Assembly (NCBI RefSeq): GCF_009833965.1
Contig: NZ_CP047165.1
Span: forward strand, 930,001 to 994,000
Reading direction: 5' to 3'
Source of the DNA: Pelistega ratti
GTDB lineage: Bacteria > Pseudomonadota > Gammaproteobacteria > Burkholderiales > Burkholderiaceae_B
DNA length: 64,000 nucleotides
Part shown: positions 1 to 64,000 of the stretch, piece by piece
Position numbering within the stretch: position 1 is the stretch's first letter
Layout of the letters: the number at the start of each line of letters is the position of its first letter
Program-made: the position numbers and the translations under genes
The notes under the pieces: model-generated
Seen by the model: the letters and a program-made list of their open reading frames with translations, nothing else
Told to the model about the DNA's origin: nothing
The model's database searches: none

Positions 1-860
1 TTTGCCCAGCCAATCGCTTGCTCCCAGGGCATATCTGTTGCTCGTGTTACCGCCAGTGTTGCTAAAACCGTATCCCCTGCCCCAGAGACATCATAAACTT
101 CATGTGCCTGTGCATCTTCATGAAACCGCCCATCTTTTGCAAAAAGTGTCATGCCTTGTTCAGAACGTGTAACCAGTAAGGCATCTAAATGTAAATCATC
201 TCGTAATTTATTTGCTTTTTGTGTGAGTTCATCTTCTGTATGCCATGCACCAACCGCTTGCATCATTTCTGTCCGATTAGGTGTTACTAAACTAGCACCA
301 CGGTATTTTTGATAATCATTTCCTTTAGGATCGACAAGGATGGGAATTCCCTTTTCACGTGCATAAGCAATCATACCCTGTACTTGTGTAAGTACCCCTT
401 TGTTGTAGTCTGACAACACCAATACATCATGATGATCAATACAAGCTCTTACCTGATGATTTAATCGTTCTAAGGTATCCATACGAGGTTTTTGCTCAAA
501 ATCAACACGGAGTAACTGTTGCTGACGGCCTAACACACGCATTTTAAGTGTTGTATCGATATGGGCATCTATTTCAAGATGAGGAACAATATCAGCCTCA
601 TGACATAATGCTTGAATTTTTTGACCTGCCTCATCATTACCAATAATACCCAATAAGGTTGCTTGTGCTCCCAATGCTCTGATATTACGTGCCACATTAC
701 AAGCACCACCTAAGCGATCCTCTTTGCGTGCGACATGCACCACAGGTACAGGTGCTTCAGGTGAAATTCTATCAACCTCACCAAACCAATAGCGATCTAG
801 CATTAAATCGCCAATAACAAGGATTTTTTTTGTTTTAATAGTCTCAATAGGAAAATGCAT
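1..860 (-). CDS. hldA: D-glycero-beta-D-manno-heptose-7-phosphate kinase (partial, C-terminus off window)
   Basis: Cytoplasmic sugar kinase that phosphorylates heptose 7-phosphate at O-1 on the way to ADP-heptose for the LPS inner core. About 286 N-terminal codons are visible; the gene runs off the left edge, so I cannot say whether a cytidylyltransferase domain follows (HldE) or not (HldA/RfaE1). The PfkB/ribokinase fold is shown by GDLMLDRYWFG (residues 17-27), the loop RISPEAPVPV, GGACNVARN, and near the edge the PfkB signature DVSGAGDT with its catalytic Asp. The ATG at 860 lies just after the lapB stop with GAGGAAC as ribosome binding site, so it is the last visible gene of the rpsA-ihfB-lapA-lapB-hldA cluster. 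Family is certain; one- or two-domain form is not. Confidence 0.93.
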   Translation of the reverse strand, partial: MHFPIETIKTKKILVIGDLMLDRYWFGEVDRISPEAPVPVVHVARKEDRLGGACNVARNIRALGAQATLLGIIGNDEAGQKIQALCHEADIVPHLEIDAHIDTTLKMRVLGRQQQLLRVDFEQKPRMDTLERLNHQVRACIDHHDVLVLSDYNKGVLTQVQGMIAYAREKGIPILVDPKGNDYQKYRGASLVTPNRTEMMQAVGAWHTEDELTQKANKLRDDLHLDALLVTRSEQGMTLFAKDGRFHEDAQAHEVYDVSGAGDTVLATLAVTRATDMPWEQAIGWA

Positions 861-862
861 AC

Positions 863-2071
863 TTAAAGTTCCTCTAACCGTTTAGGAGCATAGGTATCCC
901 ACATATTACACCCCGGGCATTGCCAATAAAAAGAATGGGCTTGGAACCCACAATAACGGCAAGCATATTTATCTAAGCGTTGTGTATGTTTATGAATCAT
1001 CTTATGTAATAAATTCATATCTAATTCGGGTAAAATTTGGGGCTGCTTATTTGCCTCTTCTTTGAGTTCAACTTCTAGTAATTTATCCAACCCCAATAAA
1101 GAAGGGGAAACCATTAAGGATTCACGTGCAAAATCCCATGCAGGACTTGCACCTACTTGAGTTCGTAAATATTTAAAGATAACATTAAATAAATCTAGCG
1201 AAGGATACTGGCGATAATGTTCACGCAATAATTGAATCCCTTTATCACCCTCACCTGTCTGGCAATAATTATCTAATAAGGAATTTGCAACTAATCCTGC
1301 ATATTCTGGCGATATGGATAATACTCGTTGTAAGTGTACTCTTGCTTCATCAGGGCGGTTTTCTAATTGTGCTATTTTGGCTTTTAACATAGCGATACGG
1401 GCATTTGCCGCTGTTTGTTTGCTTTTATCCAATTGGCTTAATGCTTGCTCTGCCTGTAATAATTCATGATGAGCAACCGATAAATGAGGCGGTTTTGCCA
1501 TCAGTGCCTGATCAACCAATTCACAATGATAATGAACTGACTGAGGAACGGGTTCATCTAGTAAAGCATGTAAATGTTTAACCATCTCTATGGCTTGTGG
1601 CCAATCATGTGTTGCCTCATAGATACGAATTAAGAATCGCGTAGAAGCTAGCGCATACTGCCCTGATAAGGTTTGTTGAAAAGCCGTTTCTGCTCGGTCA
1701 AACATACCAGCTTTTAAATAATCTTGTGCTAGTTCAAATTTAGCCTGTTCCTGATCTTTTTCAGATAAATCTGCTCGGTTTAATAAACTCTGATGCACTC
1801 GAATAGCGCGTTCAATTTCACCTCGACGACGGAATAAACTACCCAAGGCAAAATGCAATTCTGTTGTTTCAGTATCTAATTTGGCAACCTCAACAAAGGC
1901 ATCAATCGCCTTATCATGATCTTCATTTAATAAATAATTTAATCCCTTAAAATAAGAATCGGGTAAATGACGCGATTCAGAAAGCATCTGACGAAAATCA
2001 TAACGCGAAGCCACCCACCCTAAACAAAATACGATAGGGATAACAATTAACCACCAAGCTTCAAAATCCAA
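863..2071 (-). CDS. lapB: LPS assembly protein LapB (TPR protein, YciM)
   Basis: Inner-membrane anchored TPR protein. In E. coli LapB works with LapA and FtsH to control LpxC turnover and so LPS synthesis. It has one N-terminal membrane helix (about residues 5-22), a long array of TPR helices (about 40-340) and a C-terminal rubredoxin-like metal site with Cys371, Cys374, Cys385 and Cys388 (CRYC and CPGC). The 402-aa length matches the family. The start is a TTG at 2071: AGGAG lies 7 bases upstream and the first residues run straight into the membrane helix, and there is no better ATG. The gene follows lapA by 11 bases and precedes hldA by 2 bases, so co-transcription is likely. ftsH, its functional partner, is elsewhere in this window. 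Confidence 0.93.
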   Translation of the reverse strand: MDFEAWWLIVIPIVFCLGWVASRYDFRQMLSESRHLPDSYFKGLNYLLNEDHDKAIDAFVEVAKLDTETTELHFALGSLFRRRGEIERAIRVHQSLLNRADLSEKDQEQAKFELAQDYLKAGMFDRAETAFQQTLSGQYALASTRFLIRIYEATHDWPQAIEMVKHLHALLDEPVPQSVHYHCELVDQALMAKPPHLSVAHHELLQAEQALSQLDKSKQTAANARIAMLKAKIAQLENRPDEARVHLQRVLSISPEYAGLVANSLLDNYCQTGEGDKGIQLLREHYRQYPSLDLFNVIFKYLRTQVGASPAWDFARESLMVSPSLLGLDKLLEVELKEEANKQPQILPELDMNLLHKMIHKHTQRLDKYACRYCGFQAHSFYWQCPGCNMWDTYAPKRLEEL

Positions 2072-2082
2072 AAGAATACTCC

Positions 2083-2421
2083 TTATTCTTTAGTCGGTAC
2101 AAATCCATCTGGTGGTGTTGCCACAGACGATGGAGTAACGGGATGGGTATGTTGCACATCATGCAAATCTTTTTGCAAAATATGCACTTCATTTTTTAAC
2201 CGTTTAATTTCTCGATTACGTGTAAAACGGGTAGGTAAACTTAGCAAATACATATACAAAGCACCCAGTATAAAACTTGCTAAGATAATAATAATCAAAG
2301 GGATGGAAGTTAATGACCAACTGCCAAAAAAATTGACATCCACTGCTTGTACATTTTTGACAGCAAACAGCACAATCAATACAAAAAAGACGAGTCGCAA
2401 AGTCCAAATTACATAATGCAT
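2083..2421 (-). CDS. lapA: LapA-family inner membrane protein (DUF1049)
   Basis: Small inner-membrane protein of the LapA/DUF1049 family, partner of LapB in LPS homeostasis. Two hydrophobic helices (about residues 5-22 and 40-62) are separated by a short loop containing VDVNFFGSW, typical of the family. A charged, coiled-coil-like C-terminal tail follows (RNREIKRLKNEVHILQKDL, about 70-90), then a proline/threonine-rich end. The 112-aa length is normal. The ATG at 2421 is preceded by a GAGG-type site. The gene lies between ihfB and lapB, as in many proteobacteria. Confidence 0.9.
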   Translation of the reverse strand: MHYVIWTLRLVFFVLIVLFAVKNVQAVDVNFFGSWSLTSIPLIIIILASFILGALYMYLLSLPTRFTRNREIKRLKNEVHILQKDLHDVQHTHPVTPSSVATPPDGFVPTKE

Positions 2422-2550
2422 AAAAAACTCCTCGTTGTAGCACTATCTTATTGTAATAGATTCCATGAAGTATAGCATTAAAGATTAGGTTTTCCTATAA
2501 GCATTATCATTAATGGTTATCTACTAATGCTTTCTAGGTATTCAAATAAT

Positions 2551-2579
2551 AAAAAAGCTCAAGTACCAAGTACTTGAGC
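2551..2579 (-). terminator. rho-independent terminator after ihfB
   Basis: Read on the minus strand: a perfect 10-bp stem (GCTCAAGTAC / GTACTTGAGC) with a TTG loop, followed by six T residues (the A run at 2551-2556). It lies 26 bases past the ihfB stop and before lapA. rpsA-ihfB transcripts may therefore end here at least in part, and lapA may have its own promoter in 2430-2550. Confidence 0.85.
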
Positions 2580-2604
2580 CTTATGATTCATAACGCCGAT
2601 AATA

Positions 2605-2907
2605 TTATGACTTATCTTGTGTTTTGAATACGAAATCCACTCTTTCACGTAATTCCTTACCTGCTTTAAAGTGAGGTACACGTTTACCCGGTACTTCTAC
2701 TTGTTCACCAGTTTTAGGATTACGTCCCATTCTGGGAGCTCGTTGAGAAAGAGAAAAGCTACCAAAACCACGAATCTCAATACGCTGACCATTCGATAAA
2801 GCTTCGGTCATTGCATCTAACATTGTTTTGACGGCTAAATCCATATCTCGCACAGCGAGCTGTGGATAGCTCGCTGCCAAAGCTTCAATTAACTCTGATT
2901 TAGTCAC
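2605..2907 (-). CDS. ihfB: Integration host factor subunit beta
   Basis: DNA-bending nucleoid protein; the IHF heterodimer partner (IhfA) is not in this window. The 100-aa HU/IHF fold is complete: N-terminal dimerisation helices, then [12 protein letters not shown] and the beta-arm [18 protein letters not shown] (about residues 58-75) with the intercalating Pro, then [12 protein letters not shown]. The start codon is GTG at 2907, only 3 bases beyond the rpsA stop. I see no strong Shine-Dalgarno sequence of its own, so translation is probably coupled to rpsA. The placement after rpsA is highly conserved in proteobacteria. Confidence 0.97.
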
Positions 2908-2910
2908 CGT

Positions 2911-4623
2911 TTATTCGTCTTTAGCTTGATCTAGTTTAGCTTTTAATAAAGCACCTAGATTTGTTGTACCAGAAGATGCGGCTGCATCGTTTAAGCTCTC
3001 TAATTTATCCGCTGTTTCAGCATTATCACGCGCTTTAACAGATAATTGAATAGAACGAGCTTTGCGATCGATATTAACAATCATCGCCTCAACTTTATCG
3101 CCTTCTTTTAGTACAGTCGTAGCATCTTCAACGCGACCGTTAGAGATTTCTGATGCACGTAAGTAACCATCAACATCAACATCTAAAGATACTACCGCAC
3201 CTTTAGGTTCAACTGATTTAACTACACCAGAAACAATAGCACCTTTGTCATTAGCAGAAGCATAGTTAGTGAATGGGTCACCTTCTAATTGTTTAACACC
3301 TAAAGAGATACGCTCTTTTTCAGTGTCAATTGCTAATACAACAGCTTCAATCTCATCACCTTTTTTGTAGTTACGAACCACTTCTTCACCAGGTTCATTC
3401 CAAGAAAGGTCTGATAAGTGAACTAAACCATCAATACCACCAGCTAAACCGATAAACACGCCAAAGTCAGTGATTGATTTAATAGCACCTTTGATTTTAT
3501 CGCCACGTTTGAAATTGTTAGCAAACTCTTCCCATGGATTAGCACGAGTTTGTTTCATACCTAAAGAAATACGACGACGATCTTCATCGATTTCAAGTAC
3601 AGAAACTTCAACTTCTTCGCCTAAGCTAACGACTTTGCGTGGATCAACGTTTTTGTTTGTCCAGTCCATTTCAGAAACGTGAACTAAACCTTCGATACCT
3701 GTTTCAACTTCAACAAATGCACCGTAATCAGTTAAGTTAGTTACTTTACCGAATAAACGAGTACCTTGTGGGTAACGGCGAGCTAAACCAACCCATGGGT
3801 CTTCGCCAAGTTGTTTAACACCTAAAGAAACACGATTCTTGTCTTGATCAAATTTAAGCACTTTAGCTTCAACTTCTTGACCAACAGTAAGCACTTCTGA
3901 TGGGTGACGAACACGACGCCATGCCATATCAGTGATATGTAATAGACCATCAATACCACCTAGATCAACGAATGCACCGTAGTCAGTAATGTTTTTAACC
4001 ACACCTGTTACTACTGAACCTTCTTGTAGGTTTTCAAGTAGTTTTTGACGCTCTTCACCCATGTTCTCTTCAAGCACTGAGCGGCGAGATAAAACAACGT
4101 TATTACGCTTACGATCAAGCTTAATAACTTTGAATTCCATTGTTTTACCTTCGTATGGTGTAGTGTCTTTTACAGGACGTACATCAACTAATGAGCCGGG
4201 TAAGAAAGCACGGATACCATTAGTCATTACAGTTAGACCACCTTTCACTTTACCAGTGATAGTACCTGTAATCATTTCACCTGATTCAAGTGCTTTTTCT
4301 AATGATAACCAAGCAGATAAACGCTTAGCACGATCACGAGAAAGGATAGTATCACCATAACCATTTTCGAGAGAGTCAATAGCAACTGAAACGAAATCAC
4401 CTGCTTGAACCTCAATCTCACCCTGATCATTTAAGAATTCTTCACGAGGGATATAAGATTCTGATTTTAAACCAGCATTCACCACAACAAAGTTATGCTC
4501 AACACGAACAACTTCAGCTGAAATCACTTCACCTGATTTCATATCATGTGATTTTTCACTTTCTGCAAATAAATCTGCAAAGCTTTCGCCACCTAAGGCA
4601 TCTTGTAAATTAATAGTTGACAT
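2911..4623 (-). CDS. rpsA: 30S ribosomal protein S1
   Basis: Ribosomal protein S1 recruits and unfolds mRNA on the 30S subunit. Six S1/OB-fold repeats are visible in order (roughly residues 20-90, 105-170, 190-260, 277-347, 364-434 and 451-520), with repeated GAFVDLGG(I)DGL-type strands. I chose the ATG at 4623 (570 aa), which gives the standard N-terminus [19 protein letters not shown]. An upstream in-frame ATG would add 11 untypical residues, and GGAA lies at proper distance from 4623. Codon use is strongly biased, as expected for a highly expressed gene. In relatives cmk lies directly upstream; here an accessory block intervenes and cmk is at 32.8 kb. Confidence 0.98.
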
Positions 4624-5127
4624 TAAAAATTCCAACAGCATATGCTGCAAAAACACGCCAATATATATTTATCAATATATACGAGCGGAGTTGATAAAAA
4701 AGACTTTTTACATACCCGTAAAAAGCACCCCAATCTACAAAAAAGACTGTTTAGAAATTTTAAACAAAAAAACCTTGTTATTCAAGTGCTTAGCCTTTTA
4801 GTTGAAAAAAAGTAATTTTATAAATAACTATATATCATGGGGAAAACCTTATCCCCTTTGAAAAACAGTATAAATAGAAATAACATTATTATTTTTGGAG
4901 AGCGGTATTTTCTATACAAAAAAACAACACCTATCGCTTTCATCTATCCCTAACTCATACTGATATTCATCTCTTTTCATCATCTTATACCCTATGCTGC
5001 CCTATACCCTTTTTTAGGAATAACAGATAATTTATTTGGCTCATCAAGAGAAATGATCATATTAGCTCTTGCATTTAATCCTATATCGTACTAAAATAAT
5101 ATTTAGTCTGATATAGGAGTAATTTTG
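4624..5127. other. Intergenic region upstream of rpsA and the PACE gene
   Basis: This is the divergent spacer between rpsA (minus) and the PACE gene (plus). It holds the likely rpsA promoter (separate entry) and a long AT-rich S1 leader with an imperfect palindrome at about 4663-4690 (TATATA...TATATA). I see no reading frame with coding character. It marks one edge of the segment separating rpsA from cmk. No direct repeats or integrase-type attachment site were recognised. Confidence 0.5.
4757..4785 (-). promoter_or_regulatory. Predicted sigma-70 promoter of rpsA
   Basis: On the minus strand: TTGAAT (-35, 4785-4780), a 17-base spacer, and TAAAAT (-10, 4762-4757). It lies about 130 bases upstream of the rpsA start and would give a leader of roughly 125 nt. 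It is supported only by box quality and spacing. If it is the main promoter, rpsA no longer depends on transcription from cmk. Confidence 0.5.
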
Positions 5128-5553
5128 ATGAAAGTCTGGGAACGTATTTTCCATTCTGTCTTATTTGAAATAGGTGCTATGGCTGTAGGGGCAATTGTTG
5201 TTTTATTAGCAGGTGATTTCAGCCTTGAAGCCGCAGCAGGAACGGGTATTGCTATAGCAATTATTGCGATGGTATTAAATTTTATCTTTAACTATATTTT
5301 TGATAAATGCTTTCCCGGTAAACGTGAAGAGCGTGGGTTAAAACTACGCCTCCTACATATGATATGCTTTGAAGGTACCCTACTTATCTTTACTATTCCC
5401 ATTATTGCTTATTTATTAAATTTAAGCCTATGGCACGCTTTTCTTGCTGATATAGGTCTTAGCCTAATTATTATGCTGTATGCTTTTGTCTTTAACTGGT
5501 TATACGATATTATCCGCGCAAAACTTATTCAAATGCGGACAAAAGAGCAGTAA
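5128..5553 (+). CDS. PACE-family (AceI-like) multidrug/biocide efflux transporter
   Basis: Four-helix inner-membrane transporter of the proteobacterial antimicrobial compound efflux family, which exports chlorhexidine-type biocides and short diamines by proton exchange. The protein is two tandem bacterial transmembrane pair units (about residues 1-65 and 68-140). Each starts with R-[IL]-[FL]-H-x(3)-F-E (RIFHSVLFE, RLLHMICFE) and ends with an N-[FW]-[IL]-[FY]-[ND] type strand. Glu14 in helix 1 matches the essential Glu15 of AceI. ATG 5128 is chosen over the TTG one codon earlier because AGGAG ends 8 bases before it. It stands alone 55 bases before the GNAT gene on the same strand. The family is clear; the substrate is not known. 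Confidence 0.88.
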   Translation: MKVWERIFHSVLFEIGAMAVGAIVVLLAGDFSLEAAAGTGIAIAIIAMVLNFIFNYIFDKCFPGKREERGLKLRLLHMICFEGTLLIFTIPIIAYLLNLSLWHAFLADIGLSLIIMLYAFVFNWLYDIIRAKLIQMRTKEQ

Positions 5554-5608
5554 AAACACTCTTTTCATACAAAAGTACCATATAGAATGATAGCCAATGG
5601 AGTAATTA

Positions 5609-6121
5609 ATGATTCATATTAGAAAAATAGATACGCAAGATATTGAGCAACTACAGCAAATTGCTAAGCAAACCTTTATTGAAACATTTGCTCATAGTAA
5701 TAGTGAAGCAGATATGCAACATTATCTCAGCACACAGTTTTCTATAGCACAATTAAAAAATGAGCTGAATAATCCCGATATGGTATTTTATTTTGCCGAA
5801 ATAGCACAACATATAGTAGGTTATCTTAAATTGAACATGAAAGAAGCGCAAACAGAGCCACTATCACCTCATGCAGTGGAAATACAAAGGATTTATATTC
5901 TGAATCAATGGCATGGTCAAGGGGTCGGACAACAACTTTTTGACTTCGCCATACAATTTGCGAAAGAGAAACAAGCCGATTACCTATGGCTTGGTGTATG
6001 GGAACATAACCATAAAGCATTACGCTTTTATCAAAAAAATGGTTTAATCCCTTTCGATCGCCATATTTTCCAACTAGGGAATGATGCTCAAACCGATATT
6101 ATGATGAAACTGACACTATGA
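5609..6121 (+). CDS. GNAT-family N-acetyltransferase
   Basis: Cytoplasmic acetyl-CoA dependent N-acetyltransferase of 170 aa, closest in layout to the PaiA/spermidine-acetylating type. The acetyl-CoA binding motif A is seen as VEIQRIYILNQWHGQGVGQQL (Q100-x-x-G-x-G). This is followed by the beta-5/alpha-4 region YLWLGVWEHNHKALRFYQKNGL, which is typical of the fold. The substrate cannot be told from sequence. The start ATG has TGGAG upstream. Its stop overlaps the start of the downstream MarR gene by 4 bases (ATGA), so the two are translationally coupled. The PACE efflux gene just upstream hints at a small-amine or drug context, which is inference only. Confidence 0.88.
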   Translation: MIHIRKIDTQDIEQLQQIAKQTFIETFAHSNSEADMQHYLSTQFSIAQLKNELNNPDMVFYFAEIAQHIVGYLKLNMKEAQTEPLSPHAVEIQRIYILNQWHGQGVGQQLFDFAIQFAKEKQADYLWLGVWEHNHKALRFYQKNGLIPFDRHIFQLGNDAQTDIMMKLTL

Positions 6122-6564
6122 AACTACCATACAATCCTTTTGATCGACTTTCAGAGTTAGCAGCTTTACAAATCGCTATCTACACCGAGGTCGCTAGACA
6201 ACATCACCTAACATTAAATGAGCTACACTTTTTATATTTTATTGGTCGCTATGGTGCTGTATCACCAAGTAAAATCGGGGATACATGGAGTTTACCCAAA
6301 CAAACTGTTACCTCTGTTTGCAAGCAATTAGCCAAGAAAAACCTACTCACCTTTTTGGTCGATGAAAAAGACAAACGAAGTAAATTAATCCATTTAAGTC
6401 CGCAAGGTAAAGATTTTATTAAACCTATTATTGACAAAATGACAGAGGCTGAATTATCTGTCAGTCAATACTTTGGTTTCGCACGATTTGAAACCTTATT
6501 AAACGATACAGAAACCATTCTTGATAAACTGGCTACACATTTAAATACCTCAAAAACAGAGTAA
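6118..6564 (+). CDS. MarR-family transcriptional regulator
   Basis: Winged-helix repressor of 148 aa. The helix-turn-helix region lies at about residues 50-75 (SPSKIGDTWSLPKQTVTSVC). The wing contains the MarR signature VDEKDKRSKLIHLSPQGKDF (about 81-100), with the conserved D-x-R. N- and C-terminal helices for dimerisation flank it. It overlaps the acetyltransferase by 4 bases and presumably regulates its own operon, perhaps also the efflux gene upstream. No operator was identified. A terminator follows directly. Confidence 0.9.
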   Translation: MKLPYNPFDRLSELAALQIAIYTEVARQHHLTLNELHFLYFIGRYGAVSPSKIGDTWSLPKQTVTSVCKQLAKKNLLTFLVDEKDKRSKLIHLSPQGKDFIKPIIDKMTEAELSVSQYFGFARFETLLNDTETILDKLATHLNTSKTE

Positions 6565-6580
6565 TGGTGATGTAATGTAT

Positions 6581-6624
6581 ATAGACAATGGTATAAAAAT
6601 AACATTACACCATTGTCTATTTTT
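6581..6624 (+). terminator. Terminator after the GNAT-MarR operon
   Basis: A 12-bp perfect inverted repeat (ATAGACAATGGT at 6581-6592, ACCATTGTCTAT at 6609-6620) is followed by TTTT. A second pairing is possible between TGTAATGT (6571-6578) and ACATTACA (6602-6609). The T-tract is short, so efficiency is uncertain. Confidence 0.65.
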
Positions 6625-6746
6625 AAACTGATTTAAAGAGAATATAAAAAATACTATTTACCTAATTATTTAAAAATATTACTCTTTTATTTTGAATAAG
6701 ACTATTTTGGACAACTTACTGTGGTAAACAGCTAAATAGGAATGCT

Positions 6747-7856
6747 TTACTTTAAGACTTCCCGTAAAACAGCCTTTGCACGCTCTCCTGCTGATGGATT
6801 ATATTTTACAATCTCTGCCATCACACGCTGTAACTCTGTCTCATTTAAACCAAGATTTTTTAAAATAGTCAGATGCGAACGGAGCTGATTTTGTACCGTT
6901 TCAAGTCCTGCCAATGTTGAAACAGTAACTAATTCACGATTAACCATACTCAAATTATCTCGACTAAAGAGATAACCAAATAAATGGGCTTTTAAAGCAT
7001 AATCTATACCCTCATTATTCCATAGTACAGCAGAATTATCTCGTCCATTCAGCATATTCAGTGTTTGTGTCCCTTGCGTATAGTAATCCTGTATACCGTC
7101 TATTGTTGGTGCATCACCTAGCGTATCTTGAATCCCCTTTTCCTCACGCTCTTTGAGTAAATTTTGTAAAGCTAATAATCCATTTAAGGCTCTGGGAAAC
7201 CCAGCATACGCATATTGATGGGTGAAAATCTCTTGCAATTCACTTATCGTTAGCCCATTCTCTAATCCTTGTTCTAAAGCAATTTTTAGTGATGCCAATT
7301 CCCCTCTTGCCGCATAAAAGGCAATAGGTACAATAGCCAATTGTTTGGCTGATAGAGGTTCAGTTTGACTGATTTTTTGTAATTCAGCCTTTGAATTAAC
7401 GGGCGGTAGTTCTACTTTTTCAAGCCATGTTACCTTATTCTCTTTGGCATTTGGACTAATCGCAATATGCGTCATCTTGCTATGCTCACCCGCACCATGC
7501 CAATGTTTCACGTTCGGAGGACACCAAACAACATCACCCTTTTTAATAATCTGAATAGGTTTACCCCATTCTTGTGTTCGCCCCTCACCCTCGGTAACAA
7601 TTAAATATTGCCCTTGAGAATGCATATGCCAATCGGTCATCGCACCTACCTCAAATTCTACAATCGCCGAACCATTTGGACTATCAGGAATAGCAGGTAA
7701 ACGTGTAAAACGAGCCTCTCCTGAAAAATGTTCTTTAGCAGCATTTACCCATTGATGCTGTGTATAAGGGGTAACTATTTGTTGAGCAAATACGGGGGTC
7801 GTCATAAACGAAATAGCCAAAAAAGTAGAAAATAGTATTTTATTCATCTTTACCAT
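6747..7856 (-). CDS. Exported cupin / carboxymuconolactone-decarboxylase-family fusion protein
   Basis: 369-aa protein with a Sec signal peptide (hydrophobic core ILFSTFLAISFMTTP, cleavage after VFA at about 24). It has an RmlC-type cupin domain (about 45-135) whose metal-binding motif is DWHMH...QG, followed by PPNVKHWHG. Two AhpD/CMD-like helical segments follow (about 170-250 and 270-365, for example EIFTHQYAYAGFPRALNGL). The CxxC pair of true AhpD is absent, so peroxidase activity of that type is unlikely. Cupin-CMD fusions are common secreted proteins of unknown reaction. Two ATG starts (7856 or 7847) are equally plausible because neither has a clear ribosome binding site. It is monocistronic and faces the MarR gene. 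Confidence 0.85.
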   Translation of the reverse strand: MVKMNKILFSTFLAISFMTTPVFAQQIVTPYTQHQWVNAAKEHFSGEARFTRLPAIPDSPNGSAIVEFEVGAMTDWHMHSQGQYLIVTEGEGRTQEWGKPIQIIKKGDVVWCPPNVKHWHGAGEHSKMTHIAISPNAKENKVTWLEKVELPPVNSKAELQKISQTEPLSAKQLAIVPIAFYAARGELASLKIALEQGLENGLTISELQEIFTHQYAYAGFPRALNGLLALQNLLKEREEKGIQDTLGDAPTIDGIQDYYTQGTQTLNMLNGRDNSAVLWNNEGIDYALKAHLFGYLFSRDNLSMVNRELVTVSTLAGLETVQNQLRSHLTILKNLGLNETELQRVMAEIVKYNPSAGERAKAVLREVLK

Positions 7857-8201
7857 CTTTAATAAATAGTTGATTTATTTAAGAAATAATCTCTATTTTA
7901 TAAAAAAATAGAGCATATTTATCTATTATAAGTAAAGTTAATCACTCTGATTAGATAGGAAAAAATGAATGGGGTAGTGAATAGGATTCAATAATTTTAT
8001 CTATTAATCTCATATTAAAATCCTATTAAAATTTGGCTATTATCATTATTATTGTAACTATCTAAAATCATTAGGAGTATTAAATAAACTACGCTTTATA
8101 TTAAGATTGTGGATTTATAATAAATTAGTTAAAATTTGCTACAATTTATTGTATATTACATTTATAGAAATCAGCTTTTTATTATTTAGGGAGAACCAAA
8201 G
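7857..8201. other. AT-rich divergent spacer
   Basis: Very AT-rich region between the cupin gene (minus) and the autotransporter (plus). It includes a short perfect hairpin (CTCTATTTT at 7891-7899 with AAAATAGAG at 7905-7913) and the predicted autotransporter promoter. No coding frame was recognised. Confidence 0.4.
8107..8135 (+). promoter_or_regulatory. Predicted promoter of the autotransporter gene
   Basis: TTGTGG at 8107-8112, a 17-base spacer, and TAAAAT at 8130-8135. It lies about 65 bases before the ATG at 8202, which has GGGAGAACC as ribosome binding site. The surrounding AT-richness makes false positives easy. Confidence 0.35.
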
Positions 8202-10703
8202 ATGGAAAATAAGAAGAGATATGACCGCACTTTTAAACTGAGTGTACTAGTAGCAGCATTGAGTATGGCAAATATGGCATGGGCAAACGAAGTAGCATGT
8301 AGTCCTAGCGGTATAAGTATTACAGAGAAAAATGGAGCAACTCTTAATAGTTGTGTACTAAATCAACCAGATCCAGACAATCCCTATCAATTAACAAAAA
8401 TTCATATACAAAATAGTAAAAATACCACTATCAATAATTCTCAAATTTCTATTTCAAATGAAGAATCTTTCGGCATTCGTATTGAAAATTCCGATGTAAC
8501 ACTCAATAATGTTACTTTAACGGCAAGTAGTCCCGATGATCAACAAGGAAGTCAAATAGGTATAGAAGCAATAGACTCTATCGTTAATATTAATGGAGGC
8601 AACTATAAAACAGAAACAGATGAAAACACAAGTGAAGCCTTTTATTTAGACAATTCCACCATAAATATAAAAAATGCAACAGTATCTATAAGTGGAGAAG
8701 GAAATAATGGTTTTTCTTTATTCAATAATAGTACTGCTAATTTAGAAAATATCACACTAACAGCAACTGATGGTGCAGAGGCTGTACTTTATGATGCCGA
8801 AAATACGAATATCCACTCAGTCATTAATATTACTAATTCTACATTAACAGCAAATGCTAGTTTATTTGGTGTCACTTGGAGTGACCGCCAAATGGCAGAG
8901 GGAAAATTTCAAGTTAATCTTAATAACTCAACACTAAATACACCTTTTATTATTAGTGCATCAGATGCAGGTGATAATGGAGTTTTTCTATCAGAGCAGA
9001 TTCAACTAACAGCTAATAACAGCAAATTAAATGGGCTTATCACTATTTTTGAAAATAAAGAAAATAAAAGTACACTTAATGTAAATTTAACAGACTCTAC
9101 TTGGACTACAAAACCATTCATTATCGAAGAGGATCGCACTGTACTCCATCCAAGTGTCAGTAACCTCTCCCTCAACAATAGTACTGTCAATTTAGAAAAA
9201 ACCAATAGTTTCCAAACCCTTACTATTAAAGGCAATCTCACTGGCTCTGGTACTTTCAACCTCAATACTAATATCGCTGAAGAAAAAGGCGATAAAATCA
9301 TAGTACAAGGCACCGCAGAGGGCAATCATCAATTGGGGGTTACCGATCATGGTATTGCCGTTGCGAATAAAAAACTAACCCTTGTTGAAACTAATGGTGG
9401 TAATGCTGCCTTTCGTTTAACCAATCCCAATAACCGTGTAGATTTAGGGGCATATCAATATTTCCTAGCCAAAGAAGGCAATAACTGGGTATTAGCTAAT
9501 TCTCAAAGTGCTGTAACGCCTCCTAATCCTGATGTACAACCAGACCCCATCATACCTCCAGTAACACCCCCAGCGGTTGAACCTAGTGTACCCGAAACAC
9601 CAGCAGAACCAGCAGAACCAGCAGAACCAGCAGAACCAGCAGAACCAACAGAACCAACAGAACCAACAGAACCAACAGAACCAACAGAACCAACAGAACC
9701 AACAGAACCAACAGAACCAACAGAACCAACAGAACCAACAGAACCAACAAAACCAACAGAACCAGCAGAACCAAGTGACCAAAGTACACCAGTAGCACCT
9801 GTTCAACCGATAAACACTGCCTTACCGCAAACCGCCTTATTATCGAATAAAGCCAATGCTCAAGTATCACTTCGTCAAGCACAACTATTAGTCGTCGAGA
9901 ACGAACTTAGCGGTCTTCACCAACGTTTAGGGGAAATCAAAAATGGTGAAAAGGGTAATCTATGGATACGTAATGTCAATGCTCGTGAGAAACTAGCCGC
10001 CCTTTCTACAGGTGACAGTAAAACCGCAGGCTTTAAACAAAATATTCACACCCTACAAATAGGAGCAGATACAGCTATTACTAATAATTTCCGCCTCGGT
10101 GGCTTTATCGGTCGTAGCCAAGCCAATGTAGATTTTAATGGTGACTATGGTAAGGGAAAAGTCTATAGTAATAGTGTCGGTTTATATGCTACTTATCTTG
10201 CTGATAACGGTTTTTATATGGATAATATTGTGAAATATAACCGTTTAAAAACTAAATCTGACCATACCAAAGACCGCCGTTACCATGCCTACACCCTCTC
10301 TAGTGAAGTAGGTAAACAATTCCACTTAAATGGCGATTGGACAATTACACCACAGGCACAATTAGCATGGACACACATTCAAGGTAAAGACAATGAAGAT
10401 AGTCTTTCTGCACTCACCTCTCGTGTGGGAGTACGTGTAGCAAAAGGCTTTACCCTTGAAAATGGCTGGCACTTACAACCTTATGCCGAAGTCAATGCGA
10501 TGACTAGCCATAACCGCCATAGCAAAATCCATTACACCAATGCAGCATTAGATGTTGCGAGTAGCCGTGAACGAGTTGAAAGTATCCTTGGCTTAAATGC
10601 TGGCAAAGCAAACCATCGTTTTGGGGTAGAAATCAGCCGAGCTGATGGTAAACATTACGATAAACCTTATCAAATCCAAGCAGCTTATCGTTATCAATGG
10701 TAA
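8202..10703 (+). CDS. Pertactin-like type V autotransporter with repeat linker
   Basis: Surface autotransporter of 833 aa. The signal peptide covers residues 1-28 (cleavage after MAWA). The passenger (about 29-445) is rich in Asn/Thr/Ser with repeated NIT/LNNST-type rungs, consistent with a right-handed beta-helix. A Pro-rich linker of 19 three-residue units (AEP/TEP, residues 468-524) follows. The C-terminal 12-stranded barrel (about 565-833) starts near GNLWIRNVNAREKLAAL and ends with the aromatic residue in YRYQW. The barrel and linker resemble the pertactin/BrkA/Vag8 group of Bordetella. No protease catalytic triad is visible in the passenger, so adhesin or shielding roles are more likely than enzyme activity. 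It is monocistronic with its own terminator. Confidence 0.93.
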   Translation: MENKKRYDRTFKLSVLVAALSMANMAWANEVACSPSGISITEKNGATLNSCVLNQPDPDNPYQLTKIHIQNSKNTTINNSQISISNEESFGIRIENSDVTLNNVTLTASSPDDQQGSQIGIEAIDSIVNINGGNYKTETDENTSEAFYLDNSTINIKNATVSISGEGNNGFSLFNNSTANLENITLTATDGAEAVLYDAENTNIHSVINITNSTLTANASLFGVTWSDRQMAEGKFQVNLNNSTLNTPFIISASDAGDNGVFLSEQIQLTANNSKLNGLITIFENKENKSTLNVNLTDSTWTTKPFIIEEDRTVLHPSVSNLSLNNSTVNLEKTNSFQTLTIKGNLTGSGTFNLNTNIAEEKGDKIIVQGTAEGNHQLGVTDHGIAVANKKLTLVETNGGNAAFRLTNPNNRVDLGAYQYFLAKEGNNWVLANSQSAVTPPNPDVQPDPIIPPVTPPAVEPSVPETPAEPAEPAEPAEPAEPTEPTEPTEPTEPTEPTEPTEPTEPTEPTEPTEPTKPTEPAEPSDQSTPVAPVQPINTALPQTALLSNKANAQVSLRQAQLLVVENELSGLHQRLGEIKNGEKGNLWIRNVNAREKLAALSTGDSKTAGFKQNIHTLQIGADTAITNNFRLGGFIGRSQANVDFNGDYGKGKVYSNSVGLYATYLADNGFYMDNIVKYNRLKTKSDHTKDRRYHAYTLSSEVGKQFHLNGDWTITPQAQLAWTHIQGKDNEDSLSALTSRVGVRVAKGFTLENGWHLQPYAEVNAMTSHNRHSKIHYTNAALDVASSRERVESILGLNAGKANHRFGVEISRADGKHYDKPYQIQAAYRYQW
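9603..9773 (+). repeat. 19-copy 9-bp tandem repeat inside the autotransporter gene
   Basis: Units read (G/A)CA-GAA-CCA: five AEP copies (9603-9647), eleven TEP (9648-9746), one TKP, one TEP and one AEP. The unit is 9 bp, so copy changes keep the frame and alter only linker length. The near identity of the central 11 copies points to recent slippage or recombination. Confidence 0.95.
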
Positions 10704-10742
10704 CAGTGATTTGATGTAATCTATACTAATCACCAACACAAT

Positions 10743-10774
10743 AAAGGGATATCAAAACGGTATCCCTTTTTTAT
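10743..10774 (+). terminator. Terminator after the autotransporter
   Basis: Stem AAAGGGATA (10743-10751) with TATCCCTTT (10761-10769), followed by T residues to about 10772. It lies 40 bases past the stop codon. Confidence 0.85.
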
Positions 10775-10780
10775 AGGTAT

Positions 10781-10900
10781 AAATTTGATTTTAAATAAAA
10801 TAGATCAACAATAATTAATTCCAATCAAAATAAATAAAAAATAATTAATTTTATACAGATATAATTAATTTTAAGCAAAATGATTTAAAAACAATCAATT
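10781..10900. repeat. Helically phased AT-rich repeats
   Basis: ATAATTAATT occurs exactly at 10811, 10841 and 10861. Near copies are at 10891 (ACAATCAATT) and 10781 (AAATTTGATT), most followed by TTTA. Start-to-start distances are 30, 30, 20 and 30 bp, close to whole helical turns, which is compatible with bent DNA or a multi-site protein target. The 10704-11141 gap otherwise holds a terminator and a MITE-like element but no gene. Confidence 0.5.
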
Positions 10901-10924
10901 TTATGTGAACTTAAATTCAAGATA

Positions 10925-10981
10925 GAAGTGCAACGTTTTAAAAACTGAGTTGATAAGGTAAGATATGCTATGTTGCACTTC
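10925..10981. mobile_element. Short MITE-like inverted-repeat element
   Basis: Ends are the perfect 10-bp inverted repeat GAAGTGCAAC (10925-10934) and GTTGCACTTC (10972-10981), with 37 bp between them. The interior TTGATAAGGTAA and outer bases match the element near 29727-29784 when reversed. The ends resemble those of IS30-family elements by memory, which is inference. Confidence 0.5.
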
Positions 10982-11141
10982 AGTTTTGAATCTACCAGAT
11001 AAATATATTTGCTGATCTAAGGAGTGAGATTCAATAATAATTTTATGGATAATTTTGTATGCAATGGATTTTTATACGTAGAGCAGAATAAATAGTCACC
11101 AATTCACTCAATCAACATAGCATACACTATTAGCTAATACT

Positions 11142-11615
11142 TTATGATGGATGATGAGCAACTTTTAATCGTTTAAGTGCATCTATCGCTGGTTGTGAAA
11201 TTTTATCGCCACGTTTTGCAGATTGCTGATACCAAAAAATAGCTTGATCAAGATTCTTATCTGTACCAATTCCATTTTCATAGAGATAAGCTAACCAATA
11301 TTGACCCGTAATATCCCCCGAGGCAGAGATTTGAAAATGTCTAAAAGACTTTCTCTCATCTTTCTCTACACCATAGCCATTCAAATACATCAGACCTATA
11401 TAACGGCTAGCTTTCATATCTCCTAATTGTGTTGCTTTCTGAAAAAGAGGAAGTGCTGATACATAATCTTTTTGATTATAAAGTGAAAGTCCTTGATCAA
11501 AACTGGCTTTTGCTATCTCCCTCATTTCATCTGATGGCTGAAACATACGTTGATGATAAGGTGGTGAGCAAGCAGCTATCACGCTAACAACACATAATAA
11601 GAGAAATTTTTTCAT
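11142..11615 (-). CDS. Sel1-repeat lipoprotein
   Basis: 157-aa lipoprotein. A short signal ends in the lipobox VIAAC (Cys16). Three Sel1-like/TPR-like repeats follow, with the pattern GDMKASRYIGLMYLNGYGV, GQYWLAYLYENGIGT and AIFWYQQSAKRGDKISQPAI. It is probably periplasmic and membrane-anchored, with a protein-binding role of unknown target. ATG 11615 is chosen because the upstream in-frame TTG would add five polar residues before the signal. It is monocistronic and faces no obvious partner. Sel1 lipoproteins are sometimes immunity-like or stress related, but nothing here decides it. Confidence 0.8.
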   Translation of the reverse strand: MKKFLLLCVVSVIAACSPPYHQRMFQPSDEMREIAKASFDQGLSLYNQKDYVSALPLFQKATQLGDMKASRYIGLMYLNGYGVEKDERKSFRHFQISASGDITGQYWLAYLYENGIGTDKNLDQAIFWYQQSAKRGDKISQPAIDALKRLKVAHHPS

Positions 11616-11710
11616 GGTGTTATTTATCAAAATATCATCTACTATTTATATAATAACTTTTCACCTTAAAGTATATTATGAAATTTTACTAATGAATAAA
11701 GTATAAAACA

Positions 11711-12499
11711 TCATTTAATAGTTCTTTCTTCAAAATTTTTCCATTCATTAAATAATCCATTACCCAAATATTCAATTAAGAATAGTGGAAATGAACTTAA
11801 AACTAGCAGTTTATGAGCTGGATTAATATATTTTTCCAACTGCATTTTATAAATTTCTTTCTGATTAAAATTTATAGTTGATTTATATTCTACAGGGAAT
11901 GAAAAATTATCTAGGATTAAATAATTAATAGATTTAAGGTGTGACGAAAAAATAGAAAACCAATCATTCTTAGTTAACTTAATAATCTGTTCAAATTTCT
12001 TATTACAAATTCTGCTGACATACGTTTTATAATGCTCATCAGGAGATATATCAACAATCACACATTCTTCATGGATAGGATGCTTATAAGACTCAATCAT
12101 CGGGTAATTTATATATAGCTTACCATTCCCCGTTTCATCATTAAATAGGTTAAGCATATCATTTATACAGTCAGGGTATTTGCTGGCGACAGTATCATGA
12201 CCATCATAATCAAAAAAAAGAAATATCTCACTAATTTGATTACGTTGGAGTATTTGAAGTTCAGGATCAGCACTACTTTTCTGCTGTAAGCTGATCTCTT
12301 TAATCAATGCAAATGTATCTAAAAATTCAGAACCAAAATCCTCATAATCAGTAAATTTCTTATAGAGGTTATAGATATTTAAGCATATTGGAAATATTTT
12401 CATATTTTTAGATACAAATTCTGTTTTGAATTTATTCAAAATACGAGGGTCTAGCTTTTCTCCTTCTGTAATACACAAAACAAAATTTTCTTTATCCAT
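11711..12499 (-). CDS. Toprim/RloB-like putative nuclease, partner of the upstream ATPase
   Basis: 262-aa protein, not clearly in a named family by eye. It starts with ITEGEKLDPRIL (Glu12, Glu14), continues with EIFLFFDYDGHDT (Asp97, Asp99, Asp102), and has INYPMIESYKHP (Glu136). This E...DxD layout with a late 'P-x-x-E' strand is the pattern of Toprim-like proteins such as RloB, AbiLii and the DUF4435 protein AriB of PARIS. The ATG overlaps the end of the ATPase gene by 8 bases, and AGGG sits 7 bases upstream, so the pair is one operon. By analogy it may be the toxic effector (nuclease) held by the ATPase; this is inference. GC is lower than in the neighbouring core genes. Confidence 0.6.
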   Translation of the reverse strand: MDKENFVLCITEGEKLDPRILNKFKTEFVSKNMKIFPICLNIYNLYKKFTDYEDFGSEFLDTFALIKEISLQQKSSADPELQILQRNQISEIFLFFDYDGHDTVASKYPDCINDMLNLFNDETGNGKLYINYPMIESYKHPIHEECVIVDISPDEHYKTYVSRICNKKFEQIIKLTKNDWFSIFSSHLKSINYLILDNFSFPVEYKSTINFNQKEIYKMQLEKYINPAHKLLVLSSFPLFLIEYLGNGLFNEWKNFEERTIK

Positions 12500-13616
12500 T
12501 AAAATGCCCTGCTTGATATAATTTTTCTAAGTTATGTGCTTCTCTTAACTCTTTTTGTGTAAGATTATTTAGAGAGTTTATTTCTTTTCCATTAATCACA
12601 AAACCACAATCAGGACGAATTAAATCATTAGTAAGTAAATTCGTATTATGTGTTGTCAATATGACTTGAGTTTTAGGAAGTTGCTTAAGTTTTTTGACTA
12701 AATTTTCAGATAGCGCAAAATGATACGAACAATCAAATTCATCTATAAATAATAATGGTATTTCATTTTTCTTAATACTTTGCCACCAATAATAAAAGAA
12801 TGTTAGACTTAAAGTACCTGTTGAAACAGTATCAAAAAATGGCAGTATTTTTTCTCCCATTTTAATGCCAATAATAGATTTATTTAACTGTTTAACTTTG
12901 GTTAATTTAAAATCAAGCTCAAAATCATTTAAAAATTTTTCAAAATCTTTGAGATTATCCTTATCTATAATATCTTGCTCAATATTATTTAACCCAGATT
13001 TATACCCTGTATAATTTTGACCTGCAAAAACATTTCTAAAATAAAGTATATGATTTACAAATTCTATAAACCTAATAAAAATACTATTATTGATATTTCC
13101 TCTATCTAAACTAGTATTGCTATAAATATATTTAATAGCAGATAAATTCTGCGATGGATTAATGATTTTATTTAAGTTCTCTGCCCCCATTAAAGTGGTT
13201 GAGAAAGGTTGGTTTAAATTATAATCTACAACAACTTCATCAGATATAAGTAGTTTTTCTGAAATTAGTTTTGCCCTTTCATCTTTTTTATATTCATAGA
13301 TAACTGGTTTTTTATGATTATTTTCATCTAAAAATTCAAATTCAAATTTAAATAATGCATATTTATCATTAGATAAAGCACTTAAATAATTATCAGACAC
13401 TAAACTAGTTTCATTATCCGTTAAATGTGAGACTAAATCAAACATAGCCCATGCCAGATTAGACTTTCCAGAGCCATTTTTTCCATATACTAGGGCTAAT
13501 TTAATTAGTCCATTCAATGTACAATCTGTATTAAATGTGTAATTATTAGCTGATAAATCAAATTCCAATGTATTATTAAATTGCCGATAATTGCGCACAG
13601 AGAACTTCTTTAGCAT
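12492..13616 (-). CDS. AAA/ABC-type ATPase of an anti-phage-like pair (RloA/AbiLi/AriA-like)
   Basis: 374-aa SMC/ABC-like ATPase of the AAA_15/AAA_21 type. The N-terminal strand FSVRNYRQFNNTLEFDL is followed by Walker A GKNGSGKS (45-52). A diverged insertion (about 80-240) follows, then a signature-like STGTLS (265-270), Walker B LLFIDEFD (288-295) and the switch His in TTHNTNLL (His323). The C-terminus HNLEKLYQAGHFNG is typical of standalone ATPases found with a small nuclease partner. The start ATG has TAGGAGT at proper spacing. It is the first gene of a two-gene operon with the Toprim-like protein and lies 1.1 kb from the type I restriction locus, as rlo genes do in Campylobacter. Its role as a defence sensor is inferred. 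Confidence 0.75.
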   Translation of the reverse strand: MLKKFSVRNYRQFNNTLEFDLSANNYTFNTDCTLNGLIKLALVYGKNGSGKSNLAWAMFDLVSHLTDNETSLVSDNYLSALSNDKYALFKFEFEFLDENNHKKPVIYEYKKDERAKLISEKLLISDEVVVDYNLNQPFSTTLMGAENLNKIINPSQNLSAIKYIYSNTSLDRGNINNSIFIRFIEFVNHILYFRNVFAGQNYTGYKSGLNNIEQDIIDKDNLKDFEKFLNDFELDFKLTKVKQLNKSIIGIKMGEKILPFFDTVSTGTLSLTFFYYWWQSIKKNEIPLLFIDEFDCSYHFALSENLVKKLKQLPKTQVILTTHNTNLLTNDLIRPDCGFVINGKEINSLNNLTQKELREAHNLEKLYQAGHFNG

Positions 13617-13918
13617 AGCGATTACTCCTAGTCTCTACAGTCTTTTCATTCTACCATAAACATCCGTAGAAAAAATACGGCAAAGTATTTTTGTATAATT
13701 TATTATACAAATAGGAAAGTAAACATATTATCCCTAAAAGCTATTACTCTTTTGGGCAAAATCACATTATTTTTAACAAACATAAAATACTTTCCTTAGA
13801 AAAAATGTTATTTACCTACATTTTTTCATTGGAAAAAGTGTTACCCACTATCAATTTATCATTGATAAAAATATGCAATTCTCTTAAAATAAAGTAAACT
13901 GTATCAAAAGAGTCAATA
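13617..13918. other. AT-rich spacer between defence genes
   Basis: About 300 bp with no coding character and AT over 70 percent. It contains the upstream region of the ATPase operon (minus) and ends at the ATPase gene fragment at 13919. No repeats or RNA genes were recognised. Confidence 0.4.
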
Positions 13919-13990
13919 ATGCAACGCGATATTTTAAACAAACTCACTCAATGGAAAGCCAAACCAAATCGTAAACCATGGCAGCCATAA
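13919..13990 (+). pseudogene. N-terminal fragment of a DUF4143/AAA_14 ATPase gene
   Basis: A 23-codon frame starting MQRDILNKLTQWKAKPNRKP then WQP and a stop. This matches the conserved N-terminus of the bacterial AAA_14/DUF4143 ATPases (M-x-R-x-I-x(5)-L-x(2)-W-K), which normally continue with a Walker A region. Nothing of the rest is found downstream. It is a deletion remnant inside the defence island. The family assignment rests on this short motif alone. Confidence 0.5.
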
Positions 13991-14063
13991 AAATAATGAC
14001 TGCCATTATTTAATAACGTTTAATCTAGTAAATCTACACCATTAAAACTCAGTAACTATCCAC

Positions 14064-14360
14064 TCAATAACTACACAAAACAGGCTTTATAGAAAAGTCC
14101 GCTTTTTGAGAAGCTATCCATAAATCATAATCAGCCTGTTGGTGTAACCAACTCTCAGGACTAGGGCTATTTTCACCTAACCAACGATGCAATCGTAATG
14201 CCATATCAGCACTAATACTAGATTTACCATTTAATAAGCGAGAGAGTGTTACACGATTAACCCCTAGCTGTTTAGCTGCTTCAGTAACACTTAAACCAAG
14301 TGCAGGTAAAATATCTTCACGAATAACTTCAGCAGGGTGTGGGGGATTATACATACGCAT
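14064..14360 (-). CDS. higA: HigA-family antitoxin (XRE/HTH)
   Basis: Antitoxin and autorepressor of a HigBA type II module, 98 aa from the second ATG. The typical start MYNPPHPAEVIREDILPALG is followed by the XRE helix-turn-helix SVTEAAKQLGVNRVTLSRLL (about 25-45) and the HigA C-terminal helix SPESWLHQQADYDLW. ATG 14360 fits the AGGAG better (6 bases) than ATG 14363 (3 bases). The toxin gene directly upstream is broken, so the antitoxin is orphaned. Its last residues (KPVLCSY) differ from the usual end and may be remodelled. Confidence 0.87.
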   Translation of the reverse strand: MRMYNPPHPAEVIREDILPALGLSVTEAAKQLGVNRVTLSRLLNGKSSISADMALRLHRWLGENSPSPESWLHQQADYDLWIASQKADFSIKPVLCSY

Positions 14361-14369
14361 CATAAACTC

Positions 14370-14619
14370 CTAATGATAGTCTTGATAATCAACAATTTCT
14401 GCGTGCCCATTCTCCAATTTAAAGGTAATACGCCAATTACCGTTAACTTTAACACTCCAATGATTGGCAAGATGACCTGATAAAGAGTGTAAATTAACCG
14501 GGAATATTCATATCTTGAGCAGTTTTACTACTATCTAACCGAGCTAAAATTCGTTTTAGTTTAGCTGAATGTACAGCAATAATACCAGCCGTTGAGCCAA
14601 TTTTATAAAACTTTTCTAC
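14370..14619 (-). pseudogene. higB: HigB-family toxin, truncated and frameshifted
   Basis: Reading the minus strand, one frame gives VEKFYKIGSTAGIIAVHSA and continues to QDMNIPG, where it hits TAA. Shifting frame by one base restores NLHSLSGHLANHWSVKVN through to EIVDYQDYH and a TAG at 14370. Both halves match the HigB/RelE-fold toxin. The first residues (normally MIxSFKDKDTE) are also missing and a TGA precedes the visible part. The toxin is therefore inactive. A sequencing error could explain the frameshift but not the missing start. Confidence 0.85.
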
Positions 14620-14752
14620 TCACCACCCCTACACTCTCCCTCTATTTTAGGTACAATAATCATCATCTTAAAAAACAGTAAAATGCAGTATAAAAACTGT
14701 TTTATTTCAATACAATATTGATAATTTACTTTTTGTTACAAAAGGATTTTAT

Positions 14753-16460
14753 ATGACTTCGCCACACGACACGACACGACACGACACGACACGACACGAC
14801 ACGACACGACACGACACGACACGACAACGCACAACTAGCACAGGCATTTCTCACTGAGCTAGACAAAAAGCTCTGGGACGCTGCCGACAAACTACGCTCC
14901 AAAATAGATGCCGCTAATTACAAACATATTGTATTAGGGCTTATCTTCCTCAAATACATTTCCGATAGCTTTACCGCCCAACAACAAAAACTCACCGCTA
15001 TCCTACAAGACCCAGAGAACGAACTCTATCTTGACCCCTCTTTCTACGATAGCGAGACCGATTACCAAACCGCCTTACAAAACGAACTAGAGAACCGTGA
15101 TCTCTACACCCAAGACCATGTTTTCTGGCTACCTCGTCAAGCCCGTTGGGAAGAAATTCAAGCCGTTTCCTCACTCGATGCCGGTGCAGAGCTACCATGG
15201 GGAGGCAAATTTAACGGTATTACTCAACTCATTGATAATGCCTTTGATGCCATTGAAAAGGACAACGAACAACTACGCGGAGTCTTAGAGCGTATCTCTC
15301 GCTTTGCCATCAGTGATGAAGCCTTACGCGGTTTAATCATGCTCTTTTCTGATACCAACTTCACCCACCCACAATACCATGGCAAACCCATTCCACTAGG
15401 AGCAAAAGACATTCTCGGTCATGTGTATGAATACTTCTTAGGACAATTTGCACAAGCAGAGGGTAAACGCGGTGGCGAATACTTTACCCCAAAATCCATT
15501 GTTAGCCTTATTGTCGAAATGCTCGAACCCTATCAAGGACGCGTCTATGACCCAGCCATGGGTAGCGGTGGTTTCTTTGTACAAACTGAACGCTTTATCC
15601 ATGCTCACCAAGGCAATATCAACAACATCAGTATTTACGGACAAGAAGCCAACCCCACCACGTGGAAACTAGCTGCCATGAATATGGCAATCCGAGGGAT
15701 AGAGTACAACTTTGGCAAACACCATGCCGACACCCTCACCGATCCTAAGCACCTTAGCACCAAGATGGATTTTATTATGGCAAATCCACCCTTTAATATT
15801 AGCGATTGGTGGCAAGAAAAACTCGCTGATGATCCACGTTGGCAATACGGTATCCCCCCGGCAGGCAATGCTAACTTTGCATGGTTACAGCACATGATTT
15901 ACCACCTTACCCCTAACGGCAAAATGGCACTCTTACTGGCTAACGGTTCAATGAGTAGCCAAACCAGTGGGGAGGGAGAAATTCGCCGTGCCATTGTACA
16001 AGCCGATTTAGTCGAAACCATGGTTGCCCTACCCGGTCAGCTCTTTACCAATACCCAAATCCCCGCTTGCATTTGGATTATCAATCGGAATAAACCCCGT
16101 AAAGGTGAAGTCCTCTTTATTGATGCTCGCCAAATGGGTGAAATGAAAACCCGTGTACTGCGTGATTTTTCAGACAAAGACAAAGCCTATATTGCCGATA
16201 CCTACCACCATTGGCAGCAAAACAAAGACTATCAAGATATACCTGCTTTCTGCAAATCCGCTACCCTAGCCGAGATTGAGGCAAATGATTTTGTACTTAC
16301 ACCGGGACGTTATGTCGGAGCAGCAGAACAAGAAGATGATGGCATACCCTTTGCGGAAAAAATGAAAGAGCTAACAGCATTGCTAAATGAGCAATTTACA
16401 CAAAGTGCTGTATTAGAAGTAGAGATTAAAAAGAATTTAAAGGAGTTGGGGTATGAGTGA
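14753..16460 (+). CDS. hsdM: Type I restriction-modification methyltransferase HsdM, phase-variable and out of frame here
   Basis: N6-adenine methyltransferase subunit of a type I system. The body of the gene is intact: LWDAADKLRSKIDAANYKHI near the N-terminus, the family sequence EYFTPKSIVSLIVEML, SAM motif DPAMGSGGFF (about 15549-15578) and catalytic NPPF (15783-15794). The only plausible start, ATG 14753 with AGGA upstream, is followed at once by a 5-bp repeat tract (14764-14826). In the present length the ATG frame ends at TGA 14855-14857. The body lies one base out of that frame, and its own frame has no start between the tract and the internal ATG 15339. One unit more, or two fewer, would restore a protein of about 569 aa. 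hsdS overlaps its end by 8 bases. Confidence 0.9.
14764..14826 (+). repeat. Pentanucleotide simple sequence repeat (ACACG)12.6 in hsdM
   Basis: 63 bp of perfect ACACG repeats (12 full copies plus 3 bases) start 11 bases after the hsdM start codon. No reading frame on the plus strand through it has a stop. The tract acts as a frame switch for the downstream gene because 5 is not a multiple of 3. Confidence 0.97.
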
Positions 16461-17847
16461 TTGGAAAAAATATAAGTTAGGTGAATTACTTGAACTGGTA
16501 ATAGACCATCGAGGAAAGACACCTAAAAAATTAGGGTTTGACGACTTTCATTCTAATGGATATCCTGTTTTATCAGCAAAACACGTTAAAACATCTGGAT
16601 TAATAAATTTAGATGTAATGAGATTTGCTAAACAAGAAATGTACGAAAAATGGATGAAAATTCCTACTAAAAAAGGTGATATTGTATTAACTTCAGAAGC
16701 TCCATTAGGAGAACTTTTCTATATTGATGGATCAACTCAGTATTTATTAGGTCAAAGAGTTTTTGGTCTTAGACCTAATACAACTTTAGTTAACCCTATG
16801 TATTTATTCGCTTGGTTAAGCTCTTCAAAGGGACAATCTGCTTTACAAGCAAGAGCTACAGGATCAACCGTACAAGGTATTAAGCAATCTGAATTATTAA
16901 ATATAGAGTTATCTATTCCAAATTTAATAGAGCAGGTAAAAGTTGCAGATAATTTATTTAGTTTAAATAACAAAATCCAACTCAACACCCAAATCAACCA
17001 AACACTAGAACAAATCGCACAAGCAATTTTTAAAAGCTGGTTTGTTGATTTCGAGCCAACTCGTGCCAAAGCCACCGCCCTTGCAGCAGGTAAAACCCAA
17101 GCCGAAGCCGAACTATCCGCTATGCAAGTCATCAGCGGAAAAACAGCCGAAGAACTCACTACCCTTGCCCAAACCAACCCACAACAATATACCCAACTCA
17201 CCGAAATCGCCAAAGCCTTTCCAAGTGAGTTAGTAGAAACAGAAATGGGGGAAATACCGTTGGGGTGGGAAAGGACCTCAATTACTGATAAAAGGATTTG
17301 TGAAATTATTAAACCTAAAATTCATATATTTGAAGGTGAAAAAAACTATATTGCAACAGCAAATATCTCAAAAAATTCTATTGTTGGTACTTTAGAAAAA
17401 ATCACTTATGAAAATAGACCCTCAAGAGCCAATATGCAACCAACTATTAATAGTATTTGGTTTGCTAAAATGGTTGGAGAACATAAAGCAATTTTAATTG
17501 ATAAAGATGATAAACTCTTATTAGAAAATACTATTCTATCCACAGGATTTTTAGGTTTAAAACCTCAAGAAAACACAAAGTCATTTCTTTATTGCTTTAT
17601 AAACTCTGACTACTTTATATTAAGTAAAAATCAACTAGCTACAGGGGCAGTTCAAATTGCGTTAAATAACAGCTCATTTGCAAAAATTGAAGTAATACTA
17701 CCCAAAAAAGAAATTCTTAAAGTATTTGAGGAAACCGTATCTAGTCTATATTCTAAGATTTCACAAAATCAAAGAGAAAATAAAGCATTATCAGAAACAA
17801 GAGATTTATTACTATCAAAATTATTAAGTGGAGAAATTCATTTATGA
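16453..17847 (+). CDS. hsdS: Type I restriction specificity subunit HsdS
   Basis: DNA recognition subunit, 464 aa, with two target recognition domains (about 1-165 and 265-425). These are separated by a conserved helical spacer containing NQTLEQIAQAIFKSWFVDFE (about 180-205) and closed by a second helical repeat (NQRENKALSETRDLLLSKLL) with the typical end SGEIHL. It sets the sequence specificity of both methylation and restriction. It overlaps hsdM by 8 bases and the following gene by 4 bases, so expression depends on the operon. TRD codons are more AT-rich than those of hsdM and hsdR, the usual sign of TRD exchange. The recognition sequence cannot be predicted by eye. Confidence 0.95.
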   Translation: MSDWKKYKLGELLELVIDHRGKTPKKLGFDDFHSNGYPVLSAKHVKTSGLINLDVMRFAKQEMYEKWMKIPTKKGDIVLTSEAPLGELFYIDGSTQYLLGQRVFGLRPNTTLVNPMYLFAWLSSSKGQSALQARATGSTVQGIKQSELLNIELSIPNLIEQVKVADNLFSLNNKIQLNTQINQTLEQIAQAIFKSWFVDFEPTRAKATALAAGKTQAEAELSAMQVISGKTAEELTTLAQTNPQQYTQLTEIAKAFPSELVETEMGEIPLGWERTSITDKRICEIIKPKIHIFEGEKNYIATANISKNSIVGTLEKITYENRPSRANMQPTINSIWFAKMVGEHKAILIDKDDKLLLENTILSTGFLGLKPQENTKSFLYCFINSDYFILSKNQLATGAVQIALNNSSFAKIEVILPKKEILKVFEETVSSLYSKISQNQRENKALSETRDLLLSKLLSGEIHL

Positions 17848-18464
17848 TGAATTGGGTACTTGAATCAATGAAAAGCTTGCCTAGTTTTCAGAATTATCAA
17901 TCGCATATTGATAGTATCATTGAAAATGTATATAAACATCCAACTTTTAGTATCGAACTATGTAAATCAGTTACTGAAGGAATATGCAAAACTATTTTAA
18001 TTGATAAAAATATTACTGATATACCAAAAGATTTTCCACCTCTTGTCAGTAAAACTATAGATAACTTAAATTTAAATGATCATATAGATAAAGAACACTT
18101 ATCAGTTTTATGCACAAGGATGAAAGGTGCATTTAGCTATATTTCTGAGATTAGAAATAAAACTGGAAATTTTGCTTCACACGGACAAGATATTGAACAT
18201 CAAGGAGCAACAAGTGATCTATCTATATTTGTACTTCATTCTACTAATACTATTTTAGGATTTATTTTACACTTTTATGCTACAACAAACGATTATCGTA
18301 CAAGTAAAAGAATTAGGTATGAAGATTATCAACAAATTAACGATCTTATTGATGAAGATAATCAAGTTAAAGCTAAATATAATATTTCATATTCAAAAGC
18401 TCTATTTGATCAAGATTTGGATGCTTATAAAGAGCTATTAATAGAGTATGAACAACAAGAATAG
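17844..18464 (+). CDS. Abi_C (abortive infection C-terminal) domain protein in the hsd operon
   Basis: 206-aa protein whose C-terminal half resembles the Abi_C domain. The diagnostic stretch SEIRNKTGNFASHGQD (about 108-123) corresponds to the conserved RNK-x-G-x(2)-HG signature and is followed by an amphipathic helix with a hydrophobic core (SIFVLHSTNTILGFILHF). Such proteins are often encoded between hsdS and hsdR. The biochemical role is unknown; a function in phage response is inferred from the company it keeps. ATG 17844 overlaps the hsdS stop by 4 bases; ATG 17847 is an alternative. hsdR follows after 9 bases. The gene is as AT-rich as the TRDs, unlike hsdR. Confidence 0.7.
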   Translation: MMNWVLESMKSLPSFQNYQSHIDSIIENVYKHPTFSIELCKSVTEGICKTILIDKNITDIPKDFPPLVSKTIDNLNLNDHIDKEHLSVLCTRMKGAFSYISEIRNKTGNFASHGQDIEHQGATSDLSIFVLHSTNTILGFILHFYATTNDYRTSKRIRYEDYQQINDLIDEDNQVKAKYNISYSKALFDQDLDAYKELLIEYEQQE

Positions 18465-18473
18465 AGGAATAAT

Positions 18474-21400
18474 ATGTTAAATGAACAGATGATTGAACAA
18501 TTAACCCTTCTTCGCCTACAGAACCTTGGCTGGGAATACCACTTCGGCAAAGACTTACCCGTAGCAGATGATGGTATCAATCCCTTTGCCCGTGGTGATG
18601 TAAGTGGTGTTGTTTTACTCCCCGTCTTACGTCAAGCGATTGTACAGCTTAATCCTACCCTCCCACCTGATGCAGTGGATACGGTCGTCAATACCATCAC
18701 CAAAAGAGAACTGGGGGAATTAGTCATCCGTAATCAAACCTTTTATGAAATGCTACGCAATGGTGTACCTGTTCAGTATCAACAAGAGGGTGAGCAGAAG
18801 ATAGAACGAGCCCAATTAATTGATTTTGAAAATTACCGCCATAACCGCTTTATCATCATTAATCAACTGGATATTCGTACTCATAAGGGTGGTAAGCGTA
18901 TTCCCGATATGATTGGTTTTGTCAATGGTTTACCGCTCTTGGTCTTTGAGCTTAAAAATCCACTTACCCCATCAGCCGATTTAGAAAAAGCCTTTAACCA
19001 GCTCAAAACCTATCAAGAGGAAATCTCCGATCTTTTTGTCTATAACCAAATACAGATTATCAGTGATGGATTCAATACACGCATTGGCTCACTTTCGGCA
19101 GACTTTAACCGCTTTATGCCATGGAAAGTCGTCAATGAGAAAAACCAAAGCCAACGTGAACATTTTGATGATGAGCTACAAGCCTTAGTACAGGGGTTAC
19201 TACAACCTCGTCATTTACTTGACTATATCCGCTATTTTATCCTCTTTGATCATAATGCCAGCGGTCAATTGATTAAGAAAATCGCCGCCTATCATCAATA
19301 CTATGGGGTGAATGAAGCGGTAGATTGCACACTCTATGCCACCAGTGAAAAAGGCGATCAACGCATTGGGGTGATGTGGCATACACAGGGTTCGGGTAAA
19401 TCCATTTCTATGCTCTTTTATGCGGGTAAATTATTAGCACAGCCCGAATTAAATAATCCCACTATCGTTGTTGTTACCGATCGTAATGACTTAGACGGTC
19501 AGTTATTCCAAACATTCAGTGCCGGTAAAGCTATCATCAAGCAAGAGCCAAAGCAAGTTGCCGATCGTGAAGAACTACGCAGAGTGCTCAGTGAGAGAGA
19601 AGTCGGTGGGGTCTTTTTTACTACAATTCAAAAATTTGCCCTCAATGAGGAAGAAAGCCATTTTCCAGCCCTCAATACCCGTTCTAATATTATTGTCATT
19701 AGTGATGAAGCACACCGTTCACAATATGGTTTTACAGCCAAATACCATCAGGGGAAATTACAAGCAGGCTATGCCCGTCATTTACGCGATGCTTTACCTA
19801 ATGCCTCATTTATCGGATTTACTGGAACACCCATTAGCCTAGAAGATAAGGATACGCAAGATGTATTCGGTCGCTATGTTTCTATCTATGATTTACAAGA
19901 TGCGGTAGAAGACGGTGCAACCGTTCCTATTATCTATGAAGCAAGGCAGATTAAGCTAAGAGAGATTGACAATCCAGAGGTCTTATTTGAAGATATTGAT
20001 GAGTTTATCGAAGAAAATAATCCTACTTTAAATCTACGCGAGCAATTACTCGGCAGTACCACCCGATTACAAGAACTCGCACAAGACTTGGTACAGCATT
20101 TTGAACAACGCAATACCCTATTTGATAGTAAAGCCATGGTCGTTGTCTCTAGCCGTAAAATTTGTGTGGATTTATTTCATCAAATCGCCATATTAAGACC
20201 GGATTGGGTCAGTGATGATATTCTGCAAGGGACGATTAAAATTATCATGACGGGTTCAGCCAGTGATCCGCAAACCATGCAACCGCATATTTACTCTAAA
20301 CAAGAAAAACAAATTCTTGAAAAACGTTTTAAAGACCCTAATGATCCCCTCAAAATCGTCATTGTGCGTGATATGTGGCTGACGGGTTTTGATGCACCCT
20401 GCTGCAATACCATGTATATTGATAAACCCATGAAAGGACATAATCTCATGCAAGCCATTGCACGGGTTAATCGTGTCTTTGCAAACAAAAGCCGTGATAA
20501 TGGTGGGCTTATTGTGGATTATATTGGACTGGCTGAAGAATTACGTCAAGCCACACAGCAATATACCAATGCACAGGGTAAAGGCAAAATTACCGATGAT
20601 GTGCATGATGTCTTTCATAAAATGCAGGAACATTTAGAAATTGTCCGCCAGCTCTTTGCAGAAAAGATTAAAGGTAGAACTATTGATATTCCAAGCATTC
20701 TGGCAATTCAAGAACCACAGGCAATGCTGAATGCCATTCGCCAAGCGGCTAATCATCTACTCGCCCTTGACCATCTACCCGCTAGCGATTCTGCTGTTGC
20801 TCGTTACTGGGCAAACCATAAAGAGACTGAGCCTCGCCGTAAGACTTTTATCAAAACCGTAGCTCTCATTAAAAAAGGCTACTCACTCTGCGGAGCATTA
20901 CCTCAAGCCAAAGCACTTGAACAAGAAATCGCCTTTTACGAGGCAATCCGTACGATTGTGAATAAACGTAGTCATAGCACCACCAATCAAGCCGAGCGCC
21001 GCCTACAACTTACTGCACTGATTAATCAAAGTATCATTGCCGATGGTGTGGTGGATTTATTCGATTTACTGGGTAAACCCCAAGCCCAAATCAGCTTATT
21101 ATCCGAAGAGTTTTTACAAAGCATCAAAAACAGTGATAATAAAGATTTATGGGTACTTGCCATTGAACGCTATCTACGCCAACAAATCAGCATAGGGGCA
21201 AAAACTAACCTCACGATTCAAAAAGATTTTGAGGAACGCTTACAAGATGCCTTAAATCAATACCATAACCATAATTTAACCATCTTAGATATTTTGGATG
21301 AATTATTCAAAATGAGCCAAGATATTCAAGAAAGGATAGAACGGGGTGAAAAATTAGGATTAAGCACAACAGAGCTGGCTTTCTTTGATGCCTTAGCGAA

Positions 21401-21644
21401 TAATGACAGTGCCAAATCCTTACTCGGTGATGAAATCCTCAGCAAAATCGCTAAAGAAATCACCGACCAGCTTCGCCGTTCCATCAGTATTGACTGGCAA
21501 TATAAAGACGCTGTCCGTGCTAGAATGCGTACATTGATTAGACGCACCCTGCAAAAATACAAATACCCACCTGATAAAGAGCAAGAAGCCATTGATTTTG
21601 TATTAAAACAAGCCGAAGAAGTGGCAAGTGAATTGGTGGTGTGA
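18474..21644 (+). CDS. hsdR: Type I restriction endonuclease HsdR
   Basis: Motor and nuclease subunit, 1056 aa, normal length. The PD-(D/E)xK nuclease is visible as PDMIGF...VFELKNP (Asp145, Glu159, Lys161). The SF2 translocase has Walker A TQGSGKS (about 304-310), DEAH (411-414), the motif GFTGTPI, and later RDMWLTGFDAP and a QAIARVNRVF motif VI. A helical C-terminal part for HsdM binding follows. The start ATG is preceded by AGAGGAATAAT. It is intact. When hsdM is off, HsdR should be unable to assemble into an active R2M2S complex, so cells lose both activities together and avoid self-restriction. Confidence 0.97.
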   Translation: MLNEQMIEQLTLLRLQNLGWEYHFGKDLPVADDGINPFARGDVSGVVLLPVLRQAIVQLNPTLPPDAVDTVVNTITKRELGELVIRNQTFYEMLRNGVPVQYQQEGEQKIERAQLIDFENYRHNRFIIINQLDIRTHKGGKRIPDMIGFVNGLPLLVFELKNPLTPSADLEKAFNQLKTYQEEISDLFVYNQIQIISDGFNTRIGSLSADFNRFMPWKVVNEKNQSQREHFDDELQALVQGLLQPRHLLDYIRYFILFDHNASGQLIKKIAAYHQYYGVNEAVDCTLYATSEKGDQRIGVMWHTQGSGKSISMLFYAGKLLAQPELNNPTIVVVTDRNDLDGQLFQTFSAGKAIIKQEPKQVADREELRRVLSEREVGGVFFTTIQKFALNEEESHFPALNTRSNIIVISDEAHRSQYGFTAKYHQGKLQAGYARHLRDALPNASFIGFTGTPISLEDKDTQDVFGRYVSIYDLQDAVEDGATVPIIYEARQIKLREIDNPEVLFEDIDEFIEENNPTLNLREQLLGSTTRLQELAQDLVQHFEQRNTLFDSKAMVVVSSRKICVDLFHQIAILRPDWVSDDILQGTIKIIMTGSASDPQTMQPHIYSKQEKQILEKRFKDPNDPLKIVIVRDMWLTGFDAPCCNTMYIDKPMKGHNLMQAIARVNRVFANKSRDNGGLIVDYIGLAEELRQATQQYTNAQGKGKITDDVHDVFHKMQEHLEIVRQLFAEKIKGRTIDIPSILAIQEPQAMLNAIRQAANHLLALDHLPASDSAVARYWANHKETEPRRKTFIKTVALIKKGYSLCGALPQAKALEQEIAFYEAIRTIVNKRSHSTTNQAERRLQLTALINQSIIADGVVDLFDLLGKPQAQISLLSEEFLQSIKNSDNKDLWVLAIERYLRQQISIGAKTNLTIQKDFEERLQDALNQYHNHNLTILDILDELFKMSQDIQERIERGEKLGLSTTELAFFDALANNDSAKSLLGDEILSKIAKEITDQLRRSISIDWQYKDAVRARMRTLIRRTLQKYKYPPDKEQEAIDFVLKQAEEVASELVV

Positions 21645-21710
21645 TAGAGAATAAACAGGAGGTTTATCATATCTTAATGTTTAAATTAGATACGACAGTG
21701 GTAGGAATAT

Positions 21711-21737
21711 AGGGTGGAGAATTAATCCACCCTTTTA
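21711..21737 (+). terminator. Terminator of the hsd operon
   Basis: Stem AGGGTGGA (21711-21718) and TCCACCCT (21726-21733) followed by TTTT, 67 bases after the hsdR stop. The rest of 21645-21963 is AT-rich spacer leading to the RHS gene with no other feature seen. Confidence 0.75.
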
Positions 21738-21963
21738 TAATAAGTACACAAAAATATCACTCTACATATTATTTTAATCATTTTTTCTACGACTATTTTT
21801 ATTTTAAATATAAGCTATTCATTACGACACTTAGAAATCTTAGGGTTTTCCCTAATGGATAAATTTATCTCCATCTACTTCCTCTTGTCTTTAAATCAGT
21901 GAATAATATAAAGTCTATCTAGGCTATCTATTTAATACACTACGTTATATTCATGAAGGAATA

Positions 21964-24657
21964 ATGATGAAATATATACTTGGGGGTTTTCTTTTATATC
22001 TATCCATCCAGAGTGCTTTTGCTCAGCCATTAAACAACGAAACATCACAGCAGTGTCTTTATCAGATAATGACACCTCAGCTCAATATTGAAAAAAACTG
22101 TTTACTATGTGCTGATGAGATCAATAATCCACAACAAGGGGTTGCTTATCACCTAAGCATTGACTATATCAACACCCATTATCCTCAAGCAGAGATTCAA
22201 TACAACACAGAAAATAAACCCAAAAAAGCAATATTTTCTCATCCATCTTGGGGAGAGGTAGAAATTACCTACGACAAAAATCAAAACCCCTATTCTATTA
22301 AATCATCTACACTTGATGATGGTAACCGATTTTATGATTCACTTGTTGCCATACAACCTGAATGTATTACCCCTGAGCAGAATCATACTAACCCCTTTAT
22401 TCATCTAAAGGATAATCGTCTTATTTTTAACAATAATTTATATTTAAAACAAATTAATAAAAATAAACTTGAACATTCTCTTATTCTTGAAAAAGAAGAC
22501 ACGCCCATTTGGGCACAACACCGTTTTTATCAAGAAAATGGGATGTTAGAGAAAGAAGTTTTCGAGTTTTATCAAGAAAACAAACGCATAGCCTATCACT
22601 ATACCTACAATGATAAAAAACAGTTAATTATCGCCGATCAAACTATTAACGCTATCAATAAACCCAAGAAAAAAGAAACACATCAATTCTATTATGCATG
22701 GAATACGGATGGTAGTAGCAATGCCTATGCGATTGATGGAAAGACGGTTAAACCGACTACATTTTCAAAAGCATATGGAGTCATTCTACATCCTCCCATA
22801 ATATTAAAGCATAATAGCATTCCTAGTCGTATATATGCTGCTGCCTCTTATCATACTAAAGAACCTTTTGTGCAATATATAAATAAAAATGGTATTCGTT
22901 ATAAAAAAATTATCGGTGATAAAACAGTTTCTTTTACATATCAAAACAACCGACTTAGTACAGAAACTACCCATATCCCTAATCAACCAATCATTAAGCG
23001 TCATTACTACTATTCGGGTATTATGCCTATTGCCTTTACAGAGCAAATCTTTCCAGCTGATACCACTGATATAGAAAAAGCCTCACCTATAAGCACCCAC
23101 ACTTTTTATATCCATAATGATCATATCGGACAACCTTTTCTAGTGTCTGATGAAGAGCAAAATATCCGTTGGGCAGCTTACTATACCCCTACAGGAGAGG
23201 CTCAAATACTCAAAGCAGATATTGAGTTTAACTTACGACAGCCTGGGCAATACTATGATGCAGAAACAGGTTTACATGATAATTACCTACGTACCTATGA
23301 CCCTAAGGCAGGGCATTATCTAGAGGCTGACCCTATTGGACCAACAGCAGACAATAGCCCCTTTGGCTATGCCAAGCAGCAACCCCGTCATTTTATCGAC
23401 CCCTTTGGTTTATTACTATTTGCGTTTGATGGTACTCAAAATAATGCAAGTATAGAGACTAATGTTTGGAAATTTTATAAGCTTTATGAAGGCAAAGAAA
23501 ATATTGATAAGTTTTATGTAGAAGGACCCGGTGCTACACCAGAAAAAGCAAAAGATGATCCTTGGTGGGGAATTGTTGATATCCCATCAAGTGGAGCTCT
23601 ATATGGCTCTGATAGATACAATATTCTACACAAACAATTCAAACACTTTATCGAAAATATGCAATCCAAAAATGGGAATTTTGATGAAATCACTCCTATT
23701 GATATTATTGGTTTCTCACGAGGTGCAGCTATTAGTATGATATTCTCTAATTATCTAGCTAATTTTGTAAAAAATGGATTATTTAGTTTTCAAGGTAGTT
23801 ATAATGGGAAAGATACTTCTATTCAAACATGTGTTGATTTACGTTTTATCGGTTTATTTGATGCAGTTGCTCAATTTGGAGCAAACGGTATATCAAACAT
23901 TGAACATATCTACACCGCACAACCATCATGGGAATTAATTGCTCATGCTGTGGCTCTTAATGAATATCGTTCGCTTTTTCCCTTTACTACCTATAAAACA
24001 AGTCGTATCAAAAATCCTACTGGAGACCCAAATAATCCTTATATGATTGTAGAAAATCCCAATGTCATAGAACAAGGTTTTTTAGGGAATCATACGGATA
24101 TTGGTGGTGGTACAAAATACGATGATATAGATAATAAATATAATCCCAAAAAAGATATACCTGGTGATTTAGGTAATATTACCCTCGCATGGATGCATAC
24201 CCAAGCCTCTCAACTTGGAGTAGATTTAGCCCCATTATCCTCAGCAATAGAAGGTACTAAGATAAATTCAACAACAAATCAAGAAGAAAAAACTATATTA
24301 GCATTAAATAAAGTTAATAACCCTCTACTACATGGTACCTATGGTGAATACTCTGGAGTCACAGATTATGAACCCTATAATTATACAAAACGTACAGCTG
24401 AAAGAGAATATCAATATCCGAGGCAGACTCATGGAGAGGGAAAACAAAGTGAGTTAGCACATGTTGGTGAAAAAGTCAGAGAGAAACACCTTAATGCCGC
24501 TAATGTTCAATTTATTAATATTTATAAAAGCTCCCTACCTACAAAAATTAATATCTATGGTTATATTGATGCAGAAAAATATATTAATTGGTTAGAAAAA
24601 GAGCTTAATTGGAATTCTAATCTTAGTGTAGATAAAGATAGCTATAATAAATCCTAA
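21964..24657 (+). CDS. Sec-exported RHS-repeat protein with C-terminal Tle1-type (DUF2235) phospholipase domain
   Basis: 897-aa polymorphic-toxin-like protein. Residues 1-21 form a Sec signal peptide (LGGFLLYLSIQSAFA). The middle (about 130-400) carries weak YD/RHS repeats, and the RHS-associated core runs from FYIHNDHIGQPFLVSDEEQ to YDAETGLHDNYLRTYDPKAG and ends at DPFG (479-482), the usual junction before a variable toxic tip. The tip (483-897) begins LLFAFDGTQNN and has the alpha/beta-hydrolase elbow GFSRG (Ser585), FDAVAQFG (Asp633) and NHTDIGGG (His710), the layout of DUF2235/Tle1 phospholipase effectors. No PAAR or VgrG gene is nearby, so export looks Sec-dependent rather than classical type VI. 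GAAGGAATA precedes the ATG. Paralogous membrane proteins follow directly. Confidence 0.85.
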   Translation: MMKYILGGFLLYLSIQSAFAQPLNNETSQQCLYQIMTPQLNIEKNCLLCADEINNPQQGVAYHLSIDYINTHYPQAEIQYNTENKPKKAIFSHPSWGEVEITYDKNQNPYSIKSSTLDDGNRFYDSLVAIQPECITPEQNHTNPFIHLKDNRLIFNNNLYLKQINKNKLEHSLILEKEDTPIWAQHRFYQENGMLEKEVFEFYQENKRIAYHYTYNDKKQLIIADQTINAINKPKKKETHQFYYAWNTDGSSNAYAIDGKTVKPTTFSKAYGVILHPPIILKHNSIPSRIYAAASYHTKEPFVQYINKNGIRYKKIIGDKTVSFTYQNNRLSTETTHIPNQPIIKRHYYYSGIMPIAFTEQIFPADTTDIEKASPISTHTFYIHNDHIGQPFLVSDEEQNIRWAAYYTPTGEAQILKADIEFNLRQPGQYYDAETGLHDNYLRTYDPKAGHYLEADPIGPTADNSPFGYAKQQPRHFIDPFGLLLFAFDGTQNNASIETNVWKFYKLYEGKENIDKFYVEGPGATPEKAKDDPWWGIVDIPSSGALYGSDRYNILHKQFKHFIENMQSKNGNFDEITPIDIIGFSRGAAISMIFSNYLANFVKNGLFSFQGSYNGKDTSIQTCVDLRFIGLFDAVAQFGANGISNIEHIYTAQPSWELIAHAVALNEYRSLFPFTTYKTSRIKNPTGDPNNPYMIVENPNVIEQGFLGNHTDIGGGTKYDDIDNKYNPKKDIPGDLGNITLAWMHTQASQLGVDLAPLSSAIEGTKINSTTNQEEKTILALNKVNNPLLHGTYGEYSGVTDYEPYNYTKRTAEREYQYPRQTHGEGKQSELAHVGEKVREKHLNAANVQFINIYKSSLPTKINIYGYIDAEKYINWLEKELNWNSNLSVDKDSYNKS

Positions 24658-24829
24658 TCAGTTTATAGGGTTCCACAATTTTAATCTATGATAAAAGGGG
24701 TTATTTTTAACCTAGTAAAAAGGATAGAAACGATAATATTTATCCATACTAGATTTATGTAAAACGTAGTGTTTTATAGCTGTATTATTTTGAGTATAAG
24801 ATGTATAGTGAATATAAGGAGAATAAGTG

Positions 24830-25852
24830 ATGGAAAAACAAGGTTATCATCAACAGAAAGATTTAGTTTTAGAAAAAGGAATGTCAGATAATGAGGATAT
24901 AAAAAAGTTATTGGAGGGAAGTGTCGATAAAAGAGTTGAAGAAGAAATAAATAAAGCATCCAAACAGGAAAAAACATTATCTACTATAGAGAAATTTTGG
25001 ATAACAAGATTTTTTACTTTTTTCCTTACGATAGTATTTGTTACGAATTTTGCATTTATTGCGATAGAAAATGATTTTAGTGTGGAATTTTTTAATTCCA
25101 TATTAAATATGATGTTAACAGTTATTCCGCTTAGTCTAATATTTGCAGCTTCTCGTGCATTATTGGATAAACGACCTTTAGATGCTTTTTTATTCCATGA
25201 AGTAGGTATATATTTATTGATTACTTTTTTGATGAGTTTGTCAGTATCTTCTAGGTATTCATCAGAAGATGTATCAGAAATTTTTGCTGTATTATATTTT
25301 ATGTCTATTCCTATTATGGTAGAGGCGGTTATTAGTTTTTATACTAAATCCTATTTACAGAATAGTGTCTATCTAAAAGGATATAAAGGATATTTAAGAA
25401 TCTTGTGGAGTTATCTTGTTAGCTTATATTTTGTATTGATGTTAAGTATTTTTAGATTTTTGGCTAGTTTATCTGTTGATCTAAAAGATTTGTGGGCAAT
25501 GATTCATCAGCAGTTTTTATTATTTATACCTTTAATAATGGGGCTTTCTTTTATTCGATATAAATTGTCTCGACTAAAAGCTAATAGCTTAAATCTTATT
25601 CTTTTTTGTACGATTGCTTTTCTAGGCAGTGCTTTTTTTAGTAAAGAGGCACAAGTGGTTTCGGCTAACTTGAGTAATCTATCTTATGAAAAATGGCGAC
25701 AAGTGAGTGAAATTTTATCGCCTCCAATAATACCGTATTGGGGAATAGATTATGGTATTCGTAGTGTAGTGTTATGGTTTCTAGTGGCCGAGGGAATATT
25801 ATTTTTGGTTTTATTATGGCAAGATATCTTTCATTCAGAAGATAAAAAGTAG
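24830..25852 (+). CDS. Multi-pass membrane protein A (paralogue 1 of 4), function unknown
   Basis: 340-aa integral membrane protein with a charged cytoplasmic N-terminal segment (about 1-57) and about eight predicted transmembrane helices. Motifs shared with its three neighbours are EAVISFYTKSYLQ, YKGYLRILWSYLVSLYFVL, PLIMGLSFIRYKL...LKANSLNL and VVLWFLVAEGILFLVLLWQD. I do not recognise a named family. It starts 172 bases after the RHS-phospholipase gene on the same strand, a position often held by immunity genes; a role as immunity protein is inference only. ATG 24830 has AGGAG 8 bases upstream; a GTG one codon earlier is an alternative. Its closest paralogue is D, its mirror image. Confidence 0.75.
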   Translation: MEKQGYHQQKDLVLEKGMSDNEDIKKLLEGSVDKRVEEEINKASKQEKTLSTIEKFWITRFFTFFLTIVFVTNFAFIAIENDFSVEFFNSILNMMLTVIPLSLIFAASRALLDKRPLDAFLFHEVGIYLLITFLMSLSVSSRYSSEDVSEIFAVLYFMSIPIMVEAVISFYTKSYLQNSVYLKGYKGYLRILWSYLVSLYFVLMLSIFRFLASLSVDLKDLWAMIHQQFLLFIPLIMGLSFIRYKLSRLKANSLNLILFCTIAFLGSAFFSKEAQVVSANLSNLSYEKWRQVSEILSPPIIPYWGIDYGIRSVVLWFLVAEGILFLVLLWQDIFHSEDKK

Positions 25853-25953
25853 TTTATTTATATTTGAAATAATGTAGGAATAAAAAGAAATGTTTTATGT
25901 ATCGTAAAGGGATATATAAAACCTTTATGTATATTAAGCAAGAAGGATAGGCA

Positions 25954-26901
25954 ATGATACAACACAATAATGATGATCAGAAAGACTTATCTATAGGTAG
26001 TGTGGATAAACAAACAGATAAGCAAGAAAAAGAGATGATAATAGAGACAAAAAAATTACTCACTATAGAAGGAGATTGGCTATTTAGGTTTTTTATTTAT
26101 TTTTTAATAATATTATTTTCTATTGAACTAGTATTCGTTATTCAGATAGACGATTATAAATGGCAATCTATTAATCATCTCTTTATCAGTATAGAAGTCT
26201 TATCTGTAATTATTCTATTAAGCGTAATGTTAGCAATTTCTCGAGCAGGATTAAATAAATATCCTTTAGGAGCTTTTGTCTGTAATGCTTTTTTTGTTTT
26301 GTGCGTAAGTTCTTTTGTTTTGAATTCCAGTGGGGCTTTTGGTAATCCAAAGCCAATAGAGGTTACTGCTTATGTATTATATGGTTTGTCTATTCTCTTG
26401 GTAGCGGAGGCAATCATTAGTTTTTATAGTAAATCTTATCTACAAACTTATTTACATCAAAAGGGGTATAAAGGTTATTTAAGCATTTTAGGAAGTTATA
26501 TAGTGAGTTTATATCTTGTATTAGTAGCAACTATTTCGATGTCTGCGATAGATTTACCTTTGAATAAAAAAGATGTAAATATTATTTATTATCAACAGTT
26601 TTTATTATTTTTACCATTAGTGATATGTCTTACTATTATTCGATATAAACTGCCTCGTTTAAAAGCAAATAGTTTAAATCTTGTGATTTTTTGTATTATT
26701 GTTTTTTTAGCGAGCTACTTTTTAGGTGAAGATGCCTATCAAGAATGGCAGCAAGCAAGCGAATCGCTAATCACTCTTTTAGTACCTTATTGGGGGACAA
26801 GCTATGGAATTGCCAATGTAGTATTATGGTTCTTAGTGGGAGAGGGGATATTATTTTTGGTTTTACTATGGCAAGATTTAGTACAGGAGAGTAAGGGATA
26901 G
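25954..26901 (+). CDS. Multi-pass membrane protein B (paralogue 2 of 4), function unknown
   Basis: 315-aa member of the same membrane family, with about eight helices and a shorter charged N-terminus (MIQHNNDDQKDLSIGSVDKQ). The C-terminal about 90 residues (from FIRYKL/IIRYKLPRLKANSLNL through GEDAYQEWQQASESLITLL to the end) are nearly identical to paralogue C, while the N-terminal half differs at many positions. This mosaic suggests recent conversion or duplication of the 3' end. It lies 101 bases after A with AAGGATAGGC upstream of the ATG. It probably forms a unit with A. Confidence 0.75.
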   Translation: MIQHNNDDQKDLSIGSVDKQTDKQEKEMIIETKKLLTIEGDWLFRFFIYFLIILFSIELVFVIQIDDYKWQSINHLFISIEVLSVIILLSVMLAISRAGLNKYPLGAFVCNAFFVLCVSSFVLNSSGAFGNPKPIEVTAYVLYGLSILLVAEAIISFYSKSYLQTYLHQKGYKGYLSILGSYIVSLYLVLVATISMSAIDLPLNKKDVNIIYYQQFLLFLPLVICLTIIRYKLPRLKANSLNLVIFCIIVFLASYFLGEDAYQEWQQASESLITLLVPYWGTSYGIANVVLWFLVGEGILFLVLLWQDLVQESKG

Positions 26902-26964
26902 TTTATTGATGAAAAAAAGTAATAATAACAGTGAGTTAAATACTGAATTTAACGTATAGTGTTT

Positions 26965-27401
26965 TAGGCGATATCCTCAATTTGCAAATAAGTCAAAAGC
27001 ACCATAATAACTACTATAAACTTTACTCATTTTTGTAGATGATGATGAGAATAGTATTAACAGACCTACTTTGGGAGCAACTTTAAACAACGCTAAAAAA
27101 TCATGACTGCCACAAATGGAAAAATAATTGTATGGTTATGGAAGCTATTATCCGTTGATACCCATGGATACCCGATCTATTTTAAAATCACTGGGGGTGA
27201 AGTCCATAACAGTTAAGTTGTACAGACTTTAATTGAAGCAGTTGGTAAAGGTGATTATTTTATGGTTGATAAGAGGTATGATTCAGACACTATCCGAGCC
27301 AAAGAACATGGGATGATTTCCGTTATTTTTCGAAGGAAAAATACAAAACAATCCAACCAAGAATTTGATACTTATCTATAGTGAATTGAGGGTATAGCCT
27401 A
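26965..27401. mobile_element. Internally deleted IS5-family element at the centre of the palindrome
   Basis: Bounded by imperfect 18-bp inverted repeats, TAGGCGATATCCTCAATT (26965-26982) and AATTGAGGGTATAGCCTA (27384-27401), 16 of 18 matching when reversed. About 437 bp, too short for a functional IS5-like element of about 0.9-1.3 kb. It carries the two transposase fragments described separately. The right flank has about 24 bp between the repeat and the palindrome arm that the left flank lacks. Confidence 0.7.
27045..27381 (+). pseudogene. IS5-family transposase remnant
   Basis: The first piece (27045-27160) gives MRIVLTDLLWEQL, stop, then TTLKNHDCHKWKNN and VMEAII, the typical N-terminus. 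After an internal deletion a second frame (27154-27381) gives VDTHGYPIYFKITGGEVHNS, an in-frame TAA, then VVQTLIEAVGKGDYFMVDKR and YDSDTIRAKEHGMISVIF, ending EFDTYL. The DDE region around GGEVHNS and DKRYDS is recognisable, but the catalytic C-terminal Glu region is gone. It is inactive. Confidence 0.8.
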
Positions 27402-27487
27402 ATCAGTATTCGATCCGTTAACTAAAATACCATACGTTAAATTCAGTATTTAACTCACTGTTATTATTACTTTTTCTCATCAATAAA

Positions 27488-28438
27488 CTATCCCTTACTC
27501 TTCTGCACTAAATCTTGCCATAGTAAAACCAAAAATAATATCCCCTCTCCCACTAAAAACCATAATACTACATTGGCAATTCCATAGCTTGTCCCCCAAT
27601 AAGGTACTAAAAGAGTGATTAGCGATTCGCTTGCTTGCTGCCATTCTTGATAGGCATCTTCACCTAAAAAGTAGCTCGCTAAAAAAGCGATGATACAAAA
27701 AATCACAAGATTTAAACTATTTGCTTTTAAACGAGGCAGTTTATATCGAATAAAAGCAAGACATATCACTAATGGTAAAAATAATAGAAACTGTTGATAA
27801 ACCATTATCCATAAGTCTTTTGTATCAATAGGAAAATATCTAATAAACACAAAAATAGTTGCCATCAATACAAGATATAAACTCACTATATAACTTCCTA
27901 AAATACTGAAATAACCTTTATACCCCTTTTGATATAAATAATTTTGTAGATAAGATTTACTATAAAAACTAATGACTGCCTCTATTACTACGAGAATAAA
28001 CAACCCATATAATACATAAGTAATCATATCTACCGTCTGCATACGAGATCCAAAAGCCTCTACTAAATTTACAAAAAAAGCACTAATAAAAAATACAAGA
28101 AAAACATTACATACAAAAATTACTAAAGGATATTTATGCAACCATGTACGTAGAATAGCAACTAGTAAACTTAAAGGAATACTCTCAGAAAATCCCTTTT
28201 CATTATCAAGTAAAGAACGAAAAAACTCCCATCTATAATCATCTTTTTGAATAATAAATATAAAATTAAGAGAAAATAATATCGTCACAAAATAAACAAA
28301 AAACCTAAATACCCAATTCTTTTCTATAGACAATAGTCTTTCTTTATCTGCACCCACATCATTTTCTTGCCTATCTATTTGTTTATCCACACCGTCTATA
28401 GATAAACCTTTCTTATCATCATTATTTTGTTGTATCAT
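27488..28438 (-). CDS. Multi-pass membrane protein C (paralogue 3 of 4), function unknown
   Basis: 316-aa mirror copy of B. The N-terminus (MIQQNNDDKKGLSIDGVDKQ) and helix pattern are the same, and the last about 90 residues are almost identical, while residues about 40-130 have diverged (EKGFSESIPLSLLVAILRTW against the B version). About eight helices. It keeps an intact frame and the family motifs AVISFYSKSYLQ and GSYIVSLYLVL. Its promoter-proximal gene is D, 102 bases upstream. Retention of intact frames in all four copies argues for selection rather than junk duplication. Confidence 0.75.
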   Translation of the reverse strand: MIQQNNDDKKGLSIDGVDKQIDRQENDVGADKERLLSIEKNWVFRFFVYFVTILFSLNFIFIIQKDDYRWEFFRSLLDNEKGFSESIPLSLLVAILRTWLHKYPLVIFVCNVFLVFFISAFFVNLVEAFGSRMQTVDMITYVLYGLFILVVIEAVISFYSKSYLQNYLYQKGYKGYFSILGSYIVSLYLVLMATIFVFIRYFPIDTKDLWIMVYQQFLLFLPLVICLAFIRYKLPRLKANSLNLVIFCIIAFLASYFLGEDAYQEWQQASESLITLLVPYWGTSYGIANVVLWFLVGEGILFLVLLWQDLVQKSKG

Positions 28439-28540
28439 TGCCTACCATCCTACTTACTTGGTATATAAAGGTTTTACTTATTCCTTTACAATATATAAAA
28501 CATTTCTTTTTATTCCTACATTATTTCAAATATAAATAAA

Positions 28541-29479
28541 CTACTTTTTATCCTCTGAATAAAAGATATCTTGCCACAATAAAGCCAAAAATAATATTCC
28601 CTCGGCTACAAAAAACCATAGCATAATATGACGAATAGCATAACCTGTTTTCCAATACGATATAGACGGAGGCTGTAAAGTTTCACTTATTTCTTGCCAT
28701 TCCTCATAAGGTAAATGACCTAAATAAGCAGAAAATATTTTTGCATCCTCACCAACAAAGATTCCCCAAAAAAGGACAATAGAACAAAAAATAATCAGAT
28801 TTAATTTATTCGCTTTTAAACGAGGTAATTTATACCGAATAAAAGAAAACCCTACTATTAAAGGAATACATAATAAAAACAGTTGATAAAATACTACCCA
28901 TAAATCTTTTTTATAAATAGATAACTCATCAAGAAGATTAAAAACACACACTATCAAAACAAGATATAAACTTAATGAATAACTCCCCAAAATTCTCAAA
29001 AATCCCTTTAAACCACCTTGATAGAGTCTATCCTGTAAATAAGATTTCGTATAAAAACTAATCACCGCTTCTGCTACAATAAGTATAAAAAGACCTTTTA
29101 GTATAGTAACAACAACAGACATTGTCTTTACAGGAATTCCAAAAGCCCCTGACAAATTTCCTAAGAAATGACTTATAAAAAATACAATAACAGCATTACA
29201 AGTAAAAATAGTTAAAGGGAATTTATAGAATCCTGAACGTAAAATAGTAAATATTAAGCTACCCGGAATAATTATTATCATCACATCTGACATAAGAGAG
29301 CTCAATGATTGCCTACTAAAATCATTTGTTCCCATAACAGTAACCAATATGATAGAAAAGACCATTATCCAAGAAAAAGTGAAAAATCTAACTATTCCAT
29401 ACTCTTCTACAGCAGATAATTTTTTCTCTTGCTGAAACACATTATCCTTTTGCTCTTCCTCTTGCTTATCTATTTTCAT
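28541..29479 (-). CDS. Multi-pass membrane protein D (paralogue 4 of 4), N-terminally shortened
   Basis: 312-aa mirror copy of A. The core matches A in motifs (EAVISFYTKSYLQ, GLKGFLRILGSYSLSLYLVL, FIRYKLPRLKANKLNL, FFVAEGILFLALLWQDI) and in the shared end SEDKK. The A-type N-terminus (first about 29 residues) is lost. The equivalent DNA upstream (about 29480-29690) still shows a decayed start reading M-E-Q-stop and the remnant NFILEKES resembling A's DLVLEKGM. The present ATG 29479 restarts translation just before the first helix and its ribosome binding site (AAGGATGATATAAAA) is moderate. It is unknown whether the shortened protein works. Confidence 0.7.
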   Translation of the reverse strand: MKIDKQEEEQKDNVFQQEKKLSAVEEYGIVRFFTFSWIMVFSIILVTVMGTNDFSRQSLSSLMSDVMIIIIPGSLIFTILRSGFYKFPLTIFTCNAVIVFFISHFLGNLSGAFGIPVKTMSVVVTILKGLFILIVAEAVISFYTKSYLQDRLYQGGLKGFLRILGSYSLSLYLVLIVCVFNLLDELSIYKKDLWVVFYQLFLLCIPLIVGFSFIRYKLPRLKANKLNLIIFCSIVLFWGIFVGEDAKIFSAYLGHLPYEEWQEISETLQPPSISYWKTGYAIRHIMLWFFVAEGILFLALLWQDIFYSEDKK

Positions 29480-29726
29480 TTTTATATCATCCTTATCAAA
29501 TTGTACAGTTTTTAAAGTTAAACTCTCTCTATCTTCATTACCTAATTAGACTATTCCTAAAACCGTAGCTCTTCTTAGTATTATTTTGAACACTAGATCT
29601 ATTAATAACATAATAGATTCCTTTTCTAAAATAAAATTTCTTTTATCCCTACTACCTTATTGTTCCATTAATTCCTCCCCCTTATATTCACTATACATCT
29701 TATACTCAAAATAATGCAGCCATAAA

Positions 29727-29784
29727 ACACTACGTTTTACATAACAGCTTGATAAGGTAAAAAGCACCATCTTATACTTCAATT
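29727..29784. mobile_element. MITE-like element, copy adjoining the right arm
   Basis: In reverse complement it reads AAATTGAAGT...TTACCTTATCAAG...AAAACGTAGTG. This aligns with the reversed element at 10925-10981 (AAACTGAAGT...TTACCTTATCAAC...AAAACGTTGC) across most of its length. Its left end overlaps the end of the right arm, so the duplication boundary cuts inside the element. Only this side keeps the whole copy. Confidence 0.45.
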
Positions 29785-29873
29785 TTGACACAATAACGAC
29801 ACCAATACCTTACTTAGTATTTTCTACAATCCCCCTCTTATTAAATCGTTTATTCATCATAAATACAAGCAAC

Positions 29874-29898
29874 AAAAAAAGAAGTAGGACAACTTTAT
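29874..29898 (-). terminator. Orphan rho-independent terminator on the minus strand
   Basis: On the minus strand: stem GAGGTAGGA / TCCTACTTC (one G-T pair) with loop TAAAGTTG, followed by seven T residues. There is no annotated minus-strand gene within the next 2 kb upstream; fhs is on the plus strand. It may end a small RNA or antisense transcript starting in 29900-30120, or be a leftover. Confidence 0.55.
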
Positions 29899-30124
29899 CC
29901 TACCTCTTCATACTTATTTCTCTTTATTTTCAACATTTTCTACTAAAACTTATCCCCCTCCGATATACAAATCCTTATCATTTTATTAAGTATTCATTTT
30001 TTATAATCGCTATTCTCTAATAAGTTTCCACCCCTCCTTTCTATGCGATAATAAGAACATAATTTACTTCCCAGTGAATAACACATTTATATTCACTATT
30101 TAAAAATATTTTATAGGAGATATT

Positions 30125-31795
30125 ATGCTATCTGATGTGCAAATCGCCCAATCTGCTACCATTCAACCGATTGATGAAATTGCCAAAAAAATTGGTATTT
30201 CACCCGAACAACTAGAACATTATGGCAAGTATAAAGCAAAAGTTAACCCCAAAGAGATAGCAACTCTACCTAAAAAACAAGGGAAACTCATTCTCGTCAG
30301 TGCTATTAATCCAACACCTGCTGGTGAGGGTAAAACCACCGTTACTATTGGATTGGCAGACGCACTTAATCATATTGGCAAACAGACCGTTATCGCTTTG
30401 CGTGAACCCTCACTCGGCCCAGTCTTTGGCATCAAAGGCGGTGCAACAGGCGGTGGTTATGCACAAGTGCTACCAATGGAAGACATTAACCTGCACTTTA
30501 CAGGAGATTTTCATGCCATTGCCGCAGCAAATAACCTACTCGCTGCCATGATTGACAATCATATTTACCAAGGCAATACATTGAATATTGACCCTAAGCG
30601 TGTACTATGGCGTCATGTGAGTAATATGAATGATCGTCAATTGCGTCATATCATTAGCGGTATTGGCAAACCCACAGATGGCGTTATGCGTGAAGATGGT
30701 TTTGATATTGCCGTTGCCTCTGAAGTCATGGCAATTTTCTGCTTATCCAAAGATTTGCAAGATTTAAAAAATCGTCTCTCACAAATTCTCGTTGCCTATA
30801 CCTATGATAACCAAGCCGTTTTTGTTAAAGACTTACAAGCACAAGGAGCAATGGCAACGCTTCTTAAAGATGCCATAAAACCTAACCTTGTCCAAACACT
30901 TGAAGGCACACCTGCTTTTGTACACGGCGGACCTTTTGCCAATATCGCCCACGGTTGTAACTCTATCCTTGCAACAAAACTTGCCCAGCACTTGGGTGAT
31001 TATGCGGTAACAGAAGCAGGATTTGGTGCCGATTTAGGAGCAGAAAAATTTCTTGATATTAAATGTCGTCAATCAGGATTACGCCCCGATTGTGCCGTTA
31101 TTGTAGCGACGGCTCGTGCATTAAAATATAACGGTGGTGTTAAAAAAGAAGACTTAACTCTCGAAAACGTAGAAGCCCTTAAAGCAGGTTTACCTAATCT
31201 TTTAAAACATATCCATAACCTAAAAAATGTCTTTGGTTTACCCGTAGTTGTGGCAATTAACCGCTTTGTCAGCGACACTGAAGCAGAGCTAAATGCTATC
31301 GAAGACGCCTGCGCCGCACAAGGTGTAAAAGTATCTATGACTGAAGTATGGGGCAAAGGCGGTGCTGGTGGTGTAGATTTAGCTCAAAAAGTGATTGATA
31401 CAATCGAAAACGAAGAGAATAAATTCCAATTTGCCTATGAAGTAGAAGCAAGTATTCAAGATAAAATTATGGCAATCGCTAGCAAAATATATGGCGCAAC
31501 TCATGTAGAATTCAGCACGGAAGCACAAGCTGAAATTGCCAATCTTAATCGTTTAGGCTTAAATCATTTACCAATTTGTATGGCAAAAACACAATATTCT
31601 CTTAGTGATAATGCCAAATTACTCGGTCGCCCCGAAGGCTTTACCATTCATATACGCACTATTACCGTCTCAGCAGGCGCAGGCTTTATTGTTGCCATCT
31701 GCGGTACTATTATGAAAATGCCTGGTTTACCCAAAGTTCCTGCTGCAGTTAATATTGATGTGGATGAAAATGGTGTTATTAGTGGCTTATTCTAA
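30125..31795 (+). CDS. fhs: Formate--tetrahydrofolate ligase
   Basis: ATP-dependent ligase that makes 10-formyl-THF from formate and THF for purine and fMet synthesis; cytoplasmic tetramer. 556 aa, full length. The P-loop [16 protein letters not shown] (about 62-77), [20 protein letters not shown] and the conserved end [28 protein letters not shown] are all present. The start ATG has TATAGGAGA at good spacing. It is monocistronic, with a clear terminator downstream. Codon use and GC are nearer the core genome than its neighbours. fhs is patchily distributed in Betaproteobacteria, so its place at the edge of the accessory block is consistent with mobility, but that is not proven. Confidence 0.97.
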
Positions 31796-31823
31796 CGATT
31801 AATATTTTATATCTCAATAATTT

Positions 31824-31860
31824 ACTCGCTTATTTCTGATAGAAGTAAGCGAGTTTTTTC
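31824..31860 (+). terminator. Terminator after fhs
   Basis: Stem ACTCGCTTA (31824-31832) and TAAGCGAGT (31846-31854) with a run of T to 31859, 29 bases past the stop. Confidence 0.9.
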
Positions 31861-32082
31861 ATCCAATCAACAATATACTTTTTAAGATTTTTATACCTAT
31901 TCATTATTTTTCATGAGACATATTTACTATTAAATCAGATCTTTATCAATAAGAGCAAAAATATTCTTTAGAAATACAGAAAAATAATAATCAATAAAAC
32001 TAACTAATCTTACCAATCCAATATACATTGGATAAAAGTATATTAAAATTGTAGCCACATATCTATATTTGGAGGATATAAT

Positions 32083-32347
32083 ATGGCTACTATTATGACT
32101 AGTTGAGAATTTAATCAACATTCTAGCCAAGCCCAAAAATACGCATTAGAAGAACCTGTTATTATCACCAATCGAGGCATACCGACATTCGTATTAATGA
32201 GCTACTCAGAATACCAAAAAATACAAAAACCATTTGTCAGTATTACCGATTCGCTCTGTCCAAGTAATGCGGATGTAGCCGATATTGAATTAGAATTACC
32301 CCCCTCGTAGTCGTACTCAACGTCCCACCATAGATTTAGAAGATTAA
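32083..32347 (+). pseudogene. Phd/YefM-family antitoxin, nonsense and frameshift
   Basis: ATG 32083 (GGAGGATATA upstream) reads MATIMTS, then TGA at codon 8, then EFNQHSSQAQKYALEEP, TNRGIPTFVLMSYSEYQKI and FVSITDSLCPSNADVADIEL, the normal Phd/YefM sequence. Near the end a frameshift converts the expected PPRSRTQRPTIDLED into an early stop; the correct end is found in another frame up to TAA 32345-32347. Two independent lesions make decay more likely than sequencing error. It sits 9 bases before the toxin remnant. Confidence 0.8.
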
Positions 32348-32356
32348 GGGAAAACA

Positions 32357-32776
32357 GTGTACTTACTCGATACTAATATTATCAGCGAAATTAGAAAATT
32401 ACCCAAAAATAAGTGTCATCAAGGTGTTGCCAACTGAGTTCAATCGACGTCGAGAGAACTTATGTTTACCAATGCAATTATCATGATGGAATTAGAACGA
32501 GGAATAATCTCTGTCGAACGTAAAGATACTGTTCAAGGTAATCTATTACGATACTGGTTTGAGATAGAAGTAAAACGAGCTTTTCACCACAAAACACTCA
32601 AAATTGATGAACATACAGCCCAAATTTATGCAAAATTACATATCCCTAACCACACACCTGAAAATGATGCATGGATTGCCGCAAGTGCTATTCAACATCA
32701 TTTAATTTTAGTTACTCGAAATACAAAAGATTTCGTACATACAGGTGTAAGATTATTTAATCCCTTTGAAAAATAG
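32357..32776 (+). pseudogene. VapC/FitB-like PIN-domain toxin with in-frame stop
   Basis: GTG 32357 (AAGGG upstream) reads VYLLDTNIISEIRKLP, the PIN N-terminus with catalytic Asp5. A TGA at 32435-32437 replaces the usual Trp (VAN-stop-VQS). After it the frame stays open for MELERGIISVERKD, HIPNHTPENDAWIAASAI and LILVTRNTKDF, including the conserved acidic residues. An internal restart at ATG 32462 would lack the first catalytic Asp. The ribonuclease is therefore inactive unless the stop is read through. Together with the broken antitoxin upstream it is a dead type II module. Confidence 0.8.
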
Positions 32777-32789
32777 TTATTGATTAGTT

Positions 32790-33446
32790 TCACTTAACCC
32801 TTACCTGCTCCCAATGCCCCAAAATCCTATCCACAACTGCCTGAATTCCCATATAACTAGAATCAATAACGATTGCATCATCAGCAGGTTTTAAAGGTGC
32901 TACGGCTCGATTCATATCCTGTTCATCACGCTTTTGCAAATCTAACAAAATTGCCTCAAAATCAGCATCAATACCTTTTTCAACTAACTGCTTATAGCGG
33001 CGCTTAGCACGCTCATTCACATCAGCAATCAGAAAAATCTTTAACGGTGCTTGAGGAAAAATAACCGTTCCCATATCACGTCCATCACCTACTAATCCCT
33101 TATCTGTAAGAAAAGAACGTTGCAAGTCTAACAATGCCTGACGCACCGCAGGATAGGCTGCCACCTTAGAAGCCAATTTCCCAATATGCTCAAGCCGTAA
33201 TTGCTCACTCACTTCTTGGTCATTAACATATACCCTGTCCACATCAAATCGAATCACCAAATCGGGAATAACAGCAGCAACCGCTTGCTCATCATCAGCA
33301 TTAAGACCATATTCCAATACGGCATATGCACAAATACGATACAATGCACCAGAATCTAATACTTCCCACCCCAGATGCTGTGCTACTAAATGACTGACTG
33401 TCCCTTTCCCTGATGCACTAGGCCCATCAATTGTAATTAAGTTCAT
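32790..33446 (-). CDS. cmk: Cytidylate kinase
   Basis: Phosphorylates CMP and dCMP with ATP. 218 aa, with P-loop [11 protein letters not shown] (6-16), LDSGALYR (31-38), the [10 protein letters not shown] motif (about 102-111) and the lid region [11 protein letters not shown]. It overlaps aroA by 4 bases and is the last gene of the serC-pheA-tyrA-aroA-cmk operon. In relatives rpsA would follow directly; here its stop is the right boundary of the accessory block, with the dead VapC gene converging on it only 13 bases away. Confidence 0.97.
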
Positions 33447-34774
33447 TTAACCAATGCCTTATAAAAATCAAAATAATGCGGAAATGTTTTTGCTACACAC
33501 TGTGGATCCATAATCCGTACACCAACAGGGCCAAATGTTGCTAATGAAAAGCACATTGCCATACGATGATCATCATATGTATCAATACTAGCGGTTTGCC
33601 ACTGTATAGGAGGCTCTACGCATAACCAATCTTCCCCTGAAGAAACTTTTGCACCTAATTTACTCAACTCTTTATGCATTGCTTCTATACGATCGGTTTC
33701 TTTTACTCGCCAACTTGCAATATTGCGTAATGTACAAGGGCCATCTGCATATAAGGCTAAAACAGCTGCTGTCATTGCTGCATCAGGAATAAGATTAAAA
33801 TCACGGTCAAAGGCTTTTAACGGTTTCAACTGCTGTTCTGCTTGACGATAAATTAACACACTATTCTCGTCCATTTCTACCGTTGCACCCATCTGCTCCA
33901 CCACGTGAGCAAATTGAATATCACCTTGAATACTATTTTTACCAATCCCCTTTAATCGGATAGGTCCATTGCCTAATAGCCCCAATGCCATAAAATAAGA
34001 AGCTGATGAAGCATCACCCTCTACATAAAACTCATTAATTGCCTGATAAGCTGACTGTGCAGGTATCGTAAAAGACGACCAATGTTGATGGGTAACATTA
34101 ACCCCAAATCGTTGCATTAAATTTAAAGTAATCGCAATATAGGGTTTAGAAATCAATTCCCCTTTAACTTGAATATGTACATCTGATTGGATACGTTGAG
34201 CAATTAATGGCGAAATCATTAATAACGCGGTTAAAAATTGACTAGATACAGAACCATCAATCTCAATAGGGGCATTGACCTGTAACGTTGATTGCTTAAT
34301 CTGTAAAGGGGGATAACCATCATTTTGTCGATAGTCAATATCACAACCAAAAGAACGTAGTGCATCCACCAAATCCTTAATCGGTCTTTCGTGCATTCGG
34401 GGAACACCATGTAAATAATAATCCCCCCCCAATACCGCTAGCGTAGCAGTCAACGGTCTAAAAGCTGTACCTGCATTCCCTAAAAAAATATCGGCTTTCT
34501 CTTGAGGAAATTTTTGTTGATTAACCGCATTAATTCCCTCTATTTGATAGCTGGTTTCATCAATAGCAGAAATCTTTACCCCTAAAGTATTAAGCGCAGC
34601 TAACATCACACGTGTATCATCTGAATCTAATAATCCTCGGATAATAGTTGTCCCTTTCGCTAAAGCAGCTAATAACAATACCCGATTAGAAATACTTTTA
34701 GACCCCGGCAATACCACCTCTCCTTGAGCCGAGTTTGATTTTGCTAAATCTAAAAATGCTGATTTTTCTTGCAT
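33443..34774 (-). CDS. aroA: 3-phosphoshikimate 1-carboxyvinyltransferase (EPSP synthase)
   Basis: Sixth step of the shikimate pathway, joining PEP and shikimate 3-phosphate. 443 aa. [17 protein letters not shown] (about 23-39), the active-site loop [13 protein letters not shown] (about 98-110), the PRMHERPI signature and [14 protein letters not shown] are visible, as is the C-terminal RVKETDR. The [10 protein letters not shown] loop is the glyphosate-sensitive class I form. The ATG overlaps the tyrA stop by one base (TAATG) and the stop overlaps cmk by 4 bases, so the three are translationally coupled. Confidence 0.97.
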
Positions 34775-35667
34775 TATTTTTCCTTATCCGTTGGAATAGT
34801 TGTCCATGCACGTCTCGCCTGTGCGGCAGTCGATAACCATTGGTAAATTTGGTCCGCATCCTTATTTTCTAATAATGTACGAATACGGTGAAACTCTTTT
34901 TCAAAGGCATTCATCTGCGCTAACATAGCTTCTTGATTACTTAAAAAAATATCACGCCACATCTCTGGTGAACCAGCTGCAATCCTTGTAAAATCACGAA
35001 AACCAGTTCCACCCATATGTAATGCCTGACGACGTACAGCATCAGACTCCATAAAGGACATATAACTTGCCGCTAAAAAATGAGGGAAATGGCTTACTGC
35101 CGCAAAAATATCATCATGGTCTTTTGCTTGATCTAACAATTGTACATTTGCTCCACAGGCTTCCCATAAAGCCTGCATCCATGCGACATCTTCGGATTTA
35201 TTTTCAGCTAAAGGTGTGATAATGACATTTCTTTCATGAAAAAGCGTTGCAAAAGCTGCAGCAGGTCCTGATGAATGTGAACCTGCAATAGGGTGAGAAG
35301 GAATAAATTGTGCAATCTTCTCTTTAAATGCTATTTTTGCCCATTGAATCACCTCTGCTTTTGTACTACCCACATCACAGACAATGGCTTTATCATTCAA
35401 TACAGGAGCTAATACCTCTGCAACCGATAAAAAGGCTTTAACTGGTGTCGCAATCATAATGACATCAGCAACCTTACCCATTTCTTCAATCGTTACGATA
35501 GCATCAATAATACCAAGATCTTTAGCTTGTTGAATACTTTGTTGATCTCGTCCATAACCAATGACATTTTCCACTAACCCAGCTTTTTTTAGTGCTAAGG
35601 CAAAAGAGCCACCAATTAAACCAACCCCTATAATCCCCAAGGTATTTATTTTTTGTATTTCCTGCAT
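34774..35667 (-). CDS. tyrA: Prephenate dehydrogenase
   Basis: NAD(P)-dependent enzyme converting prephenate to 4-hydroxyphenylpyruvate for tyrosine. 297 aa. The Rossmann motif [20 protein letters not shown] (about 11-30) and the active-site [14 protein letters not shown] (about 122-136) are present; there is no fused chorismate mutase or ACT domain. It lies 8 bases after pheA and overlaps aroA by one base. The order pheA-tyrA-aroA is typical of Betaproteobacteria. Confidence 0.95.
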
Positions 35668-35675
35668 CTTCTATC

Positions 35676-36773
35676 CTATTGCATGGGGTATGAGCCTAGT
35701 AATTTAAAGAAAGAAGATTGTTCTTTCAACTCTTCTAGTGCCTTAGCAACGGGTTCATCTAAATAATGCCCCAAAATATCTACATAGAAATAGTATTCCC
35801 ATTGTCCTGTACGAGCAGGTCTTGACTCAAATCGTCGCATAGAAACTTGATGTTTAGCAAAAGGCGAGATCATATCATAAACCGCCCCTGCTCTATTGGG
35901 TACGGCAAATATAAGACTGGTTTGGTCATTACCACTGGGTAGTACATCTATCTTACCAATCGCTAAGAAGCGTGTTTTATTATTGGCATCATCTTGAATA
36001 CCCTCAACCACTACGGTTAGTCCATACAGCATCGCTGCTTGCATACCGGCAATAGCTACACAAGTAGGATCTTCGGATGCCAATCGAGCTGCTTCTGAAT
36101 TGCTTGCTGCTGGTACACGCTCAAGATGTGGATAATTTCTTGTGATCCAATGATGACATTGTGCAAGTGCTTGAGGATGACCTAGTAATCGGGTAACTTG
36201 GCTTAAATCACCTGTTTTATGTAAGAGACAATGACTAATTGGTAATGTCCGTTCACCATGCACTTTAACCGTACTCGATAAAAGTAGATCCTGTGTACGA
36301 TTCACCGCTCCCTCAGTGGAATTCTCTATCGGTACCATACCCACATTAGCACGTCCTGTTTCAACCACATGGAATACTTCATCAAAGGATTCGCAAGGCA
36401 TTTTCTGGATAGCATGACCATAATACGATAATGCTGCTTGCTCAGAAAAAGACCCCTCTGGCCCTAAATATGCCACGACAAGACCACGTTCTAAACCACG
36501 GCAAGCCGAGATAATTTCACTCCATACCGCTTGAACCGAACTTTCAGGAAAAATCTTCCGTGCATTTAGTGCCTGTAAACGGCGAATAATCTGGGCTTCT
36601 CGCTCTGGTTTTAGAATAGTATCTCTTTCACCAAATGAATGCTTTACTTCACCAACAGTAACAGCGACTTGCGCTCGTTCATTCAGCAAGGCTAATAACT
36701 GCTCATCAATTTCATCAATTCGTTGCCGAAGTGGTAATAATTCAGCCTGTAATTGCTTTTGCTTATTATCCAT
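35676..36773 (-). CDS. pheA: Bifunctional chorismate mutase / prephenate dehydratase
   Basis: Makes phenylpyruvate from chorismate in two steps. Domain order: AroQ chorismate mutase (about 5-90, LLPLRQRIDEIDEQLLALLN), prephenate dehydratase (about 95-275, VAYLGPEGSFSEQAAL and the NKTRFLAI end) and an ACT regulatory domain (about 285-360, with the ESRP-type sequence FESRPARTGQWEYYFYVD) for phenylalanine feedback. I use ATG 36773, overlapping serC by 8 bases; an in-frame TTG four codons upstream is less likely. 365 aa is the usual size. Confidence 0.95.
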   Translation of the reverse strand: MDNKQKQLQAELLPLRQRIDEIDEQLLALLNERAQVAVTVGEVKHSFGERDTILKPEREAQIIRRLQALNARKIFPESSVQAVWSEIISACRGLERGLVVAYLGPEGSFSEQAALSYYGHAIQKMPCESFDEVFHVVETGRANVGMVPIENSTEGAVNRTQDLLLSSTVKVHGERTLPISHCLLHKTGDLSQVTRLLGHPQALAQCHHWITRNYPHLERVPAASNSEAARLASEDPTCVAIAGMQAAMLYGLTVVVEGIQDDANNKTRFLAIGKIDVLPSGNDQTSLIFAVPNRAGAVYDMISPFAKHQVSMRRFESRPARTGQWEYYFYVDILGHYLDEPVAKALEELKEQSSFFKLLGSYPMQ

Positions 36774-37893
36774 GGGTACGCTCAAACTCTTTCATAAAAT
36801 CAACTAAGGCTTTAACACCCTCTATTGGCATAGCATTGTAAATAGAGGCACGGATACCACCCACTGATTTATGTCCTTTAAGGTTAAATAATCCTGCTTG
36901 TTTTGCTTCTTGCAAGAAAGTATTGGTTAAGCCTTCATCTGCCAATACAAACGGAACATTCATACGTGAACGATAAGTAGGGTGAATTTTATTAATATAA
37001 AAAGCACTTGCATCTAGTGCGGTATAAAGATAATCAGCTTTTTCTTTATTTTTCTGCTCTATAACCGCTAATCCACCTTGCTTTAATAACCATTTAAAGA
37101 CCAAACCACACATATAAATAGGGTAACATGGAGGGGTATTAAAGCGTGAACGCTCTGCGGCTACATTGGCATAATCGAAAGCAGATGGACAACTTGGCAT
37201 ACTATGTCCAAGTAAATCTCGTTTCACAATAACCACCGTTACCCCTGCAGGCCCCGCATTTTTTTGTGCCCCGGCATAAATCATACCTGTTTTAGTCACA
37301 TCAAAAGGGCGTGATAAAAAATGAGAAGACATATCCAATGCTAGAGGCACTTCTGATGCACCTAATGATCCCATATCAGGTAATTCATGTAACTCAATAC
37401 CATCTATCGTTTCATTTGTACAAAGATGAAGATAAGAGGCATCAGGGTTTACTTTCCATTCATTAAAGGCAGGTACCCAACATTTAGCGCCATAGACTTT
37501 ACCATCTATTTCTCGCTCTTGTGCATTATTAGCGACAATATTACCTTGACCATAACGCAACCCTTCTTTATAAGTTTTATTTGACCATGTCCCCAATCCG
37601 GCATAATCTGCTGTATGGGCTGGGCGAGAATAAAGTAAGTTCATGGGTAATAAAGCATTCTGTGCCGTTGCACCGCCTTGCATAAACATCACTGCATAAT
37701 CATCAGGAATAGAAAGTAATGTTCGCAAATCCTCTTCTGCTTCATCACAAATTTGTGTAAACTCTGCTCCACGATGGCTCATTTCCATTACAGAAATACC
37801 ACAGCCATGCCAATCCATCATTTCAGCCGCAGCCGTTTCTAATACTTCTGTTGGCAATTTAGAAGGACCAGCAGAGAAATTCCATATCGTCAT
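36766..37893 (-). CDS. serC: Phosphoserine aminotransferase
   Basis: PLP enzyme of serine and pyridoxal phosphate synthesis. 375 aa. The start NFSAGPSKLP, the phosphate-cup GGATAQN and the PLP lysine in GMIYAGAQKNAGPAGVTVVI (about 187-206) are intact, with FLKGHKSVGG-type end seen as FNLKGHKSVGGIRASIYNAM. It is the first gene of the operon serC-pheA-tyrA-aroA-cmk and follows gyrA after the 160-base spacer that contains a terminator. AAGGAAGATTCAA before the ATG serves as ribosome binding site. Confidence 0.97.
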   Translation of the reverse strand: MTIWNFSAGPSKLPTEVLETAAAEMMDWHGCGISVMEMSHRGAEFTQICDEAEEDLRTLLSIPDDYAVMFMQGGATAQNALLPMNLLYSRPAHTADYAGLGTWSNKTYKEGLRYGQGNIVANNAQEREIDGKVYGAKCWVPAFNEWKVNPDASYLHLCTNETIDGIELHELPDMGSLGASEVPLALDMSSHFLSRPFDVTKTGMIYAGAQKNAGPAGVTVVIVKRDLLGHSMPSCPSAFDYANVAAERSRFNTPPCYPIYMCGLVFKWLLKQGGLAVIEQKNKEKADYLYTALDASAFYINKIHPTYRSRMNVPFVLADEGLTNTFLQEAKQAGLFNLKGHKSVGGIRASIYNAMPIEGVKALVDFMKEFERTHG

Positions 37894-38000
37894 TTGAATC
37901 TTCCTTTTATCTTTGCTTTAGGGTTAAAGTATTTAAACAACCCTATATTTGCTATTGATTGAATAACTCCATCATAGCAAAAAAATACAATGTATAGATA

Positions 38001-38038
38001 AAAAAACGGGTGTATATTCTCTGATATACACCCGTTTT
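38001..38038 (-). terminator. Terminator after gyrA (bidirectional structure)
   Basis: A 15-bp stem AAAACGGGTGTATAT (38003-38017) with ATATACACCCGTTTT (38024-38038), loop of 6. Read on the minus strand it ends in a T run (the A run at 38001-38006), 16 bases past the gyrA stop. Confidence 0.92.
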
Positions 38039-38053
38039 ATCTTTTAAAAGTAT

Positions 38054-40732
38054 TTATGCTTCAGTATCCGTTGATGGGGATTCAACAGCCTCTGTTGCAT
38101 TTTGTTCTTCTCCAGTAGTATCTACTCCATCGTCTATCTCTTCATCCGCATCAGATTCGGCCACACGGCGAATACCTGAAAGCACTGTGCCTTCATCCAC
38201 CCTAATAAGGGTAACACCTTGTGTAGCACGTCCCATTTCACGAATTTGATCAACTTTGGTTCGTACTAATACACCACCTGTTGTAATCATCATAATTTCA
38301 TCGCTTGGATTCACTAATACAGCAGCAACTACTTTACCATTACGTTCTGATGTTTGAATAGCAATCATCCCCTTAGTACCACGACTATGACGTGTATATT
38401 CTGTGATAGATGTCCGCTTACCAAAGCCATTCTCTGTTGCAGTGAGAACACTCTGTTCTTCACTTTCAGCAACTAGCATAGAAATAACTGACTGCCCTTC
38501 TTCAAGGTTCATACCTCGCACACCGCGCGCAGTACGTCCCATCGAACGAACATCATTCTCATCAAAACGAACTGCCTTACCTGCATCAGAGAACAGCATC
38601 ACATCATGCTTGCCATCTGTTAATTCCGCCCCAATAAGGTAATCCCCCTCATCTAAAGTCACTGCAATAATACCAGCCTTACGTGGATTAGAGAAATCAG
38701 ACAATGGGGTTTTCTTCACCGTACCTTGTGAAGTTGCCATAAAGATATAATGGTCATCAGAGAATTCTTTAACAGGTAGAACAACGGTAATACGCTCTCC
38801 ATCCATTAAGTTGAAAAGATTAACAATTGGTTTACCCCGTGATGTGCGTGTACCTTGTGGCACTTCCCATACTTTTAGCCAGTACACACGGCCATGGTTC
38901 GAGAAGCACAAGAGATAATCATGCGTATTGGCGATAAACAGCTGATCAATCCAATCATCTTCCTTCATCGCTGTTGCTTGTTTACCTCGACCACCACGTT
39001 TTTGTGCACGATATTCTGATAGCGGCTGGCTCTTGATATAACCACTATTAGACATCGTTACTACCATATCAGTCGGTGTAATTAAATCTTCTGTATCTAA
39101 CTCACCACCATTAAATTCAATTTGTGAACGACGTGCATCCTTGGTTTTAAGTGCAAATTCATTTTTGATAAAGGTTAACTCATCTGCAATAATCGCGGTA
39201 ATACGCTCAGGCTTGGCAAGAATATCTAGCAAATCTTCGATCACCTTCATGGCTTCTTCGTATTCTTGAATGATTTTATCTTGTTCTAAGCCTGTTAAGC
39301 GGCGTAAGCTCATGGCTAAAATACCATCTGTTTGCTCTTTGCTAAGACGATAGAAGCCATCATCTTGTAAACCAAATTCAGCCCCCATACCTTCAGGACG
39401 GTAAGCCGCTAAACCACCTAGAATATTATCAGCAGCAACACCTTGTAAAAGTCCACGTACTAAAGTTGATTCCCATGTACGCTCCATTAATCGGTCTCTC
39501 GCAATCTCTGGATTAGGTGATGAACGAATAATAGCAATAAATTCATCAATATTCGCCAATGCAACGGCTAAACCCTCTAGGATATGCCCTTTTTTACGTG
39601 CTTCACGAAGACGGAAAATTGTACGACGTGTAACCACTTCACGGCGATGCTGCAAGAAGTAATCAACTAATTGTTTAAGATTCAACAATCGAGGCTGACC
39701 ATCAACCAGCGCTACCAGATTCATACCAAAGGTATCTTGCAACTGTGTATGCTTAAAGAGATTATTGAGTACCACTTCTGGTACTTCCCCTCGTTTAAGC
39801 TCGATGACTAAACGCATACCATCTTTATCTGATTCATCGCGAATATCAGAGATACCCTCAATACGCTTATCATTGACTAGCTCTGCAATTTTTTCTTGAA
39901 GATTTTTCTTATTCACTTGGTAAGGAATATCATCAACAATAATCGCTTGACGATTGCCTTTATCCATTTCTTCAAAATGTGTTTTGGCACGCATGACCAC
40001 ACGACCACGACCCGTACGATAGCCTTCACGGACACCGCTCATACCGTAGATAATGCCACCTGTCGGGAAGTCTGGAGCAGGAATTAATTCGATCAATTCA
40101 TCTACTGTACACTGTGGGTTACGCAGACAATACAAACAACCATCAATCACTTCACTTAGGTTATGTGGCGGAATATTGGTTGCCATACCTACCGCAATAC
40201 CAGAACTACCATTGACGAGAAGATTAGGAAGTTTTGTCGGTAACAGCCTAGGTTCTTCTTCACTACCATCATAGTTAGGGCCAAAATCAACGGTTTCCTC
40301 ATCGATATCTTCTAGCATTTGATGAGCGATTTTAGACAAGCGAATCTCGGTATAACGCATTGCCGCAGCACTATCACCATCAATTGAGCCAAAGTTACCC
40401 TGTCCATCAACAAGCATATAGCGCAAAGAAAAGTCTTGAGCCATACGAACAATGGTATCGTACACTGCCTGATCACCGTGAGGATGGTACTTACCGATAA
40501 CATCACCCACAATACGAGCAGATTTTTTGTAAGCACTGTTCCAACTATTATTGAGTTTATCCATCGCATATAAAACACGACGATGCACGGGTTTAAGACC
40601 ATCGCGCACATCAGGCAAAGCACGCCCAACAATAACACTCATTGAATAGCTTAGATAACTACGGCGCATTTCCTCTTCGAGAGAAACAGGCAACGTTTCC
40701 TTGGCAAAAGACTCGATATTATTTGAATCCAT
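38054..40732 (-). CDS. gyrA: DNA gyrase subunit A
   Basis: Breakage-reunion subunit of gyrase. 892 aa from ATG 40732; a GTG at 40741 three codons upstream has a slightly better placed AGGA and cannot be excluded. The catalytic Tyr is in [11 protein letters not shown] (Tyr at about 127). The quinolone region reads [20 protein letters not shown], with Gln where E. coli has Ser83. The C-terminal beta-pinwheel has the GyrA box QKRGGRGK (about 580-590). The acidic tail ([18 protein letters not shown]) is longer than in E. coli. It lies upstream of serC as in Bordetella. Confidence 0.97.
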
Positions 40733-40741
40733 ATTATTCAC

Positions 40742-41268
40742 TTATTGCTTATTCCTGTTGTATAAAAACAGTTTATCTTTAAAGATAAAACGTCACTAAA
40801 ACATTGATTTTACCATTGTTCTGGCATGGAATTCAGTCTGTATAAAAGGGAAAAGAAATTTAGAGCTAGTTAATATTTTATTTTCTCCTTATTGATATTC
40901 CCTACTCAATTCATCTCTCCACGCACCTTTGCACAAGAATATTTTCTATACCAAACGATAAAATGTATAAAAAAGCACTTTTTTATAAACTGAAAGATAT
41001 GTTTTACTCACAAGCACTTATTATGTTATGTTGCCATTAAACAACAAATATGGTATAAAAACAACAATTCTCTCAAATACCTTTATAAATCTAGCTCTTA
41101 TTTTCTGTAAAATCTCAAGAAATCACTTAATATGATTAAGAGAATACAGGGAATCCCTTCAAATGTTTTGAAACACAGCTAAAGGATTGTTATACTAACC
41201 CTGATTTCCATTCTGCGGCATATCGCTGCGAGTCAATTTTTTAGCTACTTAGCTCATCGAGGAGAAAT
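40742..41268. other. Divergent spacer gyrA / ompA
   Basis: 527 bp of AT-rich DNA with promoters for both neighbours. Apart from the ompA promoter listed separately I see no RNA gene or coding frame. The gyrA promoter was not identified with confidence. Confidence 0.4.
41168..41196 (+). promoter_or_regulatory. Strong sigma-70 promoter of the ompA-like gene
   Basis: TTGAAA (41168-41173), a 17-base spacer, and TATACT (41191-41196), close to consensus. Transcription would start near 41203, giving a leader of about 65 nt before a GAGGAGAAAT ribosome binding site. Confidence 0.75.
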
Positions 41269-41835
41269 ATGAACAAGCCCTCTAAATTCGCATTAGCAAT
41301 CGCCGTTGCATTATCTGCATCTGCTAGCATTGCTTCAGCTCAAACAGTGGACAACTGGGTTAATCCATACGGTCAAGTATGGATGAACGGCACAAACGAA
41401 CACTGCTGGAGAGATAACAACTGGACACCAGCTACTGCAGCACAAGGTTGTGGTGCTGAAGCCGCTCCAGAAGTAACAGCAAGTAAAGTTACTTTCAATG
41501 CTGATACATTCTTTGATTTCGACCGTGCCACTCTAAAACCTGAAGGTCGTAATATTCTTGATCAAGTTGCTGCTCAAGTTCAACAACTTAACCTAGAATC
41601 ATTAATCGCTGTAGGCCACACTGACTCTGTTGGTGCTGATGCTTACAACCAACGTTTATCTGAGCGTCGTGCAGCTTCTGTTAAACAATACTTAGTGTCT
41701 AAAGGTATTCCAGCAGAACAAATTATCGCTTCTGGTCGTGGCGAATCTCAACCTGTAGCATCTAACGCTACTCGTGAAGGTCGTGCTAAAAACCGTCGCG
41801 TAGAAATCGAAATCGTTGGTACACCACGTAAATAA
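41269..41835 (+). CDS. OmpA-family peptidoglycan-binding outer membrane protein
   Basis: 188-aa exported protein. The signal peptide (residues 1-24, cleavage after SIASA) is followed by a short segment with Cys residues (HCWRDNNW and QGCGAE). The OmpA C-terminal domain spans about 70-185, with the peptidoglycan-binding motif TDSVGADAYNQRLSERRA and NRRVEI. There is no N-terminal beta-barrel, so it resembles the small OmpA-like proteins of Alcaligenaceae (the BP0943/Omp type) rather than E. coli OmpA. Strong promoter, ribosome site and codon bias point to an abundant protein. It is monocistronic. Confidence 0.92.
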   Translation: MNKPSKFALAIAVALSASASIASAQTVDNWVNPYGQVWMNGTNEHCWRDNNWTPATAAQGCGAEAAPEVTASKVTFNADTFFDFDRATLKPEGRNILDQVAAQVQQLNLESLIAVGHTDSVGADAYNQRLSERRAASVKQYLVSKGIPAEQIIASGRGESQPVASNATREGRAKNRRVEIEIVGTPRK

Positions 41836-41860
41836 TCATTTTTGATTATATGATTTCTGG

Positions 41861-41885
41861 AAGACCCCTTATTGGGGTCTTTTTT
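41861..41885 (+). terminator. Terminator after the ompA-like gene
   Basis: Stem AAGACCCC (41861-41868) and GGGGTCTT (41874-41881), loop TTATT, then T run. Confidence 0.95.
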
Positions 41886-42134
41886 ATTATCCAAATTAGG
41901 GTTTTATAGCTTACTTTTAGCATAAATCACTTATAAAAGTTATACAAACAATACTCAAATACTTTTACCTTAAAGCTTAAAATTTTTATATCTATACTAT
42001 ACCAACATCTTATCCAAGTTAGATATATCTTATAAATATAAAAGAGTTTTACACACTAAAATCAATAAAGTGTCCAGAAGAAATAATGGAATATGGTAAA
42101 ATCAGACCTTATTTAGTCTCTACATTTCATTGCT

Positions 42135-42833
42135 ATGCAAAACGTTAATCAAGCCGAAATTGATAAATTCAGTGCTATTGCCTCCAAATGGTGGGATCCA
42201 GAAAGTGAATTTAAGCCACTGCATGATATTAATCCACTACGTTTACAATGGATTGAAGAGCAAGTCGGTAAACCATTACAAGGTTTGCGTATTTTAGATA
42301 TTGGTTGTGGTGGTGGTATTCTCGCAGAAAGCCTGGCTAAAAAAGGGGCTACTGTCACTGGGATTGACCTAGCACAACAATCACTTACGGTTGCCAGACT
42401 ACATAGTCTTGAAAGTGGTGTTAAAGTTGATTATCAATGTATTTCTGCGGAAGACTTTGCAGAACAGCACCCCGAGCAATTTGATATTGTTACTTGCATG
42501 GAAATGCTAGAGCACGTGCCTAATCCTGCTTCTATTATCCAAGCTTGCCAAAAATTGGTTAAACCGAATGGTTATGTTTTCTTTTCAACTATTAATCGTA
42601 ATCGTAAGGCACAAGCATTAGCCATTATCGCAGCTGAATATATTTTAAAAATGGTACCCAAAGGGACTCACCATTACGAATCCTTTATCAAACCAAGTGA
42701 ATTAATGCGTATGGCTCATCATGCAGGATTATATTTACAATCACTCAAAGGATTAGAATACCACCCTCTTCGTCAAGTATTTTTTCTTTCTGACGATACT
42801 TCTGTCAACTATCTACTATCAACTCGTAAATGA
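42135..42833 (+). CDS. ubiG: Ubiquinone biosynthesis O-methyltransferase
   Basis: SAM-dependent enzyme for both O-methylations in ubiquinone synthesis, membrane-associated in the Ubi complex. 232 aa. The family start VNQAEIDKFSAIASKWWDP, SAM motif ILDIGCGGGILAESLAKKGA (about 54-73), the acidic loop GIDLA and the post-motif FDIVTCMEMLEHVPNP are all present. It overlaps gph by 4 bases; the ubiG-gph pair is a conserved arrangement. 299 bp of spacer precede it, with no feature beyond the ompA terminator. Confidence 0.97.
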   Translation: MQNVNQAEIDKFSAIASKWWDPESEFKPLHDINPLRLQWIEEQVGKPLQGLRILDIGCGGGILAESLAKKGATVTGIDLAQQSLTVARLHSLESGVKVDYQCISAEDFAEQHPEQFDIVTCMEMLEHVPNPASIIQACQKLVKPNGYVFFSTINRNRKAQALAIIAAEYILKMVPKGTHHYESFIKPSELMRMAHHAGLYLQSLKGLEYHPLRQVFFLSDDTSVNYLLSTRK

Positions 42834-43510
42834 TACAAGCCGTTTTTTTTGATTTTGATGGCACTTTAGCCGATACGGCACCCGACTTAGTCAATGCTGC
42901 CAACCAACAACGTCTTTATGCAGGACTTTCTCCGCTTCCCTTTGAAGCACTACGCTCTTCCTCTTCTCAAGGAGCAATCGGTTTACTTAAAACTGCTTTA
43001 AATCTAACACCAGAAGATCCCTTATATGAAGCAACAAGAGAGCAATTTATCCTTGATTACACCAAATGTATGACAGATAAGACGGCTTTATTTGATGGTA
43101 TTGATACGCTTCTCACCACTTTAGAAGAAAAGGGATTACGTTGGGGGATTGTCACCAATAAAGCCGAAAGACTATCTTTCCCTATCTTCCGTCATCTTAA
43201 TCTTGAACAACGTAGCGCTGCTAATATCTGCGGCGATACGGCTGCTCGTCCTAAACCCTATGCAGATCCACTACTACTCGCTGCTGAAAAAGCTGGTGTG
43301 TTACCAGCCCATTGTATCTATGTAGGTGATGATGAACGTGATATTCAAGCAGGAAAAGCAGCAGGCATGAAAACAATTGCCGTAACCTATGGTTATAGCC
43401 CTACCCCTGAACTGATTCCACAGTGGGGGGCTGATATTATTGTCGATTCACCAGATGCTTTATTAGCCACTATCCTAGGCATGGTAGATACACCTATTCA
43501 GTCAGTATAG
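42830..43510 (+). CDS. gph: Phosphoglycolate phosphatase (HAD family)
   Basis: HAD-superfamily phosphatase that removes 2-phosphoglycolate and may also act on other phosphates. 226 aa. Motif I FFDFDGTLADTAPDL (Asp8, Asp10), motif II IVTNK (about 107-111), Lys in TAARPKPYADPL and motif IV YVGDDERDIQAGKAAGM are intact. The cap domain is of the C1 helical type. Its ATG overlaps the ubiG stop, so the two are translationally coupled. Confidence 0.93.
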   Translation: MIQAVFFDFDGTLADTAPDLVNAANQQRLYAGLSPLPFEALRSSSSQGAIGLLKTALNLTPEDPLYEATREQFILDYTKCMTDKTALFDGIDTLLTTLEEKGLRWGIVTNKAERLSFPIFRHLNLEQRSAANICGDTAARPKPYADPLLLAAEKAGVLPAHCIYVGDDERDIQAGKAAGMKTIAVTYGYSPTPELIPQWGADIIVDSPDALLATILGMVDTPIQSV

Positions 43511-43879
43511 GGTTTAACTATTCAAATTTGAAGTGTAGTATTTTAAATAAATAACAAGTTGATTACCTAAGATGTAAACAATACCAGTTTATTCCACATC
43601 CAAAATAATAAGTATTACACTTCATTTTTAAATGACATGAAAACTACCTCTATAAGCTAGATATATTACTCACTATCTTTGTAGTATCACTCATGCTATG
43701 ACATACCATTTTCTATTTTATCCTCTCTTTTTTGACTAAAAACACAAACATTTCCCTATACAAATCCATACAAATCTACTCACTTTCTCATTTTACTATA
43801 GCAAAAAAACAACACTTAAAAAGTGTTCTATCTTGTTTAAACCCTTTTCTATTTCCTTTTTAATCTTTTTATACTAAGA
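43511..43879. other. Spacer between gph and ssrA
   Basis: Contains the MITE-like element at 43529-43624, a small hairpin (AACACTT 43811-43817 with AAGTGTT 43821-43827) and the ssrA promoter region. The TATACT at 43870-43875 is a good -10, but the -35 position is poor. No coding frame. Confidence 0.45.
43529..43624. mobile_element. MITE-like element, 96 bp
   Basis: Ends TGAAGTGTAGTA (43529-43540) and TATTACACTTCA (43613-43624) are an 11 of 12 inverted repeat. Internal TTGATTACC and TTTTAAATA recall the shorter elements at 10925 and 29727. It carries no coding capacity. Confidence 0.5.
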
Positions 43880-44168
43880 TGGGAGATAAGCTGTATATCT
43901 AGTCGACTGACAGATTTCTGGACGCGGGTTCAACTCCCGCCGTCTCCACCACTAGTACATGAGGTAATCGTGTTTTAATGAGGGGGACGTATTGGTTTCG
44001 ACAGGGGTAAATAGGAAGATTGGCAGCCGGTAGGCGATGACCGTAAATCAAGCAAATCTTATAAATGCAAACGATGAAAGTTACGCATTAGCCGCCTAAT
44101 GAAAGGCCGCTAGGAGTGTGATTCACTTGGCAACAGAACGAATCAGGGCAGCTTAGGCTGCCTTTTTT
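43880..44168 (+). ncRNA. ssrA: Transfer-messenger RNA, circularly permuted two-piece form
   Basis: tmRNA for ribosome rescue. The acceptor piece comes first: T-arm GCGGG-TTCAACT-CCCGC (43924-43940), acceptor strand CGTCTCC (43941-43947), A, and encoded CCA (43949-43951). A 31-nt intervening segment follows, then the coding piece starting GGGGACG (43983-43989), which pairs with CGTCTCC (one G-U). It continues ATTGGTTTCGAC, with the tag frame at 44067-44099 encoding ANDESYALAA and a TAA-TGA double stop. The order (3' half before 5' half) is reversed compared with E. coli and matches the betaproteobacterial permuted form. The 5' end of the acceptor piece is approximate. Confidence 0.95.
44147..44168 (+). 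terminator. Terminator of ssrA
   Basis: GGCAGC (44147-44152), loop TTAG, GCTGCC (44157-44162), six T residues. It may also define the 3' end of the coding piece precursor. Confidence 0.92.
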
Positions 44169-44262
44169 AATGCTAAAACCTATTTCAATAACACACAGTT
44201 TTGTTATTTCTAACGAGAACGTGCTACACTTTTACCCTTGCTAGTTCCACACTATATTGGCT

Positions 44263-44922
44263 ATGAATACAGCGTTTATTATTCCTTGTGATTTCAGTCT
44301 CTATCACCCTCATAATCAACATTACCAAGCGTGTAGAGAAACCATTAGTACCCTAAAATATCCTGCATCTGGGATAGGTATTGTCGAGTATGGCGGTTCA
44401 CCCATTGAGCCAAGCATACAAGAATCACTTTTAGAGGATGTCAGTTTTATAGCCGCTTATCAACATGATGAAAAAATCAAAGCACAAATTCAGCAACTAC
44501 CCGAAAAACAGGTAAATACCTTATGTCAAATAGCTGCATTAACATGGTTTTTCTCATTAAGTGAAGCACAAAAGATTTTTCCTCAACCGACTCAAGTGAT
44601 GGTTGTAACACCTGGCGTACAAATAAATTCCGACTTATTTTCACAATTATCTTCACAACAGCAAGAAGATAAATTTATCTTTGCTCCTCCAACTAAAGCC
44701 ACATTACGCCATGAGGATACAGGAGGTGTTTTAATGCAACTAAGTACCACACTATGGGGATTTAATAGCCAACAACTTCCTACCGTTACACAAGTACTTA
44801 ATAAAGCCCTACACTATACCTACCAACGTTTCCTTCAAAATGGCGATATTGATTTAGGACATGCTCTATTCCAATTTATTGATTCAAGTGATATTTTCTT
44901 TATTAATCAATTACCTAAATAA
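44263..44922 (+). CDS. Conserved hypothetical protein
   Basis: 219 aa from ATG 44263 (a TTG two codons upstream is possible; no clear ribosome binding site for either). I do not recognise the family. It starts MNTAFIIPCDFSLYHPHNQH and is predicted soluble and mixed alpha/beta. The pattern FIIPCDFS near the start followed by IGIVEYGGSP is vaguely like the nucleotide-binding strands of GT-A glycosyltransferases, but no DxD motif is in the expected place (only DIDLGHALF late). It is monocistronic between ssrA and prc (opposite strand). Codon use is similar to the core genes, which suggests a resident gene. Confidence 0.6.
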   Translation: MNTAFIIPCDFSLYHPHNQHYQACRETISTLKYPASGIGIVEYGGSPIEPSIQESLLEDVSFIAAYQHDEKIKAQIQQLPEKQVNTLCQIAALTWFFSLSEAQKIFPQPTQVMVVTPGVQINSDLFSQLSSQQQEDKFIFAPPTKATLRHEDTGGVLMQLSTTLWGFNSQQLPTVTQVLNKALHYTYQRFLQNGDIDLGHALFQFIDSSDIFFINQLPK

Positions 44923-44981
44923 AAGTATTTTATAGGGATTTTATAAAACCAGCACATGACACCCTCATAAAATACAAAGAA

Positions 44982-45016
44982 AAAAGGATATAAACATTAC
45001 CTATTTATATCCTTTT
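44982..45016. terminator. Bidirectional terminator between the unknown gene and prc
   Basis: A 13-bp stem AAAAGGATATAAA (44982-44994) with TTTATATCCTTTT (45004-45016), flanked by A and T runs, so it can serve both convergent genes. Confidence 0.85.
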
Positions 45017-45041
45017 AAAAAACGAAGTAATAAAACCAACG

Positions 45042-47228
45042 TTACTTCTTACTTAACGTAACTAAATCAGAAGCAATATTTGCCGCCTCTTTAGCAACTG
45101 TATCAATAGATTCTCGACGTTTTTTAGCATCTTCAAGCTCTTTCTTGAGATTACCCTCACCCATCGCTAAACCATCGTCCATTTCTAATTTACTGGCATC
45201 ATCTTCACCTAATTCTTTGCGACGCTGTTCAAATTCCTTATAAATTCGATCTGTAGCCACAAATTCAGCTTCCCGCTTGGCTAAATTAAGTGAAAAAGAC
45301 TTACGCTTAGCTTCTTTTAAACGATACTCCGTTTCATCTTTAAATAATTGCCAGCTTGCTGATTGCTCTACACGTGCTTGATGCTTCTTACTCAACTGTG
45401 TAATAGTCGCCTTTAATTTGGTCGTAAAGGGTTGATATTTAGCTGCAGGAATTTCTGTCCAAGGCATAGCATTATCATAACTAGACTCACCTAACTCTTC
45501 ATTCACAAACACACTTGGAAATTCAATATCAGGCGAAACTCCTTTAACCTGCGTTGAGCTACCATTTACACGGAAGAACTTTTGAATAGTCCATTTTAAT
45601 GCACCAAGTTTATTATCATCTTCATCAGGAAAACGTAAGAAATCCGCTAAAGGACGGAAAGTTTGTACCGTACCTTTACCCCAAGTATCGCCACCAACAA
45701 CAATACCCCGTGCATAATCTTGTATCGCAGCAGCAAAAATTTCAGAGGCAGATGCTGAAATACGATTGATAATAACGACAACTGGTTTCTTCCAGACTTG
45801 TTCAACCCCTCGGCTACGAACCCCCGAAATACTTCCCTCTGCTGAACGAATCTGTACAATATTTTGATTATTACCTAAGAATAAGCCACTAAGATTAGCC
45901 GCTTCATTTAGTGAACCACCGCCATTTTCTCGTAGGTCTAAAACAACTGCTTCTACACCTTCTTGGTTAAAAGTATCTAATATTTTTTTAACATCACGCG
46001 TAACACTCTTATAGTTTTTATTCCCATTAGAGCGACCTTCAAAGTCTTCATAAAAAGAAGGAACAGTAATAATGCCAATCTTACGCTTAATATCATCGAC
46101 ATTCGTTTCAATCACTTTAGAACGAGCCGCTTGGTCTTCCATCGTCACTTTTTCACGAACAATACGTATTGTTTTGTGTTTACCATCTAGCCCACTATCC
46201 GCAGGAATCACCTCAATACGAACCACACTACCTCGTTTACCACGGATTTTTTTGACAATATCATCTAGTCGCCAATCAATCACATCTTCCATGGGACCAT
46301 TATCACCCTGTCCCACCGCAACAATACGGTCTCCCGGTTGTAATTCGCCACTACGTGCAGCAGGCCCACCTGCTACTACTTCTCGGATCTGTCCATATTC
46401 ATCACGTTTTTGTAAAACAGCACCAATACCCTCTACCGACAAACTCAGTTGAACATCAAAATTTTTAGCAGAGGTTGGGCTGTAATAATTGGTATGCGGA
46501 TCTGTACTATCTGCATAGGCATTTAGAAACATTTCTGCTACATCTTCGCTATTCATACGAACAACTTGATTATGATTATTGATATAACGTTTACGTAAAA
46601 TCTCACGAATTTTTGTGTCATCTGTTTTATTTAATTTAAGCCGTAAGAAATCATTTTTGACACGTTTACGCCATAAATCATTTGCCTCATCATTATTCTT
46701 CGCCCATTCTGCTTTTTTGCGATCAACATTAAATTCTTCATCAACAGAAAAATCAAATGGTTTATCCAACAACGATAAGACATAATCTAAACGATCTGCC
46801 ACACGTTCTCGATACAGTTTATACACATCAAAAGCAAAGCGTAAATTCCCCTCACGAATCATTTTACTCATGACAGGTTTAGCACTGCTGAAATACTCTA
46901 TATCCTCAGCGATAAAATACATTTTTTGAGGGTCTAGCATTTTAAAATAATTATCATAGACCTTCTCTCCCATCGCAACCGTTAATGGCTTTTTATCATA
47001 TTCAAACTGGGTCAGAATCATAGAAACCAATACAGTAGAACGTGCAAAATCTAGCTCAGGTGCTAATTTAGGGAAACTCTCTCGCTTGGTAGGAACAAGA
47101 CGAGAACTTTCTGTTGTAGTGGCTACTTTATCAACAGTCGTTTTTGCATACGTCAAACCGGTAAGCAATGAAAGAGAGAGTGCGAGAAATAATCGTTTTA
47201 ATTCCATTGAGGATTTTTTCATCATCAT
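45042..47228 (-). CDS. prc: Carboxy-terminal (tail-specific) protease Prc
   Basis: Periplasmic S41 protease that trims or degrades proteins by their C-terminus, with roles in peptidoglycan enzyme control and tagged protein disposal. 728 aa. Signal peptide 1-28 (LFLALSLSLLTGLTYA), Prc N-terminal helical domain, PDZ domain (about 245-340, LSLSVEGIGAVLQ to GPAARSGELQPGDRIVAVGQ), S41 core, and the family-specific C-terminal domain. Catalytic Ser493 (SASASEIF) and Lys518 (TWGKGT), with Asp504, match E. coli Ser452/Lys477/Asp463 in spacing. Three ATGs in a row (47228-47220) make the exact start uncertain, and the ribosome binding site is weak. Confidence 0.95.
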   Translation of the reverse strand: MMMKKSSMELKRLFLALSLSLLTGLTYAKTTVDKVATTTESSRLVPTKRESFPKLAPELDFARSTVLVSMILTQFEYDKKPLTVAMGEKVYDNYFKMLDPQKMYFIAEDIEYFSSAKPVMSKMIREGNLRFAFDVYKLYRERVADRLDYVLSLLDKPFDFSVDEEFNVDRKKAEWAKNNDEANDLWRKRVKNDFLRLKLNKTDDTKIREILRKRYINNHNQVVRMNSEDVAEMFLNAYADSTDPHTNYYSPTSAKNFDVQLSLSVEGIGAVLQKRDEYGQIREVVAGGPAARSGELQPGDRIVAVGQGDNGPMEDVIDWRLDDIVKKIRGKRGSVVRIEVIPADSGLDGKHKTIRIVREKVTMEDQAARSKVIETNVDDIKRKIGIITVPSFYEDFEGRSNGNKNYKSVTRDVKKILDTFNQEGVEAVVLDLRENGGGSLNEAANLSGLFLGNNQNIVQIRSAEGSISGVRSRGVEQVWKKPVVVIINRISASASEIFAAAIQDYARGIVVGGDTWGKGTVQTFRPLADFLRFPDEDDNKLGALKWTIQKFFRVNGSSTQVKGVSPDIEFPSVFVNEELGESSYDNAMPWTEIPAAKYQPFTTKLKATITQLSKKHQARVEQSASWQLFKDETEYRLKEAKRKSFSLNLAKREAEFVATDRIYKEFEQRRKELGEDDASKLEMDDGLAMGEGNLKKELEDAKKRRESIDTVAKEAANIASDLVTLSKK

Positions 47229-47533
47229 TATCTATATCTAAAATGTAAAATGGCTTAAAAATACCATCACCACTCCATACTAAGGTCATAGATATTTTGT
47301 CAGCATCACAAAGCTTAGTAAGAGTGGTACTATTTACCGTACTTTCCTCTTTACTCATAGTCATTTGCCAACAACACCGATAAAAACAAAATTATCTACA
47401 TACCCTATAGAGGGTTAAGCCGCTAAAATTATAACGTATTGTTAGGATACATAACGGTATAGCTTACCCTAAGCATTTTGAAAAGAAAAGATTTAAAATA
47501 GACAAAGTTATGGTAAATTTTTCTAGGGATTAC

Positions 47534-48730
47534 ATGAAACTTAACGCACTTTTGACTATTGTTACCGCTTCACTTGCTTTACCCTCTTCTTTATTCGCAC
47601 AAGAATCAAACTTTCATCAATGCTTATCAAGCCTAGAAAGTCAAGCAGCACAAGCAGGTGTATCACATTATACCTTTAAAAAATATACCGCACAGTTAGA
47701 ACCAGATACCTCTTTACTTGAAAAACTAAATTATCAACCTGAGTTTCGTACCCCTATCTGGGATTATATGACCGCATTAGTAGACGAAGAACGTATTGAT
47801 GACGGGAAAGCCATGTTACAAACGCATCAGACAACCCTAAAACGAGTAGCCCAGTTATATGGTGTTGATCCTGCTACTGTTGTTGCTGTTTGGGGAGTAG
47901 AAAGTAATTACGGTAAAAATCAAGGTAAATATTCACTGGTGAATGCGCTGGGAACACTCAGTTGCATAGGTCGGCGTCAAGCATTTTTTAGAAAGGAATT
48001 TTTTGCGACTTTACGCATTATCCAATCTGGAGATATTACAGAGGATCGCCTAAAAGGTTCATGGGCTGGTGCTTTTGGACATACTCAGTTTATGCCAACT
48101 ACTTTTGAACGATTAGCCGTTGATTTTGATAATGATGGTCGCCGTGATTTAATCGATAATACCGTTGATGCCTTGGGCTCTACTGCTAATTATCTTAAAA
48201 AAGCAGGATGGCAAACAGGTCAGCCTTGGGGGTTTGAAGTCAAACTGCCACAAGGGTTTTCTACAACAGGAGAAAGTCGTAAAAACAAAAAAAGTATCAC
48301 TTACTGGATGAGTAAAGGCGTAAAAACAATCAATGGGCAAGCCTTGAATGAAGTTGTTGGGTCACAGCAAAAAGCAGGGCTTTTGCTACCTGCTGGTATT
48401 AATGGACCCGCTTTTTTAGTTTTTAAAAATTTTGATGCTATTTATAGCTATAATGCTGCCGAAAGCTATGCCTTAGCCATCGCACATTTATCAGATCGTC
48501 TAAAGGGAGCTAAACCCTTTGTAACACCTTGGCCTACAGATGATTTAGGACTATCTCGCCGAGAACGAATTGAGTTACAAACACTACTACTTAAACGAGG
48601 ACATGATATTGGTGAAGCAGATGGTCTTATTGGTAGTAAAACACGCGAAGCCATCAAAAAAGAGCAAGCACGTCTTGGTATGACCGTAGATGGTAGAGCA
48701 GGTCAGAAAATCCTAAAGGCGCTTCAATAA
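47534..48730 (+). CDS. MltB-family lytic murein transglycosylase
   Basis: Cleaves the glycan strand of peptidoglycan in the periplasm to 1,6-anhydro ends. ATG 47534 is chosen since TAGGGA lies 6 bases upstream and it begins directly with a signal peptide (MKLNALLTIVTASLALP, cleavage after LFA). 398 aa. The SLT_2 domain spans about 25-325, with the catalytic Glu123 in VWGVESNYGKNQGKYS and FGHTQFMPTTFERLAVDFDNDGRRDL. A C-terminal PG_binding_1 domain (about 335-398, SRRERIELQTLLLKRGHDIG) follows. There is no lipobox, so it is likely soluble, unlike E. coli MltB. It is divergent from prc, another peptidoglycan-linked gene. Confidence 0.93.
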   Translation: MKLNALLTIVTASLALPSSLFAQESNFHQCLSSLESQAAQAGVSHYTFKKYTAQLEPDTSLLEKLNYQPEFRTPIWDYMTALVDEERIDDGKAMLQTHQTTLKRVAQLYGVDPATVVAVWGVESNYGKNQGKYSLVNALGTLSCIGRRQAFFRKEFFATLRIIQSGDITEDRLKGSWAGAFGHTQFMPTTFERLAVDFDNDGRRDLIDNTVDALGSTANYLKKAGWQTGQPWGFEVKLPQGFSTTGESRKNKKSITYWMSKGVKTINGQALNEVVGSQQKAGLLLPAGINGPAFLVFKNFDAIYSYNAAESYALAIAHLSDRLKGAKPFVTPWPTDDLGLSRRERIELQTLLLKRGHDIGEADGLIGSKTREAIKKEQARLGMTVDGRAGQKILKALQ

Positions 48731-48898
48731 GCTATTTAACCTTATAAGGCATATATGATACATTGAATAATAGCAACTTAGTGCAAAATATTTTTCATAT
48801 ATGCTTTATATGTAAATATTTAGGGCTAATCTAATACTATTCCTAAAATTTTACATAACAACACTTTCATCATACATTTTTCATCAAGATAATTCATT

Positions 48899-50716
48899 AT
48901 GGCTGGACAAACATTAATTACACTAACGAATGCACAATTAGCTTTTGGACACTATGCACTTTTAGATCATGCTAATTTTAGTATTCAAGAAGGCGAACGT
49001 ATCGGCCTCATCGGACGTAATGGTGCAGGCAAATCTTCTTTATTACGTATTTTAGATGGTCGTATTCTAGCAGATGATGGTGAAGTAGCTCGTCTTAGCA
49101 CATTAAAGGTTATTACGGTTGAACAAGAACCTAAACTTGATGAAGACAAATCTGTTTATGATAATCTTGTCGGTGATTTTATGCTAAATGAAGATTGGGG
49201 GCGACCTTCTCGTGCTCAATCCATGATAGAACACCTAAACTTAAACGCTGATGCGGTTATTCAAGGTCTATCTGGTGGTACACGTAAACGTATCGCCCTT
49301 GCACGAGCTATTTTAGAAGAACCTGATTTACTCTTATTAGATGAACCAACCAATCATCTTGATTTTGAAGGTATTCTCTGGCTTGAGAACCTTATTCGCC
49401 AAAGTAAATGTGCTTATGTCATTATTACGCATGATCGCCGATTTTTAGATGAAGTAACCACACGAATTGTTGAACTAGACAGAGGACAATTACATAGTTT
49501 CCCTGGTAATTTCTCTCGTTGGCAAGAACAAAAAGCCGCATGGTTAGCCGCAGAACAATTACAAAATGAACGTTTTGATAAATTTTTAGCCCAAGAAGAG
49601 GTATGGATTCGTAAAGGGGTAGAAGCTCGCCGCACACGCAATGAAGGACGTGTTAAACGTCTAGAATCCTTACGTCGAGAACGTGCTGCCAGACGCGAAC
49701 GCTTAGGAAATGTTAATTTTGCGATTGCAAGTGGTGAGCGTTCTGGTAAGCTAGTAGCAGAACTTAAAAATATCCATCACCAATTTGGTGAAAAGGTCAT
49801 TATTGATCATTACTCAACAACCATTATGCGAGGGGATCGTATTGGCTTAATTGGACCTAATGGTGCAGGTAAAACCACTTTATTAAAGATTATTCTTGGT
49901 CAGCTTACCCCTACATCAGGTAGCGTGAAATTAGGCACTAATCTACATATCGCCTATTTTGATCAAATGCGTGAACAATTAGATGAAAATGCACCGCTCA
50001 CTAGCGTGATTAACCCCGGTAGTGAATGGGTTGAGATTGGTAATACACGTAAACACATCATGAGCTATTTAGGTGATTTTCTATTCTCCCCTGCTCGTGC
50101 GCAATCCCCTGTCAGTAGTTTATCAGGGGGTGAAAGAGCCAGACTTTTATTAGCCCGTCTCTTTGCCCGTCCTGCTAATGTTTTAGTAATGGACGAACCT
50201 ACAAATGATTTAGATATTGAAACCTTAGAGTTACTAGAACAATTACTGCAAGAGTTTGATGGTACAGTCTTATTAGTGAGTCATGATCGTAGTTTTCTGG
50301 ATAATGTCATCACACAAACAATTGCCTATGAAGGAAATGGACAATGGCGTGATTATGTGGGTGGCTATGAGGACTGGTTACAACAACGATCTCATCAACT
50401 CAATACGCAAAGTGCCACTAAAAGTAATCCCAAAACAGAATCCGAAAAGCAAGTAGAGCCAACAGTAACAAAGCCCAAATCACCTGCACGTTCTAAACTC
50501 AGCTCTTGGGAAGCCAAAGAGTTAGAATCAATTCCTCAAAAAATTGCTGATTTAGAAACACAGCAACAATCATTAACAGCGCAATTATCTGACCCTACTT
50601 TATACGAAAATGGACATGATAAAGCACAAGTGATTCAACAAGAGCTTGCCTCTATTGAGCAAGAGTTAATGACACTATTTGAACGTTGGGAAGTGTTAGA
50701 GGCAAAGGTTTTGTAA
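48899..50716 (+). CDS. uup: ABC-F family ATPase Uup
   Basis: Soluble twin-ABC ATPase of the ABC-F class acting on ribosomes or branched DNA; in E. coli Uup limits transposon excision. 605 aa. ABC1: GRNGAGKSSLL (about 39-49), LSGGTRKR, LLLDEPTNHLDF. ABC2: GPNGAGKTTLL, LSGGERARLLLARL, VMDEPTNDLD. The linker and the basic C-terminal coiled coil (about 540-600, SSWEAKELESIPQKIADLET) identify Uup. Its last 21 bases overlap the 3' end of the convergent esterase gene. Confidence 0.95.
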   Translation: MAGQTLITLTNAQLAFGHYALLDHANFSIQEGERIGLIGRNGAGKSSLLRILDGRILADDGEVARLSTLKVITVEQEPKLDEDKSVYDNLVGDFMLNEDWGRPSRAQSMIEHLNLNADAVIQGLSGGTRKRIALARAILEEPDLLLLDEPTNHLDFEGILWLENLIRQSKCAYVIITHDRRFLDEVTTRIVELDRGQLHSFPGNFSRWQEQKAAWLAAEQLQNERFDKFLAQEEVWIRKGVEARRTRNEGRVKRLESLRRERAARRERLGNVNFAIASGERSGKLVAELKNIHHQFGEKVIIDHYSTTIMRGDRIGLIGPNGAGKTTLLKIILGQLTPTSGSVKLGTNLHIAYFDQMREQLDENAPLTSVINPGSEWVEIGNTRKHIMSYLGDFLFSPARAQSPVSSLSGGERARLLLARLFARPANVLVMDEPTNDLDIETLELLEQLLQEFDGTVLLVSHDRSFLDNVITQTIAYEGNGQWRDYVGGYEDWLQQRSHQLNTQSATKSNPKTESEKQVEPTVTKPKSPARSKLSSWEAKELESIPQKIADLETQQQSLTAQLSDPTLYENGHDKAQVIQQELASIEQELMTLFERWEVLEAKVL

Positions 50717-52204
50717 AGCAATTAAACCATCACTCAGTACACCCTGCCAAGAAAAGTAACTATGGCCAGCACTATATTCCTTGTAAATAAGGGGATAGTG
50801 CTTAGCTTTTAATACATCTTTTAAATGTCTTGAACTCGCTAAAATACTATTTTCTCCTGCTTCAAATCCACCTGCACTTATGAATAAACAAAGTGGTTTT
50901 TTATCATGCTGTGCAAACTGCCATGCCATATAATTATTTTCTTCTGGAGGACTTTCTTTAGCCTGCCACCAAAAAGAACCTGACATGATTAAGGCTTGTG
51001 GAAATAAATGAGGGTAATTAAAGGCTATATAGGCTGATGCTAATCCACCATAACTTGAACCTGAAATAATACGGTATTTTGCTTGGATAGTTTTTTCTAC
51101 AAAAGGAATCAATTCTTCCGTTAATGCTTTAGCAAACTGTGTATTAGCAGGTAATTCCTCTGCCCTTGTTTTAGCAGAAATAGTGTCAATAAATACACCA
51201 ACCATTGGTTGAATTTTATGTTCTGCAATCATATTATCTAAAATGGTAGGTACAGATACTTGCTGTGTGTATTCAGCTCCATCCAATAAATATAAAATAG
51301 GATAGTATTTCTCTTTACTAAAATTTTTGGGAAGATATATCCAAACTCGTCTTTTATTGCCTAAAATAGTGCTTTCAAAATAGACCTTTTGGATACTCCC
51401 CTGTAATGTATCCTTTTTAGTCACAAAAGGTTGTTCTACAGCATGAGGTAATGTAACCGAAGACCAATAATTAAACTTATCTATCGTTTTAATATCATTA
51501 TTAGCTGATTCAAAATAAGGATATTGATTGAATAAGTCAGCCTGTGCGGTTGCTAAAATAGCACGCCGTTGTTCAGCAGAAGAAACCGGTAAATCAGGTA
51601 TATCAGGTGCTACTTTGTATAAGAACCTAGCATCATTTGGTAACGTATAACTTTTATACCATATATCAGTACCTGTAATTTGCTGCATAGCATCATGATT
51701 GTATGATATATCACTAAATAACTTTACATTCTGTTTAGCACCTCTATATAAAAAAGTAACCTTACTCCTTTTCTCATCTAACTGCTCAATAAGTGGCGTA
51801 CCTACCTCCTTAATACGTTGCCAAAAAACAGAGGTATCCTTTTGAAGCCCCTTTATATCCTGCAAGAGTGGATGGGTAAAAACTTCTTCTTTTTTTAATC
51901 GCTCCTGATCATTTAGTGGTATTTGTTGAATAATATTTAGTGTAAAGTTATCTATTAATTCCCGTGTACCTGTTTTATACGCAATAAAGTTTGCCTCTCC
52001 TTGTTGTTCAGATTTAAATAAAAATATTTTCTCTCCATGTATATTTTTTGCTAATACACGGGTCGTTTTATCAGGAAACTGAATATATAAATCTGCCTCC
52101 TGATGACTTATAAACTTACCTTTTACAAAATCACCCTCTTTCAGTGATATTGCTTGTCCTAAAGAGGGTAAAAGTATCAATAAACTTAGTAGTACGCTTC
52201 TCAT
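50696..52204 (-). CDS. Exported enterochelin-esterase-like hydrolase (siderophore release)
   Basis: 502-aa protein with a signal peptide (MRSVLLSLLILLPSLGQA) and a C-terminal esterase D/Fes alpha/beta hydrolase (about 260-500). The strands RRVWIYLPKNFSKEKYYPILYLLDG, nucleophile elbow SGSSYGG and final SAGHSYFSWQ supply Ser and His of the triad. The N-terminal 240 residues may be the Fes N-terminal-like domain (TFLYRGAKQNVKLFSD). Unlike Fes it is exported, so it would open a catechol-type siderophore in the periplasm, as IroE/Cee-like enzymes do. It is 19 bases after the TonB receptor gene, so is its operon partner. The substrate is inferred. Confidence 0.8.
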   Translation of the reverse strand: MRSVLLSLLILLPSLGQAISLKEGDFVKGKFISHQEADLYIQFPDKTTRVLAKNIHGEKIFLFKSEQQGEANFIAYKTGTRELIDNFTLNIIQQIPLNDQERLKKEEVFTHPLLQDIKGLQKDTSVFWQRIKEVGTPLIEQLDEKRSKVTFLYRGAKQNVKLFSDISYNHDAMQQITGTDIWYKSYTLPNDARFLYKVAPDIPDLPVSSAEQRRAILATAQADLFNQYPYFESANNDIKTIDKFNYWSSVTLPHAVEQPFVTKKDTLQGSIQKVYFESTILGNKRRVWIYLPKNFSKEKYYPILYLLDGAEYTQQVSVPTILDNMIAEHKIQPMVGVFIDTISAKTRAEELPANTQFAKALTEELIPFVEKTIQAKYRIISGSSYGGLASAYIAFNYPHLFPQALIMSGSFWWQAKESPPEENNYMAWQFAQHDKKPLCLFISAGGFEAGENSILASSRHLKDVLKAKHYPLIYKEYSAGHSYFSWQGVLSDGLIALQNLCL

Positions 52205-52223
52205 TACTTTATTTATAAAATAA

Positions 52224-54296
52224 TTAGAAATAATAATTAAATGTCATATTAGCATTACGCTCTTTTCCATAAAAGCAGGTATCAGACCGAGCACAACTAC
52301 TTACATATTTTTTATTGGTTAAATTTTGAATATTAAATTGTACATCCGCATTAATACCAACTTTATTCAAGTCATAATGGATAGCCGCATCATACAAAGT
52401 AAAGTGAGGAACATCTACTCTTCCATTGTTATAACTATGCACAGAACCAAAGTAACGCATACCTGCAGATAGACTTAACCCATTATCAAATTGATACTTT
52501 GCCCATAATGAACCTTGATGACGAGGAACTCCCCAAGGTGTTGTACCTATTGATTCTTTATCCAATGAGTGAATTACTTTTTGATGGGTATAGGCATAGG
52601 TTGCTAACAGAGAAAGCGATTGACTGATTTGTGCTGATATATCAACTTCAATCCCTTTTGTTCTCACCTTACCAATCTGTTTATATGCACGTGTTACCAT
52701 ATCAAAATTGGTTAAGTTCTTTTGGGTAATTTGATAACCAGCCACCGTCATAAAGAATTTTTCATTTGGTGCATATTTAACACCCACCTCCCATTGTGAT
52801 GCGGTGGTTGGTTTTAAATAGTTACCTCTCTCATCTTGATTAGTTGTTGGTAAAAATGAGGTACTATAATTGATATAAGGGGCTATCCCATTATCAAAAT
52901 TATAGATTAAGCCCGTACGCCAAGTAAATTTATGCTCTGATTGGTTTGACCGTGTATTTTTCAAGCGATTTTTCTGTTGGATACGTGCAAAATCAATACG
53001 GCCACCTAATAAGAAATCTAATTTCCCCCATTCTATTTGTTCCTGTGCATATAAACCGGTTTGTTTAATCCAATGTTCATCATCATTGATAAGATCTGGT
53101 TGTTTAATTTTTTGATGATAAATCGGATGACGCCAATCAATACTGGGGGTATCAGCAACACTACCCAAATAAATTAAGCTATCCTTACTGTAATATTTAT
53201 AATCAACACCGGCTAATAATGTATGTCGTGTTTCACCTAATTGAAAATTTGTCTCTAACTGATTATCAATCGTCAATTCTCTACTTTTTTCATCCCATGC
53301 TCTGGTAATCCGTTTTAGTTCAGAACCAATATTAAACATAACAACCAAATTTTTAAAATCTTCTCTTGATTGGCTATACCGTAAGTTTTGACGAAATATA
53401 AGGTGATCATTAAAACGATGACTAAATTGTGAACCAAGATGATACTGTTTCACAGACACTTTATGATAATCAGGATCACCCGCAAAGAAATCATAAGGAA
53501 TTTTCTGCCCTTGATACGGTTTTACCGTCCCCTCACCTACTAGAAAATTACGATCCCCTGCTTCTGGTTGTTTTGAAAAATAAGAATAAAGTATCAGACT
53601 TGTCTTATCATTAGGTTGCCATTTTATGGAAGGAGCAATCATTCCACCACGTTCTTTGACAAAACGTTCTTTCCAATCCATTCGTTCAGCTTGACCAATT
53701 AGACGAGCTGATAAAGTAGAAGATATTTTACGTTCAACATCAAGTCCTAATTGATAACGGTCATTACTACCTACTACTAACTGGACTTGCCCCTTATTCG
53801 CTCCTGTTGCTTTTTTAGTAATAATATCAACAATGCCACCCGGGTTCACCTGACCATACAAAACAGAGCTTGGTCCTTTTAGTATATCCATTCGCTCAAT
53901 AAAAAAGGGTTTAATTGCATACGCAGCAGAATAAGAAGTACCGTTCACATAAATCGGTAGTTGTCCTCCTTCACTTTTAGTTCCAATACCACGAATAGAA
54001 ATTTCCATTAACTGATTTGAGCCACGATAATTACTAATTACCCCACTATGATAACCTAGTGCATCAATAACAGATTCTACCCCCTGATCTGCCATTAGTT
54101 TATTCGATATAATTTCTATACTCTGTGGCGTACGCATAAGCGGTGTGGCTGTCTTAGTAGCACTATGAGATTCCATGGGTGAATAACCTGTTGCAAAATA
54201 TTCTTTTTTCTCAACCACATTAATAGTATCCAATGCCTCACTGTACCCAATTGCTGGTAGTACCATCAGAAAAACAGAAGTAAAGTATTCTCTCAT
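52224..54296 (-). CDS. TonB-dependent siderophore receptor
   Basis: Outer-membrane ferric siderophore transporter. ATG 54296 (AGGAAATATA upstream) gives 690 aa with a signal peptide (TSVFLMVLPAIGYSEA). A longer frame from 54368 would put 24 odd residues before it. The plug domain (about 50-160) has TPQSIEIISNKLMADQG and the signature GPSSVLYGQVNPGGIVDIITKKA. The 22-stranded barrel ends in NMTFNYYF with terminal Phe and NLTNKKYVSSCARSDTCFYG, as in the FhuA/FptA/FpvA group. The TonB box may be DTINVVEK near the mature N-terminus. Iron regulation is suggested by a Fur-like site in the promoter. Confidence 0.93.
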   Translation of the reverse strand: MREYFTSVFLMVLPAIGYSEALDTINVVEKKEYFATGYSPMESHSATKTATPLMRTPQSIEIISNKLMADQGVESVIDALGYHSGVISNYRGSNQLMEISIRGIGTKSEGGQLPIYVNGTSYSAAYAIKPFFIERMDILKGPSSVLYGQVNPGGIVDIITKKATGANKGQVQLVVGSNDRYQLGLDVERKISSTLSARLIGQAERMDWKERFVKERGGMIAPSIKWQPNDKTSLILYSYFSKQPEAGDRNFLVGEGTVKPYQGQKIPYDFFAGDPDYHKVSVKQYHLGSQFSHRFNDHLIFRQNLRYSQSREDFKNLVVMFNIGSELKRITRAWDEKSRELTIDNQLETNFQLGETRHTLLAGVDYKYYSKDSLIYLGSVADTPSIDWRHPIYHQKIKQPDLINDDEHWIKQTGLYAQEQIEWGKLDFLLGGRIDFARIQQKNRLKNTRSNQSEHKFTWRTGLIYNFDNGIAPYINYSTSFLPTTNQDERGNYLKPTTASQWEVGVKYAPNEKFFMTVAGYQITQKNLTNFDMVTRAYKQIGKVRTKGIEVDISAQISQSLSLLATYAYTHQKVIHSLDKESIGTTPWGVPRHQGSLWAKYQFDNGLSLSAGMRYFGSVHSYNNGRVDVPHFTLYDAAIHYDLNKVGINADVQFNIQNLTNKKYVSSCARSDTCFYGKERNANMTFNYYF

Positions 54297-54310
54297 TATA
54301 TTTCCTAGAA

Positions 54311-54329
54311 GATAATAATTCTCATTAAA
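54311..54329. promoter_or_regulatory. Fur-box-like site in the divergent receptor/regulator promoter
   Basis: GATAATAATTCTCATTAAA matches 14 of 19 positions of the E. coli Fur consensus (GATAATGATAATCATTATC). It lies 15 bases upstream of the receptor start and 96 bases before the AraC-type gene, so iron repression of the receptor operon is likely. Confidence 0.6.
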
Positions 54330-54424
54330 TAAAATTATCACATAGATTAAAATATAAAATCTTTGCAAAAAATTATTTTTTCCTTGTAAAAAAGTTTTTT
54401 ATAGGTTTATGGTGGTGATAGGAT

Positions 54425-55291
54425 ATGAATTATCAGAAACTAGTAATAGCCAATAATCATCTCTCTGGTGAAGAACAGATTTTTTATTTCAAATCAGGTT
54501 TACGGTGTAAGTTTTCTCATCTTTATATTAATCACGATACACAAGAACCTATTGAGGGGGCTTTTCACCCTGATGTACGTTTAATTGTTACACTACAAGG
54601 TAAATCAGAAATTCAATTTTCTCAGACACAGTTTCAGCAAAACGCTCACCAACACCCACAGATTACGCTATTACCTATTATCCAAACAGCCTTAGGAAAA
54701 AAAATTTATCAAGGGAAACAGCATCAAATAGAATTTGTTATCTTTATTCCATTGCATTGGTTACAAGAAAGAGGATTTGCCGATATAACACAATATCATT
54801 TAAAAACACAAAAGCTTGTCTTTACCCATAAGATGAATAGATTACTTAATAGATTTAAACAAACAGTACAAGGCTATCATGCAATAGAATGGTTAGAGAA
54901 AGAAACTGATTTAACCACCTTAATTACTGAAAGCTTAAAACAATATTATGAAAAACCTTTGCAAAAAAATAAATCGGATTTGATTATGGACTTATGCCAA
55001 AAACTTGAAAGTGGTGAGTTTGATCACTACACACTTAGTGATATTGCCAAGTATTGTCATACGAATATTACAAGCCTACAACAACAATTTCACCAAACAA
55101 CACAGCTAAGTATTGGCGCTTATTTACGACGTTGTAAATTAGAACGAGCCTATAGAGCATTACTGCAGAATGCAACTGTTATACAAGCGGCAGAAATCGC
55201 AAAATATACTAATCCTGATAACTTTAGCACTGCCTTTAAAAAACAATTTGGTATTTCCCCCAGAGAGGTCAAAAAGCAGATTCTTTTTTAG
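54425..55291 (+). CDS. AraC-family regulator (PchR-like), siderophore locus
   Basis: 288 aa. The C-terminal AraC DNA-binding domain (about 185-285) has two helix-turn-helix units: LSDIAKYCHTNITSLQQQF and the second ending NPDNFSTAFKKQFGISPREV. The N-terminal half (about 1-165) is a divergent sensor domain with GAFHPDVRLIVTLQG, similar to PchR/YbtA-type regulators that bind the ferric siderophore. It is divergent from the receptor-esterase operon and presumably activates it when the siderophore is present. No siderophore synthesis genes are nearby, so the bacterium may use xenosiderophores. Confidence 0.87.
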   Translation: MNYQKLVIANNHLSGEEQIFYFKSGLRCKFSHLYINHDTQEPIEGAFHPDVRLIVTLQGKSEIQFSQTQFQQNAHQHPQITLLPIIQTALGKKIYQGKQHQIEFVIFIPLHWLQERGFADITQYHLKTQKLVFTHKMNRLLNRFKQTVQGYHAIEWLEKETDLTTLITESLKQYYEKPLQKNKSDLIMDLCQKLESGEFDHYTLSDIAKYCHTNITSLQQQFHQTTQLSIGAYLRRCKLERAYRALLQNATVIQAAEIAKYTNPDNFSTAFKKQFGISPREVKKQILF

Positions 55292-55484
55292 GTATAGCGG
55301 TAAGTAGTATCTATGTTATTAAGTATTTATATATTATGATACATTTTTATACATTCACATATTAAACTAAATAGAGCAGAAACAATACCCTACAACATTT
55401 CATACTCACTATTCCCTTTCTTTTTGAGTTTTTTAATCATTTTACGTTAAAATGGCGTATTATTTATTTCATATCATTTAAACC

Positions 55485-56972
55485 ATGGAAATGGATCATC
55501 TCTTAGCCGCAGTCGATTTAGGTTCTAATAGTTTCCGCTTATCTGTAGGACGTGTTGTTCACTCAGACGGTATTCCTCAAATTTTTTCTATTGATCGGCT
55601 TAAAGAAACCGTTCGTCTTGCCGCAGGACTAGATGATAAAAATGTATTAAGTCCAGAAGCAATTCAACGTGCTGTAGATGTATTACAGCGTTTTGGTGAA
55701 CGTATTCAGGATTTTTCACCCGATCAAGTACGTGCTGTTGCTACCAATACATTCCGTGTAGCACGCAATATTGATGAATTATTACCTAGAGCAGAGGCGG
55801 CACTGGGTTTTCCTATCGAAATCATTCCTGGTCATGAAGAGGCACGTCTTATTTTCTCTGGGGTTGCACATGAACTCCCTCCATCAAAAGAAGGTCGTTT
55901 AGTCGTTGATATTGGTGGAGGCTCAACAGAATTTATTATTGGTAAAGGGCTAGAGCCTAAACTGATGAAGTCTCTTCATATCGGTTGTGTTAGTTATACC
56001 AAAGCCTATTTTCCCAATGGTAAAGTCACTGAAAAAGCCTTTGAAAAAGCAGAACTCGCTGCAAGCAAAGAAATTGAAGTAATCAGTAAAACCTACCGTA
56101 AAATGGGCTGGGAACAAGCCTTTGGTTCTTCTGGTTCAGCTAAAGCCATTATTGCTGTATTACAAAGCTCAGGCTATTCTGATTATGGCATTACGCTAAA
56201 TGGGATGCTTGCACTCAAACAAGAATTAATTAGGTTTGGTTCAGCCCAGTCACCTAAGATTAAAGGGCTTAAAACTGACCGAGCAGAAGTTTTACCTGCT
56301 GGCTTAGCCATTATGATTGCCATCTTCCGTAGCCTTGAAATAGATATTATGCGACAAGGTGAGGGGGCATTACGTGTAGGGGTGTTATATGATATGTTGG
56401 GGCGGCGAATTGCCTCAGATAAACGCGATGAAACGGTCAAGATTTTTATGGATCGTTACCATATCGATACCAAACAAGCTTATCGAGTCAAAAACATTGC
56501 ATTAAGTCTGTATGATTCTCTTCCTAGCCATCATGCAGATGATATTCGTCTTGCCCTTAGTTGGGCTGCTGATTTGCATGAAATTGGTTTAAGTATTTCT
56601 CAATTATCTTTCTATAAGCATACCGCTTATGTATTAGAACATGCCGATATGCCAGGATTTTCACGTGATGATCAAAGACGGCTTTCTATACTTACCCTAG
56701 TCCAACAAGGCCGTTTAAGTAAAACAAATATTCAACATTTTACAACTGATAAATGGCAAGCCATTCTCTGTTTACGTCTTGCTATTCTCTTTGCCCGTAA
56801 ACGCCAAAACCAAAAACTAGAGGGACTAAGTTTAACAGCAACTCCTAACAAGCAAATTATCCTAAGCCTAGATAAAACATGGCTAGATAAGCATCCTCTT
56901 ACACGTTATAGCCTTGAATTAGAAGCACAAGAATGGCAAGCAGTAGGATTTGATTTTAGGTTAAAAGAATAG
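55485..56972 (+). CDS. ppx: Exopolyphosphatase (Ppx/GppA)
   Basis: Hydrolyses polyphosphate (or pppGpp) from the end. 495 aa. The ASKHA-fold motifs are AAVDLGSNSFRLSVGR (about 8-23), NTFRVARN (about 86-93) and VVDIGGGSTEFIIG (about 139-152). An HD-like C-terminal region has WAADLHEIGLSISQLSFYKH (about 364-383). Ppx is favoured over GppA by length, but the two cannot be separated safely. Monocistronic, with its own terminator. Confidence 0.9.
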   Translation: MEMDHLLAAVDLGSNSFRLSVGRVVHSDGIPQIFSIDRLKETVRLAAGLDDKNVLSPEAIQRAVDVLQRFGERIQDFSPDQVRAVATNTFRVARNIDELLPRAEAALGFPIEIIPGHEEARLIFSGVAHELPPSKEGRLVVDIGGGSTEFIIGKGLEPKLMKSLHIGCVSYTKAYFPNGKVTEKAFEKAELAASKEIEVISKTYRKMGWEQAFGSSGSAKAIIAVLQSSGYSDYGITLNGMLALKQELIRFGSAQSPKIKGLKTDRAEVLPAGLAIMIAIFRSLEIDIMRQGEGALRVGVLYDMLGRRIASDKRDETVKIFMDRYHIDTKQAYRVKNIALSLYDSLPSHHADDIRLALSWAADLHEIGLSISQLSFYKHTAYVLEHADMPGFSRDDQRRLSILTLVQQGRLSKTNIQHFTTDKWQAILCLRLAILFARKRQNQKLEGLSLTATPNKQIILSLDKTWLDKHPLTRYSLELEAQEWQAVGFDFRLKE

Positions 56973-57014
56973 TTTATTTAAAAATCATTTTCTAAAATTT
57001 CTAAAAAACATAAA

Positions 57015-57046
57015 AATCCCCATCAATAAGTAGATGGGGATTATTT
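57015..57046 (+). terminator. Terminator between ppx and olsB
   Basis: AATCCCCATC (57015-57024) with GATGGGGATT (57033-57042). It is followed by ATTTAT on the plus strand and by TTTTTATG on the minus strand, so it can serve both convergent genes. Confidence 0.75.
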
Positions 57047-57093
57047 ATATACCTAAAAGGAAATATATGTGATACTCTTAATCAAACAAATCC

Positions 57094-57861
57094 TTAAAGC
57101 CCGAAATGCTTTTGATACCTTTTATCCATATTCTGTACATCAATAATCACAGGAAAATCAGCTGAATTAAAATGCTTATCCCACGCAGGTTCACCACAAA
57201 TACGTGCCCCTGTTTTAAGGTATCCTTTAATTAAAGGAGGAATCTTAATTTCTTCCCCATCTTCTAATATAGGAAGCTTATCCAATGGATAAGGGGTTAG
57301 GGGTTTTACACGAAATAATTCAGGGTGTAGCGCCAATTGTTTTTTGGCATCTTGCCATACCTTGGCAGCTTGTCGTCCCCCATCCATCAGACTAACACTG
57401 GCACAACCCAAGATATAGCGACCTTGCGTTTGCTGTAAATAGCGAATTAGCCCTGTCCATAGCAACATAATAGTTGCCCCATTACGATAATCAGGGTGAA
57501 TACATGAACGACCACATTCGGTCAATACATCACGAATATTATCTAATTCACTTAAATCAAATTCCGATTCAGAATAATACCCACCTGCACGCTTAGCCTC
57601 AATAGGATTCATCATCCGATAAGTACCAACCACTTGATTAGTCTGTAAATCACACACCATCAAATGTTCACAAAACTCATCAAAATAATCCTTATCTATA
57701 CCATTTTCTGAGTCAGGAAAGATAACCCCCATTTCTTTTGTATAGACATCAAAGCGAAGCCGCTGTAATGCCTCAAGTTCTTCTGGTGTAGTCGCCAAAC
57801 CCAACACTAACCCTGGTTCTTCATTATTCGCTGACGATTGCGTTCTGAATAACTCTTGCAT
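57094..57861 (-). CDS. OlsB-like N-acyltransferase (ornithine lipid / GNAT-type)
   Basis: 255-aa GNAT-fold acyltransferase of the Acetyltransf_5 type. The family start LRFDVYTKEMGVIFPD (about 36-51) is followed by GTYRMM and ECGRSCIHPDYRNGATIMLLWTGLIRY (about 115-141). This is the set seen in OlsB, which puts a 3-hydroxyacyl chain from ACP on ornithine as the first step to ornithine lipid. The second enzyme OlsA (a PlsC-type acyltransferase) is not adjacent here. Some relatives are fused or act on other amines, so the substrate is not certain. It is monocistronic. Confidence 0.75.
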   Translation of the reverse strand: MQELFRTQSSANNEEPGLVLGLATTPEELEALQRLRFDVYTKEMGVIFPDSENGIDKDYFDEFCEHLMVCDLQTNQVVGTYRMMNPIEAKRAGGYYSESEFDLSELDNIRDVLTECGRSCIHPDYRNGATIMLLWTGLIRYLQQTQGRYILGCASVSLMDGGRQAAKVWQDAKKQLALHPELFRVKPLTPYPLDKLPILEDGEEIKIPPLIKGYLKTGARICGEPAWDKHFNSADFPVIIDVQNMDKRYQKHFGL

Positions 57862-57960
57862 ATTTTATTATATCCATTCACCGTCTAATTAAAACAGTCA
57901 TTCTAGCAGAAAATATTGACAAATATTTTAACAAACAAACGTGATATATACCTTATTTAA

Positions 57961-57993
57961 TATCAAGTGAATCATAAAAAGACTCACTTGATA
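57961..57993 (-). terminator. Possible glmM terminator
   Basis: A perfect 10-bp stem TATCAAGTGA (57961-57970) with TCACTTGATA (57984-57993), 28 bases past the glmM stop. The T-run on the minus strand is poor (TTAAATAAGG), so termination is uncertain. Confidence 0.5.
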
Positions 57994-58021
57994 ATATAGC
58001 ATACTGGGCCAGCGTGTCTTC

Positions 58022-59365
58022 TTATGCACTACGCAAATCTACCGCTGCCAAAATAGCAACACATTCTTTGGCTAATGCCTCACTTTCTGCTTCAACCATT
58101 AATCGTAATTTAGGCTCTGTTCCTGATGCACGAATAAGTGTACGTCCTCGTCCTGCTAATTTTTGTTCAGCTTGTTCTTGTGCTGCTTTCATACCCGCAT
58201 GATTTTTCCAATCAATACCGGGTTCAATTGGCACATTAACCATTACTTGTGCATACATATCAAGGTCTTTAATCCATTCTTTCATCGTCACTTTATTACG
58301 CACTAACCCCGTTAATACTTGAAGTGCAGCAATAATACCATCACCTGTTGTATGACGATCTAAGCATAGTAGATGACCAGATCCTTCTCCACCATATAGC
58401 CAATTATTTTTCTGTAATTGTTCCATCACATAGCGATCACCTACATTTGCACGAACAAAAGGAATATCCATTTCTTTCATTCGTTTTTCAAAACCATAAT
58501 TGGTCATCAATGTACCGACTACCCCTTTGACCTGCCCATGCTGTAAACGCTCTAAAATCATCGCATATAGCAATTGATCGCCGTTGTAGATATTTCCTTG
58601 TGCATCAACCATTTGAATACGATCAGCATCACCATCTAAAGCAATACCATAATCAGCTCGATAGGCATTAACGGTTGAAGCAAGCACTTCTGGGTGCAAA
58701 GCCCCCACATTTTTATTAATATTAAATCCATCTGGTGTAGAACCAATAGAAATGACCTCTGCTCCCAACTCTTGGAAAACAGGTGGCGCAATATGATAAG
58801 CTGCCCCATTGGCACTATCTACGACAATACGTAAACCGCGCAAATTCAAATCATTCGGAAATGTACTTTTACAAAACTCAATATAACGACCTGCGGCATC
58901 ATCAATACGTTTAGCACGACCAATTTTTTCAGATTCTACACAACCAATGGCTTGGTCTAATAGTTTTTCGATTTCTTCTTCTACCCCATCAGGTAGTTTT
59001 GTCCCTTGACCTGAGAAAAATTTAATCCCATTGTCATGATAGGGATTATGAGAAGCACTAATTACAATACCGGCATCTAAACGAAATGCTCGAGTTAAAT
59101 AAGCTACTGCTGGGGTAGGAATAGGTCCTGCTAAAAACACGTCAATCCCTGCAGCACTCAACCCAGCTTCTAACGCAGATTCCAACATATACCCCGATAC
59201 GCGCGTATCTTTACCAATTAATACACCTGGGCGATTATTACCTTCATGTTTTGCCGTTAATACTCGACCAGCAGCATAGCCTAAGCGTAAGGCAAACTCT
59301 GCATTAATAACATTACCACCCACTAAACCACGAACACCATCTGTTCCAAAATATTTACGACCCAT
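58022..59365 (-). CDS. glmM: Phosphoglucosamine mutase
   Basis: Converts glucosamine 6-phosphate to glucosamine 1-phosphate for UDP-GlcNAc. 447 aa. The active-site phosphoserine loop GIVISASHNPYHDNGIKF (Ser at about 105), the metal loop DGDADRIQMVD (about 242-252), the sugar loop GGEGSGH (about 330) and the phosphate loop RASGTEPKLR (about 417-426) are all intact. It follows folP by 2 bases; the order ftsH-folP-glmM is conserved across proteobacteria. Confidence 0.97.
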   Translation of the reverse strand: MGRKYFGTDGVRGLVGGNVINAEFALRLGYAAGRVLTAKHEGNNRPGVLIGKDTRVSGYMLESALEAGLSAAGIDVFLAGPIPTPAVAYLTRAFRLDAGIVISASHNPYHDNGIKFFSGQGTKLPDGVEEEIEKLLDQAIGCVESEKIGRAKRIDDAAGRYIEFCKSTFPNDLNLRGLRIVVDSANGAAYHIAPPVFQELGAEVISIGSTPDGFNINKNVGALHPEVLASTVNAYRADYGIALDGDADRIQMVDAQGNIYNGDQLLYAMILERLQHGQVKGVVGTLMTNYGFEKRMKEMDIPFVRANVGDRYVMEQLQKNNWLYGGEGSGHLLCLDRHTTGDGIIAALQVLTGLVRNKVTMKEWIKDLDMYAQVMVNVPIEPGIDWKNHAGMKAAQEQAEQKLAGRGRTLIRASGTEPKLRLMVEAESEALAKECVAILAAVDLRSA

Positions 59366-59367
59366 TT

Positions 59368-60210
59368 TTATAACTCCTGTTTAATCTTATTCCATACATC
59401 AATAGCACTTTTAGTCTGCCATACATCATGTACACGCAAGACAATTGCACCACGATCAAGCCCTGCTAACCCAGCCGCAATACTACCTGCCACTCTATTT
59501 TCAGTAGGTTGCCCTGTTACTGCACCAATCATTGATTTTCTGGATACACCAACTAATATAGGTTTATTTAAGGCTTGTAATTGATGCATATTCGCTAATA
59601 ATTCATAATTTTGTTCGACTGTTTTACCAAAACCAAATCCTGGATCAATCATTATACGATTACTTGCAATTCCTTGTTCTTCCATTATCGCTATACGTTC
59701 TTGTAAGAACTGATAAACGGCTAGTGTAATATTGCCATTATAATCAGGCGGATTTAACTGCATGGTTTTGGGTTCACCATACATATGCATCATACAGATA
59801 CCTGCTTTAGGATATTGCTTTAATACCTCTATCGCCCCTTCTTGTCGCAATGCATAAATATCATTAATTAAATCAGCCCCCTCTGCTAATGCCGCTTGCA
59901 TTACTTCAGGTTTAAAAGTATCAATAGATAAGGGAACACCACAATTTTTTAATCCTCTTATCACGGGAAGAATACGATTAATTTCTTCCTCAATACTGAC
60001 AGGTTCAGCACCGGGGCGAGTTGATTCACCACCAATATCCAGTATATCAGCTCCTTCTTGAATAAGCTGTAAACCATGTGCTATCGCTTTTTCCGTTGTG
60101 AAATGTTGCATACCATCTGAAAAAGAATCAGGGGTAACATTCACAATTCCCATAATAAAAGGACGTTCGAGTCCTAACTCGAAACGTCCACATTGAAATA
60201 AATGACACAT
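59368..60210 (-). CDS. folP: Dihydropteroate synthase
   Basis: Joins para-aminobenzoate to the pterin pyrophosphate in folate synthesis; sulfonamide target. 280 aa. GIVNVTPDSFSDG (about 22-34), DIGGESTRPGA (about 57-67), NDIYALR and DPGFGFGKT (about 183-191), GVSRKSMIG (about 215-223) and the C-terminal RVHDV are present. It lies between ftsH (16 bases upstream) and glmM (2 bases downstream). Confidence 0.97.
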   Translation of the reverse strand: MCHLFQCGRFELGLERPFIMGIVNVTPDSFSDGMQHFTTEKAIAHGLQLIQEGADILDIGGESTRPGAEPVSIEEEINRILPVIRGLKNCGVPLSIDTFKPEVMQAALAEGADLINDIYALRQEGAIEVLKQYPKAGICMMHMYGEPKTMQLNPPDYNGNITLAVYQFLQERIAIMEEQGIASNRIMIDPGFGFGKTVEQNYELLANMHQLQALNKPILVGVSRKSMIGAVTGQPTENRVAGSIAAGLAGLDRGAIVLRVHDVWQTKSAIDVWNKIKQEL

Positions 60211-60226
60211 AAATAATTAATTATCG

Positions 60227-62158
60227 CTAAACAGGATCCACGGCATTTTTATCGCCACTTTCCTCTTTTTGATTCACGACCGTTTCGACAGGAACACCTG
60301 CACCAGGGCGAGGGTTTGAATCATTACGATTATCGTAGGGTTGATCAGGTTCATGTGGAGGACGTGGTTCTTTACCATCTATAATATCCTTAATTTGATC
60401 GGCATCAATGGTTTCCCACTCTAATAAAGCCTTAGCCATCATATGCATTTTATCTTTATTGCCTTCAATCAAATCACGCGCTACTTTATATTGTTGATCA
60501 ATAATTTTGCGAATTTCTGCATCTACTTTTTGCATCGTTGCTTCTGAAACATGCGTTGTCTTAGTAACACTACGTCCTAAGAAAACTTCATTTTCGTTTT
60601 CTGCATAGACCATAGGGCCTAAGGTATCTGTCATACCATAACGCGTTACCATATCGCGTGCAAGAGAAGTCGCCCGCTCAAAGTCATTAGATGCACCTGT
60701 CGTCATTTGGTTCATAAAGACTTCTTCGGCAATACGTCCACCAAACAATACTGAAATCATATTCAATATAGCTTGTTTATCCATACTGTACTTATCCCCC
60801 TCTGGTAATTGCATCGTTACCCCTAAAGCACGACCGCGAGGAATAATTGTTACTTTGTGTACAGGGTCAGTTTTAGGCAATAACCAAGCTACTAAGGCAT
60901 GACCCGATTCATGGTAAGCCGTATTTTTACGCTCTTCCTCAGGCATCACAATAGAACGGCGCTCAGCACCCATGATAATTTTGTCTTTCGCTTTTTCAAA
61001 ATCTACCATATCGACTGTACGTCCATTACGACGTGCAGCAAAAAGAGCCGCTTCATTAACAAGGTTGGCCAAATCAGCACCTGAAAATCCTGGTGTACCA
61101 CGTGCCAAAACAGAGGGATTAACATTAGGGGCTAAAGGTACTTTACGCATATGTACATTAAGAATATGCTCACGACCACGAACATCTGGTAAATTAACCA
61201 CAACTTGACGGTCAAAACGACCGGGACGTAATAAAGCAGGATCAAGAACATCTGGACGGTTAGTTGCCGCAATCACAATAACAGATTGCCCTGACTCAAA
61301 TCCATCCATCTCAACTAACATTTGGTTAAGTGTCTGCTCACGTTCATCATTGCCACCGCCTACACCAGCACCACGCTGACGACCAACAGCATCAATTTCA
61401 TCAATAAAAATAATACAAGGTGCGTGTTTTTTGGCATTCTCAAACATATCACGAACACGTGAAGCCCCTACCCCGACAAACATTTCAACAAAGTCTGAAC
61501 CAGAGATAGTAAAGAAAGGTACTTTTGCTTCACCAGCAATAGCTTTTGCTAATAAGGTCTTACCTGTTCCTGGAGGGCCTACCATCAATACACCACGAGG
61601 AATACGACCACCCAACCGTTGGAACTTAGACGGGTCTCGTAAGAAATCAACTAATTCTTGTACATCTTCTTTAGCTTCTTCAACGCCAGCAACATCAGCA
61701 AATGTAATGTGATTATTATTTTCATCTAACATACGAGCACGTGATTTACCAAAGCTAAATGCACCGCCTTTGCCACCACCTTGCATTTGACGCATAAAGA
61801 AAATCCAGACACCAATAATAACAATCATCGGCAGCCAAGAAATTAATGCACTAACAAGAAGATTTCTCTCGACAGGTTCAGCAGTCACTTTAACACCATC
61901 GTTCATTAAATCACCTACCATCCAAAGATCATTTGGTGAGGTAATTTCATAAGGGCGTCCATCCTTAGGGGTAACGGTTAGATTATTACCCTGAATCACG
62001 ACAGAACTAATCTTACCAGCTTTGGCATCTGCCATAAACTGACTATAAGAAACATTATTGGCATTGGAAGAATTGCCGCCTGTGTACTGATTAAATACCG
62101 TAAACAGAACAACAACAAACAGTGCCCACATGGCAAATTTTGAGAAAGATTTATTCAA
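60227..62158 (-). CDS. ftsH: ATP-dependent zinc metalloprotease FtsH
   Basis: Inner-membrane AAA+ protease for membrane and short-lived proteins (LpxC, sigma-32, SecY in E. coli). Helix 1 spans about 8-25, the periplasmic domain about 30-95, helix 2 about 98-118. The AAA module has Walker [11 protein letters not shown] (about 195-204) and Walker [17 protein letters not shown], and the zinc site is HESGH. The most plausible start is TTG at 62158, giving [14 protein letters not shown] as in other FtsH, with AGGAG 7 bases upstream. Starting at 62179 would read through that ribosome binding site. 643 aa. The C-terminal tail is acidic and Pro-rich. Confidence 0.95.
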
Positions 62159-62330
62159 CGTAAAGCTCCTGCAATGCAATTAGCAATGCTCGTCTATTAA
62201 AAGTAATGGTTTATTTTACCTGAGAAAATTAGCCCTTGGTAAAAAAATGATAGTCTAGTACAACTCACTCATGAATATGGTGCGTAAAGACTGTTTTCGT
62301 ACATGGGGATAACCCTTTAAAAATCAAGGC

Positions 62331-62969
62331 TTACCTTTGTTTCAATCCTTTTCCAACAATAAAGGTTTCAGCAGATTTATCACGAGAGGCTTTAGGTTTG
62401 CGCTCTACCACTCGTTTAAAATGTCGCTTAAACGCTTCAACCAACTGAGAAAAACCACTACCGTGGAAGGCTTTTACGATTAATGCCCCCTCTGGTTTCA
62501 GGTGGTGAATAGCAAAATCAATTGCTAACTCAACAATATGCTGGATACGAGCAGCATCTGCAGAACTAATCCCCGACAGATTCGGTGCCATATCCGAGAT
62601 AACTAAATCTACCTGCTGTTCTCCAACTAACGCATTAAGCTGATTTAGTACTTCATCCTCCCTAAAATCACCCTGTATAAACTCTACACCTGCAATAGGT
62701 TCCATCGGTAAAATATCTAGGGCAATTACACGCCCCTCTATTTTTCCCCCTTCTCCAAGTAATCTTTCTCGTGCAACTTGCGACCAACTTCCCGGTGTCG
62801 AGCCTAAGTCGACTATAATATTACCTTTACGCATCAATTTTTCTGTATCGAGAATTTCGATCAGTTTAAAAGCGGCGCGTGCACGGTACCCTTTTTGTTG
62901 TGCCATTTTTACGTATGGATCATTGATATGCTGATGAATCCATTCTTTTGAGAATTTTTTTTTGGCCAT
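62331..62969 (-). CDS. rlmE: 23S rRNA (uridine-2'-O) methyltransferase RlmE
   Basis: Methylates Um2552 in the A-loop of 23S rRNA (FtsJ/RrmJ). 212 aa. The K-D-K-E tetrad is visible: [11 protein letters not shown] (Lys), [13 protein letters not shown] (SAM loop), [11 protein letters not shown] (Asp), LIVKAFHG (Lys) and ETFIVGKG (Glu). It lies upstream of ftsH with a 150-base spacer and is divergent from yhbY (27 bases between starts), the classical arrangement. Confidence 0.96.
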
Positions 62970-62996
62970 TGCCTAAAATCCTATTCATTAAATAAT

Positions 62997-63539
62997 ATGT
63001 CTTTATCCGAACTATCTTCTAAGGAACGCAGTACACTTCGTGCAGCTGCCCATTCACTCAAACCTATCGTACAAATTGGTGATAATGGTTTGACACCTGC
63101 TGTTTTAAAAGAAATTGATACGAGCTTAACTGCTCATGGTCTTATCAAAGTCCGTGTTGCAGGTGATGATCGTGAAAATCGCCTTACTATTTTGGAAGAA
63201 ATTTGTACCCAACTTAACTGTGTTAGCGTGGCACACCTTGGTAAAATTTTAACCATTTTCCGCCATGCTCCGCAACATACACATCTATTAGCAGACGCTA
63301 AACCTGTTTTAGAAAGAAGTAAGCGCCATCCTAAAGAGGAATATACGCCCAAAAAATTAGCAGCAGCTGGTAAAACTATTAAGGATAAAAAGCGTAAAAC
63401 TACCCTTAAAGGCAATGACGAACTAGTTAAGCCTAAAAAGCCCTCTATCCCTGTACGAAAAACAGCAACTAAAACACCTAATCGCACTACAAGAGCAGGT
63501 AGTGCTTTAACTTTACGTGCTGGTCGCCGGGGTCGTTAA
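62997..63539 (+). CDS. yhbY: CRM-domain RNA-binding protein YhbY, with basic extension
   Basis: Pre-50S ribosome-associated protein. The CRM domain covers about 1-97, with LKPIVQIGDNGLTPAVLKEI carrying the GxxG-type loop and HGLIKVRVAGDD. The remaining 80 residues are a Lys/Arg-rich low-complexity tail (KKLAAAGKTIKDKKRKTTLK and TPNRTTRAGSALTLRAGRRG) not found in the 97-aa E. coli protein; it may bind rRNA. The start ATG fits the family, though no strong ribosome binding site is seen in the short divergent spacer. Confidence 0.9.
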   Translation: MSLSELSSKERSTLRAAAHSLKPIVQIGDNGLTPAVLKEIDTSLTAHGLIKVRVAGDDRENRLTILEEICTQLNCVSVAHLGKILTIFRHAPQHTHLLADAKPVLERSKRHPKEEYTPKKLAAAGKTIKDKKRKTTLKGNDELVKPKKPSIPVRKTATKTPNRTTRAGSALTLRAGRRGR

Positions 63540-63574
63540 ATAACGCATAAGATTTTTCATCATCCCTTCCATTA

Positions 63575-63610
63575 AAAAAGAGGACTACCTAAAAAGTAAT
63601 CCTCTTTTTC
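63575..63610. terminator. Bidirectional terminator between yhbY and greA
   Basis: AAAAAGAGGA (63575-63584) with TCCTCTTTTT (63600-63609); T runs in both directions serve the convergent genes. Confidence 0.9.
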
Positions 63611-63656
63611 TATACGGCATTATCAATACATCTGATAATACACAGATAGTGTACCC

Positions 63657-64000
63657 TTAAATATACAGCACTTCGTGAATTTCAAACTCACGGTCACCAG
63701 AAGGAACACGAATAACAACAACGTCACCTTCTGATTTACCAATTAATCCTCTAGCAACAGGGCTAGAGATAGAAATTAAATTTTGCTTAATATCCGCTTC
63801 CAAATCACCCACAATTTGGTACTGCACTACCTCACCACTTTCTAAATCCTCTAGTTTAACAGTCGCACCAAATACGATACGTCCTTCAGCATCTAATGTT
63901 GTCGGATCAATGACTTGTGCATTAGAAATAGTACCTTCTAATTCTTTAATCCGTCCCTCAATAAAAGCCTGACGTTCACGTGCTGCCTCATATTCAGCAT
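63657..64000 (-). CDS. greA: Transcription elongation factor GreA (partial, N-terminus off window)
   Basis: Stimulates RNA polymerase to cleave the backtracked transcript. About 114 C-terminal residues are visible: the end of the coiled coil (AAREQAF-like [17 protein letters not shown]), NAQVIDP, the FKBP-like domain with [39 protein letters not shown] and the end FEIHEVLYI. The acidic tip of the coiled coil lies outside the window. Its place next to yhbY is conserved (greA / yhbY / rlmE-ftsH). Confidence 0.95.

Follow-up and report, generated by a model that had tools for sequence, protein, structure and literature searches.

A mirrored array of four membrane-protein genes beside an RHS-Tle1 gene in Pelistega ratti: a possible lineage-specific polyimmunity locus

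In the genome of Pelistega ratti, four diverged genes (A to D) downstream of a gene for an RHS protein with a Tle1-like phospholipase tip (RHS1) may form a species- or lineage-specific homogeneous polyimmunity locus tied to the organism's own RHS lineage, a reading with a presumed protective function to which we assign a probability of about 0.5. The four genes would encode versions of a new polytopic protein of the inner membrane, shielding the cell from RHS proteins with Tle1-like tips, namely its own toxin and those of related competitors. The initial annotation had likewise proposed an immunity set against related toxins; this interpretation agrees with the lack of a described family, dN/dS values below 1, the presence of the family near a second RHS gene and a shared upstream motif, but not with the occurrence of RHS genes in other genomes.

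Within the window, which is the whole analysed stretch of 64,000 nucleotides, RHS1 occupies positions 21964-24657 on the forward strand, and the distance from its stop codon to the ATG of A is 172 bp, as first described. A (24830-25852, 340 aa) and B (25954-26901, 315 aa) are encoded on the forward strand, and C (27488-28438, 316 aa) and D (28541-29479, 312 aa, with a shorter N-terminus) on the reverse strand. The ATG of A is preceded by AAGGAG, and a GTG lies just ahead of it at 24827. Hydropathy analysis predicted seven helices in C and eight in each of the other three, so the eight helices claimed for all four proteins hold for three of them. The frames and the inverted repeats confirmed the A-B / C-D mirror array of four open membrane-protein frames, the mirrored halves being identical at 1687 of 2211 aligned bases, far beyond chance. 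The inner repeat arms (26357-26967 and 27422-28032) extend over 611 nt at 91% identity and the outer arms (24755-24882 and 29617-29744) over 128 nt at 75%; further inverted repeats lie at 25281-25616 and 28777-29112 (336 nt, 74%), 25634-25931 and 28462-28759 (298 nt, 82%), and 25941-26172 and 28220-28451 (232 nt, 77%). The mirror centre (26968-27421) holds short frames, two pieces of which gave no Pfam match and which, we presume, resemble a decayed transposase. The regions upstream of A and D match in reverse complement, as had been noted, but the match on the D side extends beyond the position of A's start codon; the DNA of D past that point contains stop codons, and the frame begins later, at 29479.

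The divergence among the four proteins is uneven. Pairwise protein identity ranges from 46 to 68% over the six pairs, and B and C, at 68%, are the only clearly closer pair. The pairing of A with D is upheld by DNA order, by the spacers and by an insertion that both carry ahead of the final helix; overall protein identity does not uphold it (A-D 49%, compared to A-C 50% and A-B 46%). At the DNA level the array is an identity mosaic, reaching 97-99% near the 3' end of B and C and 91% in the A-B spacer but 57-65% across most of the N-terminal region in A and D; divergence is greatest in the N-terminal half, and the spacers and C-termini are more uniform. All four frames are indeed open and diverged, but the motifs said to be shared vary themselves (FIRYKLSRLKAN in A, IIRYKL in B, KANKLNL in D). 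The dN/dS comparison suggested earlier gave values below 1 for all six pairs (NG86, full length 0.43-0.63), these being point estimates. In the closest pair, B-C, dN/dS is higher in the C half (0.70 vs 0.57). Recombination between the inverted repeats may have amplified and shuffled the copies, and in a blocking role the proteins would keep a more conserved C-terminal half beside a more variable N-terminal half.

No described family was found to fit A to D, in line with the initial annotation. In Pfam, A, B and C gave no row and D a single row at E 0.046, under its cut-off; NCBIfam and PADLOC gave no match for any of the four, PHROGs gave rows only at E 0.059 or weaker, and a profile built from A to D (profile A1) matched none of the PDB sequences at E 1. 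Two AlphaFold2 runs had mean pLDDT values of 47.6 and 49.1, and for this reason the fold comparison was left unused. Restriction genes and PADLOC candidate genes upstream of the array speak for A to D as an independent membrane-acting set for phage defence or another conflict, but the lack of PADLOC and PHROG matches for the four proteins themselves, together with a second copy pair near another RHS gene, makes this reading very unlikely.

RHS1 is an RHS protein with a Tle1-type tip, as initially annotated: TIGR03696 matched the RHS core at 54.7 bits and PF09994 the Tle1-like (DUF2235) phospholipase tip at 76.1 bits against a cut-off of 27. Putative catalytic motifs with Ser, Asp and His lie at residues 583, 630 and 709 of the protein and align to chain 4o5p_A (whole-chain E 0.008); we take these three residues to be catalytic. 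About 295 residues of the shell are missing, and RHS1 may be degenerate. Its N-terminus, judged by eye, is signal-peptide-like. No VipB/TssC match for a type VI secretion system (T6SS) sheath was found in the genome, whereas E. coli matched among 14 control genomes, and RHS1 as a T6SS-delivered effector was set aside on this ground. Under the polyimmunity reading, a signal peptide would take the RHS protein out of the cytoplasm, the Tle1-like tip would attack the phospholipid of the membrane from the periplasm, and each of the four membrane proteins would block a different tip, or tip docking, at the inner membrane.

The genome contains at least two RHS genes: five RHS matches were counted, and the three matches listed correspond to two genes. 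The usual argS-DUF1840 slot was considered as a further site and rejected, there being no long frame in it. The second gene, RHS2, is located 1.1 Mb from the RHS1 locus. Residues 899-918 of its product align with the C-terminal 20 residues of an RHS-Tle1 protein from a congener, with about 355 residues missing, so that the end of the Tle1 tip is kept and its catalytic part is absent; by sequence alignment, RHS2 is descended from an RHS-Tle1. Following RHS2 at 2.6-4.1 kb is a distant pair of the membrane family, X and Y, of which Y is open and X is broken by a frame change. A tannase-like gene sits between RHS2 and the pair. At this locus, loss of the catalytic tip is accompanied by a break in one member of the membrane gene pair. 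In each of 16 settings, none of 200 block shuffles reached the real score of X and Y against A to D (z 3.7-11.0); the profile-profile comparison gave E 4.4e-4 but a probability of only 34%. The A-D HMM scored 17.7 bits on X, exceeded by 2 of 500 shuffles of X, and -5.0 bits on Y, under the six best of 500 shuffles. Six family copies were found in the genome, and since A to D lie 0.17-4.8 kb after RHS1 and X and Y near RHS2, none of the six is more than 5 kb from an RHS gene.

A 17-bp motif, TAWAACGTAGTGTWTTA, spotted by eye, occurs as exact matches before rhs (21933-21949, reverse strand), before A (24760-24776, forward strand) and before D (29723-29739, reverse strand), and these are the only three exact sites in the 2.33-Mb genome. 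The rhs upstream region ranked first of 65 upstream regions compared with the A block, and its match was equalled by 1 of 300 shuffles. When up to two mismatches were allowed, 10 genome sites were found, the same number as for a reversed-pattern control, and no site was present in 10 loci of relatives. This rare motif connects the region upstream of rhs with both ends of the array. In another reading, A to D would be a species-specific membrane family enlarged by inverted duplication within a variable region rich in defence genes, with no functional tie to RHS; the nearness of the family to both RHS genes would then be due to hitch-hiking in the same kind of genomic island. The variable neighbourhood, which contains type I restriction genes as well as a candidate pair from PADLOC, would suit such an origin, as would the low GC content of the array (29.4%) and of X-Y (28.4%) compared to 36.6% for the window, and the RHS relatives that lack the family; however, the family is located at two RHS loci 1.1 Mb apart with no copy found elsewhere in the genome, and the motif is common to the array and the rhs upstream region. 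We consider this origin somewhat unlikely.

The distribution of the family was assessed in comparison genomes, one per species, with profile A1 and with a profile built from A to D, X and Y (profile A2). Profile A1 matched only P. ratti itself, both among 61 relatives and among 268 genomes of the bacterial family. Profile A2 matched, besides P. ratti, 1 of 268 genomes in the family, 3 of 369 in the class and 1 of 399 in the order. Stop codons occur in the three matches from the class; those from the family and the order span 77 and 42 positions of proteins predicted to have 10 and 11 helices. All five were judged to be chance matches. With either profile, no convincing relative was found in the 267 other genomes of the family. 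Y alone gave matches in 10 other genomes among the 61 at E 0.1 or better; seven of these cover roughly residues 160-254 in frames 325-348 aa long, where Y also has a sub-cut-off FAD synthetase row, and these outside matches were read as chance similarity to RibF-like proteins. No matches were obtained in a collection of genome contigs (profile A1 and the Tle1 tip), in viral contigs (C), in plasmids (C and Y) or in phages (C).

The RHS protein, in contrast, was matched in 145 of the 268 family genomes, i.e., in 144 besides P. ratti, and the consistent co-occurrence proposed as a check in the initial annotation therefore fails in one direction. No A-D-like gene lies beside RHS-Tle1 in the 14 of these 144 genomes whose neighbourhoods were read, and the tip can therefore exist without the family. 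A general immunity partnership between A-D and RHS-Tle1 is ruled out by these observations. The same 144 genomes argue against A to D being accessory proteins that assist the export, anchoring or release of RHS rather than immunity proteins, as does the presence of four diverged copies, which a helper would not obviously require. An export helper would be needed because RHS1 looks, by eye, like a Sec substrate and no T6SS sheath gene was found; the predicted membrane topology of A to D is suitable, and Y is retained beside an RHS gene without a catalytic tip. Altogether, such a helper role appears quite improbable.

There is precedent for polyimmunity loci (PMC3482391) and for membrane immunity genes arranged in strings (PMC9484751). 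The array resembles the homogeneous loci described in the survey of Zhang et al. 2012 (PMC3482391), in which diverged paralogues of one family lie near a polymorphic toxin: four non-identical paralogues stand side by side, with RHS-Tle1 upstream and a distant pair near RHS2. The prominent homogeneous loci in that account consist of SUKH, Imm6, Imm11, Imm28, Imm33, Imm36 and Imm41, whereas A to D are mirrored, polytopic membrane proteins. It is also like the TsaI (DUF443) strings beside TspA in Staphylococcus aureus, which PMC9484751 describes as many diverged polytopic membrane immunity paralogues by one toxin gene, each combining a conserved with a variable portion; however, TsaI has five predicted helices with an N-terminal conserved block, whereas A to D have about eight and a more conserved C-terminal half, and TspA is a depolarising toxin of a type VII secretion system (T7SS), unlike RHS1. 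No Pfam match of A to D to DUF443 was found, the library presumably including a DUF443 model, although a distant kinship may exist. The EsaG and TipC arrays (PMC9484751) carry homology blocks in genes and at gene ends that permit recombination among paralogues, but they are tandem arrays of other families against T7SS toxins, not mirror arrays. In Pseudomonas aeruginosa (PMC13133936), the phospholipase that interacts with a T6SS VgrG bears the name Tle1, as does the Pfam family of the RHS1 tip, and its immunity protein, Tli1a, is a lipoprotein of the outer membrane that carries DUF3304, whereas A to D are polytopic with no Pfam match over the cut-off.

Taken together, the six copies near RHS genes, the rare motif, dN/dS below 1, the catalytic motifs of RHS1 and the known polyimmunity and membrane-immunity loci fit the polyimmunity reading. 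Against it are the lack of convincing relatives, the tip without A-D genes elsewhere, the tannase-like gene between RHS2 and X/Y, the weak HMM scores of Y and X, the shell loss of RHS1, the missing VipB/TssC match, the lipoprotein nature of Tli1a, the results of the motif controls and the dN/dS of the B-C C half. An extended form of the reading appears unlikely: that a signal-peptide-exported RHS phospholipase operating without T6SS is co-controlled through one shared operator with private eight-helix inner-membrane shields, whose N-terminal halves would be specificity modules swapped through the inverted repeats, the immunity family being absent from relatives with the same toxin.

DUF2235 (Tox-ABhydrolase-1) with RHS repeats is listed among lipid-acting toxins in the survey (PMC3482391), and the table row for it carries a dash where the next row names immunity families, so that this table names none for RHS-DUF2235 toxins; the inspected relatives are likewise without an obvious immunity neighbour. 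Should A to D not protect, some other cause must account for the association of the family with both RHS loci and for the motif in common. If they do protect, they would represent an unrecorded polytopic immunity family and an example of one species building a private polyimmunity set.

Frame reading and repeat comparison across the window confirmed the four open frames, mirror order and inverted repeats described in the initial annotation, and the array of four paralogous membrane-protein genes, A (24830-25852) and B (25954-26901) on the forward strand and C (27488-28438) and D (28541-29479) on the reverse strand, is real. Of 2211 positions aligned between the left half (24755-26967) and the reverse-complemented right half (27422-29744), 1687 were identical. 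This identity was patchy: 83% in the first 99 bp, 57-65% over most of the length of the A/D N-terminal part, 85-91% from the end of A through the A-B spacer, 58-83% in the B/C N-terminal part, and 97-99% in the final 300 bp of B/C, continuing into the downstream DNA. Because the spacers resemble each other more than the coding N-termini do, the pattern suggests that the ends and spacers of the array were homogenised, or that the middles were exchanged; a single duplication followed by simple divergence would not be expected to yield it. The array centre consists of approximately 450 bp with short frames resembling a decayed transposase, and a Pfam search with two pieces of it gave no match.

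Across the six A-D pairs, dN/dS (NG86) was 0.43-0.63 over the full length, 0.54-0.88 upstream of the motif AVISFY and 0.25-0.70 downstream of it, all being point estimates. The N half exceeded the C half in five of six pairs, the exception being B-C (0.57 versus 0.70). By hydropathy, A, B and D each have eight predicted helices and C has seven; assuming both ends inside, the predicted cytoplasmic loops of A, B and D are the more basic, and their longest predicted outer loop (27-40 residues) precedes the last helix.

That A-D match no described family was borne out: searches of Pfam and NCBIfam gave zero matches above cut-off, PHROGs and PADLOC no convincing match, and PDB sequences no match, and no description was found among the open-licence papers listed, judged on titles and the starts of abstracts. 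With C as query, the organism's own genome (2,326,689 bases, one contig) returned A, B, D and one chance-level match. A further pair, X and Y, was recognised on reading the locus of the second RHS gene, RHS2. X and Y are paralogous (E 1.2e-29) and appear to be distantly related to A-D: under all 16 settings, alignment scores exceeded 200 of 200 block shuffles, with z between 3.7 and 11.0, profile-profile comparison gave E 4.4e-4 (probability 34%), and both sets carry FIRY, or something close to it, and a last-helix LWxxxxEG. Counting against this kinship, however, the HMM built from A-D gave Y -5.0 bits, lower than the top six of 500 shuffles; X scored 17.7 bits, and 2 of 500 shuffles did better. 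Y is open, with six or seven helices predicted by hydropathy depending on threshold; the C-terminal part of X sits in another reading frame, and X is therefore broken. A profile built from A-D, X and Y found six copies in the own genome, and nothing convincing in other genomes of the family (267), class (368) or order (398).

RHS1 (21964-24657), the gene preceding A, encodes an RHS core (TIGR03696) and a Tle1-like catalytic domain (PF09994, 76.1 bits). The catalytic residues of Tle1 are Ser, Asp and His; in RHS1, the motifs GFSRG, GLFD and NHTDIGGG start at residues 583, 630 and 709, in regions that could be aligned to chain 4o5p_A, which we take to be P. aeruginosa Tle1, at a weak whole-chain E of 0.008. 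The RHS1 N-terminus is signal-peptide-like by eye. Residues 88-889 align to 383-1145 of a congener's 1147-aa protein, so approximately 295 shell residues are absent from RHS1. RHS2 (L061:4605-7364; own genome C1:2062604-2065363) keeps DUF6531 and the RHS shell; its residues 1-898 align to 1-772 of the congener protein and 899-918 to 1128-1147, and this jump means that the catalytic part of the Tle1 tip is absent and its last 20 residues are kept. A YxxWL/YxxFL tail ends RHS1, RHS2 and each of the 14 RHS proteins inspected from relatives. Given these alignments and the common tail, both genes seem to have descended from RHS-Tle1 proteins with complementary losses.

The window also carries a defence-like stretch (11711-21644), a PDC-M12A/B-like pair followed by type I restriction genes, among which an Abi_C-like gene (17844-18464) precedes the restriction subunit and a possibly shortened methylase-like frame lies at 15339. 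A pertactin-type autotransporter (8202-10703) has a long EPTEPTEP-like repeat tract, and a PIN-domain protein (32462-32776) looks N-terminally shortened because its profile match begins at position 32.

Downstream of RHS2, X and Y occupy the interval from 2.6 to 4.1 kb, and a tannase-like gene separates them from it; we estimate the chance of such proximity to an RHS gene at roughly 0.3-1%, counting one place of 8 kb, or a few of them, in 2.33 Mb. Three exact sites of the motif TAWAACGTAGTGTWTTA occur in the genome, upstream of rhs, A and D. Since the sites before A and D duplicate one another, the independent evidence is the match of the rhs site to the A block: 15 of 17, which ranked first among the 65 upstream regions present in the stretches of the own genome that were read (runner-up 14) and was also attained by 1 of 300 shuffles. 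At two or fewer mismatches there were 10 genome sites, likewise 10 for the reversed-pattern control, and none in ten relatives' loci. As a link between rhs and the array, the motif is suggestive. Its sole one-mismatch site (C1:33431-33447, L015) lies near a frame resembling, by eye, a helix-turn-helix transposase.

Co-occurrence with RHS genes had been proposed as a test of the immunity role, and this expectation failed in one direction across the bacterial family: the RHS protein was matched in 145 of 268 genomes, own included (E <=1e-10, some by RHS core only), and a convincing membrane-family member was found in the own genome only. Fourteen loci were read, from 14 of the 144 other RHS-matching genomes (the strongest matches and some lower ones). 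Among their three nearest downstream frames, the sole protein with at least three predicted helices was NnrS in L056, 1.5 kb from the RHS gene on the opposite strand. In 12 of the 14, these frames include one of approximately 560-600 aa, taken for argS by start and length and Pfam-tested in L053 only; L056 differs, and in L057 the argS-like frame comes after further RHS genes. L057, L059 and L060, from one related genus, have extra RHS genes adjacent, before argS; L057 holds two RHS-Tle1 genes and two other RHS frames, and a congener's RHS-Tle1 gene (L055:6858-10365) is split into two adjacent frames. The own argS-DUF1840 interval (L089:4935-5186), the RHS site in most inspected relatives, has no long frame, and a T6SS sheath gene was looked for in the own genome and not found.

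An RHS-Tle1 gene can thus do without the A-D family. The known Tle1 immunity protein is a lipoprotein (PMC13133936), unlike the A-D membrane proteins; the closest working analogue is found next to TspA, where TsaI membrane immunity genes form a string (PMC9484751). Should A-D act in immunity, they would be confined to this species as far as sampled, which agrees with the picture of polyimmunity loci as rapidly changing (PMC3482391) but weakens any case for A-D being the Tle1 immunity. Altogether, we infer an immunity role for A-D, and the likeliest reading is a private polyimmunity set linked to the RHS1/RHS2 lineage.
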